Source of the DNA: Acidobacteriota bacterium
GTDB lineage: Bacteria > Acidobacteriota > Vicinamibacteria > Vicinamibacterales > 2-12-FULL-66-21
Length of the DNA: 49,472 nt
Direction: 5' to 3'
Assembly: GCA_016184105.1 (NCBI GenBank)
Contig: JACPDI010000005.1
Span: 1 to 49,472, forward strand
Position 1 is the first letter of the stretch. The number at the start of each line of letters is the position of its first letter. This document shows, piece by piece, positions 1-49,472 of the stretch. The notes below the pieces were generated by a model. The model did no database searches, was not told the origin of the DNA, and worked only from the letters and a program-made list of their open reading frames with translations. The position numbers and the translations under genes are program-made.

Positions 1-1386
1 CGGATCGGGCGTCAGCTCCCACTCGACGTAGTAGCACCAGCCCTGATCGGAGTAGCTGTTCTCGTACACGCGGAGCTTGCGGGGGTTGCGGTTCTGGTAG
101 AGCCGCATCAGATGATGGCCGGGGTACGCCTCGTGCGGGCCGATCGCGTAGGTGAAGCTCCAGTCCTTCTCCGTGAGGTTCTCCTCGGCGACCTCGTCGG
201 ACCAGTCGGGATGAATCGGGATGATGGGCCACGCCATCTTCTTCGACTGGTGCGCGGCCGGCAGGAACCCGGGGCCGAAGCCCCACCACTGGGACGCCGA
301 GAGGCTCGGGTCCGACGCCACCATGACCTGATCGTCATCGTCCCAGGGGATGCTGACGAGATCGTTCTTGATCGTCCATTCCCGAGTCCACCGCGCGACC
401 TTCAGTCCCTCGTGGACGAGCTGCTCCGCGGCGGGGTGCACGCGCTTCATGTCCTTGATGATCTGCAGCCAGGTCCTGCCGGGCGCGATCTGCTGGGCGC
501 GCGCCTCGAGCATCTTCTCGGTGATCGTGTACTGCTTCCAGCCCCAGTCGAAGTACCGCGGCACGCGCGTGAAGCCCTCGGCCCCGCGGGCGATCGTCCG
601 CAGATCGAGGTCGTCGCCGTCGAACATGTGGCGGTGCTCCTGCAGGTAGTTGAACAGGTCGGCCCCGATTCTGAAGTCGCCCACCGGCCGGTTCCGCCAC
701 TGTTCGTTCACGAAGATCCTGAAATCGCGGAGCCCGGCGATCGCCTTGTCGGTCTCCCCCTGCAGCTGCTCCCGCAGGGCGGGGCTCAGCCGCGCCGCGA
801 ACTTGGGAACGGCGTTCTGGAAGTGCAGGATCGTTCCGTCGATGCGCGCGTTCGCGTAGGGGAGCCAGTTCGGGATGTACTCGGTCAGGTTGATCTTCGC
901 CTTGGCGAGGCGCGCCTGCAGCGTCTGCATGTCGGTCACGAGCGCGCGGCCTCGCTCCTCGGGGTGCCGCGGATCCGCCTGCAGCTTGAACGTGATCGGG
1001 TTCGTCTCGACGTAGCGCCGCGGATCCTGCCGCCAGCGCGGGACCTCCTGCTGCTCGCGGATGTTCGCCCTCAGGATGCCGCCGAGGAACTGGTAGTCGA
1101 TCTGCTGGTCGAAGTTGAGCTTCGAGCGGTCGAGCTGCTCCAGGTCGGCGAGCAGCGACTTCTGCGCCGCCAGGCGGGAGGCGAACGACTCCGCGCTCAT
1201 GTCCGCCGGCAGGTTCCCTCCCACGCCGCGGACGTCGCGCAGGTACTTGTCGACGAGCGCCTCGAACGCCGGGTCCAGCGGCGCCTCGCGCACCCGCGCC
1301 TGTGCCGGCTCTCCCGGGGTTCCACTGCACCCTGCGCCGGCCATGGCGAGCACGGCCAGCAGCGGCCAGATCGTTCCACGCGTCAT
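1..1386 (-). CDS. DUF885 family lipoprotein, cut by window edge
   Basis: This is the N-terminal 462 residues of a DUF885 protein; the C-terminus lies beyond base 1. The start is the ATG at 1386, preceded by a strong GGAGGAGGGA ribosome site. The N-terminus is a lipoprotein-like signal ending AMAGAGC (Cys about 20), so the protein should be exported and membrane-anchored. Near residues 415-425 it has HEAYPGHHL and further on QGWCYYVE, the pair of motifs that marks DUF885, a zinc-peptidase-like helical family of poorly known substrate. It is the last gene of a three-gene minus-strand unit, 21 bases after the PQQ dehydrogenase reading frame. The family assignment is firm; peptidase activity is only inferred. 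Confidence 0.85.
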   Translation of the reverse strand, partial: MTRGTIWPLLAVLAMAGAGCSGTPGEPAQARVREAPLDPAFEALVDKYLRDVRGVGGNLPADMSAESFASRLAAQKSLLADLEQLDRSKLNFDQQIDYQFLGGILRANIREQQEVPRWRQDPRRYVETNPITFKLQADPRHPEERGRALVTDMQTLQARLAKAKINLTEYIPNWLPYANARIDGTILHFQNAVPKFAARLSPALREQLQGETDKAIAGLRDFRIFVNEQWRNRPVGDFRIGADLFNYLQEHRHMFDGDDLDLRTIARGAEGFTRVPRYFDWGWKQYTITEKMLEARAQQIAPGRTWLQIIKDMKRVHPAAEQLVHEGLKVARWTREWTIKNDLVSIPWDDDDQVMVASDPSLSASQWWGFGPGFLPAAHQSKKMAWPIIPIHPDWSDEVAEENLTEKDWSFTYAIGPHEAYPGHHLMRLYQNRNPRKLRVYENSYSDQGWCYYVEWELTPDP

Positions 1387-1407
1387 TCGTCCCTCCTCCG
1401 CGCCGGA

Positions 1408-3631
1408 TCACGCCGGCGGCGATGCGCGCCGGTCCAGGTTGTCGCGATCCGCGGACCGGCTTCTCCGGCGTGCTGAGGCCCCGAGCAGTACGCCGGCGGC
1501 GACTCCCGTCAGCAGCCACACCCACGGCCCGGACGCCGTCCACCGGCGCCCGGCCGGGCCGGCGGCCGGCAGCGCGAACACGAAGATCGCGTTCTGCCCC
1601 TGCGGGGGCTTGATCTCGGGGTGCAGCGACAGGACGCGCTTCTCGGGCGAGGCCGTGTCGCCGCCGGCCGGCACGGCGATGTACTGCCGGCCGCCGACGG
1701 CGTAGCTGATGGCGTGGCCCGACACGGGCCCGCTCAGAATCGTCTTCCACACGACGGCCCCCGTCGTGTCGTCGAGGGCGAACAAGCGCCGGTCGACGTC
1801 GCCGCCAGTCTGGTTGGGCTCCGTCGGGCGGCCGTCGGCGTCGCCGCTGCTCTTCAGACCTCCGGCGCCGAGCTGCCACACGCCAATTCCGTCCGGGCCG
1901 GCATCGTCGCAGCGGTGGTGCCGGCCAGTCCTTCCCGCCCCCCAGCGACGGGCAGACCAGCCGTTCCTCGAAGGGTCCGGCGAGCAGGCGCTCGTCGATC
2001 GACACGCGCCCCGAGACTGGGTCGATGTCCCGGACCACGTTCTGGTGGATGGTTTCGCGCGCCCAGAGGAACTCGCCGGTCCGCCGATCGAGCGTGTAGA
2101 CGATCCCGGTCTTGCCCGGGATGCCGGTCACCACTTGCCGAATCTCGCCCCGCCGCACGCGTGGGTTGATCCATCGCACCGCCGACGGGTCCGGCGACAC
2201 GGCCGTGTCGACGAGCATGCGCTCGAACACGTGGTCGAGGTCCCAGTTGTCCCGCGGCAGATGCTGGTAGTACCACTTGACCCGCCCCGTGGCGGCATCG
2301 ATCGCGAGCGTGCTGTTCGAGAAGAGTGCGTCGCCGCCCGGCGTTCCTCGGAGCGATTCCAGCGAGGGAGCGGGAACCGACGTGCCCCAGTAGATCAGGT
2401 TGAGGCTCGGGTCGTAGCTGCCGACGCCCCACGCGCCCACGTGAAGCCGGCGCTCGTACGGGAGGCCGACCCACGTCTCGTCGCCCGGCTCGCCGGGCCG
2501 GGGGATCGTCCGGACCCGCCAGAGCTCGCGCCCGCTGTCGACCGCGTGTGCCGCGATGTAGCAGATGTCCGGGCCGCCGGTCGCGGCGCAGGAGCGGCCG
2601 CTCACCACTTTCCCGTCGGCAATGATCGGCCCGGCCATGTGCCCGATCCCAACGCCGGCCTCCGCCACCGACCACGCGAGCGTGCCCGTGCGCGCGTCGA
2701 CCGCGATCAGGTGCCCGTCGCTGGTGAAGTGGAACAGCCGCTCGCCGAACATCGCGATGTTCCGCACGCTGCGGCCGCGCGGCCTTTCGGCGGATCTCGA
2801 GGCGCCCCCCGCCCTCGCCCTGGCCGGTGGCTCCCACCGGAACTCCCAGATCAGATCGCCATTCGCGGCGTCGAGCGCCTGGATGACGTCGCCCGCGTGG
2901 GCGATGTACATCGTGCCGTTCCGGACGAGCGGCGTGGCGTACTGCCCGCCCGGCTCCATGGCCCGCGACCACGCGAGCTGCAGCCGGTCGACGTTGTCGC
3001 GCGTGATCTCGGCCAGCGGACTGTAGGCCGCCGCGTCCGGGGTGCGCCGGAACGAGACCCAGTCGGCGGCGGGCGGGTCGGCCAGCACGGCCTCGGTGAC
3101 CGGCTCGACGTCCCGCACCTCGCCCTGCGCGAGCCCGTGCAGCTCGACGCCGTGAAGATTGGGACGACTGAGGCTGCGGGTGTACGCGACGAGCGCAACC
3201 AGCTGCTCACCGCGGATGTGCGCGAACGCGGGCATCTGGAACCCGCCGGCCTGGATGCGCCGTCCGATCTCGGTATCGGTGAGGGCGTCCATCGCGCGGT
3301 AGTCCGTCTGGTCGGCCGGTCGCGCCGACAGCGCTGCGGCGGCCGGACCGTCGCCCCTTCCCGATTCGCCGTGGCACGCCGCGCACTGCTCGCGATAGAC
3401 GCCGCGCCCCTGCGCGAGCTTCTCGCTGTTCACCGGCACCAGCGGCGGCGCCGGCCCTCGGCGCGGTGGAGGCGGCAGGCGACGGCTCTCGGCGGCCTGC
3501 TCCGCCGCGGCACTCAGGCGCGGGGCCGGGGGAGCGACCAGACCCGCGGCCGCCAGACAGGCGCCGACGCCCGCGACGCGCACGAGCGACCGCATGACGG
3601 CGCGCATCGAACCTGTGGTCCCGGGTGTCAT
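1408..3631 (-). pseudogene. Cytochrome c-PQQ dehydrogenase, frame-disrupted
   Basis: A secreted quinoprotein dehydrogenase. It has a signal peptide (about residues 10-40), a class I cytochrome c domain with CAACH at 83-87 and a Met ligand in GFQMPAF, then a PQQ beta-propeller. The reading frame runs normally from ATG 3631 to GGGKDWPA (near base 1922). It then fails: the continuation, with GDVDRR, AVGGRQY and a C-terminal membrane segment (WVWLLTGVAAGVLL) ending at 1408, is in a different frame. Net length is 741 codons plus one base. The stretch between KDWPA and GDVDRR is about 50 residues, whereas family members usually have about 90, so a short deletion with frameshift is likely. Its ATG overlaps the upstream DUF885 stop (ATGA). 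Substrate unknown; electrons would pass to its own heme. Confidence 0.75.
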
Positions 3632-5376
3632 GGCCGCCTATCGCTGCGAGCCCGGGCCGGAGCATCCCAGAACGATCGGATCTGATCGTCCTGCCCGGTC
3701 ATTTCCCAGCGGACGAGGGCGGGCGGAATCTGTCCGTACGAGAGCATCGCGTCGTGAAACTCCCGCCAGTTCACCTCGAAGTTGTTCTGCGCGATGCGCT
3801 CGGCCAGGATCTGCTCGATCTGCTTCTTGCCGGCGATGTAGCTGGTCGCCTGGTAGGGCCATCTCACGTACAGCTCGACCTCCGAGCGCGAGATGTGGTC
3901 CTCCATCGTGGGCACGCGGTCGATCTGGTACTTGATCGCGTCCTCCATCGTGAGCGTGCCGTCGGAGAGCCGGATGTCGAGCGGCACGCGCACGGCGCGC
4001 AGCAGCAGGAAGTTGTAGGTCAACTCGCGCGTGCGGGGCCCCCGCAGGTACGGGTAGCCCATGTCGAGGAAGAACTCCTCCCAGTAGTGCGCCCATCCTT
4101 GCGAGAAGCCGGTGTCGCGGTGAACGGCCCGAATGGGGCAGGGATTCCGCCGCGTCACCTCGCCCTCGAAGTAGTGCCCCGGCCAGTCGGAGTGCTGGTA
4201 ATCGGTGATCGGATCGAGCCGCATCGCCCGTTCCCAGTACGTCCCGGCGAACCAGTGGTCTTCGTCAACCACGAACAGGCGCTTCGAGGGCTGCGGCGGC
4301 GCTTCGGCGAAGAAGCCGAGCAGGCCGGGCCGGTTGCCGATCCCGCCGAACGGCTCCTGCCACGTGCCGCGCGCGAGAGACGACTCGCCGACGTACGGCG
4401 GGAAGCTGATGAGATCCAGGTCCTTGAGCCAGTGTTTCGTCTGCAGGTACGTCAGGCGGAACCACTCGATCCACTCGTCCGTGGTCGGCATCGTGAGCGG
4501 CTTCAGGCCGCGGTTCCTCGTTTCCTCGATTTCGATCGACATGAGGAAGCGGTTCTTCTCCACTTCTCCCAGAGAGAGCAGCTCGTCGGCCGTCCACGGC
4601 ACGAAGTTCACGCGCCGGAAGTACCACTCCATCGCCTCGCGGCCGACGTTCGGCTTTCCTTTCATCGCGGGCAGACTGGACTCGACCCAGCGCCCGTAGG
4701 TCTCCAGCGCGGTCGCGGCGGCATCCGCCGCGGCGACCAGCCGGGCGCGGTGACTCTCGGGAACGTGCGGCGCGAACAGCTTCGCGCCGGCGGCGTATTT
4801 CGCACGGATGTTCTTCAGATGCCGGAGCGCCACGCGGCCAAGATCGGCGGAGGCCTCGGCGAGCACGAGCGTCCGCGGGCCCTGCTGGAGGATGGGGCCG
4901 GTCCGTTCGAACGCCGACACGATGGCCTCGGCGCGATCGAGCGTGTAGGGCACCGTGCCGCGCACCGCCGCGGCCACCCCGTCGATCGCCTGCTCGACGT
5001 AGAAGGAAGGGTTCGTCGCAGGCTCGCGCAGCACCCGGTGCTCGAAATCGACGTCGTCCATCTCCGCGCGCAGGAGCAGGTAGTCCACCTGGTCGTGCAC
5101 CGGCCAGCGGCGCGGGTCGAGCGCCGCCAGGCGCGCCTGGAACCTGGGCAGCCCCTCGCGCTCCGCGCGGACGACCGCCGCGTAGTCGGGCACGCCACGG
5201 CTGGCGTGCGTCGGGCGCCAGGTGCGCGGACGGAACACCGGGCTTCGGAAGCTCCGGAACTCCTCCGCCAGGGCGATCAGCGCGCCCGAGGCGTGCATCA
5301 CCTGGGCGTGCGCCTTCGGCGGGGCGCTCCCGGCCATGAGGATGACGGCCAGCACGGATCCCGCAGCGCGTCTCAT
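3628..5376 (-). CDS. DUF885 family secreted protein
   Basis: A 582-residue complete DUF885 member. ATG 5376 has a GGAGGG site 5 bases upstream and begins a signal peptide (cleavage after KAHAQ, about residue 25). The DUF885 signature appears as DWPGHYFEG (about 400) and GFSQGWAHYWEEFF (about 425-440), which differs from the usual HExYPGH/EGWA forms: the first His-Glu of the common motif is not evident, although the PGH and GWA cores remain. It is first in a three-gene minus-strand unit and its TGA overlaps the next ATG. The family may include zinc-dependent peptidases; the substrate is unknown. Together with the other DUF885 copy, it brackets the quinoprotein gene. Confidence 0.85.
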   Translation of the reverse strand: MRRAAGSVLAVILMAGSAPPKAHAQVMHASGALIALAEEFRSFRSPVFRPRTWRPTHASRGVPDYAAVVRAEREGLPRFQARLAALDPRRWPVHDQVDYLLLRAEMDDVDFEHRVLREPATNPSFYVEQAIDGVAAAVRGTVPYTLDRAEAIVSAFERTGPILQQGPRTLVLAEASADLGRVALRHLKNIRAKYAAGAKLFAPHVPESHRARLVAAADAAATALETYGRWVESSLPAMKGKPNVGREAMEWYFRRVNFVPWTADELLSLGEVEKNRFLMSIEIEETRNRGLKPLTMPTTDEWIEWFRLTYLQTKHWLKDLDLISFPPYVGESSLARGTWQEPFGGIGNRPGLLGFFAEAPPQPSKRLFVVDEDHWFAGTYWERAMRLDPITDYQHSDWPGHYFEGEVTRRNPCPIRAVHRDTGFSQGWAHYWEEFFLDMGYPYLRGPRTRELTYNFLLLRAVRVPLDIRLSDGTLTMEDAIKYQIDRVPTMEDHISRSEVELYVRWPYQATSYIAGKKQIEQILAERIAQNNFEVNWREFHDAMLSYGQIPPALVRWEMTGQDDQIRSFWDAPARARSDRRP

Positions 5377-5468
5377 ACACCCTCCGGCGCCGGAATTGAC
5401 CGGCGGTTCGATTGCGCGACCACCTGACCGAATGGTTTGGCCTGAATCGTAGAGTTTCGAGGGCTTGG

Positions 5469-5497
5469 AGTCTAATAGTTATTAACTCGAGGGTCAA
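5469..5497 (-). promoter_or_regulatory. Sigma70-type promoter for the DUF885 operon
   Basis: On the minus strand TTGACC is followed after exactly 17 bases by TAGACT, in the only AT-rich patch of the 236-base gap 5377-5612. Transcription would begin near 5462, about 85 bases before ATG 5376. The -35 matches 5 of 6 consensus bases and the -10 matches 4 of 6. Nothing else is evident in the gap. Confidence 0.5.
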
Positions 5498-5612
5498 ATT
5501 TTCGGAAGGGGGCAGAGGCCCGCCGCGTCCGCAGGCGTCCCGAGCGGCGGATCTGAGAGAGAGGGGAAGGCGTACCGGGGCGGCGCGCCGCGGCAGGGCG
5601 TCCGGGGCGTGA

Positions 5613-7049
5613 TCACCGCCACGACAAGTGATCGAACCGTTCTCCCTGCTTCATGATCAGCCGCACGCGACGCATCGCCCGGACGTCCTCGACCGGATTG
5701 CCCTCGACGGAGATGAGGTCGGCCAGCTTGCCCGCCTCGATCGTCCCGATGCGGTCGCCGTGGCCGATCAGGCGCGCCGGCACGCGCGTGGCGGCTTCGA
5801 TCGCGGCCAGCGGCGTGAGGCCGGCCTCGACGAGAAACTCGATCCCGAGCGTGAGCGTGCCGTAGAAGCCGTCCGAGCCCAGGCTGAAGGGCAGGCCGGC
5901 CTTCCACGCGTCCAGGTACTGGCGCTGGACGTTGCGGACCCCCTGGAACCTGTCGCGCGCCGCGCGGCCCGGCTCGTTGTCCTCGTAGGGCCGGTCCTCC
6001 TCCTCCTGTCGCGGATGCGCCCGGCGATACGCCTCGTACTCGCGCGCGAGGTAGTTCAGCCACTCTTCGGCGCTCCGCACGCCCGCGTCCATCGTCTGCC
6101 ACGTCTTCGTCGTGGGCCGCCAGCCGATGTAGGCCATGGGCGTGAGGCTGGCGGAGGTGCCGTGCTTCAGCATGAGCGCGACCAGCTCGGGCGTCAGCGG
6201 ACGGGCGTGCTCGATGTTGTCGGCGCCCGCCTCGACGGCCGTGCGAATCGCCGAGCCCCAGCGGCCGGTCGCGTGCACCGTGACCTTCATCCCGAGGCGA
6301 TGGGCCTCCTCGACGGCTGCGCGCATTTCAGCGGGAGAGATGTGCGCGGTGGCGGGCGTCACGTCGGTATGCGCGAGCTTGATCCACTCGGCGCCGCGGT
6401 GAAAGCCCTCCCGCACGGCCTGACGCATCGCCTCGGGGCCGTCGGTTCCGCCCGCGTACTGCCCGTGGCCGCCGGTGGGGGTGATGACGAGACCCGCGCT
6501 GATCAGCCGCGGCCCGACGTGCATGCCATTCGCGACGGTATCGCGCAGCAGGATGTCGTTGTAGTTCGGCTCGCCAGCCTGCCGCTGCGTCGTCACGCCG
6601 CACAGCAGCTGGACGCGTGCCGCCCGCACAACGGTGAGCATCTGCTCGTTGGCGGGCGCACGCCGCTGCGCATTCAAGCCGAGCACTCCGCCAGCGCCGT
6701 AACGCAGGACGAGATGTCCATGCGTATCGATCAGGCCGGGGAGCAGCGTGTGCCCGGCGAGATCGATGACCTCCGCGCCTGCAGGCACCGGCGTGGCGGC
6801 GCGGGTGCCAACGGCCTCGATGCGGTTTCCGCGCACTAACACGACGCCTTCCCTGATCGGGGGCTGTCCGGTCGCTGTCAGCAGCCAGGATGGGCGGAGC
6901 GCGATGATCCTGTCCTGAGCGACTGACGAACGGAGCACCACCAGCACGATGAGGAGCACGAAGATCGCCGTACTACATGAGAACTCGGTACGACGGCGGC
7001 AGCTTGTACGCGACGGATCAGACAGGCTGCCTGCAAACAGCGTCATCAT
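5613..7049 (-). CDS. Secreted amidohydrolase
   Basis: A 478-residue amidohydrolase-superfamily enzyme of the imidazolonepropionase/prolidase-like branch. After a hydrophobic N-terminus (about residues 27-45, ending SSVAQ) come the metal ligands: DTHGH (H110, H112), Lys in EWIKLAH (K224), VTVHATG (H259), NIEHA (H281) and LGSDG (D393). All are present, so it should be an active metal hydrolase on a C-N bond. ATG 7049, with an AGGA 8 bases upstream, is taken as start; ATG 7046 directly follows. It lies 80 bases downstream of the DASS transporter on the same strand, so it probably ends the GntR-led unit. An amide- or lactam-cleaving role would suit the amidase in the divergent operon, but this is inference. 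Confidence 0.85.
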   Translation of the reverse strand: MMTLFAGSLSDPSRTSCRRRTEFSCSTAIFVLLIVLVVLRSSVAQDRIIALRPSWLLTATGQPPIREGVVLVRGNRIEAVGTRAATPVPAGAEVIDLAGHTLLPGLIDTHGHLVLRYGAGGVLGLNAQRRAPANEQMLTVVRAARVQLLCGVTTQRQAGEPNYNDILLRDTVANGMHVGPRLISAGLVITPTGGHGQYAGGTDGPEAMRQAVREGFHRGAEWIKLAHTDVTPATAHISPAEMRAAVEEAHRLGMKVTVHATGRWGSAIRTAVEAGADNIEHARPLTPELVALMLKHGTSASLTPMAYIGWRPTTKTWQTMDAGVRSAEEWLNYLAREYEAYRRAHPRQEEEDRPYEDNEPGRAARDRFQGVRNVQRQYLDAWKAGLPFSLGSDGFYGTLTLGIEFLVEAGLTPLAAIEAATRVPARLIGHGDRIGTIEAGKLADLISVEGNPVEDVRAMRRVRLIMKQGERFDHLSWR

Positions 7050-7129
7050 GTGACGATCCTACAGCGGCCCCCGGTGAAGTGCGACACCCGCACCAGTCCA
7101 AACGGGATCGGCAGAGGTCTGACCCTGCC

Positions 7130-8614
7130 TCAGTGCCCGAGCACGAGCTTCGCCAGTGGATACCCGACCAGCGCCAGCAGGAGCGTGTGCAGCAGGAACA
7201 GCAGCGCCCCGTGCCGCACCATCGTCCGCACGCGAAGGAAACCTGATCCCGCGACGATCGCGTTGGTCGTCGTGCCTGACGGCAGGAGATGCGCCAGCGA
7301 CGTGCCCATTCCCAGGATGATACCCAGTGCGGCCGGATCTCCCACACCGAGGCTGCTGCTCAACGTCAGACCGAGCGGCACGAAGATGGCGAGCGTCACC
7401 ATATTGGAAATGACGCTCGTCACGAGGATGACGGCGCCGCACAGGATCAGGACGAACATCGTCTCGGGAAGATGCCCGAGCAACGGTTCGAGCGTGTTCC
7501 TCACGTAGCCCGGCACCCCCGTCGCCTCCTCGCCCACGGCGATTCCCAGCGCCATGACCCCGCCAATGAACAGCACCAGGCTCCAGTCCACCCCGCGCAG
7601 CCACTCCTCCCAGGTCAGCACGAAGCGCCGCTTCGGATCGGGGACGGGGGTCAGGCACATGCCCAGCGGAACGAGCAAAGCCGGAACGGTGAGGTGAAGT
7701 CTGCTCTGCGCGATCGCCGCGATGTCGGGGGACAGCAGCATCCGCGCGGCGTCGGGCGCGAACCACAGCGCGACAGCCACGCCGACCCAGGCCAGGGCGC
7801 GCCGCTCGGCCACGGGCATGGGGCCGAGGCGCCGCCGTTCGGCACTGATATGGTCGCTCAGGTGGGGTCCACCGAGCGTGCCGGAGCCGTGCGGTACCGC
7901 CAGCCAGAGGAGCGCAATTGCCGAAGCCATCAGAAGCAGTGCGAGCCCCGATCCAATCGCCGTCCATTGCAGGAACGTGACGGTGGTGCCCGTGGCGGCC
8001 GCGACCAGTCCGATCGTCGGCGCATTCGTGCCGTTGCCGACCGGCGTGATCAGGCCGCCGATGTTGGCCGCCCATGCAATGCCGAGCGTGTTTGCCTCCA
8101 CCAGCGGGTCCGCGTGGTCGATCTTCAGCAGCTCGTAGATCTTCACGGCCAGCGAAAGCCAGACCACGGCCACCACGGTGTTGGCCATCACGCCGCTCAT
8201 CAGTGTTGCCGAGATGAGGAACATCGTCATGAAGCGCACCGGGTGGCCGCGCACCCAGCGCACGTCCAGGAGCGCCAGCGCGAACCGGCGGTTCACGCCG
8301 GTGGCATCGAGCGCCGCCCCCAGGCCGAAGGTCCCGATCACGAACCACAGCAGCCAGCTGTTGGAATGGGCGAACGCGCCGGCGAGACTGAGCGCCCCCG
8401 ACAGCACGCCCGCCGCAAGCATTGCCAGCGTGGTGAACGCAGCAGGCAACGGTGTGGCGACCCACCAGATGACCGCGAAGGCGAGCAGGCCCAGACGGGC
8501 CATGCCCACCTCCGTGATCGGCGCCGGCGGGGGGAGGAGAAGGCCGCCGGCAACCGCCGCAAGGCCGCCCAGGATCCCCGGCAGCGCGGAACGGCCGAGT
8601 GCGGGCGCAGTCAC
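7130..8614 (-). CDS. DASS/SLC13 family anion transporter
   Basis: A 494-residue polytopic inner-membrane protein of the divalent anion:Na+ symporter family. The two repeat signatures are visible: MANTVVAVV with AANIGGLITPVGNGTNAP in the first half and SNMVTLAIFVPL with LLPSGTTTNAI in the second, which form the Na+ and carboxylate sites in family members such as VcINDY. The start is GTG 8614, overlapping the aldolase stop as GTGA. Its position between a sugar-acid aldolase and an amidohydrolase suggests import of an organic acid, perhaps a 2-keto-3-deoxy acid or aldonate; that substrate is inferred, and DASS proteins more commonly carry C4/C6 dicarboxylates. Confidence 0.85.
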   Translation of the reverse strand: MTAPALGRSALPGILGGLAAVAGGLLLPPPAPITEVGMARLGLLAFAVIWWVATPLPAAFTTLAMLAAGVLSGALSLAGAFAHSNSWLLWFVIGTFGLGAALDATGVNRRFALALLDVRWVRGHPVRFMTMFLISATLMSGVMANTVVAVVWLSLAVKIYELLKIDHADPLVEANTLGIAWAANIGGLITPVGNGTNAPTIGLVAAATGTTVTFLQWTAIGSGLALLLMASAIALLWLAVPHGSGTLGGPHLSDHISAERRRLGPMPVAERRALAWVGVAVALWFAPDAARMLLSPDIAAIAQSRLHLTVPALLVPLGMCLTPVPDPKRRFVLTWEEWLRGVDWSLVLFIGGVMALGIAVGEEATGVPGYVRNTLEPLLGHLPETMFVLILCGAVILVTSVISNMVTLAIFVPLGLTLSSSLGVGDPAALGIILGMGTSLAHLLPSGTTTNAIVAGSGFLRVRTMVRHGALLFLLHTLLLALVGYPLAKLVLGH

Positions 8615-9528
8615 GCGCGCTGTCCGGCCCAGCGAAACGCGAACAGCTGCAAGCCGCCCCGCAGCGCGCGGATCTCGGCGATGTCCACGTCGTCGAGCGA
8701 GCGGGTCGGATGCCGGACGGCGGGCGACGCGATCACCCCCGCATCGAACAGGTTGCGCTTCATGACGGCAACCCCCAGGCCGGGTTGCAGCTCATACCGG
8801 ATCAAGGGAAGCGCCCGCGCGAACTGGTCGCGCGCAGACGAGTGATCGCCGCGTTGATACGAATCCCAGATGGCGCGGAAGATGTCCGTCATGTCCGAGC
8901 CCGGCATCGTGCCCACCGCCCCACGGGCGAGTTCCTCCAGGAAGAAATTCCCGTTCAGGCCGCCGAACAGCGTCAGGCGGTCGCCGGCCAGCGCACGGAG
9001 CCTGGACACTTTCGGCGTGGTGGGCGGGGCCTCCACTTTCACGAGGCGAACGTTCTCAAGTTCCAGCGCCATGCGCGCCAGCAGGTCGGCACCCATTGGG
9101 AGCTGCGTCATGAGCGGCGCGTCCTGCACCATCACCGGTATGCGCACGGCGTCGGAAATGGCGCGAAAGTAACGGAAGATGCCCTCGGCGTCGGGCTTCA
9201 CGTAATAAGGGGGGAGCACCATCAGCGCGTCAGCCCCCATCGCCTCCATGTCGCGGCTGATCGCCACCGCCACGTCGGTTCCGGTGTGGCCGCTGCTGAC
9301 CACGAGCGGCACGCGGCCGTCCACCTCCCGCACGATGACCTCAAGCAGAGTGCGGCGCCCCGATTCGGAGAGGGCATATCCTTCGCTTGCGTTCCCGAAC
9401 AGCCCCAGGCCATGCGCCCCCGCATCAATCAGGAAGCGGACAAGTCGCCGCTGGCTCTCCAGATCGAGAGCGCCGTCGTCCCGGAACGTGGTGTTGATGA
9501 TGGGAAACACGCCGTGGAAACGCGTCAC
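8611..9528 (-). CDS. DHDPS/KDG-aldolase family lyase
   Basis: A 305-residue class I (Schiff-base) lyase of the DapA/N-acetylneuraminate lyase family, TIM-barrel fold. It has GNASEGY (46-51, in place of the GTTGE loop), PPYYVKP (106-112) and the Schiff-base lysine in LVKVEAP (K164). The position equivalent to the catalytic tyrosine of DapA (usually LYNVP) reads VQDAP, so Tyr is replaced by Gln at about 135, which argues against a true DapA. Context suggests a 2-keto-3-deoxy acid aldolase or dehydratase giving pyruvate or a semialdehyde. GTG 9528 has a GGAGGGATCA site and overlaps the GntR stop as GTGA; its own TGA overlaps the transporter start. Confidence 0.8.
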   Translation of the reverse strand: MTRFHGVFPIINTTFRDDGALDLESQRRLVRFLIDAGAHGLGLFGNASEGYALSESGRRTLLEVIVREVDGRVPLVVSSGHTGTDVAVAISRDMEAMGADALMVLPPYYVKPDAEGIFRYFRAISDAVRIPVMVQDAPLMTQLPMGADLLARMALELENVRLVKVEAPPTTPKVSRLRALAGDRLTLFGGLNGNFFLEELARGAVGTMPGSDMTDIFRAIWDSYQRGDHSSARDQFARALPLIRYELQPGLGVAVMKRNLFDAGVIASPAVRHPTRSLDDVDIAEIRALRGGLQLFAFRWAGQRA

Positions 9529-10274
9529 TGATCCCTCCCGCCGCTTCCCGGCGCGTGAGGCCTCACGGCGCGCCGCAGATCTTCAATGAGGTTCTCGGCC
9601 GCCCGCCCGATGTGCTGCATCAACGCCCCGCGCAACCTTCCGGCATCGCGACCCTTCAAGGCGTCGACGATCTCGCGGTGTTCGGCCTTCTCTTCGGCCA
9701 GCCGGGACGCCCACCGATCGTGGCTGCGGTGAATCCGCGCAATCTTGATGTGGGCGTTCAGGCTCTCGTAAAGCTGAATCAGGCGGCGGTTCCCCGAGCG
9801 CTCGACGATGTAACGGTGAAAATCCGAATTGGTGCGCTCGTGCGCAATGCGGTCACCTTCGGTGACCATCGGCCGCTCGAGTATCGCGAGCATCCGTTCG
9901 AGCCGGTCCAGTTCGTCCCCGTTCAAGCGCCCCATCGCCTTTTCACCGGCCACCACTTCGAGGGCGGCGCGCAGCTCGAATGTTTCGGCCACATCCTCCG
10001 GGGAAATGTCGGTCACGAAGGTGCCGCTCCGCGGGCGAATTTCCACCAGACCTTCGGACGCCAGCTTGTTGAGCGCCTCCTTCACGGGAGTCAGGCTGAC
10101 GTTGAGCGAGCGTGCCAGGTCGAGGACGTTCAGCCGTTCACCAGGCAGAAACACCTGGGTCATGATGGCCTGCAGGAGACTCTGGTAGGCCGCGTCGCTG
10201 GCCCTCTCCCGGTGCACCGGCACAAGTCCTCCCGCGCTTTGCGGAACCCGCCGTCTCTTCATCGTTGTTGACAT
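9525..10274 (-). CDS. GntR/FadR-type transcriptional regulator
   Basis: A 249-residue regulator: winged helix-turn-helix at about 25-90 (NVSLTPVKEAL in the recognition helix) and an FCD ligand-binding domain at about 98-230. The FCD metal/ligand set is present: D151 and H153 in NSDFHRY, H199 in EHREIV and H221 in LMQHIG. FCD regulators commonly sense sugar acids or other carboxylates. It is first gene of the left-hand unit and faces the TonB-receptor operon across an AT-rich control region, so it probably represses both. ATG 10274 lacks a clear ribosome site; ATG 10262 in frame is an alternative, also without one. Confidence 0.85.
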   Translation of the reverse strand: MSTTMKRRRVPQSAGGLVPVHRERASDAAYQSLLQAIMTQVFLPGERLNVLDLARSLNVSLTPVKEALNKLASEGLVEIRPRSGTFVTDISPEDVAETFELRAALEVVAGEKAMGRLNGDELDRLERMLAILERPMVTEGDRIAHERTNSDFHRYIVERSGNRRLIQLYESLNAHIKIARIHRSHDRWASRLAEEKAEHREIVDALKGRDAGRLRGALMQHIGRAAENLIEDLRRAVRPHAPGSGGRDQ

Positions 10275-10456
10275 TTCAGATGATAAATATCAGATGTTGT
10301 GGAGTCATTTGTTAGTCAACTTATTCCAGTAAAATTATCCAAAATATGACGTATGATGACAACTGAAATTTTTTACTTTACATAAAGAATCGCCTCAACT
10401 ATGCTCCGCGGGTCAGGGCCGGGTGGCCGGCTTCGACTTTCTCCTCGAGGTGAGCG
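10275..10456. promoter_or_regulatory. Divergent control region of sugar-acid locus
   Basis: A 182-base gap between divergent GntR and TonB-receptor genes, unusually AT-rich for this window. On the plus strand ATGACA (10356-10361) and TACATA (10379-10384) are 17 bases apart, a weak sigma70 match. TTGTTAGTCAA near 10309-10319 differs by one base from the TNGTNNNACNA form seen at many FadR-type sites. The plus gene has GAGGTGAG ahead of ATG 10457. Assignment as a regulated bidirectional promoter rests on layout more than on motif strength. Confidence 0.5.
10281..10292. promoter_or_regulatory. Candidate GntR operator palindrome
   Basis: TGATAAATATCA is a perfect palindrome with 5-base arms (TGATA/TATCA) and an AA centre, flanked by a direct repeat of CAGATG on either side. 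It sits 6 bases upstream of the GntR ATG, where binding would block its own translation or transcription start. An autoregulatory operator is the simplest reading; no homologous site set was available to test it. Confidence 0.4.
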
Positions 10457-13400
10457 ATGAAGGTACCGCCTCTCTGCCGGGCCGGCGCGGCGCTGGCGTG
10501 GATCGCGATAGCGTGCACGGCCGTCGTGCACGCACAGGGGCTGCAGAACGCGGTCGTCGGTCGCATTGTCGATAGTTCGGGTGCCGTGCTGCCGGGCGTC
10601 ACCGTGACTGTGACCAACGTCGGCACCGGCGTGGAGCGGACTGTCCAGACCGGCTCCGCCGGGGATTATGTGGCTCCTTCCCTCGTGGCGGGCAACTATT
10701 CCGTTCGGGCGGAAATTCCCGGCTTCAAGGCTGAAGTCAGGCGCGGCGTCGTCGTCCGAACCGATGCATCGACGCGCGTCGATTTCACACTCGAGATCGG
10801 CGGGCAGCAGGAAGTCGTGGAGGTCACGGCCAGGGCCGCCGATACGATCCTGCGAACCGAAGACGCCAGCCTGGGTTCCGTGCTCGGTGAATCCCAGATC
10901 GACGCCCTTCCCGTCAAGAACCGGAACTTCATGGCTCTGGCGCAGATCGTGCCCGGGGCAACCGAGTCCCAGGTCGGCAACCAGAACACCCTCGGTCGCG
11001 CCCAGCCGCTGAACCTCTCGGTGCACGGGCAGCGGCATTTCGACAACAACATCCGGATCGACGGGGTGAGTATCATTGCCGGCTTCGTCAATGCCAGCAC
11101 CTTCATTCCATCGCTGGAGTCGCTGAAGGAAGTCAGCGTGCAGACCGGCCAGTACTCGGCTGCGTATGGCATGTACTCGGGCGCGCAAGTGGACAGGACA
11201 TGATCGTCAAGTCCGGGCAGAACGAATTCCACGGCAACGTGTTTGGCAACCTCCGCCATGACGCTTTGAACGCGAGCGACTATTTCGAACAGGATGAGAA
11301 GTCGCCGTTCAGTCACGGCCAGTACGGCGCCACGCTGGGGGGGCCCATCAAGAGGAACCGCGCCTTCTTCTTCGTGGGGTGGGAGGGCAACCGGCTGCGC
11401 AGGAGAGCGACCGGGCAGGCGACCGTGGCAACCGACCGCATGCGTAACGGCGATTTCTCCGAGCTCGCGGCCCCGATCCGGGACCCGTTCACGGGAGCTC
11501 GGTTCAGCGGCAATGTCATCCCGGCCAACAGGCTCTCTCCGCAGGCGCAGCTCCTGCTCGACTTCATCCCGCACGCGGACCTCGGCGTTCTCGTCTCCAA
11601 CTATTTCGGCGAAACCAGCTGAACCCGAATTTTCAGAGCATCGGCCAGCCCGAGAACCAGAATTACGTGCTCGGCTATACCAAGACGTTCGGCTCGCGCG
11701 TGGTGACGGAGGCGAAAATCTCGTACGTGCGGGAGTCGAGCCCGAACCAGACGGGTCGCGAAGGCGCCGACATCGACCCTCTGCGCGACTTCGGCATCAG
11801 TGGCCTCAATTTCGACGAGCCGCTGCTGCGCGGCATCCCGAACGCCGGCATCAGCGGATACATGGGAACCGGAGAGACGTTCGCCAACGCGAAGCTGCTG
11901 TATCGGAGCCCCGCGGTGCAGAGCCACACGATGCTGGATCTGGCAGGGCATTCACTGAGATTTGGAGCGGAAGCGTTCCGTCGCTACCAGGACTTTACGA
12001 CGATTAACGCCTCGAACCAGGGCAGCTTCAGCTTCACCGGACAGCTCACCGGCAACGCATTCGCCGACTTCATCCTCGGCCTGCCCACGCGAACCGACCG
12101 CATACCCTTCCTGCTCTCCTCCGAGCTGCAGCAGAATCACTTCCATAGCTACGTTCAGGATGACTGGAAGCTGTCCTCGAACGTGACCTTCAACCTGGGG
12201 CTGCGCTACGAATACGCGGGGGTGTACCGCGACAGGCTCGGCAACACCACGAACTTCGACTTCGATACGCTCACCTTCTTTCCGGATCCGGGAACGGACG
12301 GGGCGCTCAACGACCCCAGTCACGATCTGGCGCCGAGGCTGGGCGTCGCATACCGCTGGGGCGGGAGCACGGTCATCCGCGGCGGGTACGGTCACTATCT
12401 CACGCAGCCGACGATGGCCAACGTGTCGCTCATCAACCGCAACCCGCCGCGAAGCCGCCAGGACACGTTCAACACGAATCTGGCGAACCCCGATCTCACG
12501 CTCGCCAACGGCTTCCTGGACGGCCGATTGGGGGCGACGCCGCCGCCGACGCTCACGACCGTTCCCCGCGACTACGGTCCGGGCCGCGCACAGGTCTGGA
12601 GCCTGGGCGTGCAGCACCAGCTGCCGGGGGACTGGGTGGCCGAGATGAGCTACGTCGGCTCGACGACGAATGATTTGGACAGCGCATACACGCGCAACAC
12701 GCCGCCGCCGGGGCCGGGCCCGGTGCAGGCCCGCCGGCCGAATCCCGCTTTCGGAGACGTCCGCGTGTTCGCGTCGGAGGCCGAGGCCTCCTACGACGGT
12801 GTGGACTTCCGCATTCAGAATGTCGGCTGGCACGGCCTCAATATCCTCTCGAGCTATACGTACTCCAGATGCATCGATACGAAGAGTTCGCCCGCCACCA
12901 GCACGGTGGGAACCGAGGACCAGGAACCGCAGAACCAGCTGGATCGCTTCGATGGACAGCGCGGACGGTGCGCGATCGACTTCACGCACCAGTACAAGCT
13001 GAATCTCATTTACGCGCTTCCGCTGGGTGAGCGCCTCACCGGCATCGCCGGCGCGTTCCTGAAGGGCTGGCAGCTTTCGGCGAGCGTGAACCTCCATACC
13101 GGAGCGCCCTTCACGGTCATCATGAGCGGCAATCCCGCGAACACGTCCCGCGGCACCATCCGGCCAGACCTTATCGGCGATCCAAACGACGGCCCGAAGA
13201 CGACAGCGCAGTGGTTCAACACGGGCGCCTTCGCCGCACCGGCGCGTTTCGCCTACGGAAGCGCCGGACGCAACATCGTCGTCGGGCCGCCCACGAAGCT
13301 GGTCGATCTCGGCCTGCGTAAGCAGGTACGTCTAGGGGGAGGCCGGTCGCTGGAGGTCCGCATCGACGCCTACAACGCCTTCAACACCCCGCAGTTCGGA

Positions 13401-13496
13401 ATTCCCGGCCGCGTGTTCGGGACTCCGCAGTTCGGCCGGATCACGAGCGTCGGATCGCCGCGGGAGATTCAGCTGGGGCTCCGGCTCGCGTACTGA
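10457..13496 (+). pseudogene. Oar-type TonB-dependent receptor, two frame lesions
   Basis: An outer-membrane receptor: signal peptide (1-27, ending VVHAQ), carboxypeptidase-regulatory-like beta-sandwich (about 30-115), plug domain (KNRNFMALAQIVPG, IRIDGVSII) and a 22-strand-type barrel ending VRIDAYNAFNTPQFG...LRLAY. The frame breaks twice. At 11191-11200 the unit GGACA is duplicated; removing one copy restores QVDMIVKSGQNE. At about 11619 one base is missing; restoring a C gives ETSLNPNFQS. With both repairs the gene is 1012 codons, a normal Oar-like length. It heads the right-hand operon, 14 bases before the small AtzG-like gene, and should take up the locus substrate or an oligomer of it. 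Whether the lesions are biological or sequencing errors is unresolved. Confidence 0.8.
11191..11200 (+). repeat. 5-bp tandem duplication causing frameshift
   Basis: GGACAGGACA is two copies of a 5-base unit. Deleting one makes the two halves of the TonB-receptor frame join in register, so the duplication is the first lesion of that gene. Confidence 0.7.
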
Positions 13497-13510
13497 CGCA
13501 CCCGGAGATC

Positions 13511-13762
13511 ATGGGAAGCGACCAGACTCGCCGCCGTTTTCTGACCGCGTTGACCGCCGTTGGCACCCTCGCGCCGTTCTGCGAGGTGCTCGCGGGCGGC
13601 GAGAGACAGGTCGCTTCCCGGCCCGTCGACGCGCTGGGGCTTGATTCCGCCCAGCGGGCCGATCTCGAGGGCTTCGCCCAGCCCGTGCTCGAGGAGGCGG
13701 CCCTGCTCGAGGAGCTCGCCCTCGATGACTGTGATCCGGCGTTCGTGTTCGTTCCGCGCTGA
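13511..13762 (+). CDS. Tat-tagged AtzG/GatC-like small protein
   Basis: An 83-residue protein placed directly before the amidase. Residues 5-27 form a twin-arginine signal (TRRRFLTALTAVG). The rest (about 37-83), with VDALGLDSAQRADLEG and a C-terminal PAFVFVPR, resembles the small AtzG/DUF4089 and GatC-like partners of amidase-signature enzymes, which end in a PxPVFxP-type motif and help fold or position the amidase. The ATG has GGAG 6 bases upstream and the stop is 30 bases before the amidase GTG. The amidase itself has no signal, so it could be carried out by this Tat-tagged partner. Similarity was judged by eye on a short protein, so the family call is moderate. Confidence 0.55.
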   Translation: MGSDQTRRRFLTALTAVGTLAPFCEVLAGGERQVASRPVDALGLDSAQRADLEGFAQPVLEEAALLEELALDDCDPAFVFVPR

Positions 13763-13792
13763 AGACCGAGCGCCCCGAGCCGAGGGAAAATC

Positions 13793-16408
13793 GTGAGCAG
13801 CGAGCTGTGCTTTCTGTCGATCGCCCAGGCGTCGGACCTCATGCGACGGCGGAAATTGTCCCCCCTGGAATTGACCGAGGCGCACCTCTCGCGGATCGAC
13901 GCGCTCGATGGTGCGCTCGGTAGTTTCATCACCGTGACGCGTGAAGAGGCGCTCCGCGAGGCGCGCGACGCCACCTCCCGAAGACCGCCGGCCGCCGGGC
14001 CGCTGTTTGGAATTCCGGTCACGCTCAAGGACAACATCGCGACGGCCGGGGTGCGGACGACCGCCGCGTCGCGCGTACTGAAGGATTGGGTTCCCGAAAG
14101 GGACGCGTCGCTGGTGACGCGCCTCCGCGCGGCCGGCGCGGTCCTCCTGGGAAAGGTGGCGCTCTCCGAGTTCACGTTCGCCGGCGGGTCGACCGGAGAC
14201 GATTTCGTGAAGGCGCCACGGAACCCGTGGAACCTCGAACGCTCGGCGGGCGGATCGAGCAACGGGTCCGCCGTTGGCGTGGCGGCGGGGCTCGCGATGG
14301 CTTCGGTCGGCAGCGATTCCGGAGGATCGATCCGCATCCCGGCGGCGTTTTGCGGCGTGACGGGCTTGAAGCCGACATACGGACGGATCGGACGGTCGGG
14401 GGTCATCCCGCTCAGCTACTCGATGGATACCATGGGACCGATCGCCCGGGAGGTTCGCGACACCGCTCTCGTGCTGGAGGTCCTCGCCGGGTTCGATCCG
14501 GCTGATGCCACAACCAGCCGGCTGCCGGTTCCGCACTATGGAGGCGCGACCTCGAAACCGGTTCGCGGGCTGCGCATCGCTACCTGCCCGGATTACGTCG
14601 AGGCAGTCGGGTTGGAGTCGGATGTCGAGGAGGCGATCGCCGGAGCGGTCGAGGTGTTCAGGTTCCTCGGCGCGTCGATCCGGGAAGCTTCGGTCCCGCA
14701 TCTGACGTACGCGTGCGCTGCGGGCTACAACACGATCATGCGGATCGAGGCGTTCGAGTACCACTTCCCGAACCTCCGCGATCGGCGCGGGCAGTATGGG
14801 GCGGCTTTCAGGAATATCGCCAGGGGCGGTTTTCTGACCGCGCGCGATTACCTCAGAGCGCAAAAAGCCAGAACACTGATCTGCGGAGAGTTGCATCAGG
14901 CCTTCGAGCAGGTTGACGCGTTGATTCTGCCGGTGACCCCTGCCACGCCGGGCGGAGGCTCCTACGGGAACGAAGGAACGGACGCAAAGGTGAGGAAGGG
15001 CAGCTTCGCGCACGGCGCCGCGTATACGGCGCCGTTCAACCTGACCGGCAGTCCAGTGCTCGCCCTGCCGTGCGGCTTCACGAAAGACGGGATGCCGATC
15101 GGCCTGCAGCTCGTTGGCCGGTCATTTCAGGAAGAGACGCTCATCGCCGCCGGGCACCAGTACCACGCCCGCACCAGACTGGCGCCGCTCCGCATTCGCG
15201 GCGTCGAGGGCATTGTCATCCGTGTCCCGCACGACACCGTGGCTGAGAACGACGTCGTGGAACTGGCGCCGCCGGGAAGCACCACGCCCGGTCGCGGTCT
15301 GTGGAACCGGCTCGACCACGCCAGTCCGACACGGCAGCGGGGCTACGAGCAGGCCACGCTCGTCAAGATCACGACAGATGAGGGTCTCGTGGGCTGGGGC
15401 GAATGCCATGCCCCGTCCGCGCCACACGTGCACCAGCGCATCATCAGCGACCTCCTTGCGCCGCTTCTTGTCGGCCGTGACGCGCGGCAGGTGGAGGCGC
15501 TCTGGGAGCGGATGTACACGAGCGAGCGCGTGCGCGGGTACTCGACGGGCTCACATCTTGAAGCGATGGCGGGGGTGGACCTCGCGCTCTGGGATCTGCT
15601 GGGCAAGTGGGCGAACGTGCCGGTATACCAGCTGCTGGGCGGCCGCTATCGCGCAGAGATCTCCACGTACGCCACGCTTTCTGGAACGTACACGGGACGG
15701 CACGCGGGACAAAACGCAGCGGACCGGGCCAACGCGATGGTGGACGCGGGGTTCCGCGTGCTCAAGATGGCGCTCCGGACCGGCCCGGACAGCGCAGAGT
15801 TCGCCCTGGTTCGCGAGATTTCGAGCGCGGTGGCCCCCAGGGCGCAGCTTGCCGTCGATGCACTCGGCACCTTCACGCTTGCCGAGGCAACCCGCATGGG
15901 ACGCGAACTCGATCGACTCGGCCAGATTGCGTGGTTTGAAGACCCGTTGCTGCCCGAGGAGATGTTGCACTACCCCCACCTGACGAGAACCGTGGATACC
16001 GCGATTTGCGCCGGGGAGGCGCTGAGCAACCGGTTTCAGTTCCGCGACCTGCTGGCCGCGCGCGGCGTCGACATCGTCAATCCGGATATCTGCCGCTGCG
16101 GCGGCATCACCGAAGCGCGCCGGATTGCCTGGCTGGCCGACATCTTCGGCGTGATCTGGACCCCGCATGTCAGCACGGGGACGGCGCCCTACATGGCGGC
16201 CTCGATTCACATGGCCGTGTCTTCCCCCAACGCCGTCATGATGGAAGTGTACGACGGTTACAAACACGACGGTCCTCTTGGCAACGTGCTGCTTCGCGAA
16301 CCTCTCGACATGAAACCGGGTGTCGCGCGTGTGCCCGAGCGCCCCGGACTCGGCGTGGATTTCGACGAGGCCGCACTGGCCCGCGTGATCGTGAGCGGAA
16401 ACCGATGA
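13793..16408 (+). CDS. Amidase-enolase superfamily dehydratase fusion
   Basis: One uninterrupted 871-residue frame holds two complete enzymes. Residues 1-462 are an amidase-signature hydrolase with the Ser-cisSer-Lys triad: K79 in VTLKDN, the GGSSNGS loop at 153-159 and S179 in SDSGGSIR. Residues about 464-871 are a mandelate-racemase/galactonate-dehydratase-type enolase: K658, metal ligands D689 (VDALG), E716 (FEDP) and E742 (GEALS), and the D765 (NPD)/H792 (TPHVS) pair. The amidase ends HARTRLAPL and the enolase begins RIRGVEGIVIR with no linker, stop, ribosome site or ATG between them (near base 15182). The start is GTG 13793 after AGGGA; the stop overlaps the next ATG. It probably deamidates and then dehydrates one acid. 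Fusion by deletion of a stop and of the dehydratase leader is likely; a sequence error is possible. Confidence 0.8.
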   Translation: MSSELCFLSIAQASDLMRRRKLSPLELTEAHLSRIDALDGALGSFITVTREEALREARDATSRRPPAAGPLFGIPVTLKDNIATAGVRTTAASRVLKDWVPERDASLVTRLRAAGAVLLGKVALSEFTFAGGSTGDDFVKAPRNPWNLERSAGGSSNGSAVGVAAGLAMASVGSDSGGSIRIPAAFCGVTGLKPTYGRIGRSGVIPLSYSMDTMGPIAREVRDTALVLEVLAGFDPADATTSRLPVPHYGGATSKPVRGLRIATCPDYVEAVGLESDVEEAIAGAVEVFRFLGASIREASVPHLTYACAAGYNTIMRIEAFEYHFPNLRDRRGQYGAAFRNIARGGFLTARDYLRAQKARTLICGELHQAFEQVDALILPVTPATPGGGSYGNEGTDAKVRKGSFAHGAAYTAPFNLTGSPVLALPCGFTKDGMPIGLQLVGRSFQEETLIAAGHQYHARTRLAPLRIRGVEGIVIRVPHDTVAENDVVELAPPGSTTPGRGLWNRLDHASPTRQRGYEQATLVKITTDEGLVGWGECHAPSAPHVHQRIISDLLAPLLVGRDARQVEALWERMYTSERVRGYSTGSHLEAMAGVDLALWDLLGKWANVPVYQLLGGRYRAEISTYATLSGTYTGRHAGQNAADRANAMVDAGFRVLKMALRTGPDSAEFALVREISSAVAPRAQLAVDALGTFTLAEATRMGRELDRLGQIAWFEDPLLPEEMLHYPHLTRTVDTAICAGEALSNRFQFRDLLAARGVDIVNPDICRCGGITEARRIAWLADIFGVIWTPHVSTGTAPYMAASIHMAVSSPNAVMMEVYDGYKHDGPLGNVLLREPLDMKPGVARVPERPGLGVDFDEAALARVIVSGNR

Positions 16409-17730
16409 CCACAATTCTCACGCGACGTGAACTCCTCGGTGGGACCGGCCTGGCCGCTCTCGCGTCAGGGGCGCCCGGCGCCTCCGCCCGCGCGGCGCAG
16501 AGCGCGCGGGGCCAGGTGTCCGACTTGCGGCCGCTGATTATCGAGCGCGTCGAGCCGATCGTCATCAGAACGCCACCCGATCGGATTGGCTTCGACGAAC
16601 CGCTGATGCAGCCTCGCGTCGGGGCCGTGACCGGGGGGCCCGGCATGTGGAATCGCCTCGACCACGCCACGCCCACACGCTTCAAGGGCTACGAGCAGGC
16701 CACGCTCGTCAAGATCACCACCACGGAGGGACTCGTCGGCTGGGGCGAATGCCACTCGCCGTCGGCCCCGCGCATGCACCAGCGCATCCTCAGCGATCTG
16801 TTCGCGCCACTGTTGCGCGGGCAGGACGCTCGGTGGATCAATCCTCTCTGGGAGCGGATGTTCTCCACCGAGCGCGTGCGCGGGTACTCCACGGGTGCAC
16901 ACTTCGAGGCGCTCGCCGGCGTAGACCTCGCGCTCTGGGATCTCCTGGGCCGCGCGATGGGGGTTCCTGTCTATCAGCTCCTCGGCGGCAAATATCGCGA
17001 CGGCATACCGCTCTACACCGGGATAGGCGGAGCGACCGCCGAGGCGCTCGTCCAATCCGCCGAGCGGGCGGTGGCGAGCGGCCTGAAGGTCGTCAAGATG
17101 GGATTCCGAAAGGGAGAGAACACGAGCGACGTGGAACGAGTCGAGGCGGTGGCCGCAGCGATGCGGCCCCACGGGCAGGTGTGTCTCGACTCGCTCGGGG
17201 CGTTCAAGCTGTACGAGGCCATTCAGGTCGGCCGGATTTTCGATCGGATCGGCAACATCGGCTGGTTCGAGGATGCGCTGCTGCCAGACGACTGGCCGGC
17301 CTACACCGAACTGGCGGCGGCGCTTGACACCCCGGTGTGCGTCGGCGAGATGCTGTCGAACCGGTTCCAGTTCCGCGACCTGCTCACCGCGCGCGGCGCC
17401 GACATCATCAACCCCGATGTGTGCCGCGCCGGCGGGATCAGCGAGTGCCAGCGCATCGCGGCGCTCGCGCATGCCTACGGTGCCCTCTGGACGCCTCACG
17501 TCAGCACCGGCACAGTCCTGTACTTTGCCGCCTCGCTGCACCTGGCAGTGGCCACGGCGAACTGCGTCATCATGGAGGGGGGCGGCAAGCTTTCCGGACC
17601 GCTCGGCAATGCGCTGGTTCGAACGCCGTTCCGGGTCGACCAGGGAACGGCGTACGTGCCCGAAGCGCCCGGCTTCGGCGTGGAGTGGAACGAAGAGGCG
17701 CTCGCCCGGGTCACCGCGAGAGAGGCATGA
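16405..17730 (+). CDS. Tat-exported galactonate dehydratase-like enolase
   Basis: A 441-residue mandelate racemase/muconate lactonizing enzyme family member, paralogous to the enolase half of the preceding fusion. It has a Tat signal (LTRRELLGGTG, residues 5-15; cleavage near SARA), a cap domain and a barrel with K about 231 (VVKMGF), ligands D about 262 (CLDSLG), E about 288 (FEDAL) and E about 314 (GEMLS), and the D about 338/H about 365 pair (NPDVC, TPHVST). Such enzymes dehydrate aldonates to 2-keto-3-deoxy acids. It shares a 32-base identical run with the fusion gene (15341-15372 and 16687-16718). ATG 16405 overlaps the previous stop and its TGA overlaps the aldolase ATG. Export of a sugar-acid dehydratase is unusual. 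Confidence 0.8.
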   Translation: MTTILTRRELLGGTGLAALASGAPGASARAAQSARGQVSDLRPLIIERVEPIVIRTPPDRIGFDEPLMQPRVGAVTGGPGMWNRLDHATPTRFKGYEQATLVKITTTEGLVGWGECHSPSAPRMHQRILSDLFAPLLRGQDARWINPLWERMFSTERVRGYSTGAHFEALAGVDLALWDLLGRAMGVPVYQLLGGKYRDGIPLYTGIGGATAEALVQSAERAVASGLKVVKMGFRKGENTSDVERVEAVAAAMRPHGQVCLDSLGAFKLYEAIQVGRIFDRIGNIGWFEDALLPDDWPAYTELAAALDTPVCVGEMLSNRFQFRDLLTARGADIINPDVCRAGGISECQRIAALAHAYGALWTPHVSTGTVLYFAASLHLAVATANCVIMEGGGKLSGPLGNALVRTPFRVDQGTAYVPEAPGFGVEWNEEALARVTAREA

Positions 17731-18371
17731 GCGGCGAGGATCCCGGGAGCGATGTGCGGGCCGCCATCGACGCGTGCGGAGTCATTGCCATTCTGCGCGG
17801 CGGATACCTGGAGCGTCTCCCGGGCATTATCGGCGCCATCCACGCGGGCGGCGTGCGGGCGGTGGAGATCAGCCTGAACTCACCAGACGCGTTGCTCCAG
17901 ATCTCGCGCGCCGTGCGGCACGCGTCGGGTCGCCTCGTGGTGGGAGCGGGAACCGTGCTCACGTGCGACGAGGTCAAGAAGGTCCATGACGCCGGTGCTC
18001 GATTTACCGTGTCTCCGGTTGTCGATCCGGACGTGATATCGACCGCGCTGCGGCTCGGGCTGACTCCGATTCCGGGAGCCTACACGCCCACGGAGGTGCG
18101 ACTGGCCGCAGGCGCCGGTGCCGCGGCGGTGAAGCTGTTCCCGGCCCGGACGCTCGGCGCGGACTTCGTTCGAGCGCTCCTCGTGCCCTTCCCCGACGTG
18201 CGGCTGGTCCCAACCGGGGGCGTCACGCTCGAGGACGCGCACCGCTTCGCCAGGGCCGGCGCCTGGGCGGTCGGCATCGGAACGCCCCTGCTCGGCGATG
18301 GAACCGATGCGGCCGGGAACCTTGAACAACGGGCGCGCAGTTTCGTGAGCGCGATGAGACCGCCGGCCTGA
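17727..18371 (+). CDS. dgoA: 2-keto-3-deoxy-6-phosphogalactonate aldolase type
   Basis: A 214-residue KDPG/KDPGal-family class I aldolase, cytoplasmic, cleaving a 2-keto-3-deoxy-6-phospho acid to pyruvate and glyceraldehyde 3-phosphate. Visible residues: E47 in AVEISLN, TVSPVVDP (94-101), IPGAYTPTE (115-123) and the Schiff-base K136 in VKLFPA. Length is usual for the family. ATG 17727 overlaps the previous stop (ATGA), and the stop overlaps the kinase start. The neighbouring DgoK-like kinase makes KDPGal more likely than KDPG as substrate, which is why dgoA is used as the symbol; the stereochemistry is not proven by sequence. Confidence 0.85.
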   Translation: MSGEDPGSDVRAAIDACGVIAILRGGYLERLPGIIGAIHAGGVRAVEISLNSPDALLQISRAVRHASGRLVVGAGTVLTCDEVKKVHDAGARFTVSPVVDPDVISTALRLGLTPIPGAYTPTEVRLAAGAGAAAVKLFPARTLGADFVRALLVPFPDVRLVPTGGVTLEDAHRFARAGAWAVGIGTPLLGDGTDAAGNLEQRARSFVSAMRPPA

Positions 18372-19342
18372 TGCCGACCGCACCGATCGCGATGCTCGAC
18401 GTCGGCTCCACCAACAGCAGGGCCTGGCTCGTCTCGGGCGGGACGATCCTCCGGCGCGCCGCTGCCTCCGTGGGCGTGCGCGACAGCGTCCGGACCGGGA
18501 GCACCGCACTCCTGAGGCAGACGGTTCGCCAGCTGATCGAACAGATCTCGGCAGATCATCCTGTCGGCCTCGTCGCAGCCGCCGGGATGATCACGTCGCC
18601 GCTCGGACTCGCGGACGTACCTCATGTCGCTGCGCCCGCTTCGGCGCAGGACCTGTCGGCAGCCGCGGTCATCCTGCATCCGACCGACATTACACGTCTG
18701 CCGATGTTGCTCGTTCCCGGAGTACGGACCGGCGCGGCAGCGGCTTCCGTGGAGCAGCTGGACGTGATGCGGGGCGAGGAAACGCTGGCCGTGGGCCTGA
18801 CCGACAGCGGATTGCTGCGGCGCGGGGGTCTGCTGCTTACGGCCGGCTCGCACTGGAAACTCATCTGGACGGACGCCGATGGACGAGTGGCCGGCAGCCG
18901 TACATCACTCGGCGGAGAGATCGTGCACGCCGTCCAGACCGCGACGCTGCTCAACGCGTCGCTGCCTTCGCAGCCGATGCACACCTGTGACCGCGAGTGG
19001 CTCGAGGCGGGCGCGGCCGCGGCGCGGAAATGGGGACTGCCGAGAGCGATGTTTCAGGTGCGTCTGCTCGATCAATCTGCGGCAGCGGGTGCCGCCGAAC
19101 GTCTGAACTGGCTCGTGGGCGCGTGCGTGGCGGTCGATCTGGACGGTCTGACGGCGTCGGGCCGCCTTGGAGCGGGCGAGGCCGTTCTGGTTACCGGGCC
19201 CGCGGCCGTGCCGCACGCCTGGAGGCACCTCCTGCAGATCGCCGGGTGTCGGGCAGAGGTCCTCGACAGCCATGCGACCGAACAGGCCTTTGTGCGGGGA
19301 CTGAGCACTGTCGTGGATGCGCGGAGGCGCGAGTTGCGATGA
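18371..19342 (+). CDS. dgoK: 2-dehydro-3-deoxygalactonokinase
   Basis: A 323-residue member of the DgoK family (ASKHA fold), phosphorylating 2-keto-3-deoxygalactonate at O6 with ATP. Hallmarks: DVGSTNSRAWL (10-20, phosphate loop), AAGMITSPLGL (about 69-79), VPGV followed by DVMRGEE (about 130-136) and LLTAGSHWK. The length matches the family. ATG 18371 shares its first base with the aldolase stop (TGATG) and the stop overlaps the next ATG, so the gene is deep inside the operon. With the aldolase it forms the lower De Ley-Doudoroff steps. Confidence 0.88.
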   Translation: MPTAPIAMLDVGSTNSRAWLVSGGTILRRAAASVGVRDSVRTGSTALLRQTVRQLIEQISADHPVGLVAAAGMITSPLGLADVPHVAAPASAQDLSAAAVILHPTDITRLPMLLVPGVRTGAAAASVEQLDVMRGEETLAVGLTDSGLLRRGGLLLTAGSHWKLIWTDADGRVAGSRTSLGGEIVHAVQTATLLNASLPSQPMHTCDREWLEAGAAAARKWGLPRAMFQVRLLDQSAAAGAAERLNWLVGACVAVDLDGLTASGRLGAGEAVLVTGPAAVPHAWRHLLQIAGCRAEVLDSHATEQAFVRGLSTVVDARRRELR

Positions 19343-19779
19343 CGCGGACGGCTTGCCTGGTGATGGTCGGCCTCATCTTCTTCCCCTGGAGCGGGCGCAG
19401 CGCGCTCGCGGCTGATGAAGGCGACGCCGTTCGGGGACTGCAGCTGAAGCGGTTCCAGGCGCTGACGCGCCAGGACTACGGCGCGCTGCAGGATCTGCTG
19501 GCGGAGGATATGGTCTATACCCACTCCAACGGAAGAGTGGACTCGAAGACCTCGTATCTTCAGCCCCTGCTGTCAGGGGCAACCCGCTACGAGGACTTCG
19601 CGCTCGACGAGGTGCGGAGCAGGGTTTACGGCACAACCGCCATCCTGACCGGTCGCGTACGAACGGCTGCACGTGTCGCGGGCGAGCGACGCACGAACGA
19701 CCTCCGCTTCATCGAAGTATGGGCGAAGACCGGTGACGGCTGGAAAATGGTCGCCTGGCAGGCGACGCGGATTCCGTAG
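19339..19779 (+). CDS. Secreted NTF2-like (DUF4440/SnoaL-type) protein
   Basis: A 146-residue protein with a signal peptide (MTRTACLVMVGLIF, cleavage near ALAAD) and one cone-shaped NTF2-like domain of DUF4440 type (LKRFQALTRQDYGAL, VYTHSNGRVDSK, WKMVAWQATR at the end). Family members bind or act on small ligands, some as isomerases or cyclases, but most are uncharacterised. ATG 19339 overlaps the dgoK stop (ATGA), so it is the last gene of the operon and may act in the periplasm with the exported dehydratase. No catalytic residues can be assigned. Confidence 0.75.
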   Translation: MTRTACLVMVGLIFFPWSGRSALAADEGDAVRGLQLKRFQALTRQDYGALQDLLAEDMVYTHSNGRVDSKTSYLQPLLSGATRYEDFALDEVRSRVYGTTAILTGRVRTAARVAGERRTNDLRFIEVWAKTGDGWKMVAWQATRIP

Positions 19780-19831
19780 AGGCCGCCGGCGGACGCTGAA
19801 GGCGTGTGCAACGATGAGCGGCGCGAGCTTG

Positions 19832-19840
19832 TGCTATACT
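19832..19840 (+). promoter_or_regulatory. Extended -10 promoter for rbp
   Basis: TGCTATACT combines the TGN extension with a good -10 hexamer; no convincing -35 is present 17 bases upstream, as usual for extended -10 promoters. Transcription would begin near 19847, leaving a leader of about 173 bases before the RRM gene at 20020. Confidence 0.5.
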
Positions 19841-19951
19841 CCCTCATCGGATCTTGCCCCGCACTCTGACATCTGTAGGCGAATCGAGCCTTCCTGACTC
19901 GCTCCTCCTTTAGTCCTGCTCAGCTACGAGACGAAATCCGCCCGGCGTCCA

Positions 19952-19965
19952 TCCGGACGTCCGGA
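19952..19965 (+). other. Self-complementary element in rbp leader
   Basis: TCCGGACGTCCGGA is a perfect 14-base palindrome in the predicted leader, followed at 19969-19999 by further short inverted GC-rich stretches. It could fold in the mRNA or dimerise. Leaders of cold-shock genes often carry such structure; a thermosensor role here is speculation. Confidence 0.35.
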
Positions 19966-20019
19966 CACGACGTCGCTTTGGCGACGCGCTTGTCGCATGT
20001 TGCGGCAGAGGAGAAGTTC

Positions 20020-20331
20020 ATGAATCGGAAGTTGTACGTCGGAAACCTCTCGTACGAAACGGGAGAAACCGAGCTCCAGGAATTGTTCGCACGCGCGGGC
20101 ACCGTCGAAACGGTGAAAGTGATGCGCGACATGGCCACCGGACGCGCCCGCGGGTTTGCGTTCGTGGAAATGAGCACGGGCGGCGAGGCGCAGCAGGCCA
20201 TCACCCAGCTGAATGAAACAGAGCTCGGGGGCCGTCGCCTTGTCGTCAACGAAGCGAGGCCGAAAGAAGGCGGGTCGGGCGGATTCGGCGGGGGCGATTC
20301 CCGCGGCCGCCGGTCCGAGCCTCGCTGGTAA
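20020..20331 (+). CDS. Single-RRM RNA-binding protein
   Basis: A 103-residue RNA-binding protein of the bacterial glycine-rich RRM (Rbp) type. RNP2 is LYVGNL at 5-10 and RNP1 is RGFAFVEM at 44-51; the tail from about 85 is Gly/Ser/Arg-rich (GGSGGFGGGDSRG). The start at ATG 20020 is set by AGAGGAGAAG 6 bases upstream and by the conserved MNRKLYVGNL opening, although the frame is open further upstream. Such proteins are often cold-induced and bind structured RNA. It precedes a DEAD-box helicase, a functional match for RNA remodelling. Confidence 0.92.
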   Translation: MNRKLYVGNLSYETGETELQELFARAGTVETVKVMRDMATGRARGFAFVEMSTGGEAQQAITQLNETELGGRRLVVNEARPKEGGSGGFGGGDSRGRRSEPRW

Positions 20332-20340
20332 ACCCCGTGA

Positions 20341-20367
20341 GGGCGGAGCAGCCACGCTGCTCCGCCC
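20341..20367 (+). terminator. Hairpin after rbp
   Basis: A perfect 11-base stem (GGGCGGAGCAG with CTGCTCCGCCC) around a 5-base CCACG loop lies 10 bases after the rbp stop. It is followed by a C/T-rich tract, not a pure T run, so it may attenuate or protect the rbp mRNA while letting some transcription reach the helicase. Confidence 0.6.
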
Positions 20368-20418
20368 CACCCTCCTTCTGCGCCCACGACGGGCGCCAGA
20401 AACGCCGACAATATTCAC

Positions 20419-21627
20419 ATGCCGTTCTCGACACTCGGGCTTTCACCCGCGCTCTGTACTCCGCTCGCACGACTGGGCTACGACCATCCCACGCGCGTCC
20501 AGGCTGAATCGATCCCGGTGGTCCTCAGCGGCGCCGATCTCCTGGCGCGCGCGCAGACCGGGACCGGGAAGACCGCGGCGTTCGGCCTGCCGATGCTGCA
20601 CCGCTTGATGACGCGCAGCGCCGGCGCGCGTCGCGCTCCCCGCGGGCTGGTGCTCGTTCCCACGCGCGAGCTGGCGGTCCAGGTCCATCGCGCGCTCGCG
20701 GAGTACGGAGCCCCCGCGAACCTGCGCGTCACGGCCATCTTCGGCGGCGTGCCGATGCGCGCGCAGGTGCAGACGCTTCAGCGGGGCACCGACGTCGTGG
20801 TCGCCACGCCGGGCCGGCTGATCGATCACCTGCAACGCCGCACGGTGGATCTGACGAAGGTGGAGATCCTCACGCTGGACGAAGCGGACCGGATGCTGGA
20901 CATGGGGTTCCTGCCGCCGCTTCGCATCGTGGCCGCGGCGCTGCCGCGCACGCGGCAGACGCTGCTGTTTTCGGCCACGTTGCCCCCGGGCGTCGTGCGG
21001 CTCTCGAAAGAATTCACGCGCACGCCGGTTCACGTCGACGTGTCGGCCGGGCATGCCGTCGCGCCGACGGTGACCCATCGCATCCATCCGGTCGCCGACG
21101 ACCGCAAGCGCGACCTCCTGGTGCACGTCCTGAAACAGCCGCGCGGCGAGCAGGCGCTCGTCTTCTGCAAGACGAAGCGGGGGTCCGACCGGATTGGCGA
21201 CTGGCTCACCCGCGCCGGGATCGTGGCCGCGGTCATCCACGGCAACAAGAGCCAGGCGGTGCGGACCCGCGCGCTCGGTGATTTCAGGCAGGGCCGGGTG
21301 AGAGTCCTGGTCGCGACCGATATCGCCGCCCGAGGTCTCGACATCGCGGAGCTGCCGCTCGTGATCAATTACGACCTGCCGATGGTGGCCGAAGACTACA
21401 TCCACCGCGTCGGCCGCACCGGGCGCGCCGGGCGCGCCGGGGTGGCGGTCTCCCTCGTGTCGGGGGCCGACCGGAAACTCCTTCGCGACATCCAGCGGCT
21501 GCTGCCCATGCCGCCCGAGCAGGTCGTGGAAGGGTTCAGCGGTTCACAGCGAGACGGCCGGGCATGGCAGTCTCCTAGTCCTCGAACAAGTACCCCTCTC
21601 CGAGCGGGCACCAGAACACATCAATGA
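20419..21627 (+). CDS. DEAD-box RNA helicase, RhlE-like
   Basis: A 402-residue ATP-dependent RNA helicase. Motifs in order: Q motif region (GYDHPTRVQAESIP, 20-33), Walker A AQTGTGKT (45-52), PTRELAVQ, TPGRLIDH, DEAD at about 154-157 with RMLDMGF, SAT in FSATLP (about 184), ARGLDI, and HRVGRTGRAGR (about 329). The short C-terminus places it near RhlE. ATG 20419 has no strong ribosome site; the rbp gene ends 87 bases upstream with a hairpin between. Its last 53 bases overlap the convergent regulator's 3' end, and the final residues look non-conserved. Confidence 0.9.
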   Translation: MPFSTLGLSPALCTPLARLGYDHPTRVQAESIPVVLSGADLLARAQTGTGKTAAFGLPMLHRLMTRSAGARRAPRGLVLVPTRELAVQVHRALAEYGAPANLRVTAIFGGVPMRAQVQTLQRGTDVVVATPGRLIDHLQRRTVDLTKVEILTLDEADRMLDMGFLPPLRIVAAALPRTRQTLLFSATLPPGVVRLSKEFTRTPVHVDVSAGHAVAPTVTHRIHPVADDRKRDLLVHVLKQPRGEQALVFCKTKRGSDRIGDWLTRAGIVAAVIHGNKSQAVRTRALGDFRQGRVRVLVATDIAARGLDIAELPLVINYDLPMVAEDYIHRVGRTGRAGRAGVAVSLVSGADRKLLRDIQRLLPMPPEQVVEGFSGSQRDGRAWQSPSPRTSTPLRAGTRTHQ

Positions 21628-22897
21628 CCTCGGCCATCGTCTTCGAGAACGGGCTGCGCGTCTGCCCGCGCAGCAGATGCGGCACGCTCGAATCGAGGTA
21701 ACACGAGTCGCCCGGGCGCAGGATGTCCTTCACCTGCTCGTCACCGACGAACGTGGTCAGCTCGAGCTCGCCGTCGAGGACATACACGAACTCCTGGCCG
21801 TGGTGCTCGTGCATCGTGAGGGTCTCGATGTCCACGTTGAGCAGCCGCAGCAGGTAGGGGTACATGCTGCGCCCCGGGTAGCCTTCCGAGAACGCCTGGC
21901 AGGTCTTTGATTTCGGCGCCGCCGGCCGTTCCACCGGCGTTCGCCGCGTGCGGCTCGGCTGCGCCGCGGTCTGATCCGCGCGCTGAACATAGTAATGCGG
22001 GCCGTTGCCCGCCGGCTGCCCGAGCAGCTCGCGCAGCGGTCTTCGATACAGCTTCGCGAGCGCGAGCATCAGATCGAGCGGCACCGGCCGATCGCCGCGC
22101 TCGATCTGCCGGAGCTGGCGCTCCGGCACGCTCACCATCTCCGCCACGCGCGGCTCCGGCCAGCCGTGCATCTCGCGCAGCAGCCTCAGCTTGTGCCCTG
22201 TCTGCTGCGCGACGTCCAGCCCGCGATCCTGCTGCACCTCGCTGATCGAGACTCCGAAGCCGGTCTTCGTCAGGCCGGAGAGGGAGCAGAACACCTGAAT
22301 GGTCTCGGCCGGTTCCTCGTCGAGCGACCGGAGCGCGTGGAGGAGATCCGATCGGAAATACACAGCGTCCCCCGCCGCCAACTTTTCGCGCACCACCCCG
22401 CCGGGCGTGTGAATCGACAACTCGATCCGCCCGCGCAGCACGAAGAGGAACTCCTCCTCATGCTGGTGGCTCCACTGCAGGGCGCCGACGGGGCCCGGCA
22501 AGATCCGCCCGAACGCCGGCTCCATGTGGCGGCCGACGAACAGATCGGCCAGCGGCGAGAGCCGGACGTCCGCGTGCCCCGCGCCGGTGCCCTCCGACGT
22601 GATTCCCGAAGGGGGCTTCGCGCGCGCATCCGCCTCACGCGTGATGTGGTACGGACGCCTGGTGTCGGTCGGAACGAAGTGATCCGGCGGCAGCCCGAGC
22701 GCCGCGGCGATCCGCAGCACCTGCCCGAGATCGATGACGTGAAGGCCGTTTTCGATTTCCGACAGCCTCGCGGTCGAAATCGACGACGCTTCGGCTAGAG
22801 ACCTCAGCGTGAGACCGCGGGCCTGCCGTTCCGTACGGATCCGCTCGCCGACACGCAGACCCTCGTAACTCACCAGGTGGGAGCTGTACACCGGCAT
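21575..22897 (-). CDS. Double HTH-cupin transcriptional regulator
   Basis: A 440-residue protein built as a tandem repeat: XRE HTH (about 13-75), cupin (about 120-210), second HTH (about 225-280) and second cupin (about 355-435). The first cupin has SHQHEEEF, the second MHEHHGQEF with VPHLLRG, both able to hold a metal or small ligand. Usual XRE-cupin regulators have one HTH and one cupin, so this is a within-gene duplication with diverged halves. The start at ATG 22897 is fixed by AAGGAGGG 8 bases upstream. It is divergent from the TonB receptor and probably controls it together with the aldehyde dehydrogenase and desuccinylase genes. Confidence 0.85.
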   Translation of the reverse strand: MPVYSSHLVSYEGLRVGERIRTERQARGLTLRSLAEASSISTARLSEIENGLHVIDLGQVLRIAAALGLPPDHFVPTDTRRPYHITREADARAKPPSGITSEGTGAGHADVRLSPLADLFVGRHMEPAFGRILPGPVGALQWSHQHEEEFLFVLRGRIELSIHTPGGVVREKLAAGDAVYFRSDLLHALRSLDEEPAETIQVFCSLSGLTKTGFGVSISEVQQDRGLDVAQQTGHKLRLLREMHGWPEPRVAEMVSVPERQLRQIERGDRPVPLDLMLALAKLYRRPLRELLGQPAGNGPHYYVQRADQTAAQPSRTRRTPVERPAAPKSKTCQAFSEGYPGRSMYPYLLRLLNVDIETLTMHEHHGQEFVYVLDGELELTTFVGDEQVKDILRPGDSCYLDSSVPHLLRGQTRSPFSKTMAEVIDVFWCPLGEGYLFED

Positions 22898-22914
22898 TCG
22901 CGAGCCCTCCTTGC

Positions 22915-22935
22915 CCGTGTTCAGAAAAAACACGG
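22915..22935. promoter_or_regulatory. Inverted repeat near regulator start
   Basis: CCGTGTT and AACACGG are perfect 7-base arms around CAGAAAA, 18 bases upstream of the HTH-cupin ATG. It may be an autoregulatory operator or a leader hairpin. Confidence 0.35.
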
Positions 22936-23010
22936 ATGAAGGTAATTTTTCAGATGTGTTCACCATAACAGCTAAAACCGGAAAAATCGAATAAATTTTT
23001 AGAATATTCC

Positions 23011-23038
23011 TTGACCGCCGGCTTCGCCGGTGTATATT
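23011..23038 (+). promoter_or_regulatory. Promoter with palindromic spacer for TonB receptor
   Basis: TTGACC and TATATT are separated by 16 bases. The spacer holds CCGGC-TTC-GCCGG (23018-23030), a perfect inverted repeat that would place a bound regulator between the -35 and -10. This suits repression, or MerR-like spacer control, by the divergent regulator. Confidence 0.55.
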
Positions 23039-23132
23039 TCGTCCCCTTAACGCCGCAGCCGCGCCAGCGCGCCCGACGTTCATCGTCACCGGTTCTGCCC
23101 TACTACTTGGCCACGCACGGAGGAGACCACTG

Positions 23133-26012
23133 ATGTTTACGCAGAAAACCGGGCTGACGCTCATCGTCGCCCTCGCACTCCACGCGGCCCTGCTGTCGCC
23201 TGCGCTCGCGCAGACGAGCATGGGCACGTTCCGCGGCACGGTCGTTGACGAGCAGGGTGGCGTCCTGCCCGGCGTGACGATCACCGCACGCCACCTGGCG
23301 ACCAACACCGCGCAGACCACCATGACGGAGGAGCGCGGGCAGTTCTACTTGAGCAATCTGCGGGTCGGCGCCTATGAGCTGACGGCGGAACTGGCGGGGT
23401 TTGCCACGGCGCGCCAGGCGAATCTGGACCTGCGCGTCGGACAGGAACTGACGATCGCCCTGACGCTCAGAATTTCGGCGCTGGCCGAGACCGTCGACGT
23501 GCGCGGGACCTCGCAGATCATCACGACGGAGAACACCGTCGCGACGACCGTCGACCAGAAGATGATCGACGATCTGCCGATCATCTCGCGCGACTTCGCG
23601 CAGCTGGCGATGATTGCGCCGGGCACCACCGCATCGGGCGCGACGGGCACCGGCGCCGGCACCGGCGTTTCGGTCGGCGGGGCGCGGCCGACGTCGAATT
23701 CGATCGTCGTGGACGGCGCGTCGAACGCGATGCAGTTCTACGGACGCCAGTCCAACGAATTTCCGCAGGACTGGATCCAGGAATTCCAGGTGCACACCAA
23801 CGCGTTCGGGGCGGAGTACGGCCAGGCGTCCGGCGGCCTGATCAACGTGGTGACGCGCAGCGGCTCGAACGCGTTCCAGGGGCGCGTGTACGGCTTCTTC
23901 CGCGATGAGGCGCTCGACAAGGCTCCCTTTGCGGGCCGGTTCGACGGCGGCAAGCCGGTGTTCTTGGATGAGGCGCCGCCCTTCTCGCAGCAGCGCATCG
24001 GCGCGCAGCTCGGCGGCCCCCTCAAGCAGAACAGGCTGTTCTTCTTCAGCGGGATCCAGAACCTCAATCAGGACGCGACGGAGGTGCTGGGCATCTCGTC
24101 CTACTGGCGCAACCAGGGATTCGAGTCCTCGGTCAACACCGGCGTCGAGAACCTCACGTACATCGCGAAGACCGACTGGAACGCGGGCGGCAACAACCGG
24201 CTCACGTTCCGTTACACGAACACGGACAAGAAGGACATGGGCCTGAGCCTGGGCAGCAGCCCGCTCGACGTGGACGAACGGCGCTACACGTTCACCGGGC
24301 CGCTGTGGAACGTGATGGGCAACCTCGCCACCACGCTCGGAAACGCGCGCTTCAACGAGTTCCGCGTCTACTACGGGCGCAACCTGCCGTGGATCATCTC
24401 CAACATGGCGGGCGCCGGCGGCTTCGAGCTGCTCCGGCGCGACGGCCGGATGGGGCAGAACGGCACGTTCGCCACCAGGAGCTACCCCGGGGGCAACTTC
24501 GGCGCCACGGCGTTCACCGGCCTGGAAGGGGAGACGATCCTCACCTTCACCGACAACTTCTCGTTCGTCTGGGGCAACCACCAGGTGAAATTCGGCGGGC
24601 AGCTCGCGCGCATGAGCATGCACATGGACGTCGAAGCGCCGCACAAGGGACGCTGGAGCTTTCCGACCGACCGCGCGTTCAACATCAACGACCCGGTCAG
24701 CTACCCGGACAACTTCAGCGGCGGCATCGGCGAAACGCGCGGCGAGTACCCGGCCTGGAACGTCTCGGCATTCGTGCAGGACACCTGGCAGGTCACGCCG
24801 AACGTGACGTTGAATGCCGGCGTCCGGTACGATCTCGATCGCACGCCGCTGGTCCTCAACGGCCTGATCGATCCGTACAACGACCGGATCGTGAGACGCT
24901 TCGGCGGCGCGCCGCCGCTCGTGAAGTCGAACGCCGACATGAACAACATCGCGCCGCGGGCCGGCGTCGTGTGGACGCCGACCGACGACCGGCGGACGAC
25001 GCTGCGCGCCAGCTCGGGGCTCTACTACAACCAGAATCATTTCAACTGGACCGTCATTTACGCGATTGAGACGCTGCTCTCCGAGCAGCGCTTCATCTTC
25101 GACGCGAACCTGCCCGAACAGAACCCGTTCTGGAACCCGGCGGACCCGGCGGGCAGCCGCGCGGCGCTGCGGCGGTGGCTCGCCGAGAGCTTCCCGGCCT
25201 TCCCTGACGTGTCGAAGGCCAGCGTGGGGCGGGAGACGATCCTCGGCAACGACCCGAACTTCAAGATCCCGTACAGCCTGCATGCGACGGGCGGGGTGAC
25301 GCACGAGTTGCGGCCCGGGCTTTCCGCGTCGGTCGACTACACGTTCCGGCGCGAGTTCGACGCGCCGACGGGCGTCAACGTCAACTTCGAGCGGGTGGAC
25401 GGCCGGTACGTGATCAAGGACCCGCGCTTCACCCGGATCGCGATCAACTCGAACGGCGGGTTCATCCGCTACCATGGGTTGCTCAGCCGCGTGCAGTACC
25501 GGCACTCGGACCACGCGCAGTTCGGCGTGTCGTACACGCTTGCGAAAGCCACGTCGAACACGAGCGTCGGCCTGAGCGTGAGCGGCACCACGAACCCGTT
25601 CGACCTGGATGAGGATCTCGGGCCGGACGACAACGATCGGCGGCATAATTACGTGTTTGACGGATCCCTGCTGCTGCCGCTCGACATCCAGCTGGCCGGC
25701 GTGTGGGTGTATCGCAGCGCGCTGCCCTACAGCGTGTCCACCCGGTTCCAGCTGGATACCGATCCGTTCCCGGATCGCCCGGAGCCGAAGAACTCGCGCC
25801 GCGGCGACAGCGAGCAGACGGTGGACGTCCGCCTGAGCAAGCTCGTGCGCGTCGGACGCGTCACGGGGTCGGTGTTCTGGGAAGTGTTCAATCTGTTCAA
25901 CACGGATAACTTCCTGCGGTACCAGGGCAGCCTCGAGTCCTCGGCGTTCGGCCTGCCGTTGACGCAGCTGCCGAAGCAGCGCCAGCAGTTCGGATTCCGG
26001 ATCGATTTCTGA
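23133..26012 (+). CDS. Oar-type TonB-dependent receptor
   Basis: An intact 959-residue outer-membrane receptor. Signal peptide 1-29 (ending SPALAQ), carboxypeptidase-regulatory-like domain about 32-115 (GTVVDEQGGVLPGVTIT), plug about 120-240 (SIVVDGASNAMQFYG, QEFQVHTNAFGAEYGQASGG) and a barrel whose C-terminus is RQQFGFRIDF, with a terminal aromatic as expected for BAM recognition. No TonB box could be pinned down by eye. ATG 23133 follows GGAGGAGACCACTG. It leads an operon with an aldehyde dehydrogenase and a desuccinylase-like hydrolase, so the imported ligand may yield an aldehyde or an N-acyl compound; this is inference. Confidence 0.9.
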   Translation: MFTQKTGLTLIVALALHAALLSPALAQTSMGTFRGTVVDEQGGVLPGVTITARHLATNTAQTTMTEERGQFYLSNLRVGAYELTAELAGFATARQANLDLRVGQELTIALTLRISALAETVDVRGTSQIITTENTVATTVDQKMIDDLPIISRDFAQLAMIAPGTTASGATGTGAGTGVSVGGARPTSNSIVVDGASNAMQFYGRQSNEFPQDWIQEFQVHTNAFGAEYGQASGGLINVVTRSGSNAFQGRVYGFFRDEALDKAPFAGRFDGGKPVFLDEAPPFSQQRIGAQLGGPLKQNRLFFFSGIQNLNQDATEVLGISSYWRNQGFESSVNTGVENLTYIAKTDWNAGGNNRLTFRYTNTDKKDMGLSLGSSPLDVDERRYTFTGPLWNVMGNLATTLGNARFNEFRVYYGRNLPWIISNMAGAGGFELLRRDGRMGQNGTFATRSYPGGNFGATAFTGLEGETILTFTDNFSFVWGNHQVKFGGQLARMSMHMDVEAPHKGRWSFPTDRAFNINDPVSYPDNFSGGIGETRGEYPAWNVSAFVQDTWQVTPNVTLNAGVRYDLDRTPLVLNGLIDPYNDRIVRRFGGAPPLVKSNADMNNIAPRAGVVWTPTDDRRTTLRASSGLYYNQNHFNWTVIYAIETLLSEQRFIFDANLPEQNPFWNPADPAGSRAALRRWLAESFPAFPDVSKASVGRETILGNDPNFKIPYSLHATGGVTHELRPGLSASVDYTFRREFDAPTGVNVNFERVDGRYVIKDPRFTRIAINSNGGFIRYHGLLSRVQYRHSDHAQFGVSYTLAKATSNTSVGLSVSGTTNPFDLDEDLGPDDNDRRHNYVFDGSLLLPLDIQLAGVWVYRSALPYSVSTRFQLDTDPFPDRPEPKNSRRGDSEQTVDVRLSKLVRVGRVTGSVFWEVFNLFNTDNFLRYQGSLESSAFGLPLTQLPKQRQQFGFRIDF

Positions 26013-26013
26013 T

Positions 26014-26044
26014 CCCGATCCGGCCGGACCGGCCGCGGATCGGG
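26014..26044 (+). terminator. Hairpin between receptor and dehydrogenase genes
   Basis: Perfect 9-base arms CCCGATCCG and CGGATCGGG enclose a GC-rich 13-base loop that is itself partly palindromic. There is no T run, and the dehydrogenase start follows 16 bases later, so it more likely reduces read-through or stabilises the receptor mRNA 3' end than ends transcription fully. Confidence 0.5.
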
Positions 26045-26059
26045 CGGTGGGGTGAATCG

Positions 26060-27517
26060 ATGACACGGGTGCCAGGGGGGCGGGACGGCGCTGACATGGT
26101 GGCGACTTCGGGCGCCTTGCTGGTCGGCGGACGATGGATCGATCGCGACGAGACGATCGAAGTTCGCAACCCGCTCGACGGCACCCTCGCCGGGCGCGTG
26201 CCCAGGGGAACCGTCGCGGACGTCGACGAGGCCATTCGGTCGGCGGTCGACGCCCTGCGGACCGATTTTCCGGTGCACGCGCGCTGTGACGTGCTGCTCC
26301 GGGCGGCCGCCCTGATCGAACAACGGCAGGACGAGTACGCCTGGCACATTGCCGCCGAAGGGAGTAAGACCATTCGCGAAGCGCGGCGCGAGCCGCCGCG
26401 CGCGGCGCAGATCCTCCGGCTCGCCGCCGAGGAGGGGCGCCGTCTGGCCGGCGAGACCCTGCCGTTCGACAGCCGCGTGGGCTCCGAGAACCGCGTCGGC
26501 TACTACTTCCGCGTGCCGGTCGGCGTGATCGGTGCGATCACCCCCTTCAACGATCCGCTGGCCAGCGCCGCGCACAAGGTGGCGCCGGCGCTCGCCGGCG
26601 GCAATGCCGTCGTCTTGAAGCCGGCGTCGCGGACGCCGCTGTCGCCCTACCAGCTCGCGCGCGATCTCACCGAGGCCGGCCTGCCGCCGGGGCGTCTGAA
26701 CGTCGTCTTCGGCGGCGGCCACGATCTGGGCGATGCGCTCGTCTCGGATCCGCGCGTCCGCATGGTCACGTTCACCGGCGGGCTGGCCGCCGGCGCGCGC
26801 GTCACGCGAAACGCCGGGATCAAGAAGCTGTCGCTCGAGCTGGGGTCGAATTCAGCCGTGATCGTGATGCCGGACGCCAACCTCGATCGCGCGGTGCGCG
26901 CGATCTCGGACGGCGCCTTCGCCCAGGCGGGACAGAACTGCCTCGGCGTGCAGCGCGTCCTGATCCATCGCGAGATCTACCACGCGTTCGCGGAGCGGTT
27001 CGTGGCGCACGTCGCCACGCTCCGCGCCGGATCGTCGATGGACGCGACGACCGACGTCTGCGCGATGATCAGCGAGCGCGAGGCGGAGCGCGTCGAGCAG
27101 TGGATTCGCGAGGCGGTGGACGGCGGCGCCACCGTGCTGGCGGGCGGCGGGCGCCGCGGCGCGCTCGTGCCGCCGACGGTCCTCTCGGGCGTGCCGCGCG
27201 GCGTGCGCCTCGACTCGGAGGAAGCGTACGGGCCGGTCGTGTCGCTGTACGAAGTCGGTTCGCTCGATGACGCCATCCAGGCGGCGAACGCCGTCAACTA
27301 CGGGTTGCACGCGGCCATCTTCACCGAACGCCTCAGCGACGCGTTTGCCGCAGCGCGGCGCCTGGAGGTGGGTGCCGTGATCGTGAACGACTCGACCGAC
27401 TACCGACTCGACGTGATGCCGTTCGGCGGCACGAAGATGAGCGGCATCGGCCGGGAGGGCATTCGCTTCGCGCTGCAGGAGATGACCGACACGCGCGTCG
27501 TGTGCCTGAACGTCTGA
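26060..27517 (+). CDS. NAD(P)-dependent aldehyde dehydrogenase
   Basis: A 485-residue ALDH-superfamily enzyme, cytoplasmic, oxidising an aldehyde to the acid. The oxyanion Asn lies in ITPFNDP (about 162), the nucleotide-binding turn is FTGGLAAG, the general base Glu is in LELGSN (about 260), and the nucleophile is C294 in GQNCLGVQR. The GQNCLGVQR form is typical of the phosphonoacetaldehyde/lactaldehyde-like clade, not classical retinal-type enzymes, but the substrate cannot be fixed. ATG 26060 follows GGGGTGA; ATG 26096 in frame is an alternative. One base separates its stop from the next ATG, showing an operon. Confidence 0.88.
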   Translation: MTRVPGGRDGADMVATSGALLVGGRWIDRDETIEVRNPLDGTLAGRVPRGTVADVDEAIRSAVDALRTDFPVHARCDVLLRAAALIEQRQDEYAWHIAAEGSKTIREARREPPRAAQILRLAAEEGRRLAGETLPFDSRVGSENRVGYYFRVPVGVIGAITPFNDPLASAAHKVAPALAGGNAVVLKPASRTPLSPYQLARDLTEAGLPPGRLNVVFGGGHDLGDALVSDPRVRMVTFTGGLAAGARVTRNAGIKKLSLELGSNSAVIVMPDANLDRAVRAISDGAFAQAGQNCLGVQRVLIHREIYHAFAERFVAHVATLRAGSSMDATTDVCAMISEREAERVEQWIREAVDGGATVLAGGGRRGALVPPTVLSGVPRGVRLDSEEAYGPVVSLYEVGSLDDAIQAANAVNYGLHAAIFTERLSDAFAAARRLEVGAVIVNDSTDYRLDVMPFGGTKMSGIGREGIRFALQEMTDTRVVCLNV

Positions 27518-27518
27518 C

Positions 27519-28595
27519 ATGAAACGTCCCACGCTGCGCTGCCGCGCCACCCTCGCGCTCGCGGGCGTCTGGCTCGGAGTCGCGACCGCCGCCGCTCAGG
27601 ACCAGACCACTTTCACCGTCGGCACCGCACGGGCGGCTCGCGGGCAGAAGGCGTTCGGCGCGATCGAGGTGCCCGCCGCTGCCGACGCGGGGCTGTCGAT
27701 TCCCGTCGCGGTGATCCACGGCCCCCGCCCGGGACCCGTGCTCGCGCTCGTCGCGGGCTCGCACGGGACCGAGTACGCGTCCATCCTTGCCGTCGTGCGG
27801 CTGATTCAGTCGCTGGAGCCGGCGTCGATCCGCGGCACCGTGATCGCCGTTCCGCTCGTCAACCCGCGGTCGTTTCACGCGATCGTGCCCCATCCCCACC
27901 CGGTGGACGGCAGGAACATGAACCGGCGCTATCCCGGGAGCGCCTCCGGCTCGCAGACCGACCGCGCGAGCGCTCTCATCACGCGCGAGGTCCTCGCACG
28001 GGCCGACTACCTGATCGACTTCCACGGCGGCGACCTCGACGAGAGCCTCTATCCGTTCGCGTACTGGCCGCGAACGGGACGCGAAGCCCAGGACGCCGCG
28101 TCCCGCGCCATGGTCCTCGCCTTCGGGATCGATCACATCGTCCTCTCGACGGTGCGTCCGCCGGACGCGTCGAACCTCACCAGCATCTCGGGCGCGTCGA
28201 GCGCCCGCGGCACGCCCACGATCATCGTCGAGGCGGGGCACGCGGGGACCACCGAGCCGGACGACATCCGCGTGCTGGTCGACGGGACCGCGAGCGTGAT
28301 GCGGCAGCTGGAGATGATCGACGGCCGGCCGGCGCCGATCGAGCGGCCGGTCTGGATCGATCGGATCGAGCGCGTGCCGGGCGGCACGAACGGCGTCTTC
28401 CAGCCGCTCGTGCGACGCGGACAGTACGTGGAAGCCGGAATGAAGGTGGGGATGGTGACCGACTATTTCGGCCGGAAGATTGCCGACGCCGTGTCGCCCG
28501 TCGCCGGCGTCGTCCTGTTCATCCGCGCGGTTCCGTCGATCGCCAGCGACGAGACGATTGCCTACATCGGCCCGCTCGCGCCGCCCCCCCGGTGA
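27519..28595 (+). CDS. Secreted succinylglutamate desuccinylase/aspartoacylase family
   Basis: A 358-residue M14-like zinc hydrolase with a signal peptide (1-27, ending ATAAAQD). The zinc ligands are GSHGTEY (H82, E85) and DFHGGD (H169); the carboxylate-binding RNMNRRYPG (132-140) and the general base Glu in IIVEAGH (about 237) are also present, so an active enzyme is expected. Family members remove acyl groups from N-acyl amino acids or act on related amides. Export to the periplasm separates it from the cytoplasmic arginine-pathway enzymes. Its ATG follows the dehydrogenase stop by one base. The natural substrate is unknown. Confidence 0.85.
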   Translation: MKRPTLRCRATLALAGVWLGVATAAAQDQTTFTVGTARAARGQKAFGAIEVPAAADAGLSIPVAVIHGPRPGPVLALVAGSHGTEYASILAVVRLIQSLEPASIRGTVIAVPLVNPRSFHAIVPHPHPVDGRNMNRRYPGSASGSQTDRASALITREVLARADYLIDFHGGDLDESLYPFAYWPRTGREAQDAASRAMVLAFGIDHIVLSTVRPPDASNLTSISGASSARGTPTIIVEAGHAGTTEPDDIRVLVDGTASVMRQLEMIDGRPAPIERPVWIDRIERVPGGTNGVFQPLVRRGQYVEAGMKVGMVTDYFGRKIADAVSPVAGVVLFIRAVPSIASDETIAYIGPLAPPPR

Positions 28596-28600
28596 CAGGC

Positions 28601-28643
28601 TCGAGGAGCTGCCGCTTCCCCGCGGGAGACGGCAACTCCTCGA
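28601..28643. terminator. Bidirectional hairpin terminator
   Basis: Fourteen-base arms (TCGAGGAGCTGCCG paired with CGGCAACTCCTCGA, one mismatch) surround an inner TCCC-CGC-GGGA hairpin. It lies between two convergent genes, 5 bases after one stop and 18 bases before the other, and can serve both strands. It lacks T tracts. Confidence 0.6.
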
Positions 28644-28661
28644 CGAGATGCCGGGCTTTGC

Positions 28662-30026
28662 CTACCGCCGGTTCCAGCCCTTGATCGGGCCGGGGTTCAG
28701 GAACTTCTCGGGCTCGATCCGGCCGTTGCGCTTGTAGACGACGCCGTTCTTCATGACGAACTGCACGTTGCGCAGCGAGTCGATGTCGTCGAGCGGGTTG
28801 CCGGGGACGGCGATGAGGTCGGCGTACAGGCCGGGTTTGATCGGACCGCGCTCGGCGATGAGGTCGGCCGCCTTGTAGCCGTTGATCGTCATCGCCTTCA
28901 GGATGTCCGCGTTCGGGATGCCGGCGGCCTTCCAGGTGCGCAGGAAGTCGATCGTCAGATCCCCCCGCGTCATCCAGCTCCCGTCGTCGCGCTTCATCCG
29001 CTCGTTCCAGTAATCCATGTCGGTCGAGAACGTCACGAGGACGCCCTTCTCCCAGGCGCTGCGGAGCTGGGCGACAGCCTGCTGGAACGCCTGCTCGGTG
29101 CCGCGGTACCTGGTGAACGGCGTGTCGGTGCTGGCGAGGAACATGCCTTTCTTCGCCATCTGCGCGTGGTGCTCGGAGGTGACGGCCCGGCCGTGCGAGA
29201 TGATGTAGATGCCCGCGTCGATCGCGCGCTGGACCCCTTCGGGCGTCTGGCAGTGGCCGTCGACCTTGGCGCCTCCCTTGGCGGCCTCGCGGACGACCAG
29301 CTGCATGTCCTCGACCGAGTAGCCCCACGGCTTGCAGTCCACGCAGATCTTGATCGTCTTCGCGCCGAAGAGGAGGTTCTCGCGGACCGCGCGCGTGATC
29401 TCCTCGGGGCTGTTCGCATCGATGTACTCGGGGTACATGATGTCGTGGTGCTTGTACATTTCCGGGGTCGGCCAGTATTGGCCGCCCGTGCTGCCGATCA
29501 TCGGCCCGGAGGGGATCACGGTCGGTCCCGGCAGCCAGCCCTGCTCGATCGCCGCCCGCAGGGCGGTGTCCGCGTAGAGCGCGTTGTTGCCGACGTCGCG
29601 GATGACGGTGAAGCCCGAGGCGAGCAGCTGCATGCCGTTGGACGCGGCCTGGATGGCACGCAGCGGCGTCGAGTCCTGCACGTAGGTGTAGTAGTAGACG
29701 TTGTTTTCCGGGATCTCCTTGTAGGTGATCGCCATGTGTGTGTGCGCATCGACGAGCCCCGGGAGCACGGACATCTGCGAGAGGTCGATGACCTCCGCCC
29801 CCTGCGGGATCGGGAGGTTCGCGCCGACGGCCTTGATGCGATCCCCTTCGATCACGATGACCTGGTTGGCGGCGGCCGTGCCGGTCTCGGGATCGATCAG
29901 CCGCCCGGCCTTGATGACCCTGACAGCCGAACCTGGCGCCGGCGCGGCAGGCGCGGGCTGGGCCTGCGCGCAGATCGGCAGGAGGACCGCGAGAGTCGAC
30001 GCGAGCGTAACGGCACGGTTGAGCAT
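28662..30026 (-). CDS. Secreted amidohydrolase
   Basis: A 454-residue amidohydrolase-superfamily enzyme of the imidazolonepropionase-like branch, with a signal peptide (1-22, ending CAQAQ). Metal ligands: DAHTH (H95, H97), Lys in KTIKIC (K226), DGHCQ (H258), ISHGR (H278) and FSTDMD (D336). The full set supports catalysis on an amide or dipeptide-like bond. ATG 30026 has AAGGAGA upstream, and a promoter is visible at 30075-30103. It is divergent from the molybdenum-enzyme operon and may be co-regulated with it. It is a distant paralogue of the amidohydrolase at 5613-7049. Confidence 0.88.
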   Translation of the reverse strand: MLNRAVTLASTLAVLLPICAQAQPAPAAPAPGSAVRVIKAGRLIDPETGTAAANQVIVIEGDRIKAVGANLPIPQGAEVIDLSQMSVLPGLVDAHTHMAITYKEIPENNVYYYTYVQDSTPLRAIQAASNGMQLLASGFTVIRDVGNNALYADTALRAAIEQGWLPGPTVIPSGPMIGSTGGQYWPTPEMYKHHDIMYPEYIDANSPEEITRAVRENLLFGAKTIKICVDCKPWGYSVEDMQLVVREAAKGGAKVDGHCQTPEGVQRAIDAGIYIISHGRAVTSEHHAQMAKKGMFLASTDTPFTRYRGTEQAFQQAVAQLRSAWEKGVLVTFSTDMDYWNERMKRDDGSWMTRGDLTIDFLRTWKAAGIPNADILKAMTINGYKAADLIAERGPIKPGLYADLIAVPGNPLDDIDSLRNVQFVMKNGVVYKRNGRIEPEKFLNPGPIKGWNRR

Positions 30027-30074
30027 TGAACGTCTCCTTTTGAGCTGGGTGTCCCCCGAAGGTGAGCGCCCTGA

Positions 30075-30103
30075 TCAATATGTCCGGCGGCTCGCAGTGT
30101 CAA
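30075..30103 (-). promoter_or_regulatory. Sigma70 promoter for amidohydrolase gene
   Basis: On the minus strand a perfect TTGACA is followed after 17 bases by TATTGA. The start point would be near 30068, giving a 42-base leader that ends in AAGGAGA. CATATT, 15 bases from the -35, is an alternative -10. Confidence 0.55.
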
Positions 30104-30172
30104 GTGAATATTTCACGAATGAAGCTATGGTATGCCAGCCAGGCACGTTGTTTAGAAAACTAATCGATGCAG

Positions 30173-30194
30173 CGGATATTTCTGAACATATCCG
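30173..30194. promoter_or_regulatory. Inverted repeat in divergent gap
   Basis: CGGATAT and ATATCCG are perfect 7-base arms separated by 8 bases, in the 298-base gap between the amidohydrolase and the molybdenum-enzyme operon. The spacing suits a dimeric regulator site. No regulator gene is adjacent. Apart from this, the promoter at 30075-30103 and the duplicated start at 30297-30330, the gap shows little else. Confidence 0.4.
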
Positions 30195-30296
30195 ACGACA
30201 CGCGGGAGCGTCCACCATGACCTTTACAACCGCCGCACCCGCGCGTAACATCGCGAATCCCGACTCGTCCTGTTTCGCCCCTGGACCGTTCGAATC

Positions 30297-30330
30297 GGAG
30301 CATTCCCATGGCTGGAGCATTCCCATGGCC
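30297..30330 (+). repeat. Tandem duplication of ribosome site and ATG
   Basis: Two head-to-tail 17-base units (GGAGCATTCCCATGGCT, then the same ending C) each carry GGAG and an ATG 7 bases later. The first ATG (30308) is out of frame and opens a 17-codon frame that runs past the second; the second (30325) starts the iron-sulfur subunit. Confidence 0.75.
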
Positions 30331-31305
30331 GAAGACACGAAGTCGCCGGACGGTCCCGTGACGGATGACACGCCGGTCGAACCGGACGCCTGCGCTCTCC
30401 CGCGGCCGCTGACGCGTCGCGATTTCCTGGTCCGCAGCAACGCCGGCGCGGTCGCCGTCGGCGTGATGACCGGCGTGGGCTTCGCCGCCACGCTCGATCA
30501 GCGGGCCGCCAGGCCGGTCAGACCCGTGTCGCCGGCGGCCGCGCCGATGACGACGCGCCGCGTGACGCTCGACATCGACGGGAAGACGCGCGAGGTCACG
30601 GTGGATGTGCGCGAGAGCCTGTGGGAGACGCTGAACTATCAGCTCGGGCTGTCCAACGCGAACCTCGGATGCGACCGCGCGCAGTGCGGCGCGTGCACGG
30701 TGCTGGTGGACGGCAGGCCCGTCACCTCGTGCAGCATCCTGACGGCGCGACTGGGCCGCGGCCAGAAGATCCTGACGGTCGCCGGGATCACCCGCGGCCC
30801 GGGCGTCGAAGGGCTGCACCCGCTGCAGCGCGCCTTCTGGTTCGAGGGGGGGTTCCAGTGCGGGATCTGCACGCGGGGCGTCATCATGTCCGCCTACGCG
30901 TTGCTCGAGCGCAACCGGAACCCGACCGACGCGGACATCACGGAGGCGCTCGCCGGCAACATCTGTCGCTGCGGCGAATACGTGGGCATCATAAGCGCGG
31001 TCAGAAAGGCGGCCGCCGAGATGCGCGGCGAGCCGGTGACCTACAGCGCCGCGCCGAAGACCGGGATGACGGCCACGGCCGCGGCGGCACCCGCGGGCGA
31101 GAAGGCGTCGAAGCAGTTCGAGTTCGTGACGCCGCTCGGCACCATCGAGGTGTACGACGAGATCGCGCTCGAACTCAAGCAGACGCCCGGCATCGTGGAC
31201 GTCTCCGGCTCGGAGCGGACGATCGCCGTGACCTGGGATTCCGCGAGGCTGGACGAGGCCAGGGTGCGGCAGCTGCTCGCGCAGTCCGGGCATCCCGTCA
31301 GGTGA
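30325..31305 (+). CDS. Tat-exported [2Fe-2S] subunit, xanthine dehydrogenase family
   Basis: A 326-residue electron-transfer subunit like PaoA/CoxS. Tat signal with LTRRDFLV (RR at 31-32). Plant-type [2Fe-2S] cluster cysteines C116, C121, C124 and C136; the second cluster has C179, C182, C214 and C216. Usual members end shortly after the second cluster. Here residues about 262-326 add a small domain (TPGIVDVSG, TIAVTWD, LLAQSGHPV) with the betaalphabeta pattern of a heavy-metal-associated fold but without CxxC. ATG 30325 is chosen because it puts the Tat motif at a normal distance; an in-frame ATG at 30217 would push it to residue 67. It leads the FeS-Mo-FAD operon. Confidence 0.88.
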   Translation: MAEDTKSPDGPVTDDTPVEPDACALPRPLTRRDFLVRSNAGAVAVGVMTGVGFAATLDQRAARPVRPVSPAAAPMTTRRVTLDIDGKTREVTVDVRESLWETLNYQLGLSNANLGCDRAQCGACTVLVDGRPVTSCSILTARLGRGQKILTVAGITRGPGVEGLHPLQRAFWFEGGFQCGICTRGVIMSAYALLERNRNPTDADITEALAGNICRCGEYVGIISAVRKAAAEMRGEPVTYSAAPKTGMTATAAAAPAGEKASKQFEFVTPLGTIEVYDEIALELKQTPGIVDVSGSERTIAVTWDSARLDEARVRQLLAQSGHPVR

Positions 31306-31323
31306 GAGCCGAGGAGCCACGCG

Positions 31324-33813
31324 ATGATGGACCGAGTCGATGCGATGCGTGTCGTGCAGGAGCCGGCCTATGCCGCCAGCCTGACCGACGATCAATGGCG
31401 CGTGCTCGCGCTCGACCCGGCGTGGGACGAGCTCCTCGGTGAGTTTCATGAGCTTGTCGCGCCGGTCATCGCGCGGTACGGCGCGAAGCTCGGCATGCCC
31501 GAGCCCCAGGCGGTGCCTTCGGCGCCGGACGGCGTCGATCAGCAACGGTCGTTTGCGGTGGTCGGGCAGCGCGTCCCGCGGCTGCACGGGCTGGGTGTGG
31601 TCACCAGCCTCGGGCAGTACACCCAGAACATGCGCATGCCGGGAATGCTCCACACCCGGACGCTGCGCAGCCCGCACCCGCACGCCCGCGTCACGCGCGT
31701 CGATGCCAGCAAGGCCGAGGCGCTCCCCGGCGTCGCCGCCGTTCTGCACCGCGGCAATCTTCCGGCGGAGTACCGCGACGTCAGACTGGGGAGCGGCCCT
31801 CCGGACCGCTTCCTCTTCAACGAAGAAGTGTTCGAGGTCGGCGCCCCGATCGCCGTCGTCGCTGCGGAGAGCGAGCACGTCGCGGATCACGCGATCCGGC
31901 TGATCGAGGTCGGGTACGAGGTGCTGCCGGCCGTATTCGACGCGATGGAAGGCGCCCGCGCGTCGGCCCTCAAGCAGTGGGACAACCGGCAGAACGGGAC
32001 GATCCTCAGCGTGACGCCGCCGCTCGTCCGCGGCAATCCGGACGGCGGTCGCGCCGACACGACGATCGAGGCGGTCCTCACGCGCGCGACCGAGCAGCAC
32101 AACGCGCTGGAACTGACCAACTCGCTCATGTACTGGGATCAGGATCGTCTGGTCGCGCACTACACGAATCAGCACGCGCACGGCTCGCGCGGCGGGCTGT
32201 CGCAGGCGCTGAAGCTGCCGGCGAACCGCGTCCGCGTCGTCCAGAACGGGTACATGGGGTCGGGGTACGGCTACCGCTCCGGCATCGATCTCACCGAAGT
32301 GCACACGGCCATCCTGGCCCGCCTCACGGGCCGGCCGGTCAAGACGATGTATACGCGCGAGGAGGATTTCATCGCGCGCACCCACCGTCCCTCGTTCCGC
32401 AACGAGATGAAGCTCGGCGTGAACCGCGATGGCGCGATCCAGTTCGGCCACTTCCGGGTGTACGCCAACGTGGGTGCGCACCGCACCGGCGCCGCGAACG
32501 GATCCTGGTTCGCCTTCATCAACCTCTACAACATCCCGAACCTGAAGCTGGAAGCGATCGACGTCTTCACGAACAGCTACAAGGCGGGCCCGTACCGGTG
32601 CGTCAGCCATCCGAACGGCACGTTCGCGCTCGAGATGATGATCGAGAGGGCCGCCCACGCGATCGGGATGGACCCGGTGCAGTTCCGGCTGAAGAACATC
32701 AACGAGCAGGGGAATCCGGACACGAAGAAGCCCTTCAGCAATCCAGGCATCCGCGACTGCATCACGGCGGCGGCCGACCGCATCGCCTGGAAGCAGCGGT
32801 GGCACGAGCCGCGCGGCAGAGAAGTGCGGCCGGGCGTGTTCCACGGCATCGGGCTGGCCGCGCACGCGTGCAGCCACGGGGCCGGCACGAATCCCGCCAC
32901 CGGCCAGGTGATCGTGAACACCGACGGCAGCGTGCAGTGCGTGTCGGGCAGCACGGAGATCGGGTGCGGCCAGCGGACGCAGATGGCGATGATCGCGGCC
33001 GAGGCGCTGGGGGTGCCGCTCGATCAGGTGAGCATCGCCACCTACGTGGACACCGACAACACGACCGACGCCGGGAGCACGTCCGGCAGCCGCCAGACGA
33101 ACACCGGGGGGCGCGGGATGTACGAAGCCGCGATGGACGCCCGGCGACAGATTCTGGATCTCGCCGCGCAGAAGTTCGCGGCGGACGCGAAGCAGCGGAA
33201 CGAATCGCTGCAGGTGACGCCCGAACACCTCGAGCTGGCGAACGGCGAGGTGGTCCTCAAGGCGGATCCGTCGAAGAAGCTCGCGCTGCAGGCGGTGACT
33301 CAGGCCGCCGGCATGCCGATCCTCGGACGCGCGATCTACCGGCAGGACAACGACTGGGAGCGGACGGCCTGGGCGGCGCACGCGGTGGAGGTGGAGGTGG
33401 ACACGGGGACCGGCAGCGTCGCCGTCAAGAAGGTCGTGGCGGCCCACGACGTGGGGCGCGCCATCAACCCGTTCGCCGTCGAGCAGCAGATTCGCGGCGG
33501 CGTCGTGATGGCGCTCGGCGCCGTCTTCACCGAGGAGCTGCTGCAGGACGCGGCGACCGGGCTCCCGCTCAACCCCAACATGCTGGACTACCGCCCGCTC
33601 AGCATCGAGGACGCGCCCGGCCAGATCGAGGTCGTGATGATCGAGCGGCCGAAGGCGTACGGCGTCTTCGGTGCGCACGGGATCGGCGAGCCGCCGATGG
33701 GGCCGCCGGCGGCGGCGGTGGCGGCCGCCGTCCACAACGCGGTCGGCATCTGGATGGAGCACATGCCGATGACGCGCGAGAAGGTGTTGGCCGCGCTGAG
33801 GGCTCTGAGGTAG
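31324..33813 (+). CDS. Molybdopterin-binding catalytic subunit, xanthine dehydrogenase family
   Basis: An 829-residue large subunit with aldehyde oxidase a/b hammerhead (about 85-200) and molybdopterin-binding domains. The catalytic glutamate is in GIGEPPMGPP (about E789); Mo-site segments include NGYMGSGYGYRSG, YKAGPYRCVSHPNGTFALE and GSTEIGCGQRTQ. It hydroxylates an aldehyde or N-heterocycle with water, passing electrons to the FeS subunit. The first 75 residues (DDQWRVLALDPAWDEL region) precede the usual domain start and have no clear match. The protein has no signal, so it would be exported by the Tat-tagged FeS subunit, as in PaoABC. Substrate unknown. Confidence 0.9.
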   Translation: MMDRVDAMRVVQEPAYAASLTDDQWRVLALDPAWDELLGEFHELVAPVIARYGAKLGMPEPQAVPSAPDGVDQQRSFAVVGQRVPRLHGLGVVTSLGQYTQNMRMPGMLHTRTLRSPHPHARVTRVDASKAEALPGVAAVLHRGNLPAEYRDVRLGSGPPDRFLFNEEVFEVGAPIAVVAAESEHVADHAIRLIEVGYEVLPAVFDAMEGARASALKQWDNRQNGTILSVTPPLVRGNPDGGRADTTIEAVLTRATEQHNALELTNSLMYWDQDRLVAHYTNQHAHGSRGGLSQALKLPANRVRVVQNGYMGSGYGYRSGIDLTEVHTAILARLTGRPVKTMYTREEDFIARTHRPSFRNEMKLGVNRDGAIQFGHFRVYANVGAHRTGAANGSWFAFINLYNIPNLKLEAIDVFTNSYKAGPYRCVSHPNGTFALEMMIERAAHAIGMDPVQFRLKNINEQGNPDTKKPFSNPGIRDCITAAADRIAWKQRWHEPRGREVRPGVFHGIGLAAHACSHGAGTNPATGQVIVNTDGSVQCVSGSTEIGCGQRTQMAMIAAEALGVPLDQVSIATYVDTDNTTDAGSTSGSRQTNTGGRGMYEAAMDARRQILDLAAQKFAADAKQRNESLQVTPEHLELANGEVVLKADPSKKLALQAVTQAAGMPILGRAIYRQDNDWERTAWAAHAVEVEVDTGTGSVAVKKVVAAHDVGRAINPFAVEQQIRGGVVMALGAVFTEELLQDAATGLPLNPNMLDYRPLSIEDAPGQIEVVMIERPKAYGVFGAHGIGEPPMGPPAAAVAAAVHNAVGIWMEHMPMTREKVLAALRALR

Positions 33814-33821
33814 GAGCGCCC

Positions 33822-34832
33822 ATGAAGCCATTTGCACTCTACGAGCCGGCGACCGTTCCGGAAGCGGTGGCCCTGCTGGCGAAACTCGGCAGCAAGGCGA
33901 GGGTCCTCGCCGGCGGCAGCGATCTCGTCGCGGGCGTGATGAAGGACTGGGTCGAGGGCCCGGGCATGCCCCTTCCCGACGCGCTCGTCGACGTGACCAC
34001 GATCCCGCAGCTGCGCGGCATCAAGATCGATCGGAAGGGGGCCACGATCGGCGCCAACACGACGCTCACCGAGATCGTCGAGTCGAAGGAGCTGAACGCG
34101 ATGGCGCCGTTGCTCGTGCGGGCCGCGCACGGCGTCGCCTCACCCCTCATCCGGAACTACGCCACGCTCGGCGGCAACGTCAACCAGCGGCCGCGCTGCT
34201 GGTTCCTCCGCGGGCGCGACTTCGCCTGCTACAAGAAGGGCGGGGACACCTGCTTTTCGGTGACGGGCGACAACCGCTACCACGCGATCATCGGCGGGGA
34301 GCTCTGCTACATCGTCCATCCGTCCGACACCGCGACGGCGCTGCTCGCGTTGAACGCACAGGCGAAAATCGCCGGCCCGGCGGGAGAGCGCACGGTCCCG
34401 TTCGACAGCTACTTCACCGGTCCGCGCGAAGACGTCCTGCGTGAGAACGTGCTCAAGCCCGACGAACTGCTCGTTGAAGTGTTCGTGCCGGCGCCGGCGG
34501 CGGGCGCGAGGCAGGCCTGGACGAAGCTGAAGAACCGCGAGGTCTACGACTTCGCGGTGGTTTCGGTCGCGGCGGCGTTCGTCACGGCGGGCGACACGTG
34601 GCAGGACGGCCGCATCGTCATTGGCGGCGTGGCGCCCGTCCCGTATCGCGCCGCGGTCGTCGAGAGCCAGCTCAAAGGCCGGAGCGTCAGGAGCAGCATC
34701 AGGCAGGCGGCGGCCGCGATTCGAACGGTGGCTCGCCCGATGAGCCAGAACGCCTACAAAGTGGACGTCACCCAGACGTTGATCGAGCGGACGGTGCTGG
34801 GGGCGCTGGAGGAGAAGGGCACGCAGCTATAA
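33822..34832 (+). CDS. FAD subunit with extra cysteine cluster, PaoB/YagS-like
   Basis: A 336-residue CO-dehydrogenase/xanthine-dehydrogenase FAD subunit. FAD loops are AGGSDL (30-35) and TLGGNV (115-120). An insertion holds four cysteines, C126, C136, C144 and C162, in the pattern RCWFLR, ACYKKGGDTC, YHAIIGG, LC. This closely follows E. coli PaoB, where they hold a [4Fe-4S] cluster. So electrons probably pass through one more cluster. It starts 8 bases after the Mo subunit; GGAG lies before ATG 33822. The final 6 bases overlap the convergent phosphatase-like gene. Confidence 0.88.
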   Translation: MKPFALYEPATVPEAVALLAKLGSKARVLAGGSDLVAGVMKDWVEGPGMPLPDALVDVTTIPQLRGIKIDRKGATIGANTTLTEIVESKELNAMAPLLVRAAHGVASPLIRNYATLGGNVNQRPRCWFLRGRDFACYKKGGDTCFSVTGDNRYHAIIGGELCYIVHPSDTATALLALNAQAKIAGPAGERTVPFDSYFTGPREDVLRENVLKPDELLVEVFVPAPAAGARQAWTKLKNREVYDFAVVSVAAAFVTAGDTWQDGRIVIGGVAPVPYRAAVVESQLKGRSVRSSIRQAAAAIRTVARPMSQNAYKVDVTQTLIERTVLGALEEKGTQL

Positions 34833-35633
34833 CATCGGCTGGAGGCAATTCAGCAGCGAGTTGTGGATCACGCCGTTGCTCGCCACGTAATCGCCATCCG
34901 AGTAGAGCCACGTCATCCCCCGCGCGTCGGTGAGAACGCCGCCGGCGCGCTCGACGATGAGGCTCGCCGCCGCGATGTCCCAGATCTTCAAATCGAGGTG
35001 CCAGTAGGCGTGGAGCCGTCCGGCGGCGACGTGACAGAAGCCGAGCGCGGGCGAGCCCATCATCGTGCACGCGAGCACCTGATCGACCATCACGTTGACA
35101 ATCGATCGCGCCTTCCGCCGGCGGTCACCGCCGCAGGGCCAGTCGGTGCCCAGGATCGCGCCGCTCCAGGCCTCCGACCCTTCGGAAATCTGCTGGACGC
35201 CGATGTTCCGGCCGTTGAGCGTGGCGGGGGTGTCCGCGGTTGCGGCGAACAACTCGTCGCGGGAAGGATCGTAGACCACGCCCACTTGTATGCGGCCCGC
35301 GGATCGCAGCGCGACCGAGAGCCCGAAATGCGGGATGCCCTGGACGAAATTCAGACTGCCGCAGATCGGATCGACGATCCAGAGCTGGTCGGCGTCGACG
35401 GGAAGGGTCGCCTCGGCCGGCCCCTCCTCGGCCAGGATGCCGGCGCGCGGATACGCCGCGAGGATTGTCGAGGCGATCGCCTCCTGAACGTCCAGCGAAG
35501 CCTGGGCGACGAGGTCCCGATCTCCCTTCCAGCTGACGTATCCCGGGTCGCCCATGCGGGCGCGGCTGACCTCTCCGCCCCGGCGGACGGCCTGCACGGC
35601 CACTTCCAGCCGGCGACTGAGTTCGACGCTCAT
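34827..35633 (-). CDS. Inositol monophosphatase family, altered metal site
   Basis: A 268-residue IMPase/CysQ/SuhB-fold protein. The EE pair (E69-E70 in LAEEG), WIVDP (85-89) and the late WDIAAA Asp (about 218) are present. But the key DPIDGT motif reads DPICGS: the second Asp, a metal ligand and part of catalysis, is Cys91, and Thr is Ser93. The early TEAD-type Asp is also replaced (VAQAS, S46). Overall length and fold motifs are normal. It may use metals differently, have another substrate, or be a non-catalytic binder. ATG 35633 has only a weak ribosome site. It is convergent with the FAD subunit. Confidence 0.82.
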   Translation of the reverse strand: MSVELSRRLEVAVQAVRRGGEVSRARMGDPGYVSWKGDRDLVAQASLDVQEAIASTILAAYPRAGILAEEGPAEATLPVDADQLWIVDPICGSLNFVQGIPHFGLSVALRSAGRIQVGVVYDPSRDELFAATADTPATLNGRNIGVQQISEGSEAWSGAILGTDWPCGGDRRRKARSIVNVMVDQVLACTMMGSPALGFCHVAAGRLHAYWHLDLKIWDIAAASLIVERAGGVLTDARGMTWLYSDGDYVASNGVIHNSLLNCLQPML

Positions 35634-35746
35634 CGGCGCAGTCTAGCCCATGGCCGCCTCACGCGGCGCCCGGAGTCCCGTCACGCCGATCCCCCGCTCT
35701 GCGCGCGCGCGCCGCCGCAGTGTAGGCTGGCGCGAGGAGACGGCCG

Positions 35747-36883
35747 ATGAACTCAGCGATGCCCGCCCGGGATCTCTTCGACATCCCGGACGGCGTGACG
35801 TATCTCAATTGCGCGACGATGTCGCCGCAGCTGCGAGCGGCGACCGAGGCTGGACTGGAGGCCGTCAGGCGGAAGGCGGCCCCCTGGACGATCTCCCAGG
35901 CGGATTTCTTCAGCGGCGCCGAGGAGCTTCGCGCGCTGGCGGCCGCGGTGGCGGGGGTCGAGACCGACGCGATCGCGCTCGTGCCGGCCGCCAGCTACGG
36001 CATCGCCGTCGCGGCGAAGAACGCCCCTGTCCGCGCGGGACAGTCGATCGCCGTTCTCGACCGCGAGTTTCCCTCGAACGTCTACGCCTGGCGCGCGCTG
36101 GCGCAGCGAACCGGCGCGCGTGTCGTCACCGTCGCGCGCACCGGCGGCGAGTCCTGGACGGACGCGATCCTGCGCACGGTGGACGAGCGGACCGCGATCG
36201 TGTCCGTGCCGCACTGCCACTGGACGGACGGCAGCCGGATCGACCTCGCACGTGTCGGCGACCGCGCGCGGGCGGCGGGCGCGATGCTCGTCGTGGACGC
36301 GAGCCAGTCGCTCGGCGCGTGCCCGCTCGACATCCGGTGCGTCCAGCCGGATTTCCTCGTCGCCGTCGGCTACAAATGGCTCCTGGGGCCGTACTCGCTC
36401 AGCTACCTCTACGCATCGCCGCGGTGGCGCGAGCGCGGCGTGCCGCTCGAGGACTCGTGGCTCGCGCGCGAGGGGAGCGGGGACTTCGCGCGCCTGGTGG
36501 ACTACCGCGACGAGTATCGCCGCGGCGCGCGGCGGTTCGACATGGGCGAGGTCTCGCAGTTCGTGCTGGCGCCGATCGCGGCCGCGGCGCTGGGGCAGAT
36601 CCTCTCGTGGACCGTCGAAGCCATCCAGTCGTCGCTCTCGCGGCTGACCGATCGAGCGGCTGAGCTGGCGGCCGCCTCGGGCTACATCACGCAGCCGCCC
36701 AGCGAGCGCGTCGGCCACATGATCGGCGTCCGGCTGCCGGGCGGCATCCCGCCAGATCTGATTGCGAGGCTTGCCGCCGCGCGCATCTACGTCGGCCTCC
36801 GAGGGGATTCGATCCGGGTCGCGCCCCACCTCTATAACACCGAGGCGGACATCGATCGCCTGTTCTCGGTGCTGGCGGGCTGA
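35747..36883 (+). CDS. Class V PLP-dependent aminotransferase
   Basis: A 378-residue class V aminotransferase/cysteine-desulfurase-fold enzyme. It opens with YLNCATMSP (substrate loop), has VPHCHWTDG, the PLP-ring Asp in VVDASQSLGA (about 183) and the Schiff-base Lys in VGYKWLLGPY (about 209). It lacks the catalytic cysteine loop of IscS, so it is better read as an isopenicillin-epimerase/kynureninase-like aminotransferase of unknown substrate. ATG 35747 follows GAGGAGACGG; an in-frame ATG at 35759 is possible. It stands alone on the plus strand, divergent from the phosphatase-like gene. Confidence 0.85.
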   Translation: MNSAMPARDLFDIPDGVTYLNCATMSPQLRAATEAGLEAVRRKAAPWTISQADFFSGAEELRALAAAVAGVETDAIALVPAASYGIAVAAKNAPVRAGQSIAVLDREFPSNVYAWRALAQRTGARVVTVARTGGESWTDAILRTVDERTAIVSVPHCHWTDGSRIDLARVGDRARAAGAMLVVDASQSLGACPLDIRCVQPDFLVAVGYKWLLGPYSLSYLYASPRWRERGVPLEDSWLAREGSGDFARLVDYRDEYRRGARRFDMGEVSQFVLAPIAAAALGQILSWTVEAIQSSLSRLTDRAAELAAASGYITQPPSERVGHMIGVRLPGGIPPDLIARLAAARIYVGLRGDSIRVAPHLYNTEADIDRLFSVLAG

Positions 36884-37042
36884 ACCGTTCATCGGCGCCT
36901 TACGCGCGACGAAAACGCGCTTACTCCGCCTGTAATCGCTGCCCGCGGATCCCGCGATTCTTCCCCGTTTTCCGCGCCACCGCTGGTGGTACTCGACTTG
37001 TGAAGGCGGATTCGGAGCGAATCGTTCAGCAGGAGGAGCAGC

Positions 37043-38506
37043 ATGCGATTCACACGCCGATGCACGTCCCTGTCTCTCGCCGCCGCCGCGCTGGCCGCGT
37101 ATGCCGCCTCGAGCGGTCCCGAGATCCACGCGCAGAGTGGACCGCAGGTCCTCGTCCCGAACCTCGCCGTCAGAACCGTCGTCAGCGGGCTGATTACGCC
37201 CGTCGCGATGGCCTTCCTCGGCCCCGACGACATCCTGGTGACCGAGAAGAACACCGGGCAGGTGAAGCGGATCGTCGGCGGCGCCGTGCAGTCCACGGTC
37301 CTCGATCTGGCCGTCAACTTCGGTTCCGAGCGCGGCCTGCTCGGTATTGCGCTGCACCCGGACTTCTCGTCGAACGGCGCCGTCTATCTGTACTGGACCG
37401 AGAGCACGACGGGCGCCGACACGAACGTGCTGTCCCAGACATCGCTGCTCGGAAACCGCGTGGACCGTTTCATCTGGGACGGCACCTCTCTCACGCTCGA
37501 TCGGAACATCATCCGGATTCGGGCGATTCAGCAGGACGCGGGACAGCCGGAGCGCGGCAACCACGACGGCGGCGTGATCGCGTTCGGACCGGACGGGAAG
37601 CTCTACGTCTTCACGGGCGATGTCGGGCGGCGCGGTCAACTGCAGAACCTGCCTTGCGGCCCCACGGCCACGTGTCCCGGGCCGATCGTTCCCGACGACC
37701 AGTTCGGCGGCCCCGAACCAGACGAGGCGCACCGCACGGGAGTGGTCCTTCGCCTCAACGGCGACGGGACGACGCCAGGAGACAACCCGTTCTTCGCGGC
37801 AGGCGCCGCCATCGGCGGCGAGGCCGGCGCGTCGGTGCAGCGAATCTTCTCCTACGGGCACCGAAACGGAATCGGCATGGCGTTCGATCCGCGGTCGGGC
37901 CGTCTCTGGATGCAGGAAAACGGCGACGACAGCTTCAGCGAGCTGAACCTCGTCGACGCGGGCATGAACGGCGGCTGGGTGCAAATCGCCGGGCCCGTGG
38001 AACGGATCGCGCAGTTCAAGGAGATCGAGACGACCTTCGGCGGCCGCAATCTGCAGCAGCTCCGCTGGCCGCCGGCCAATATCGCCGACACGCCCGACGG
38101 AGCCCTTTCGCGGCTGTTCATGCTGTCGGGCGCGCACTACAGCGATCCGGAATTCAGCTGGAAATGGGAAGTCGCGCCGGCCGGCCTCGGCTTCATGTCG
38201 GGCCGCGCGCTCGGCCGGCAATTCGACGGCGATCTCTTCCTCGGCGCGGCGACGCCGCTCCTCCAGGGAGGCTATCTCTTCCGGTTCAACCTCACGGGGA
38301 ACCGCGCGAAGATTGCCGTTGACGATCCGCGGCTGGAGGACCGGGTCGCCGACAATCTCGCGAAGCACGAGATCACGGAAAGCGAGAGCCTGCTCTTCGG
38401 CCGCAACTTCGGAATCGCAACCGACATCCGCACCGGTCCGAACGGCAACCTGTTCGTCGTGTCGCTGACCGGGGGCGCGATCTACGAGATCCATCGCGTG
38501 AAGTAG
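37043..38506 (+). CDS. Secreted PQQ-dependent sugar dehydrogenase
   Basis: A 487-residue soluble glucose/sorbosone dehydrogenase-type six-bladed propeller. Signal peptide 1-31 (ending EIHAQ). Family motifs: ERGLLGIALHPDF, GNHDGGVIAFGPDGKLYVFTGD (holding the catalytic His), YGHRNGIGMAFDP, and ENGDDSFSELN near the calcium/PQQ site. It oxidises a sugar or sugar alcohol to a lactone in the periplasm with PQQ as cofactor. ATG 37043 has GGAGGAG upstream. The 159-base gap before it (36884-37042) shows no convincing promoter. Its substrate is unknown; a role in making aldonic acids for the nearby sugar-acid locus is only speculation. Confidence 0.88.
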   Translation: MRFTRRCTSLSLAAAALAAYAASSGPEIHAQSGPQVLVPNLAVRTVVSGLITPVAMAFLGPDDILVTEKNTGQVKRIVGGAVQSTVLDLAVNFGSERGLLGIALHPDFSSNGAVYLYWTESTTGADTNVLSQTSLLGNRVDRFIWDGTSLTLDRNIIRIRAIQQDAGQPERGNHDGGVIAFGPDGKLYVFTGDVGRRGQLQNLPCGPTATCPGPIVPDDQFGGPEPDEAHRTGVVLRLNGDGTTPGDNPFFAAGAAIGGEAGASVQRIFSYGHRNGIGMAFDPRSGRLWMQENGDDSFSELNLVDAGMNGGWVQIAGPVERIAQFKEIETTFGGRNLQQLRWPPANIADTPDGALSRLFMLSGAHYSDPEFSWKWEVAPAGLGFMSGRALGRQFDGDLFLGAATPLLQGGYLFRFNLTGNRAKIAVDDPRLEDRVADNLAKHEITESESLLFGRNFGIATDIRTGPNGNLFVVSLTGGAIYEIHRVK

Positions 38507-38571
38507 ACGGGGACCATGGTTCGGGGCGGCGCGCCGATGATCGAGCGCGGCGGCGTGTATCATGATGTCTT

Positions 38572-39513
38572 GTGGCGTCACGATCCTCCCGGTCGGCCCG
38601 GCTGACGCTCGTCGCCTTCGGCCTGCTCTGTTCCGTGCGGGGGATTGAGGCGCAGGACGCCGCGACATCTGCCGGAACGATCGCACGCACTCCCATTTCA
38701 CGCGAACGGCGCTACGTGATGAACGCGCGGATCCGGCCGTTGCTGTTCTGGATCCGCAAGAACAACGTGGGTGCCGCGCGCATTACGTGGCGCGGCAACC
38801 GCGAGGGCGCACACGGCTACGAGCTGCTGGTCGGGTCCGATCCGCTCAAGGCGCCGCGCAAGATCAACAGGTGGGGATACATCGCGGAGCACGCGCTCGA
38901 TGGCGATGCCGCCGTGGTCGGGGTGATGAAGCACGCGAATTCGGAATCCGTCGAGGAGGCGGAACGGCAGCTGGCGCGCGAGGGGACGGGCGGTTATGTC
39001 TTCCAGGCGATTCGCGCGCACGTCAGGGGCGAGGTGTCCACTTCGGAGATCGTGCAGATCCGCAGCGACACGGACATGAGCTACCGGGAACTCGACGCGC
39101 TGCTCGCGCGCGTGGACCGCGTGGAGGCGCCGCCGCGCAGTGTCAGCGTGCCGAACGCGATCGCGCCCGGCCTGCTCTCCGCCGTTGCGGAGATGGTCCA
39201 CGAGACCATCTCGCGGCCCGAGCGCGGTCGCGCGACGCGTCTCTCTCCGCCCCGGCCGGGCCCATACGTGTACAACAACCGGCTCTACGACCTGACGATG
39301 CGGTCGCTGGAGGCGGTGACGGACTTCGCGGCCGGCGAACGCCGTTACGGCCCGGCCCTGGACGCGGAGTTCGAAATCCTGAACCGCTCCACGCGCAACA
39401 AGACAAAGTTTTCCATCGTGTACGGCCGCAGCGGCGCGCTGGCCGGCGTGCCGCTCAAAATCGTGTTCCGGCCGAAATGGTGGTTCGAGGCGGAGCTGCT
39501 CCTCGAAGACTGA
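38572..39513 (+). CDS. Secreted protein of unknown function
   Basis: A 313-residue protein I do not recognise. It starts at GTG 38572 with no clear ribosome site. Residues 1-27 form a signal peptide (SARLTLVAFGLLCSV, ending GIEAQ). The mature part has RYVMNARIRPLLFW, INRWGYIAEHA, SYRELDALLARV and a charged, aromatic C-terminus (FRPKWWFEAELLLED), a mix suggesting a compact beta-rich secreted domain. No catalytic pattern is visible. It follows the PQQ dehydrogenase by 65 bases on the same strand and is convergent with the MATE gene. Confidence 0.7.
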   Translation: MASRSSRSARLTLVAFGLLCSVRGIEAQDAATSAGTIARTPISRERRYVMNARIRPLLFWIRKNNVGAARITWRGNREGAHGYELLVGSDPLKAPRKINRWGYIAEHALDGDAAVVGVMKHANSESVEEAERQLAREGTGGYVFQAIRAHVRGEVSTSEIVQIRSDTDMSYRELDALLARVDRVEAPPRSVSVPNAIAPGLLSAVAEMVHETISRPERGRATRLSPPRPGPYVYNNRLYDLTMRSLEAVTDFAAGERRYGPALDAEFEILNRSTRNKTKFSIVYGRSGALAGVPLKIVFRPKWWFEAELLLED

Positions 39514-39524
39514 CGCGCGGCCGC

Positions 39525-40931
39525 TCAGCGCTCGTCGGGCCGGACGTCGATCGTAATCTCCCGCCATCTCCCCTGGTTGAAGCGCCACACGCTCAGCGCG
39601 CACCGCGTCGCGTGTCCGGCCAGGATCGCCAGCCAGATATCGAGGGCGTCGAGCCGGCCCGCCTGCTGGATGAGGACGCAGATGCCGAGCGGCACGATGA
39701 TCTGCGAGACGATCGAAATAAAGAGCGGGCTCCTGGTGTCGCCGGTTCCCTGCAGGCAGCCGGTGTAGGTGAGCGCGACGGCAATCAGCAGTCCCGACAC
39801 GCTCAGCACGCGCAGCAGCTCCACGCCGATCTCGACGACGACCGGCTCGTTCATGCCGAAGATCGCCAGCAGCTGCCGTGGCAGGAACAGGAACAGCGAT
39901 CCGATCGCGGCGGCGCCGGCAAGCCCGAAGCGCGCCGCGACGTGCACGCCCGCGTCCGCGCGGTCCGGCTGCGCGGCGCCGAGATTCTGGCCCGCCACCA
40001 CCGCGGCGGCGCCCATCAGGCCGACGCTGGTCCACGTGACGAGCGAGAACAGCTGGGAATACGAAACGGCGAACGCCGCCTGCGCGGCCGCGCTCTCGGC
40101 GAGCGATCCGATGAACGAGAGGAGGAGCACGCCGCCGATATTCATCGCGATGCCCTGGAAGCCGGCAGGCAGCCCGAACCGGAACAGGGATCGGACGATC
40201 GACCAGTCGGGACGCAGGTGCCTGCCGCGCGGAAACCTCACGACCCATCCGCCGCGCCAGATCCTCGCCACACCGTACAGCGCCACCATCCCGGAGGCGA
40301 TGCAGGTTCCCATCGCCGCGCCTGCCGTGCCGAACGCCGGCACGGGGCCCATCCCGCGAATCAACAACACGTTGAACGCGACGTTCAGCACGGTGAGCGC
40401 GATGCCCAGCCGCATCGGGGTTCGGGCGTCACCGGCGGAGCGGAGCGCGCCGCCGAGCATGAAGAACACGAGCATGCCCGCGCTGAACACGAACATGATC
40501 CGGAGAAACGGCAGCGCCTCGGCCTGGACGGCGGGCGCCGCGTTGACCAGGTCGAGCAGGTACGGCGAGAGGAGGTAGCCGACCGGCGCCATCACGCCGA
40601 GCGAGAGCAGCGTGGCGGTGAGGAACGCCTGGTACACCGTGCGATCGACCATCTCCTCGTCGCCGGCGCCGACAAAGCGCGCCACGAGCACGTTCATCCC
40701 GGTGAACAGCGACGAGATGAACATGATCACGACCAGGAACATCTGCCAGCTGACGCCGATCGCCGCGTTGCCGGTGAAGCCGACGAAGTTGCCGACGAGC
40801 ACGTGATCGAGGATGCCCTGCAGGCCGCCGACGATGTTGGTGAGCATGGTCGGCCAGGCCAGCCTCCAGACGGCGGATCGCAGCGGTCCTTCGACGATCG
40901 AGCGGTCGTAGCGTCCAGCGGGTGCGGGCAT
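39525..40931 (-). CDS. MATE family efflux transporter
   Basis: A 468-residue, 12-helix MATE/DinF-type multidrug or toxin exporter of the inner membrane, driven by H+ or Na+. Features include the N-terminal LAWPTMLTNIVGGL helix, GMNVLVARFVGAGD in the first half, and AAVVAGQNLGA in the second, the paired loops typical of the family. ATG 40931 has AGGAG 6 bases upstream. The gene is alone on its strand with no partner regulator, so the substrate is unknown. Confidence 0.88.
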   Translation of the reverse strand: MPAPAGRYDRSIVEGPLRSAVWRLAWPTMLTNIVGGLQGILDHVLVGNFVGFTGNAAIGVSWQMFLVVIMFISSLFTGMNVLVARFVGAGDEEMVDRTVYQAFLTATLLSLGVMAPVGYLLSPYLLDLVNAAPAVQAEALPFLRIMFVFSAGMLVFFMLGGALRSAGDARTPMRLGIALTVLNVAFNVLLIRGMGPVPAFGTAGAAMGTCIASGMVALYGVARIWRGGWVVRFPRGRHLRPDWSIVRSLFRFGLPAGFQGIAMNIGGVLLLSFIGSLAESAAAQAAFAVSYSQLFSLVTWTSVGLMGAAAVVAGQNLGAAQPDRADAGVHVAARFGLAGAAAIGSLFLFLPRQLLAIFGMNEPVVVEIGVELLRVLSVSGLLIAVALTYTGCLQGTGDTRSPLFISIVSQIIVPLGICVLIQQAGRLDALDIWLAILAGHATRCALSVWRFNQGRWREITIDVRPDER

Positions 40932-41522
40932 GAAGCTCCTATGCGTATGCCTACGTGAGCGCCCGTGGCGGCGATGGTGGCGCGCGAACCGATACGCCCC
41001 TCACGCCGCGCCCGCAACCCAGGCGTGGCGGCCCACCGAACCGCGGATGGCCACCTCGCCGAATCGATGGTCGTGCCGCTGCCGGGCGATCGCGCCTCGC
41101 GCGGTCACCACGTACCGATGACCGCCGGCGAGCATCGTGAAGGCCCACCCCGTTTTCGCCGGCGTCGCATACCATGCGCCGGCGTCGGTTGCGCCGCGCG
41201 TCGATCGGTTGATTAGGATCTCGCGCTGGCCTCGCCGGAAGGCCTTCGAAGAAATCAGGTTGACGACGCCGCTTTGTGGGTGGGGAGCGTCAGCTGTTGT
41301 TCGAAGAGCACGAGCGCGAGGGCCAGGTCGGTCGACACTCTCTCAGTATAGTGATCCAGTGATCCGGGGCAGGGAAAAGGGGGACAGTCACACTTTCCGG
41401 ACGAAGCTCACGGAAAGTGTGACTGTCCCCCTTTTCCGCCCCAGCGGACGAGGTGGCATTGCGTATGCCTGCGCACGGCTGCGCTTGCGGGGTCCTGCGC
41501 GGGCCATGCGTTGCATGGTGTA
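40932..41522. other. 591-base gap without a clear gene
   Basis: Between the MATE and coiled-coil genes no convincing gene is seen. On the minus strand 41020-41285 carries an open, protein-like frame (GWAFTMLAGGHRYVVTARG ending HAWVAGAA) that has no start codon in a sensible place and no recognisable family; it may be a remnant. A second frame (STDLALALVLFEQQLTLP) partly overlaps it. The REP-type hairpin 41373-41437 is the main feature. Fragments plus a mobile repeat suggest past insertion or deletion here. Confidence 0.4.
41373..41437. repeat. Perfect 26-bp inverted repeat, REP/RAYT-type
   Basis: Arms 41373-41398 and 41412-41437 are perfect reverse complements of 26 bases around a 13-base loop (GGACGAAGCTCAC). 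Beyond them GGGG and CCCC can extend the stem. The arm core GGGGGACAGTCACAC resembles repeats found next to REP-associated tyrosine transposases. No transposase is in the window, so it would be a non-autonomous copy. A strong RNA hairpin would also form if transcribed. Confidence 0.7.
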
Positions 41523-42164
41523 ATGAGCGGTATGGCAATTGGGGGATGGCTGCGCGCCCTGGAGACCATCGGCGGCCTTGTGGACATGGGGCAGCGCCTG
41601 CGCCGGCCGCCGGCACCGCGCGTGTCGTCGCCGGGTGACGCGCTGTCGACGGGCGCTCACGCGCCTGGGATGCCGGAGGCGGCCGGTGGCCTCGAGGCGC
41701 GTCTGGCCGGTGTGCTCGTGGCGGCCTTGAAGGAGGCGTTCGACCGCGACCGCACGCGCCTGGAACTCGAGCAGTCGCAGCTCGACGCGGAACGGCGCCG
41801 CGCGGAAGAGGCGATGCGCCTGGAGTTGCGCCGGCAGGCAGGAGACCGCGCCGTCGGTCACGCGCGGCTGCTGGTCACGCTCGCCGTTGCCGGGTGGCTC
41901 GCCTCGGCGCTGCTGCTCGTGTTCGTTCCCGGTGCGCGCGCGATGCCGGCGCGCGGCGTGCTCGCGCTTGGATGGGTGCTTCTGCTCGGTTGCGCGGGTA
42001 CCGCCTTTGCGTCCTACTACCAGGCCGCTGCGTGGCTCGGCCGATTACGACCGGGCGCCGCCGACCCCGGCGATGTCCCGTCGGAGATGACGGGGCGCGC
42101 CTCGGGCATTCTCCTCATCACGGGGCTTGCGGTGGTCGCCGCGGCGCTCCTGCTGGCACTCTGA
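41523..42164 (+). CDS. Membrane protein with cytoplasmic coiled coil
   Basis: A 213-residue protein of no known family. The N-terminal 65 residues are low-complexity; residues about 75-112 form a charged coiled coil (DRTRLELEQSQLDAERRRAEE); three membrane helices follow (RLLVTLAVAGWLASALLLVF, ALGWVLLLGCAGTAFA, ILLITGLAVVAAALLLAL). ATG 41523 is chosen among TTG 41511, ATG 41523 and ATG 41532; none has a strong ribosome site. It ends 3 bases before glgB, so the two are probably co-transcribed. Its function is unknown. Confidence 0.65.
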   Translation: MSGMAIGGWLRALETIGGLVDMGQRLRRPPAPRVSSPGDALSTGAHAPGMPEAAGGLEARLAGVLVAALKEAFDRDRTRLELEQSQLDAERRRAEEAMRLELRRQAGDRAVGHARLLVTLAVAGWLASALLLVFVPGARAMPARGVLALGWVLLLGCAGTAFASYYQAAAWLGRLRPGAADPGDVPSEMTGRASGILLITGLAVVAAALLLAL

Positions 42165-42167
42165 CGC

Positions 42168-44117
42168 ATGGCCACGATCGAACCGCATCCGGCCGCCGCC
42201 GCCGTCGAACACGATCCGCGCGGCTTCATCACCGACTTCGACCTGTACCTCTTCAACGAGGGGAATCACCTGCACGCGTTCGACAAGCTCGGGGCGCACC
42301 CTGAAACGGGCGCGCGGACGGGCGTCCACTTCGCCGTGTGGGCGCCGAATTCGGATCGCGTCGCGGTGGTCGGCGACTTCAACGGCTGGAGCGGCGCGCA
42401 CCACGTGCTGCGGCCGCTCGGATCGAGCGGCGTGTGGTACGGGTTCATCCCCGGCCTCGGCTGCGGCGAGCGCTACAAGTACGAGATCCGATCGCGGCAG
42501 ACCGGCGCGCTGCTCCAGAAGGTGGATCCCTACGCGTTCTATTTCGAAGTGCCGCCCGCCTCCGCGTCGATCGTGTGGGGCTGCCCGAAGTACGACTGGC
42601 GCGATGGGGACTGGATGCAGATGCGCCGCGGCTGGGAGGGCTGGTTCCAGCGGCCGATGTCGATCTACGAGGTGCACCTCGGGTCCTGGCGGCGCGTTCC
42701 GGAAGAGGGAAACCGGTTCCTGACGTACCGCGAGCTGGCGGAGCAGCTCGTGCCGTACGTCAAGGAGCTCGGCTGCACGCACCTGGAGCTGCTGCCCGTG
42801 ATGGAGCATCCGTTCGCGGGCTCGTGGGGCTACCAGGTGATCGGGTACTACGCGCCGACGAGCCGCTTCGGGACGCCCGAGGACTTCAAGTGCCTCGTCG
42901 ACGAGTGCCACCGGCACGGGCTGGGCGTCATCCTCGACTGGGTGCCCGGTCATGTTCCCAAGGACGCGCACGGCCTGGCGCAGTTCGACGGGACCGCGCT
43001 GTACGAGCACTCGGACCCGAGGCAGGGAGAGCACCGCGACTGGGGCACGCTCATCTTCAACTACGGCCGGCACGAGGTGCGGAACTTTTTGCTGTCGAAC
43101 GCGCTTTACTGGTTGAAGGAGTTCCACGTGGACGGCCTGCGCGTGGACGCGGTGGCGTCGATGCTGTACCTGGATTACTCGCGGAACCCCGGCGAGTGGG
43201 TGCCGAACCGGTTCGGCGGGCGCGAGAACCTCGACGCGATTGAGTTCCTCCGGCAACTCAACGCGGTGACGCACAGCGAGGCGCCCGGCAGCATCATGGT
43301 GGCCGAGGAGTCCACCGCGTTCCCGGCGGTCAGCCGGCCCACCTACGTCGGCGGGCTCGGCTTCACCTACAAGTGGAACATGGGGTGGATGAACGACATC
43401 CTGCAGTACATCAGCAAGGATCCGGTCTACCGGCGCTACGAGCACCGGCACCTGACCTTCTCGCTGCTCTATGCGTTCACCGAGAACTTCATCCTGCCCT
43501 TCTCCCATGACGAGGTCGTGCACGGGAAGGCGTCGATGATCGACAAGATTCCGGGCGACGCCTGGCGGAAGGCGGCCACCCTGCGCGCGCTGTACGGCTT
43601 CATGTACGCGCACCCGGGAAAGAAGCTGCTGTTCATGGGGCAGGAATTCGGCCAGTGGCGCGAGTGGAACCACGACGAGAGCCTCGACTGGCACCTGTTC
43701 GGAGAGGGGCCGCATCACGCGGGGCTCCACCGCTACGTGCAGGCGCTCAACTGGGTCTACGCCCGGGAGCGCGCGCTGCACGCCATCGATTTCGATCCGA
43801 ACGGATTCCAGTGGATCGACTGCAACGACAGCGAGAACAGCGTCGTCTCGTTCCTGCGGAAGGCGCGGGACCCCCGCGAGTACGTCGTGGCGCTGCTCAA
43901 CTTCACGCCGGTGCCGCGCGAGGGCTACCGCATCGGCGTGCCGGAAGCGGGGTTCTACGAGGAGCTGCTCAACAGCGACTCGGCGTATTTCGGCGGCGGT
44001 GACGTCGGAAACGGCGGCGGACTGCACACCGAGCCGATCCCGTCCCACGGATGGGAGCAATCGCTGCGGCTCACGCTGCCGCCGCTCGGGTGTTTGTACT
44101 TGAAGATCCGACGGTGA
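42168..44117 (+). CDS. glgB: 1,4-alpha-glucan branching enzyme
   Basis: A 649-residue GH13 glycogen branching enzyme. A CBM48 domain lies at about 50-130 ([23 protein letters not shown]), followed by the TIM barrel with EVHLGSW, the nucleophile Asp in GLRVDAVAS (about 327), the acid/base Glu in VAEEST (about 379) and the transition-state Asp in [10 protein letters not shown] (about 448), then a C-terminal beta domain. Length is within the usual range for a one-CBM form. It transfers alpha-1,4 segments to make alpha-1,6 branches. The start at ATG 42168 is 3 bases after the membrane gene stop. No other glg gene is nearby. Confidence 0.93.
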
Positions 44118-44120
44118 GGT

Positions 44121-44142
44121 CCGCCGGCCTGAAGGCCGGCGG
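44121..44142. terminator. Hairpin between convergent genes
   Basis: A perfect 9-base stem, CCGCCGGCC and GGCCGGCGG, around a TGAA loop, 3 bases after the glgB stop and 3 bases before the EVE stop. It can end transcription from both sides. This compact palindrome also resembles short intergenic repeats common in GC-rich genomes. Confidence 0.6.
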
Positions 44143-44145
44143 CTA

Positions 44146-44559
44146 CTACACGTGTCGTTCCGACATCGTCACGATCGCGTTCCATTCCTGGTCCGTGACC
44201 GGCATGACGGAGAGCCGCGGCAGGCGCGTGAGCGGGAACGAGGCGAAGCGCCTGTCTGCCTTGATCGACGCGAGCGTCACCGGCGCCTTCAGCCTCTTCA
44301 CCGGCACGACGTCCACGACGTGCGCCTTCCCAGACGTGTCCGCCGGATCCGGGTAGGCGTTCGAGTCCGCCTTCGCGATGGCGACGATCGCCTTCTCGTT
44401 GCCGGTGTGGTAATAGAAGATGCGGTCTCCCTTGCGCACCCCGCGGAGGTGTTTCTGCGCAACCGGGTTCTTCACGCCAGACCACGAGGTGCGGCCGTCT
44501 TTGACGAGCGCGTCGTAGCTGTAGTGGGTGGGTTCCTCTTTGAACAGCCATTGAGCCAT
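44146..44559 (-). CDS. EVE domain protein
   Basis: A 137-residue single-domain EVE protein (PUA-like fold), a family thought to bind modified nucleobases in DNA or RNA. The start MAQWLFKEEPTHYSY is the canonical opening and fixes ATG 44559; the open frame extends further upstream but is not used. Core motifs are WSGVKNPVAQKHLR, GDRIFYYHTGNEKAIVAIA and the C-terminal TDQEWNAIV. Its start codon overlaps that of the divergent glycosylase fragment at CATG (44557-44560), so each gene's upstream signals would lie inside the other. Confidence 0.88.
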   Translation of the reverse strand: MAQWLFKEEPTHYSYDALVKDGRTSWSGVKNPVAQKHLRGVRKGDRIFYYHTGNEKAIVAIAKADSNAYPDPADTSGKAHVVDVVPVKRLKAPVTLASIKADRRFASFPLTRLPRLSVMPVTDQEWNAIVTMSERHV

Positions 44560-44773
44560 GGCGGACGATTCTAGCCGGGAGCGCCTGCGTCTCAAAGACC
44601 GGATCGCGCCCGGCGTCCGCGTGCTGTTCGTGGGCATCAATCCGGGCGTGCGGTCGGCGATCACCGGCCATCACTTCGCGGGCTACTCCAACCGGTTCTG
44701 GAAGCTGCTCCACGAGTCGCGGCTCGTGCGTGAACCGATCTCGTACAAGGATGACGTCAGGCTGCCGGGGTGG
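44558..44773 (+). pseudogene. Truncated Mug-type uracil/mismatch DNA glycosylase
   Basis: The first 72 residues match the N-terminus of the G/U mismatch-specific (Mug/UDG family 2) glycosylase: VLFVGINPGVRSAITGHHF (active-site GINPG), AGYSNRFWKLLHES and ISYKDDVRLPGWG. At about base 44773 the similarity stops and the frame enters sequence that belongs to the opposite-strand gene, running to a stop at 44905. About 100 residues, with the second catalytic segment, are missing, so it should be inactive. The abrupt junction fits a deletion or an assembly join. Confidence 0.72.
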
Positions 44774-45611
44774 GGGTCGATCCCGAACAGTCTGACGGGA
44801 AGAACACGGAAGCCTCCTCCGATCCGGGCGCGGTCCACCGGGCGGCGGACTTCGCGCGGACGGTGTAGCCGCCGGACGCCGGCCTCGACAGGAAGAGAGA
44901 CTTGACGCCCCAGCGCTCGGCGGGCCCGGGCAGCGTGGCCCAGCACGCGCGCGGCGCGGCGCCGCCGAGCATCGCGAGCACGGCCGTCTCCTCGCTGCCG
45001 CGGCGCATCGTGAAGAGCAGAGCCGGCTCCGATGGCGTCCCTTCCCACTGGAGCACCGAGGAGAGCACGTACGCCTCGGCGCGCGGCGTCACGCGGCTGG
45101 CGTCCTTCCATTCGTCCGCCGGTGGAAACAGGGGCCAGCCGGCGCGCCATTCGCGCTCGACGGCGACCGGGTACGCCGCGTGGTTTTTCTCCTGCGGCTG
45201 GCCGGTGTCGTACACGGCGACGCCGTCGGACGGTCCCGGGTGTCCCTCCGGGAAGAACCGCTGGTATGCGATCCAGCGCCCGCCTGGCGACGCGACCGCG
45301 TCGCCGGCATAGACCTCGTCGGCCGGCACCTGGCCCGCCGGATCCACGACCGCGAATCCCTTCTCGCAGAGGAAGAGCACGCGCCCCTGATCCTCGCGGA
45401 TGACCGCGCGGCGCAGCGCGCCGAGCGTGCGGTTGATCGACAGCATGTGGCGGCGCGAGGTCACGTTGCTGGAGATGATGACGCGCGCGGCGCGCTCGCC
45501 GCCGCCGGTGTCGAGCGCCTCGACGGTGTACCGATCCGAGCTGGCGCGGACCTCGGGGCTCTGTCCGGCGGAGGCGGCCAGTGCAAGCGTCAGGAAAACG
45601 ATTGCGGTCAT
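44757..45611 (-). CDS. Secreted protein of unknown function, 3' end altered
   Basis: A 284-residue protein with a short signal peptide (MTAIVFLTLALAASAG) that I do not recognise. The mature part has VIISSNVTSRRHML, VLFLCEKGFAVVDPAG, SPGGRWIAYQRFFPEGH and VAVYDTG, the look of a beta-propeller-like or WD40-like segment. The last dozen residues after FFPSDC are coded by sequence that also belongs to the truncated glycosylase, so the native C-terminus is probably lost at the junction near 44773. ATG 45611 overlaps the TPR gene stop as ATGA, so they form an operon. Confidence 0.65.
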   Translation of the reverse strand: MTAIVFLTLALAASAGQSPEVRASSDRYTVEALDTGGGERAARVIISSNVTSRRHMLSINRTLGALRRAVIREDQGRVLFLCEKGFAVVDPAGQVPADEVYAGDAVASPGGRWIAYQRFFPEGHPGPSDGVAVYDTGQPQEKNHAAYPVAVEREWRAGWPLFPPADEWKDASRVTPRAEAYVLSSVLQWEGTPSEPALLFTMRRGSEETAVLAMLGGAAPRACWATLPGPAERWGVKSLFLSRPASGGYTVRAKSAARWTAPGSEEASVFFPSDCSGSTPTPAA

Positions 45612-47137
45612 TTCTTCAACGCGGCAATCAGGTCTGCCGCCTTCTCCCTCATGATCGCGTGTTCGGCGGCGCGGCTCGCGTGCGCGAGCGCCTGCGCGCG
45701 ATCGCCGGCCTGGGCGGCGGCATACGCGGCGTTGTAATAGGAACGCGCCTCGCTCACCAGCTCGCGCTCGATGTACCCGGAGTACTCGGCGCTCACCTCG
45801 ACGGCATCCGGCGTGCCGGCCACGGTGTTCCGCACAGTATCCAGCGCCGTGCGGTAGGCGTCAACGTTGGTGCGGTAACACGCGGCCGCGCTGGGGAACA
45901 GTCCCGCCGCGTCGGTCCACCGCTTCTGCTCGGAGCGCACGAGGCCGAGATACCACGACGCATCGCACGCCTGGTCGTTGAGCTGCAGCGACTTCTCGAG
46001 GTCGGCCGCGGCCTCGCCCATCTCATGCCGATCGTAGCGGATGATGCCCGACAGAAGGAAGACGTCAGAACGGACGCCGGCCACCGCCTTGGACCGTTCA
46101 ATCTCATCGCGCGCCTCGTCCAGCCGCCGCTGTGCGTGACGGTTGTACGCCCGCCAGTAATAGGCGTCGCCCAGGTACCAGTCTTCCAGCTCGATGATTC
46201 GCGTGGCGGACTCGAAGGCCTCATCGGGGCGCTCGAGATAGCTGAGCATGATCGTGCGGCCGAGCATCGCCTCACGGTGCGTGGGCACGAGCGCGAGCGT
46301 CTCGTCGTAGTACCGGAGCGCGTCCTTGATCTTGTTGAACGCCCGGTGCATGCCGGCAACGGTGAAGGTCACCGACGGCGACCGCGGGAACGCCTCGTAC
46401 GCGGCCGCGAGGTGTGGAACGATCTCGGAACGCCGCCCCTTGCCGACTGCGGCATCGGCCAGGGCGTACCGGCCCAGGAAGAAGTGCGCTTCCACGTATC
46501 GTGGCTCGACGCCGAGCACCTCGACGAGCAGCGCGCGCCGCGACTGCACGCACGCGCCGATGCGGTAACGCACCACGAGCGTGGACGGGTGCTGCGACGC
46601 CAGCTGGTCGAGCGCGGCGTCGCGCTCGCGGAAATCGGCGTACGCGCACGAAAGAGACGTCTGGAGGTAGGCGGCGGCCGGATCGGCGAGCAGCGGCGCG
46701 AGCTGCTGCCGCAGCGCCTCACGAACGGGGGCGCCGAGCCGCTCCGTCTTGATCCAGCCGTCGTAGTCCTCCTTCGAAAGGCCCGAGGACTCCGGCGGAA
46801 TGCCGCCGGCCACCCGGAGGAACAGCTCGCCGTGTTCTTCCGGCGGCAGCAACGGGGCGAGGATCCGGGCGCGGTCAAGCGACTGCGTGGCGGGAAGCCC
46901 AAGCTCCTTCTCACGGAGATGCAGCAGGACGGCCGCGCGGAACGCGCCGCGGATGGCCGGGGGCGAGGCGCGGCGCGCCAGCAGGGCGTCGTAGACATCG
47001 AGCGCCTGGCTGAGGCACGTGTAGCAGCCGGCACTCGCCAGGGCGTCGGCGTCCGCCAGCGTCGGCAGGGGCACACGCGGGCCGCGGGCCGCGCACCCCG
47101 CGGCGAGGATCACCAGGCAGGCCAACCCGCGCGTCAT
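45608..47137 (-). CDS. TPR-repeat lipoprotein
   Basis: A 509-residue lipoprotein. The start is ATG 47137, giving a short signal with lipobox LAAGC (C15); the frame is open upstream but that start would bury the lipobox. From about residue 150 to the end it is alpha-helical with TPR-like repeats (VEAHFFLGRYALADA, AYYWRAYNRHAQRRLDEAR, CDASWYLGLVRSEQKRW, ARSYYNAAYAAAQAGDR). Such proteins scaffold complexes at the membrane. Its stop overlaps the start of the downstream secreted gene. There is no sign of an enzyme domain. Confidence 0.8.
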   Translation of the reverse strand: MTRGLACLVILAAGCAARGPRVPLPTLADADALASAGCYTCLSQALDVYDALLARRASPPAIRGAFRAAVLLHLREKELGLPATQSLDRARILAPLLPPEEHGELFLRVAGGIPPESSGLSKEDYDGWIKTERLGAPVREALRQQLAPLLADPAAAYLQTSLSCAYADFRERDAALDQLASQHPSTLVVRYRIGACVQSRRALLVEVLGVEPRYVEAHFFLGRYALADAAVGKGRRSEIVPHLAAAYEAFPRSPSVTFTVAGMHRAFNKIKDALRYYDETLALVPTHREAMLGRTIMLSYLERPDEAFESATRIIELEDWYLGDAYYWRAYNRHAQRRLDEARDEIERSKAVAGVRSDVFLLSGIIRYDRHEMGEAAADLEKSLQLNDQACDASWYLGLVRSEQKRWTDAAGLFPSAAACYRTNVDAYRTALDTVRNTVAGTPDAVEVSAEYSGYIERELVSEARSYYNAAYAAAQAGDRAQALAHASRAAEHAIMREKAADLIAALKK

Positions 47138-47327
47138 CGTTGTCCCAGTCGTTCGCCCGACCCAGTGCTTCCGGGCGCGTCCCATTAGACACCGGGACTG
47201 GAATGATGGCCAGCCGGGGGCATTCACGTGAGCGGGGCGTCTCGCGTTCCGAGTTCATCCGGCAGCAGCTCGCCGACGTCGACTGTCTTCGATGAGCACG
47301 CCGACGTGGCGGCGGTGCTCGCGACGT

Positions 47328-47936
47328 TCAGATATCAACCCTCGTCAGTCCGCGGCGAGCGGATCGGAGTTGGTCTATGAGCGGCGCGCACCCGGCGTCA
47401 ATGCGCCGGCGCCGCACGCGATTGCCGAGATGGCAGGCGATCAGCGGCACGGCGATGCACAAGATGTGCAGAACGATGCGGCCAGCCGGCGGACGCGGCT
47501 CGGCAACCCCCAACGCCGTCACGTTCAACCCCCCGATCAGATTCCACGTCAGCGTCCGAGCGGCGCCTGTTGCGCCTGCCTGATAACGGTGGAGAAGGCC
47601 GAGCGCCGTGTCTACGAACTCGGCCGACGGCGCCGCAAAGTCGAGACGCGAAAGCGAACGATACCTTCGCCACTCAAGGCCGAGCACGCCGGCCGTCGCG
47701 GCGATGCTCCACAGAACGCCTACGCCCACGAGCATCGGTCGGCCGGGGCCGGAGAACAGCCACCCGACTGCGGCGCAAAGAGCCAACACCGGCACAATCA
47801 TTTTCGCGACCATCATGCGCTGCTCGCGCGCGGTGTGGCGTTCGAGAGCCGCCGCCACTGCGGCAGGCTGAATGCCTCCGGCGTCCGGACGATACGCGCG
47901 CCACACAGCCTGCAGATCGTCAAAGTGTTCCGCCAT
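47328..47936 (-). CDS. Membrane protein, possible sigma-factor partner
   Basis: A 202-residue protein with about four membrane segments (MIVPVLALCAAVGWLF, MLVGVGVLWSIAATAGVL, LTWNLIGGLNVTALGV, IVLHILCIAVPLIACHL) and a cytoplasmic N-terminus of about 40 residues with HFDDLQAVWRAYR. ATG 47936 has AAGGAG 7 bases upstream and lies inside the last 17 bases of the ECF sigma gene. By position it is a candidate anti-sigma factor, although it lacks a zinc-binding HxxxCxxC motif. The 190 bases at 47138-47327 upstream of the TPR gene hold no clear gene. Confidence 0.7.
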   Translation of the reverse strand: MAEHFDDLQAVWRAYRPDAGGIQPAAVAAALERHTAREQRMMVAKMIVPVLALCAAVGWLFSGPGRPMLVGVGVLWSIAATAGVLGLEWRRYRSLSRLDFAAPSAEFVDTALGLLHRYQAGATGAARTLTWNLIGGLNVTALGVAEPRPPAGRIVLHILCIAVPLIACHLGNRVRRRRIDAGCAPLIDQLRSARRGLTRVDI

Positions 47937-48438
47937 CGTGCTCCTTCATCGAGGATTCGAGCGCACGCTTCGCGCGCGACATCCGGACGCCAACGTGGTT
48001 GACCGTCATCCCGGTCACCTCGGCGATCTCCTTGTAGCTGAGCCCCTCAAGCGTCAGCGTGATGCAAATACGATCCTGCGGCGCGAGCCACGCGATCGCG
48101 CGATGCAGCTGCGCCAGCCGCCGCTCGTTGTCACCGTCTTCGGGCGGCGCCGCACGATCCGGCAGCGCGTCCACTGGAGTCGTGATGACCTTCGCCCGAC
48201 GCGAGGCGGCGCGCCGGTACATCAGCGCCGTGTTCACGGCAATCCGGTAGATCCACGTGCTGGCGCTCGACTCGCGGCGGAACGCGGGCAGCCCATTCCA
48301 GACGTTGATCATCACGTCCTGGAACAGCTCGTCCGCGTCCGCCGCCGATCCGAGATAGCCCGCGCACAGTCGGAGCAGGCGGGCGCGGTTCTGGTCGTAC
48401 AACTCGACGAACAGCCGCTCGCGGTCCGCTCCCGTCAC
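47920..48438 (-). CDS. ECF-family RNA polymerase sigma factor
   Basis: A 172-residue sigma70-family ECF factor. Region 2 (about 10-85) has DADELFQDVMINVWNGL and TWIYRIAVNTAL; region 4 (about 115-165) has LTLEGLSYKEIAEVTGMTVNHVGVRMSRAKRAL. GTG 48438 is chosen as start: it overlaps the upstream hydrolase fragment stop (GTGA) and gives a normal ECF length, whereas the open frame further upstream is not sigma-like. It is followed by a membrane protein with overlapping reading frame, the usual place for its anti-sigma partner. Confidence 0.88.
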   Translation of the reverse strand: MTGADRERLFVELYDQNRARLLRLCAGYLGSAADADELFQDVMINVWNGLPAFRRESSASTWIYRIAVNTALMYRRAASRRAKVITTPVDALPDRAAPPEDGDNERRLAQLHRAIAWLAPQDRICITLTLEGLSYKEIAEVTGMTVNHVGVRMSRAKRALESSMKEHDGGTL

Positions 48439-48745
48439 CGCTGAATGAACCCCGAGATCTGCGACGCAAGCCACTCCGGCTCGTCGAGCATCACGAAATG
48501 CCTGGCGGTGTCCGACACGACGACGTCGTAGTGCGGCACGGCACGATATTGTTCGGTCATCTGCTGCAGGACCTTCTCGCGCGTAAAGCCGAACGCTTCC
48601 CGCCCCCGCCACACGGCGATCGCAAGGACCGGCGCCGAGATCTGTGCGAGCTGAGGACGCAGGTCGGTCGACAGCATCTCGTACTGAGCCTGGGCGATCG
48701 TCTGCCGGTCCGACGAGAGCATCCAGTCGAGTGCTGTTGCAACAC
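48435..48745 (-). pseudogene. Alpha/beta hydrolase, C-terminal fragment
   Basis: About 100 residues resemble the end of an alpha/beta hydrolase: LDWMLSSDRQTIAQAQYEML, PVLAIAVWRGR and the catalytic-His region DTARHFVMLDEPEWLASQISGF. Upstream of about 48745 the frame continues but no longer resembles a hydrolase; the N-terminus with the nucleophile Ser is missing. The stop overlaps the sigma GTG. It is probably the remnant of the gene that once led the sigma operon, cut by the rearrangement that brought in the fragments to its right. Confidence 0.55.
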
Positions 48746-48857
48746 GCGCGCGATGAAGACCATGTGACCCTCTCTTTGAATGCTCTACGACCATTTGATG
48801 CAGGGCCACGCTGTTTCTTACAGCGCGTTGAAGAAAACAACCGTTCCGCGCCGCTCG

Positions 48858-48923
48858 TTTCGCGCGTTCAACGTCGTCGGTGGCGTGAGCCGCGAATGCC
48901 TCGCCATCGACGTCGATCGCGGC
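48858..48923 (+). mobile_element. Possible IS3-type transposase fragment
   Basis: Twenty-two codons read FRAFNVVGGVSRECLAI followed by DVD, much like the DDE catalytic core of IS3 OrfB proteins (usual form FRxxNVIDDFxRECLAIxVD). The two Asp of the usual VIDDF are replaced by Gly-Gly. No further transposase homology or terminal repeats can be seen on either side, so this is a short decayed piece. The 48924-49247 stretch holds no clear gene. Confidence 0.4.
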
Positions 48924-49247
48924 CCCGAAACCTTCGCCGTCCGTGAGCGTGTCGCTGACGATCATCAGGTCAATGTCGCTTACGGACTGGTCGGTCGCTC
49001 AGGCTTCTTCGACTGGAACGAGGCGAGGCGGCCTTCGAACCCGACGTGGGCACAATCATGCCCGAGTTGGGTATGGCCGCCAAACGCAGTGAGGCGGACG
49101 AGCAACAACGGAGACGGGAACTGGCCGGGCCTGCCGATCGCAGCGCGCCCGACATCGAGGCAATCATCCAGGCGAGCGCCGAGCTCGGGGCACTGTCACG
49201 TCACAGTGCCTGGCTCTGCACGGCTCCCCGCCCCGAGCGAACGCCCG

Positions 49248-49275
49248 CCCTGAGCGAGCGAAGCGAGTCGAAGGG
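49248..49275. repeat. Short GC-rich palindromic repeat (REP-like)
   Basis: A 28-base element beginning CCCTGAGCGAGCGAAGCG and ending GTCGAAGGG, with an inner hairpin CGAGCGAAGCGAG-like. Elements of this form are common dispersed repeats in GC-rich genomes. It lies 13 bases before a tRNA-like 5' half. Confidence 0.4.
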
Positions 49276-49288
49276 AAGTGAGTCGAGG

Positions 49289-49330
49289 GGAGAGATGTCC
49301 GAGTGGTTGAAGGAGCACGCTTGGAACGCG
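49289..49330 (+). tRNA. tRNA-Ser(GGA), 5' half only
   Basis: The acceptor strand GGAGAGA, TG, a D-arm TCC-GAGTGGTTGAA-GGA, G26, the anticodon stem CACGC and the loop TTGGAAC (anticodon GGA) follow the standard bacterial tRNA-Ser sequence through GCG. After 49330 the expected TG of the stem, the long variable arm, T-arm and acceptor 3' strand are absent; the next 142 bases to the window end hold no match and no evident gene. It is a truncated copy, or a join. Confidence 0.55.
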
Positions 49331-49472
49331 AAGCCCCCTGTGCCAATAATCTCTGAGACAACCTCCCGAGTGAGATTAGTGTAGGGGCGGGGAGGGTTCG
49401 ATGGATGAATCGTATGCCAGTAGCAGTGGAGATCGACGTGGCGGAGGGGTCGGAGGCGGAGGGAGCCCGGAG

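Follow-up and report, generated by a model that had tools for sequence, protein, structure and literature searches.

Does the frame at 13793–16408 (+ strand) of contig JACPDI010000005.1, from an Acidobacteriota draft assembly (GCA_016184105.1), encode a genuine fusion of an amidase with an enolase-superfamily dehydratase, and if so, how did it arise and what would it do? We analyzed the first 49,472 nucleotides of the contig, referred to below as the window. The frame represents a real, well-formed pairing of two known enzyme families; the pairing is new, was found once, and its function is putative.

Two complete enzymes in one reading frame

The fusion gene comprised 871 open codons with zero internal stops and began at a GTG codon preceded by the purine-rich sequence GAGGGA. 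Pfam assigned its first half (aa 1–462; 13793–15178, +) to Amidase (PF01425, residues 26–450, 8.6e-109, 365 bits against a cut-off of 27), the profile being covered almost end to end, and its second half (aa 465–871; 15185–16408, +) to MR_MLE_N (520–616, 74.3 bits) and MR_MLE_C (642–860, 2e-54, 185 bits). In an alignment with 21 amidase relatives, K79, S155 and S179 (the Lys, cis-Ser, Ser triad) were invariant. The GGSSNGS motif occupied residues 153–159, with S155 as the cis-Ser; by family convention, S179 is the nucleophile. Alignment with 23 dehydratase relatives showed that K658, D689, E716, D765 and H792 were invariant and that E742 was Glu in all except two distant sequences with Asp. 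The set of the mandelate racemase (MR) subgroup, namely metal ligands D689, E716 and E742, the lysine K658 and the D765/H792 His-Asp pair, was complete. The preliminary description of this DNA had read the frame as a full amidase plus a full dehydratase and had named these motifs; the reading frame, Pfam, the alignments and a predicted structure agree with it, and every residue named was present and conserved in the relatives.

Like amidase-signature enzymes such as GatA, biuret hydrolase and peptide amidase, the first half has the whole fold and the triad, but its C-terminal tail is several residues shorter and runs into another enzyme. The second half has the whole fold and the catalytic set of the MR subgroup, but it sits behind an amidase and has no Tat leader. 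The clade of the amidase half reached no curated equivalog cut-off. Identity of the dehydratase half as galactonate dehydratase (DgoD, NF010624) was considered and rejected, as it scored 217.8 bits against an equivalog cut-off of 311; furthermore, at the second position past the first metal ligand, where DgoD has a catalytic His, the fusion and its near clade have leucine (Leu691). By sequence, the nearest solved relatives of this half were 4ggb/4hpn (a proposed galactarolactone cycloisomerase), and also 3sjn. In plant PHYLLO, menC, an enolase-superfamily part, is fused to other men genes, with no amidase-dehydratase pairing. Urea amidolyase is a fusion with an amidase-signature part, but its partner is not a dehydratase (PMC5770610). 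The papers searched yielded no account of an amidase-enolase fusion, in accord with the earlier statement that no characterized amidase-dehydratase fusion was known.

The junction

The junction (aa 463–465, LAPL-R region; 15179–15187, +) was placed by paralogue alignment and by an AlphaFold2 model, built from an alignment that left out rows from plasmid records. The model had a mean pLDDT of 86.8 and a pTM of 0.65, at which the relative placement of the two halves is not firm. A loop of about five residues separated the last amidase helix (447–461) from the first enolase strand (467–478); the junction peptide is HARTRLAPLRIRGVEGIV. Model residues 3–462 aligned to whole GatA-type amidases (2df4: Z 56.2, 1.7 Å, 448 residues) and residues 465–869 to whole enolase-superfamily proteins (2ppg: Z 47.7, 2.0 Å), the enolase matches beginning at about their first residue (4hpn: model 466–870 to 1–378). 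Because both halves cover whole solved folds, the junction is predicted to cost no core element; in the model, the join sits between two folds and is structurally clean. No in-frame internal start with a convincing ribosome site was found at the junction, so a single polypeptide is expected. Amidase relatives stop about 10 residues past the matching helix, often in WHxRxPPL, and the fusion is without most of this tail. On the dehydratase side, the junction lined up with the next gene just after its Tat leader, exactly as first described.

Gene neighborhood

The fusion gene was the first of four overlapping genes. Overlaps of one to four bases, as here, are typical of co-translated operons. The second gene (16405–17730, +), whose start overlaps the fusion stop (ATGA), encodes a tandem paralogue of the dehydratase half with 57% identity; as had been noted earlier, it carries a Tat-type leader (MTTILTRRELLGG...) with a twin-arginine motif. 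It is followed by a KDPG/KHG-type aldolase (17727–18371, +), overlapping the gene upstream, and by a member of the 2-keto-3-deoxygalactonokinase (DGOK) family (18371–19342, +), with a one-base overlap. Aldolases and kinases of these families act in De Ley-Doudoroff-type sugar-acid catabolism. Upstream of the fusion lay a broken TonB-dependent receptor split over three frames (10457–13496, +) and, on the minus strand, a GntR/FCD-type regulator (9525–10274) and a DHDPS-family aldolase/dehydratase (8611–9528).

Nearly all relatives in the clade of the fusion's dehydratase half, which has members in Bryobacterales and other Acidobacteriota, had Tat leaders, and most had no amidase nearby. Within the order to which the window belongs, no other dehydratase found was equally close. 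The window's two dehydratases grouped together with moderate support (86/89), as a tandem duplication would predict, but both sat on long branches.

Unfused relatives and search for other fusions

The nearest relative with both parts, Acidobacteria bacterium PMV_1.51 (L048), has them as separate genes in one cluster. This cluster resembles that of the window in its GntR regulator, amidase (61% identity), TonB receptor (57%) and dehydratase (56%), but the dehydratase keeps its Tat leader, and an intact TonB receptor lies between it and the amidase. The L048 amidase ends in ..GHQYQLATRWHLQRPPLDR followed by a stop codon, whereas the fusion reads ..GHQYHARTR/LAPLRIRG. Plasmids of Haladaptatus (NZ_CP119783) and Halomarina (NZ_CP100455) likewise have an amidase gene followed by two MR_MLE genes, with a DHDPS-family gene nearby; however, these genes are unfused, about 30–36% identical, and separated by tens of bases.

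The preliminary description had raised a search for other proteins with an amidase followed by MR_MLE domains. No fused homologue was found in approximately 800 genomes, most of them from Acidobacteriota. The sets that gave none were 60 relatives, 162 members of the order, 396 genomes drawn from the phylum and 257 from the order holding L051; the larger searches scored just the top 2 to 5 candidates of each genome, and in the class search the amidase half was the sole query. Nor was a fused homologue found in 72,556 plasmid records; the five long plasmid matches, three of which were inspected, were each annotated as an amidase plus a separate MR_MLE gene. The fusion is known from one draft genome of 69 contigs, the only genome of its genus in the collection searched. 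Homologues that always occur as two genes had been put forward as evidence against the fusion. All relatives found were indeed unfused, but this does not disprove the fusion itself; since every relative found is unfused, the fusion appears lineage-specific rather than false.

Origin and proposed function

Because L048 keeps the amidase and the Tat-dehydratase as separate genes, the fusion is most simply derived. The preliminary description had already proposed a deletion covering the stop codon of the amidase and the leader of the dehydratase, and L048 displays the corresponding two-gene state. The reading that we favor, and to which we give close to an even chance, is that a deletion produced a bifunctional polypeptide whose amidase and then dehydratase act on a sugar-acid compound, feeding the kinase and aldolase of the operon. 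In this lineage, a deletion would have fused two adjacent genes within an operon for sugar acids. Lost with it would be the stop codon and the final few residues of the amidase, the DNA between the genes, and the entire Tat leader of the dehydratase, itself one copy from the tandem duplication. The product would be one cytoplasmic polypeptide with two catalytically complete enzymes. The amidase half most probably hydrolyzes a sugar-acid amide or a similar compound, the dehydratase half would turn the freed acid into a 2-keto-3-deoxy acid, and the DGOK-type kinase and KDPG-type aldolase would break this acid down. The operon layout and families, together with the haloarchaeal order of amidase, MR_MLE and MR_MLE, make consecutive action on one compound likeliest. 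Substrate channelling between the halves, from amide to 2-keto-3-deoxy acid as the preliminary description suggested, is speculation. We regard it as rather unlikely that this is the first bifunctional amidase-dehydratase in the full sense, that is, a cytoplasmic enzyme converting a sugar-acid amide to a 2-keto-3-deoxy acid after a deletion relocated a Tat-exported dehydratase.

Provided that both halves are active, the fusion links an uncharacterized amidase with an uncharacterized clade of Tat-exported enolase-superfamily enzymes and predicts consecutive substrates for the two, to which the unfused pairs in L048 and haloarchaea also point. It would, in addition, clearly exemplify gene fusion through a deletion that took out an export signal.

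Signs of decay and alternative explanations

Compared with the L048 receptor, a single intact frame of 1101 aa, the TonB receptor of the window had two lesions: a 5-bp tandem duplication (GGACA) around 11190, and, around 11600, a deletion that shifts the frame and spans roughly 100 bases. With the adjacent receptor broken twice, which the preliminary description had missed, decay of the cluster is possible. The dehydratase half was off-family at 8 of 100 conserved sites, including S690A next to metal ligand D689, as against 5 of 97 in the paralogue and 0–2 in most others, while only 1 of 47 conserved sites was broken in the amidase half. These extra changes, in the dehydratase half and not in the amidase half, may reflect erosion or altered specificity. 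GC3 was about 0.79–0.87 over 7–23 kb (7130–23323), against mostly 0.87–0.94 beyond, which would fit a transferred segment without proving it; together with nearest relatives in another order, it suggests acquisition. The fusion may, though less probably, be fortuitous: in a cluster that is decaying and was probably transferred, a random in-frame deletion would have tethered the two enzymes without benefit, and one half would be drifting (likeliest the dehydratase, which the paralogue could back up). That no other genome searched retains the fusion is in keeping with this. However, all catalytic residues are kept in both halves, the amidase half is nearly unbroken at its conserved sites, and 871 codons remain open across a junction that falls between folds.

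It is improbable that the join is an error of assembly or consensus, or is carried by few cells, and that the true locus has two genes. The single occurrence in a 69-contig draft would be compatible with this, and an exact stretch of 33 bp common to both dehydratases can confuse assembly. Some 160 bp separate this stretch from the join, and a misjoin there would not produce the fusion; misassembly by this route was rejected. Moreover, the majority of the window's other long genes appear intact, and one would not expect a misjoin to land in frame and between folds. Activity of the halves on unrelated substrates, with fusion only equalizing their amounts or aiding oligomer assembly, is very unlikely: the amidase clade below every curated cut-off and the scarcity of amidases near dehydratase relatives would allow it, but L048 already has the amidase in the same cluster, and a comparable pairing is seen again in haloarchaea.

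Other gene clusters

A Streptomyces amidase/MR_MLE pair was not counted as support; it adjoins catA and looks like aromatic catabolism. In the loci L048–L107, a Bryobacterales clade of MR-type enolases with Tat leaders was often located near GntR and DHDPS-family genes. Two haloarchaeal plasmids (L108, 8001–11813; L109, 5998–9782) carried tandem amidase, MR_MLE and enolase-like genes, possibly an uncharacterized catabolic cassette.
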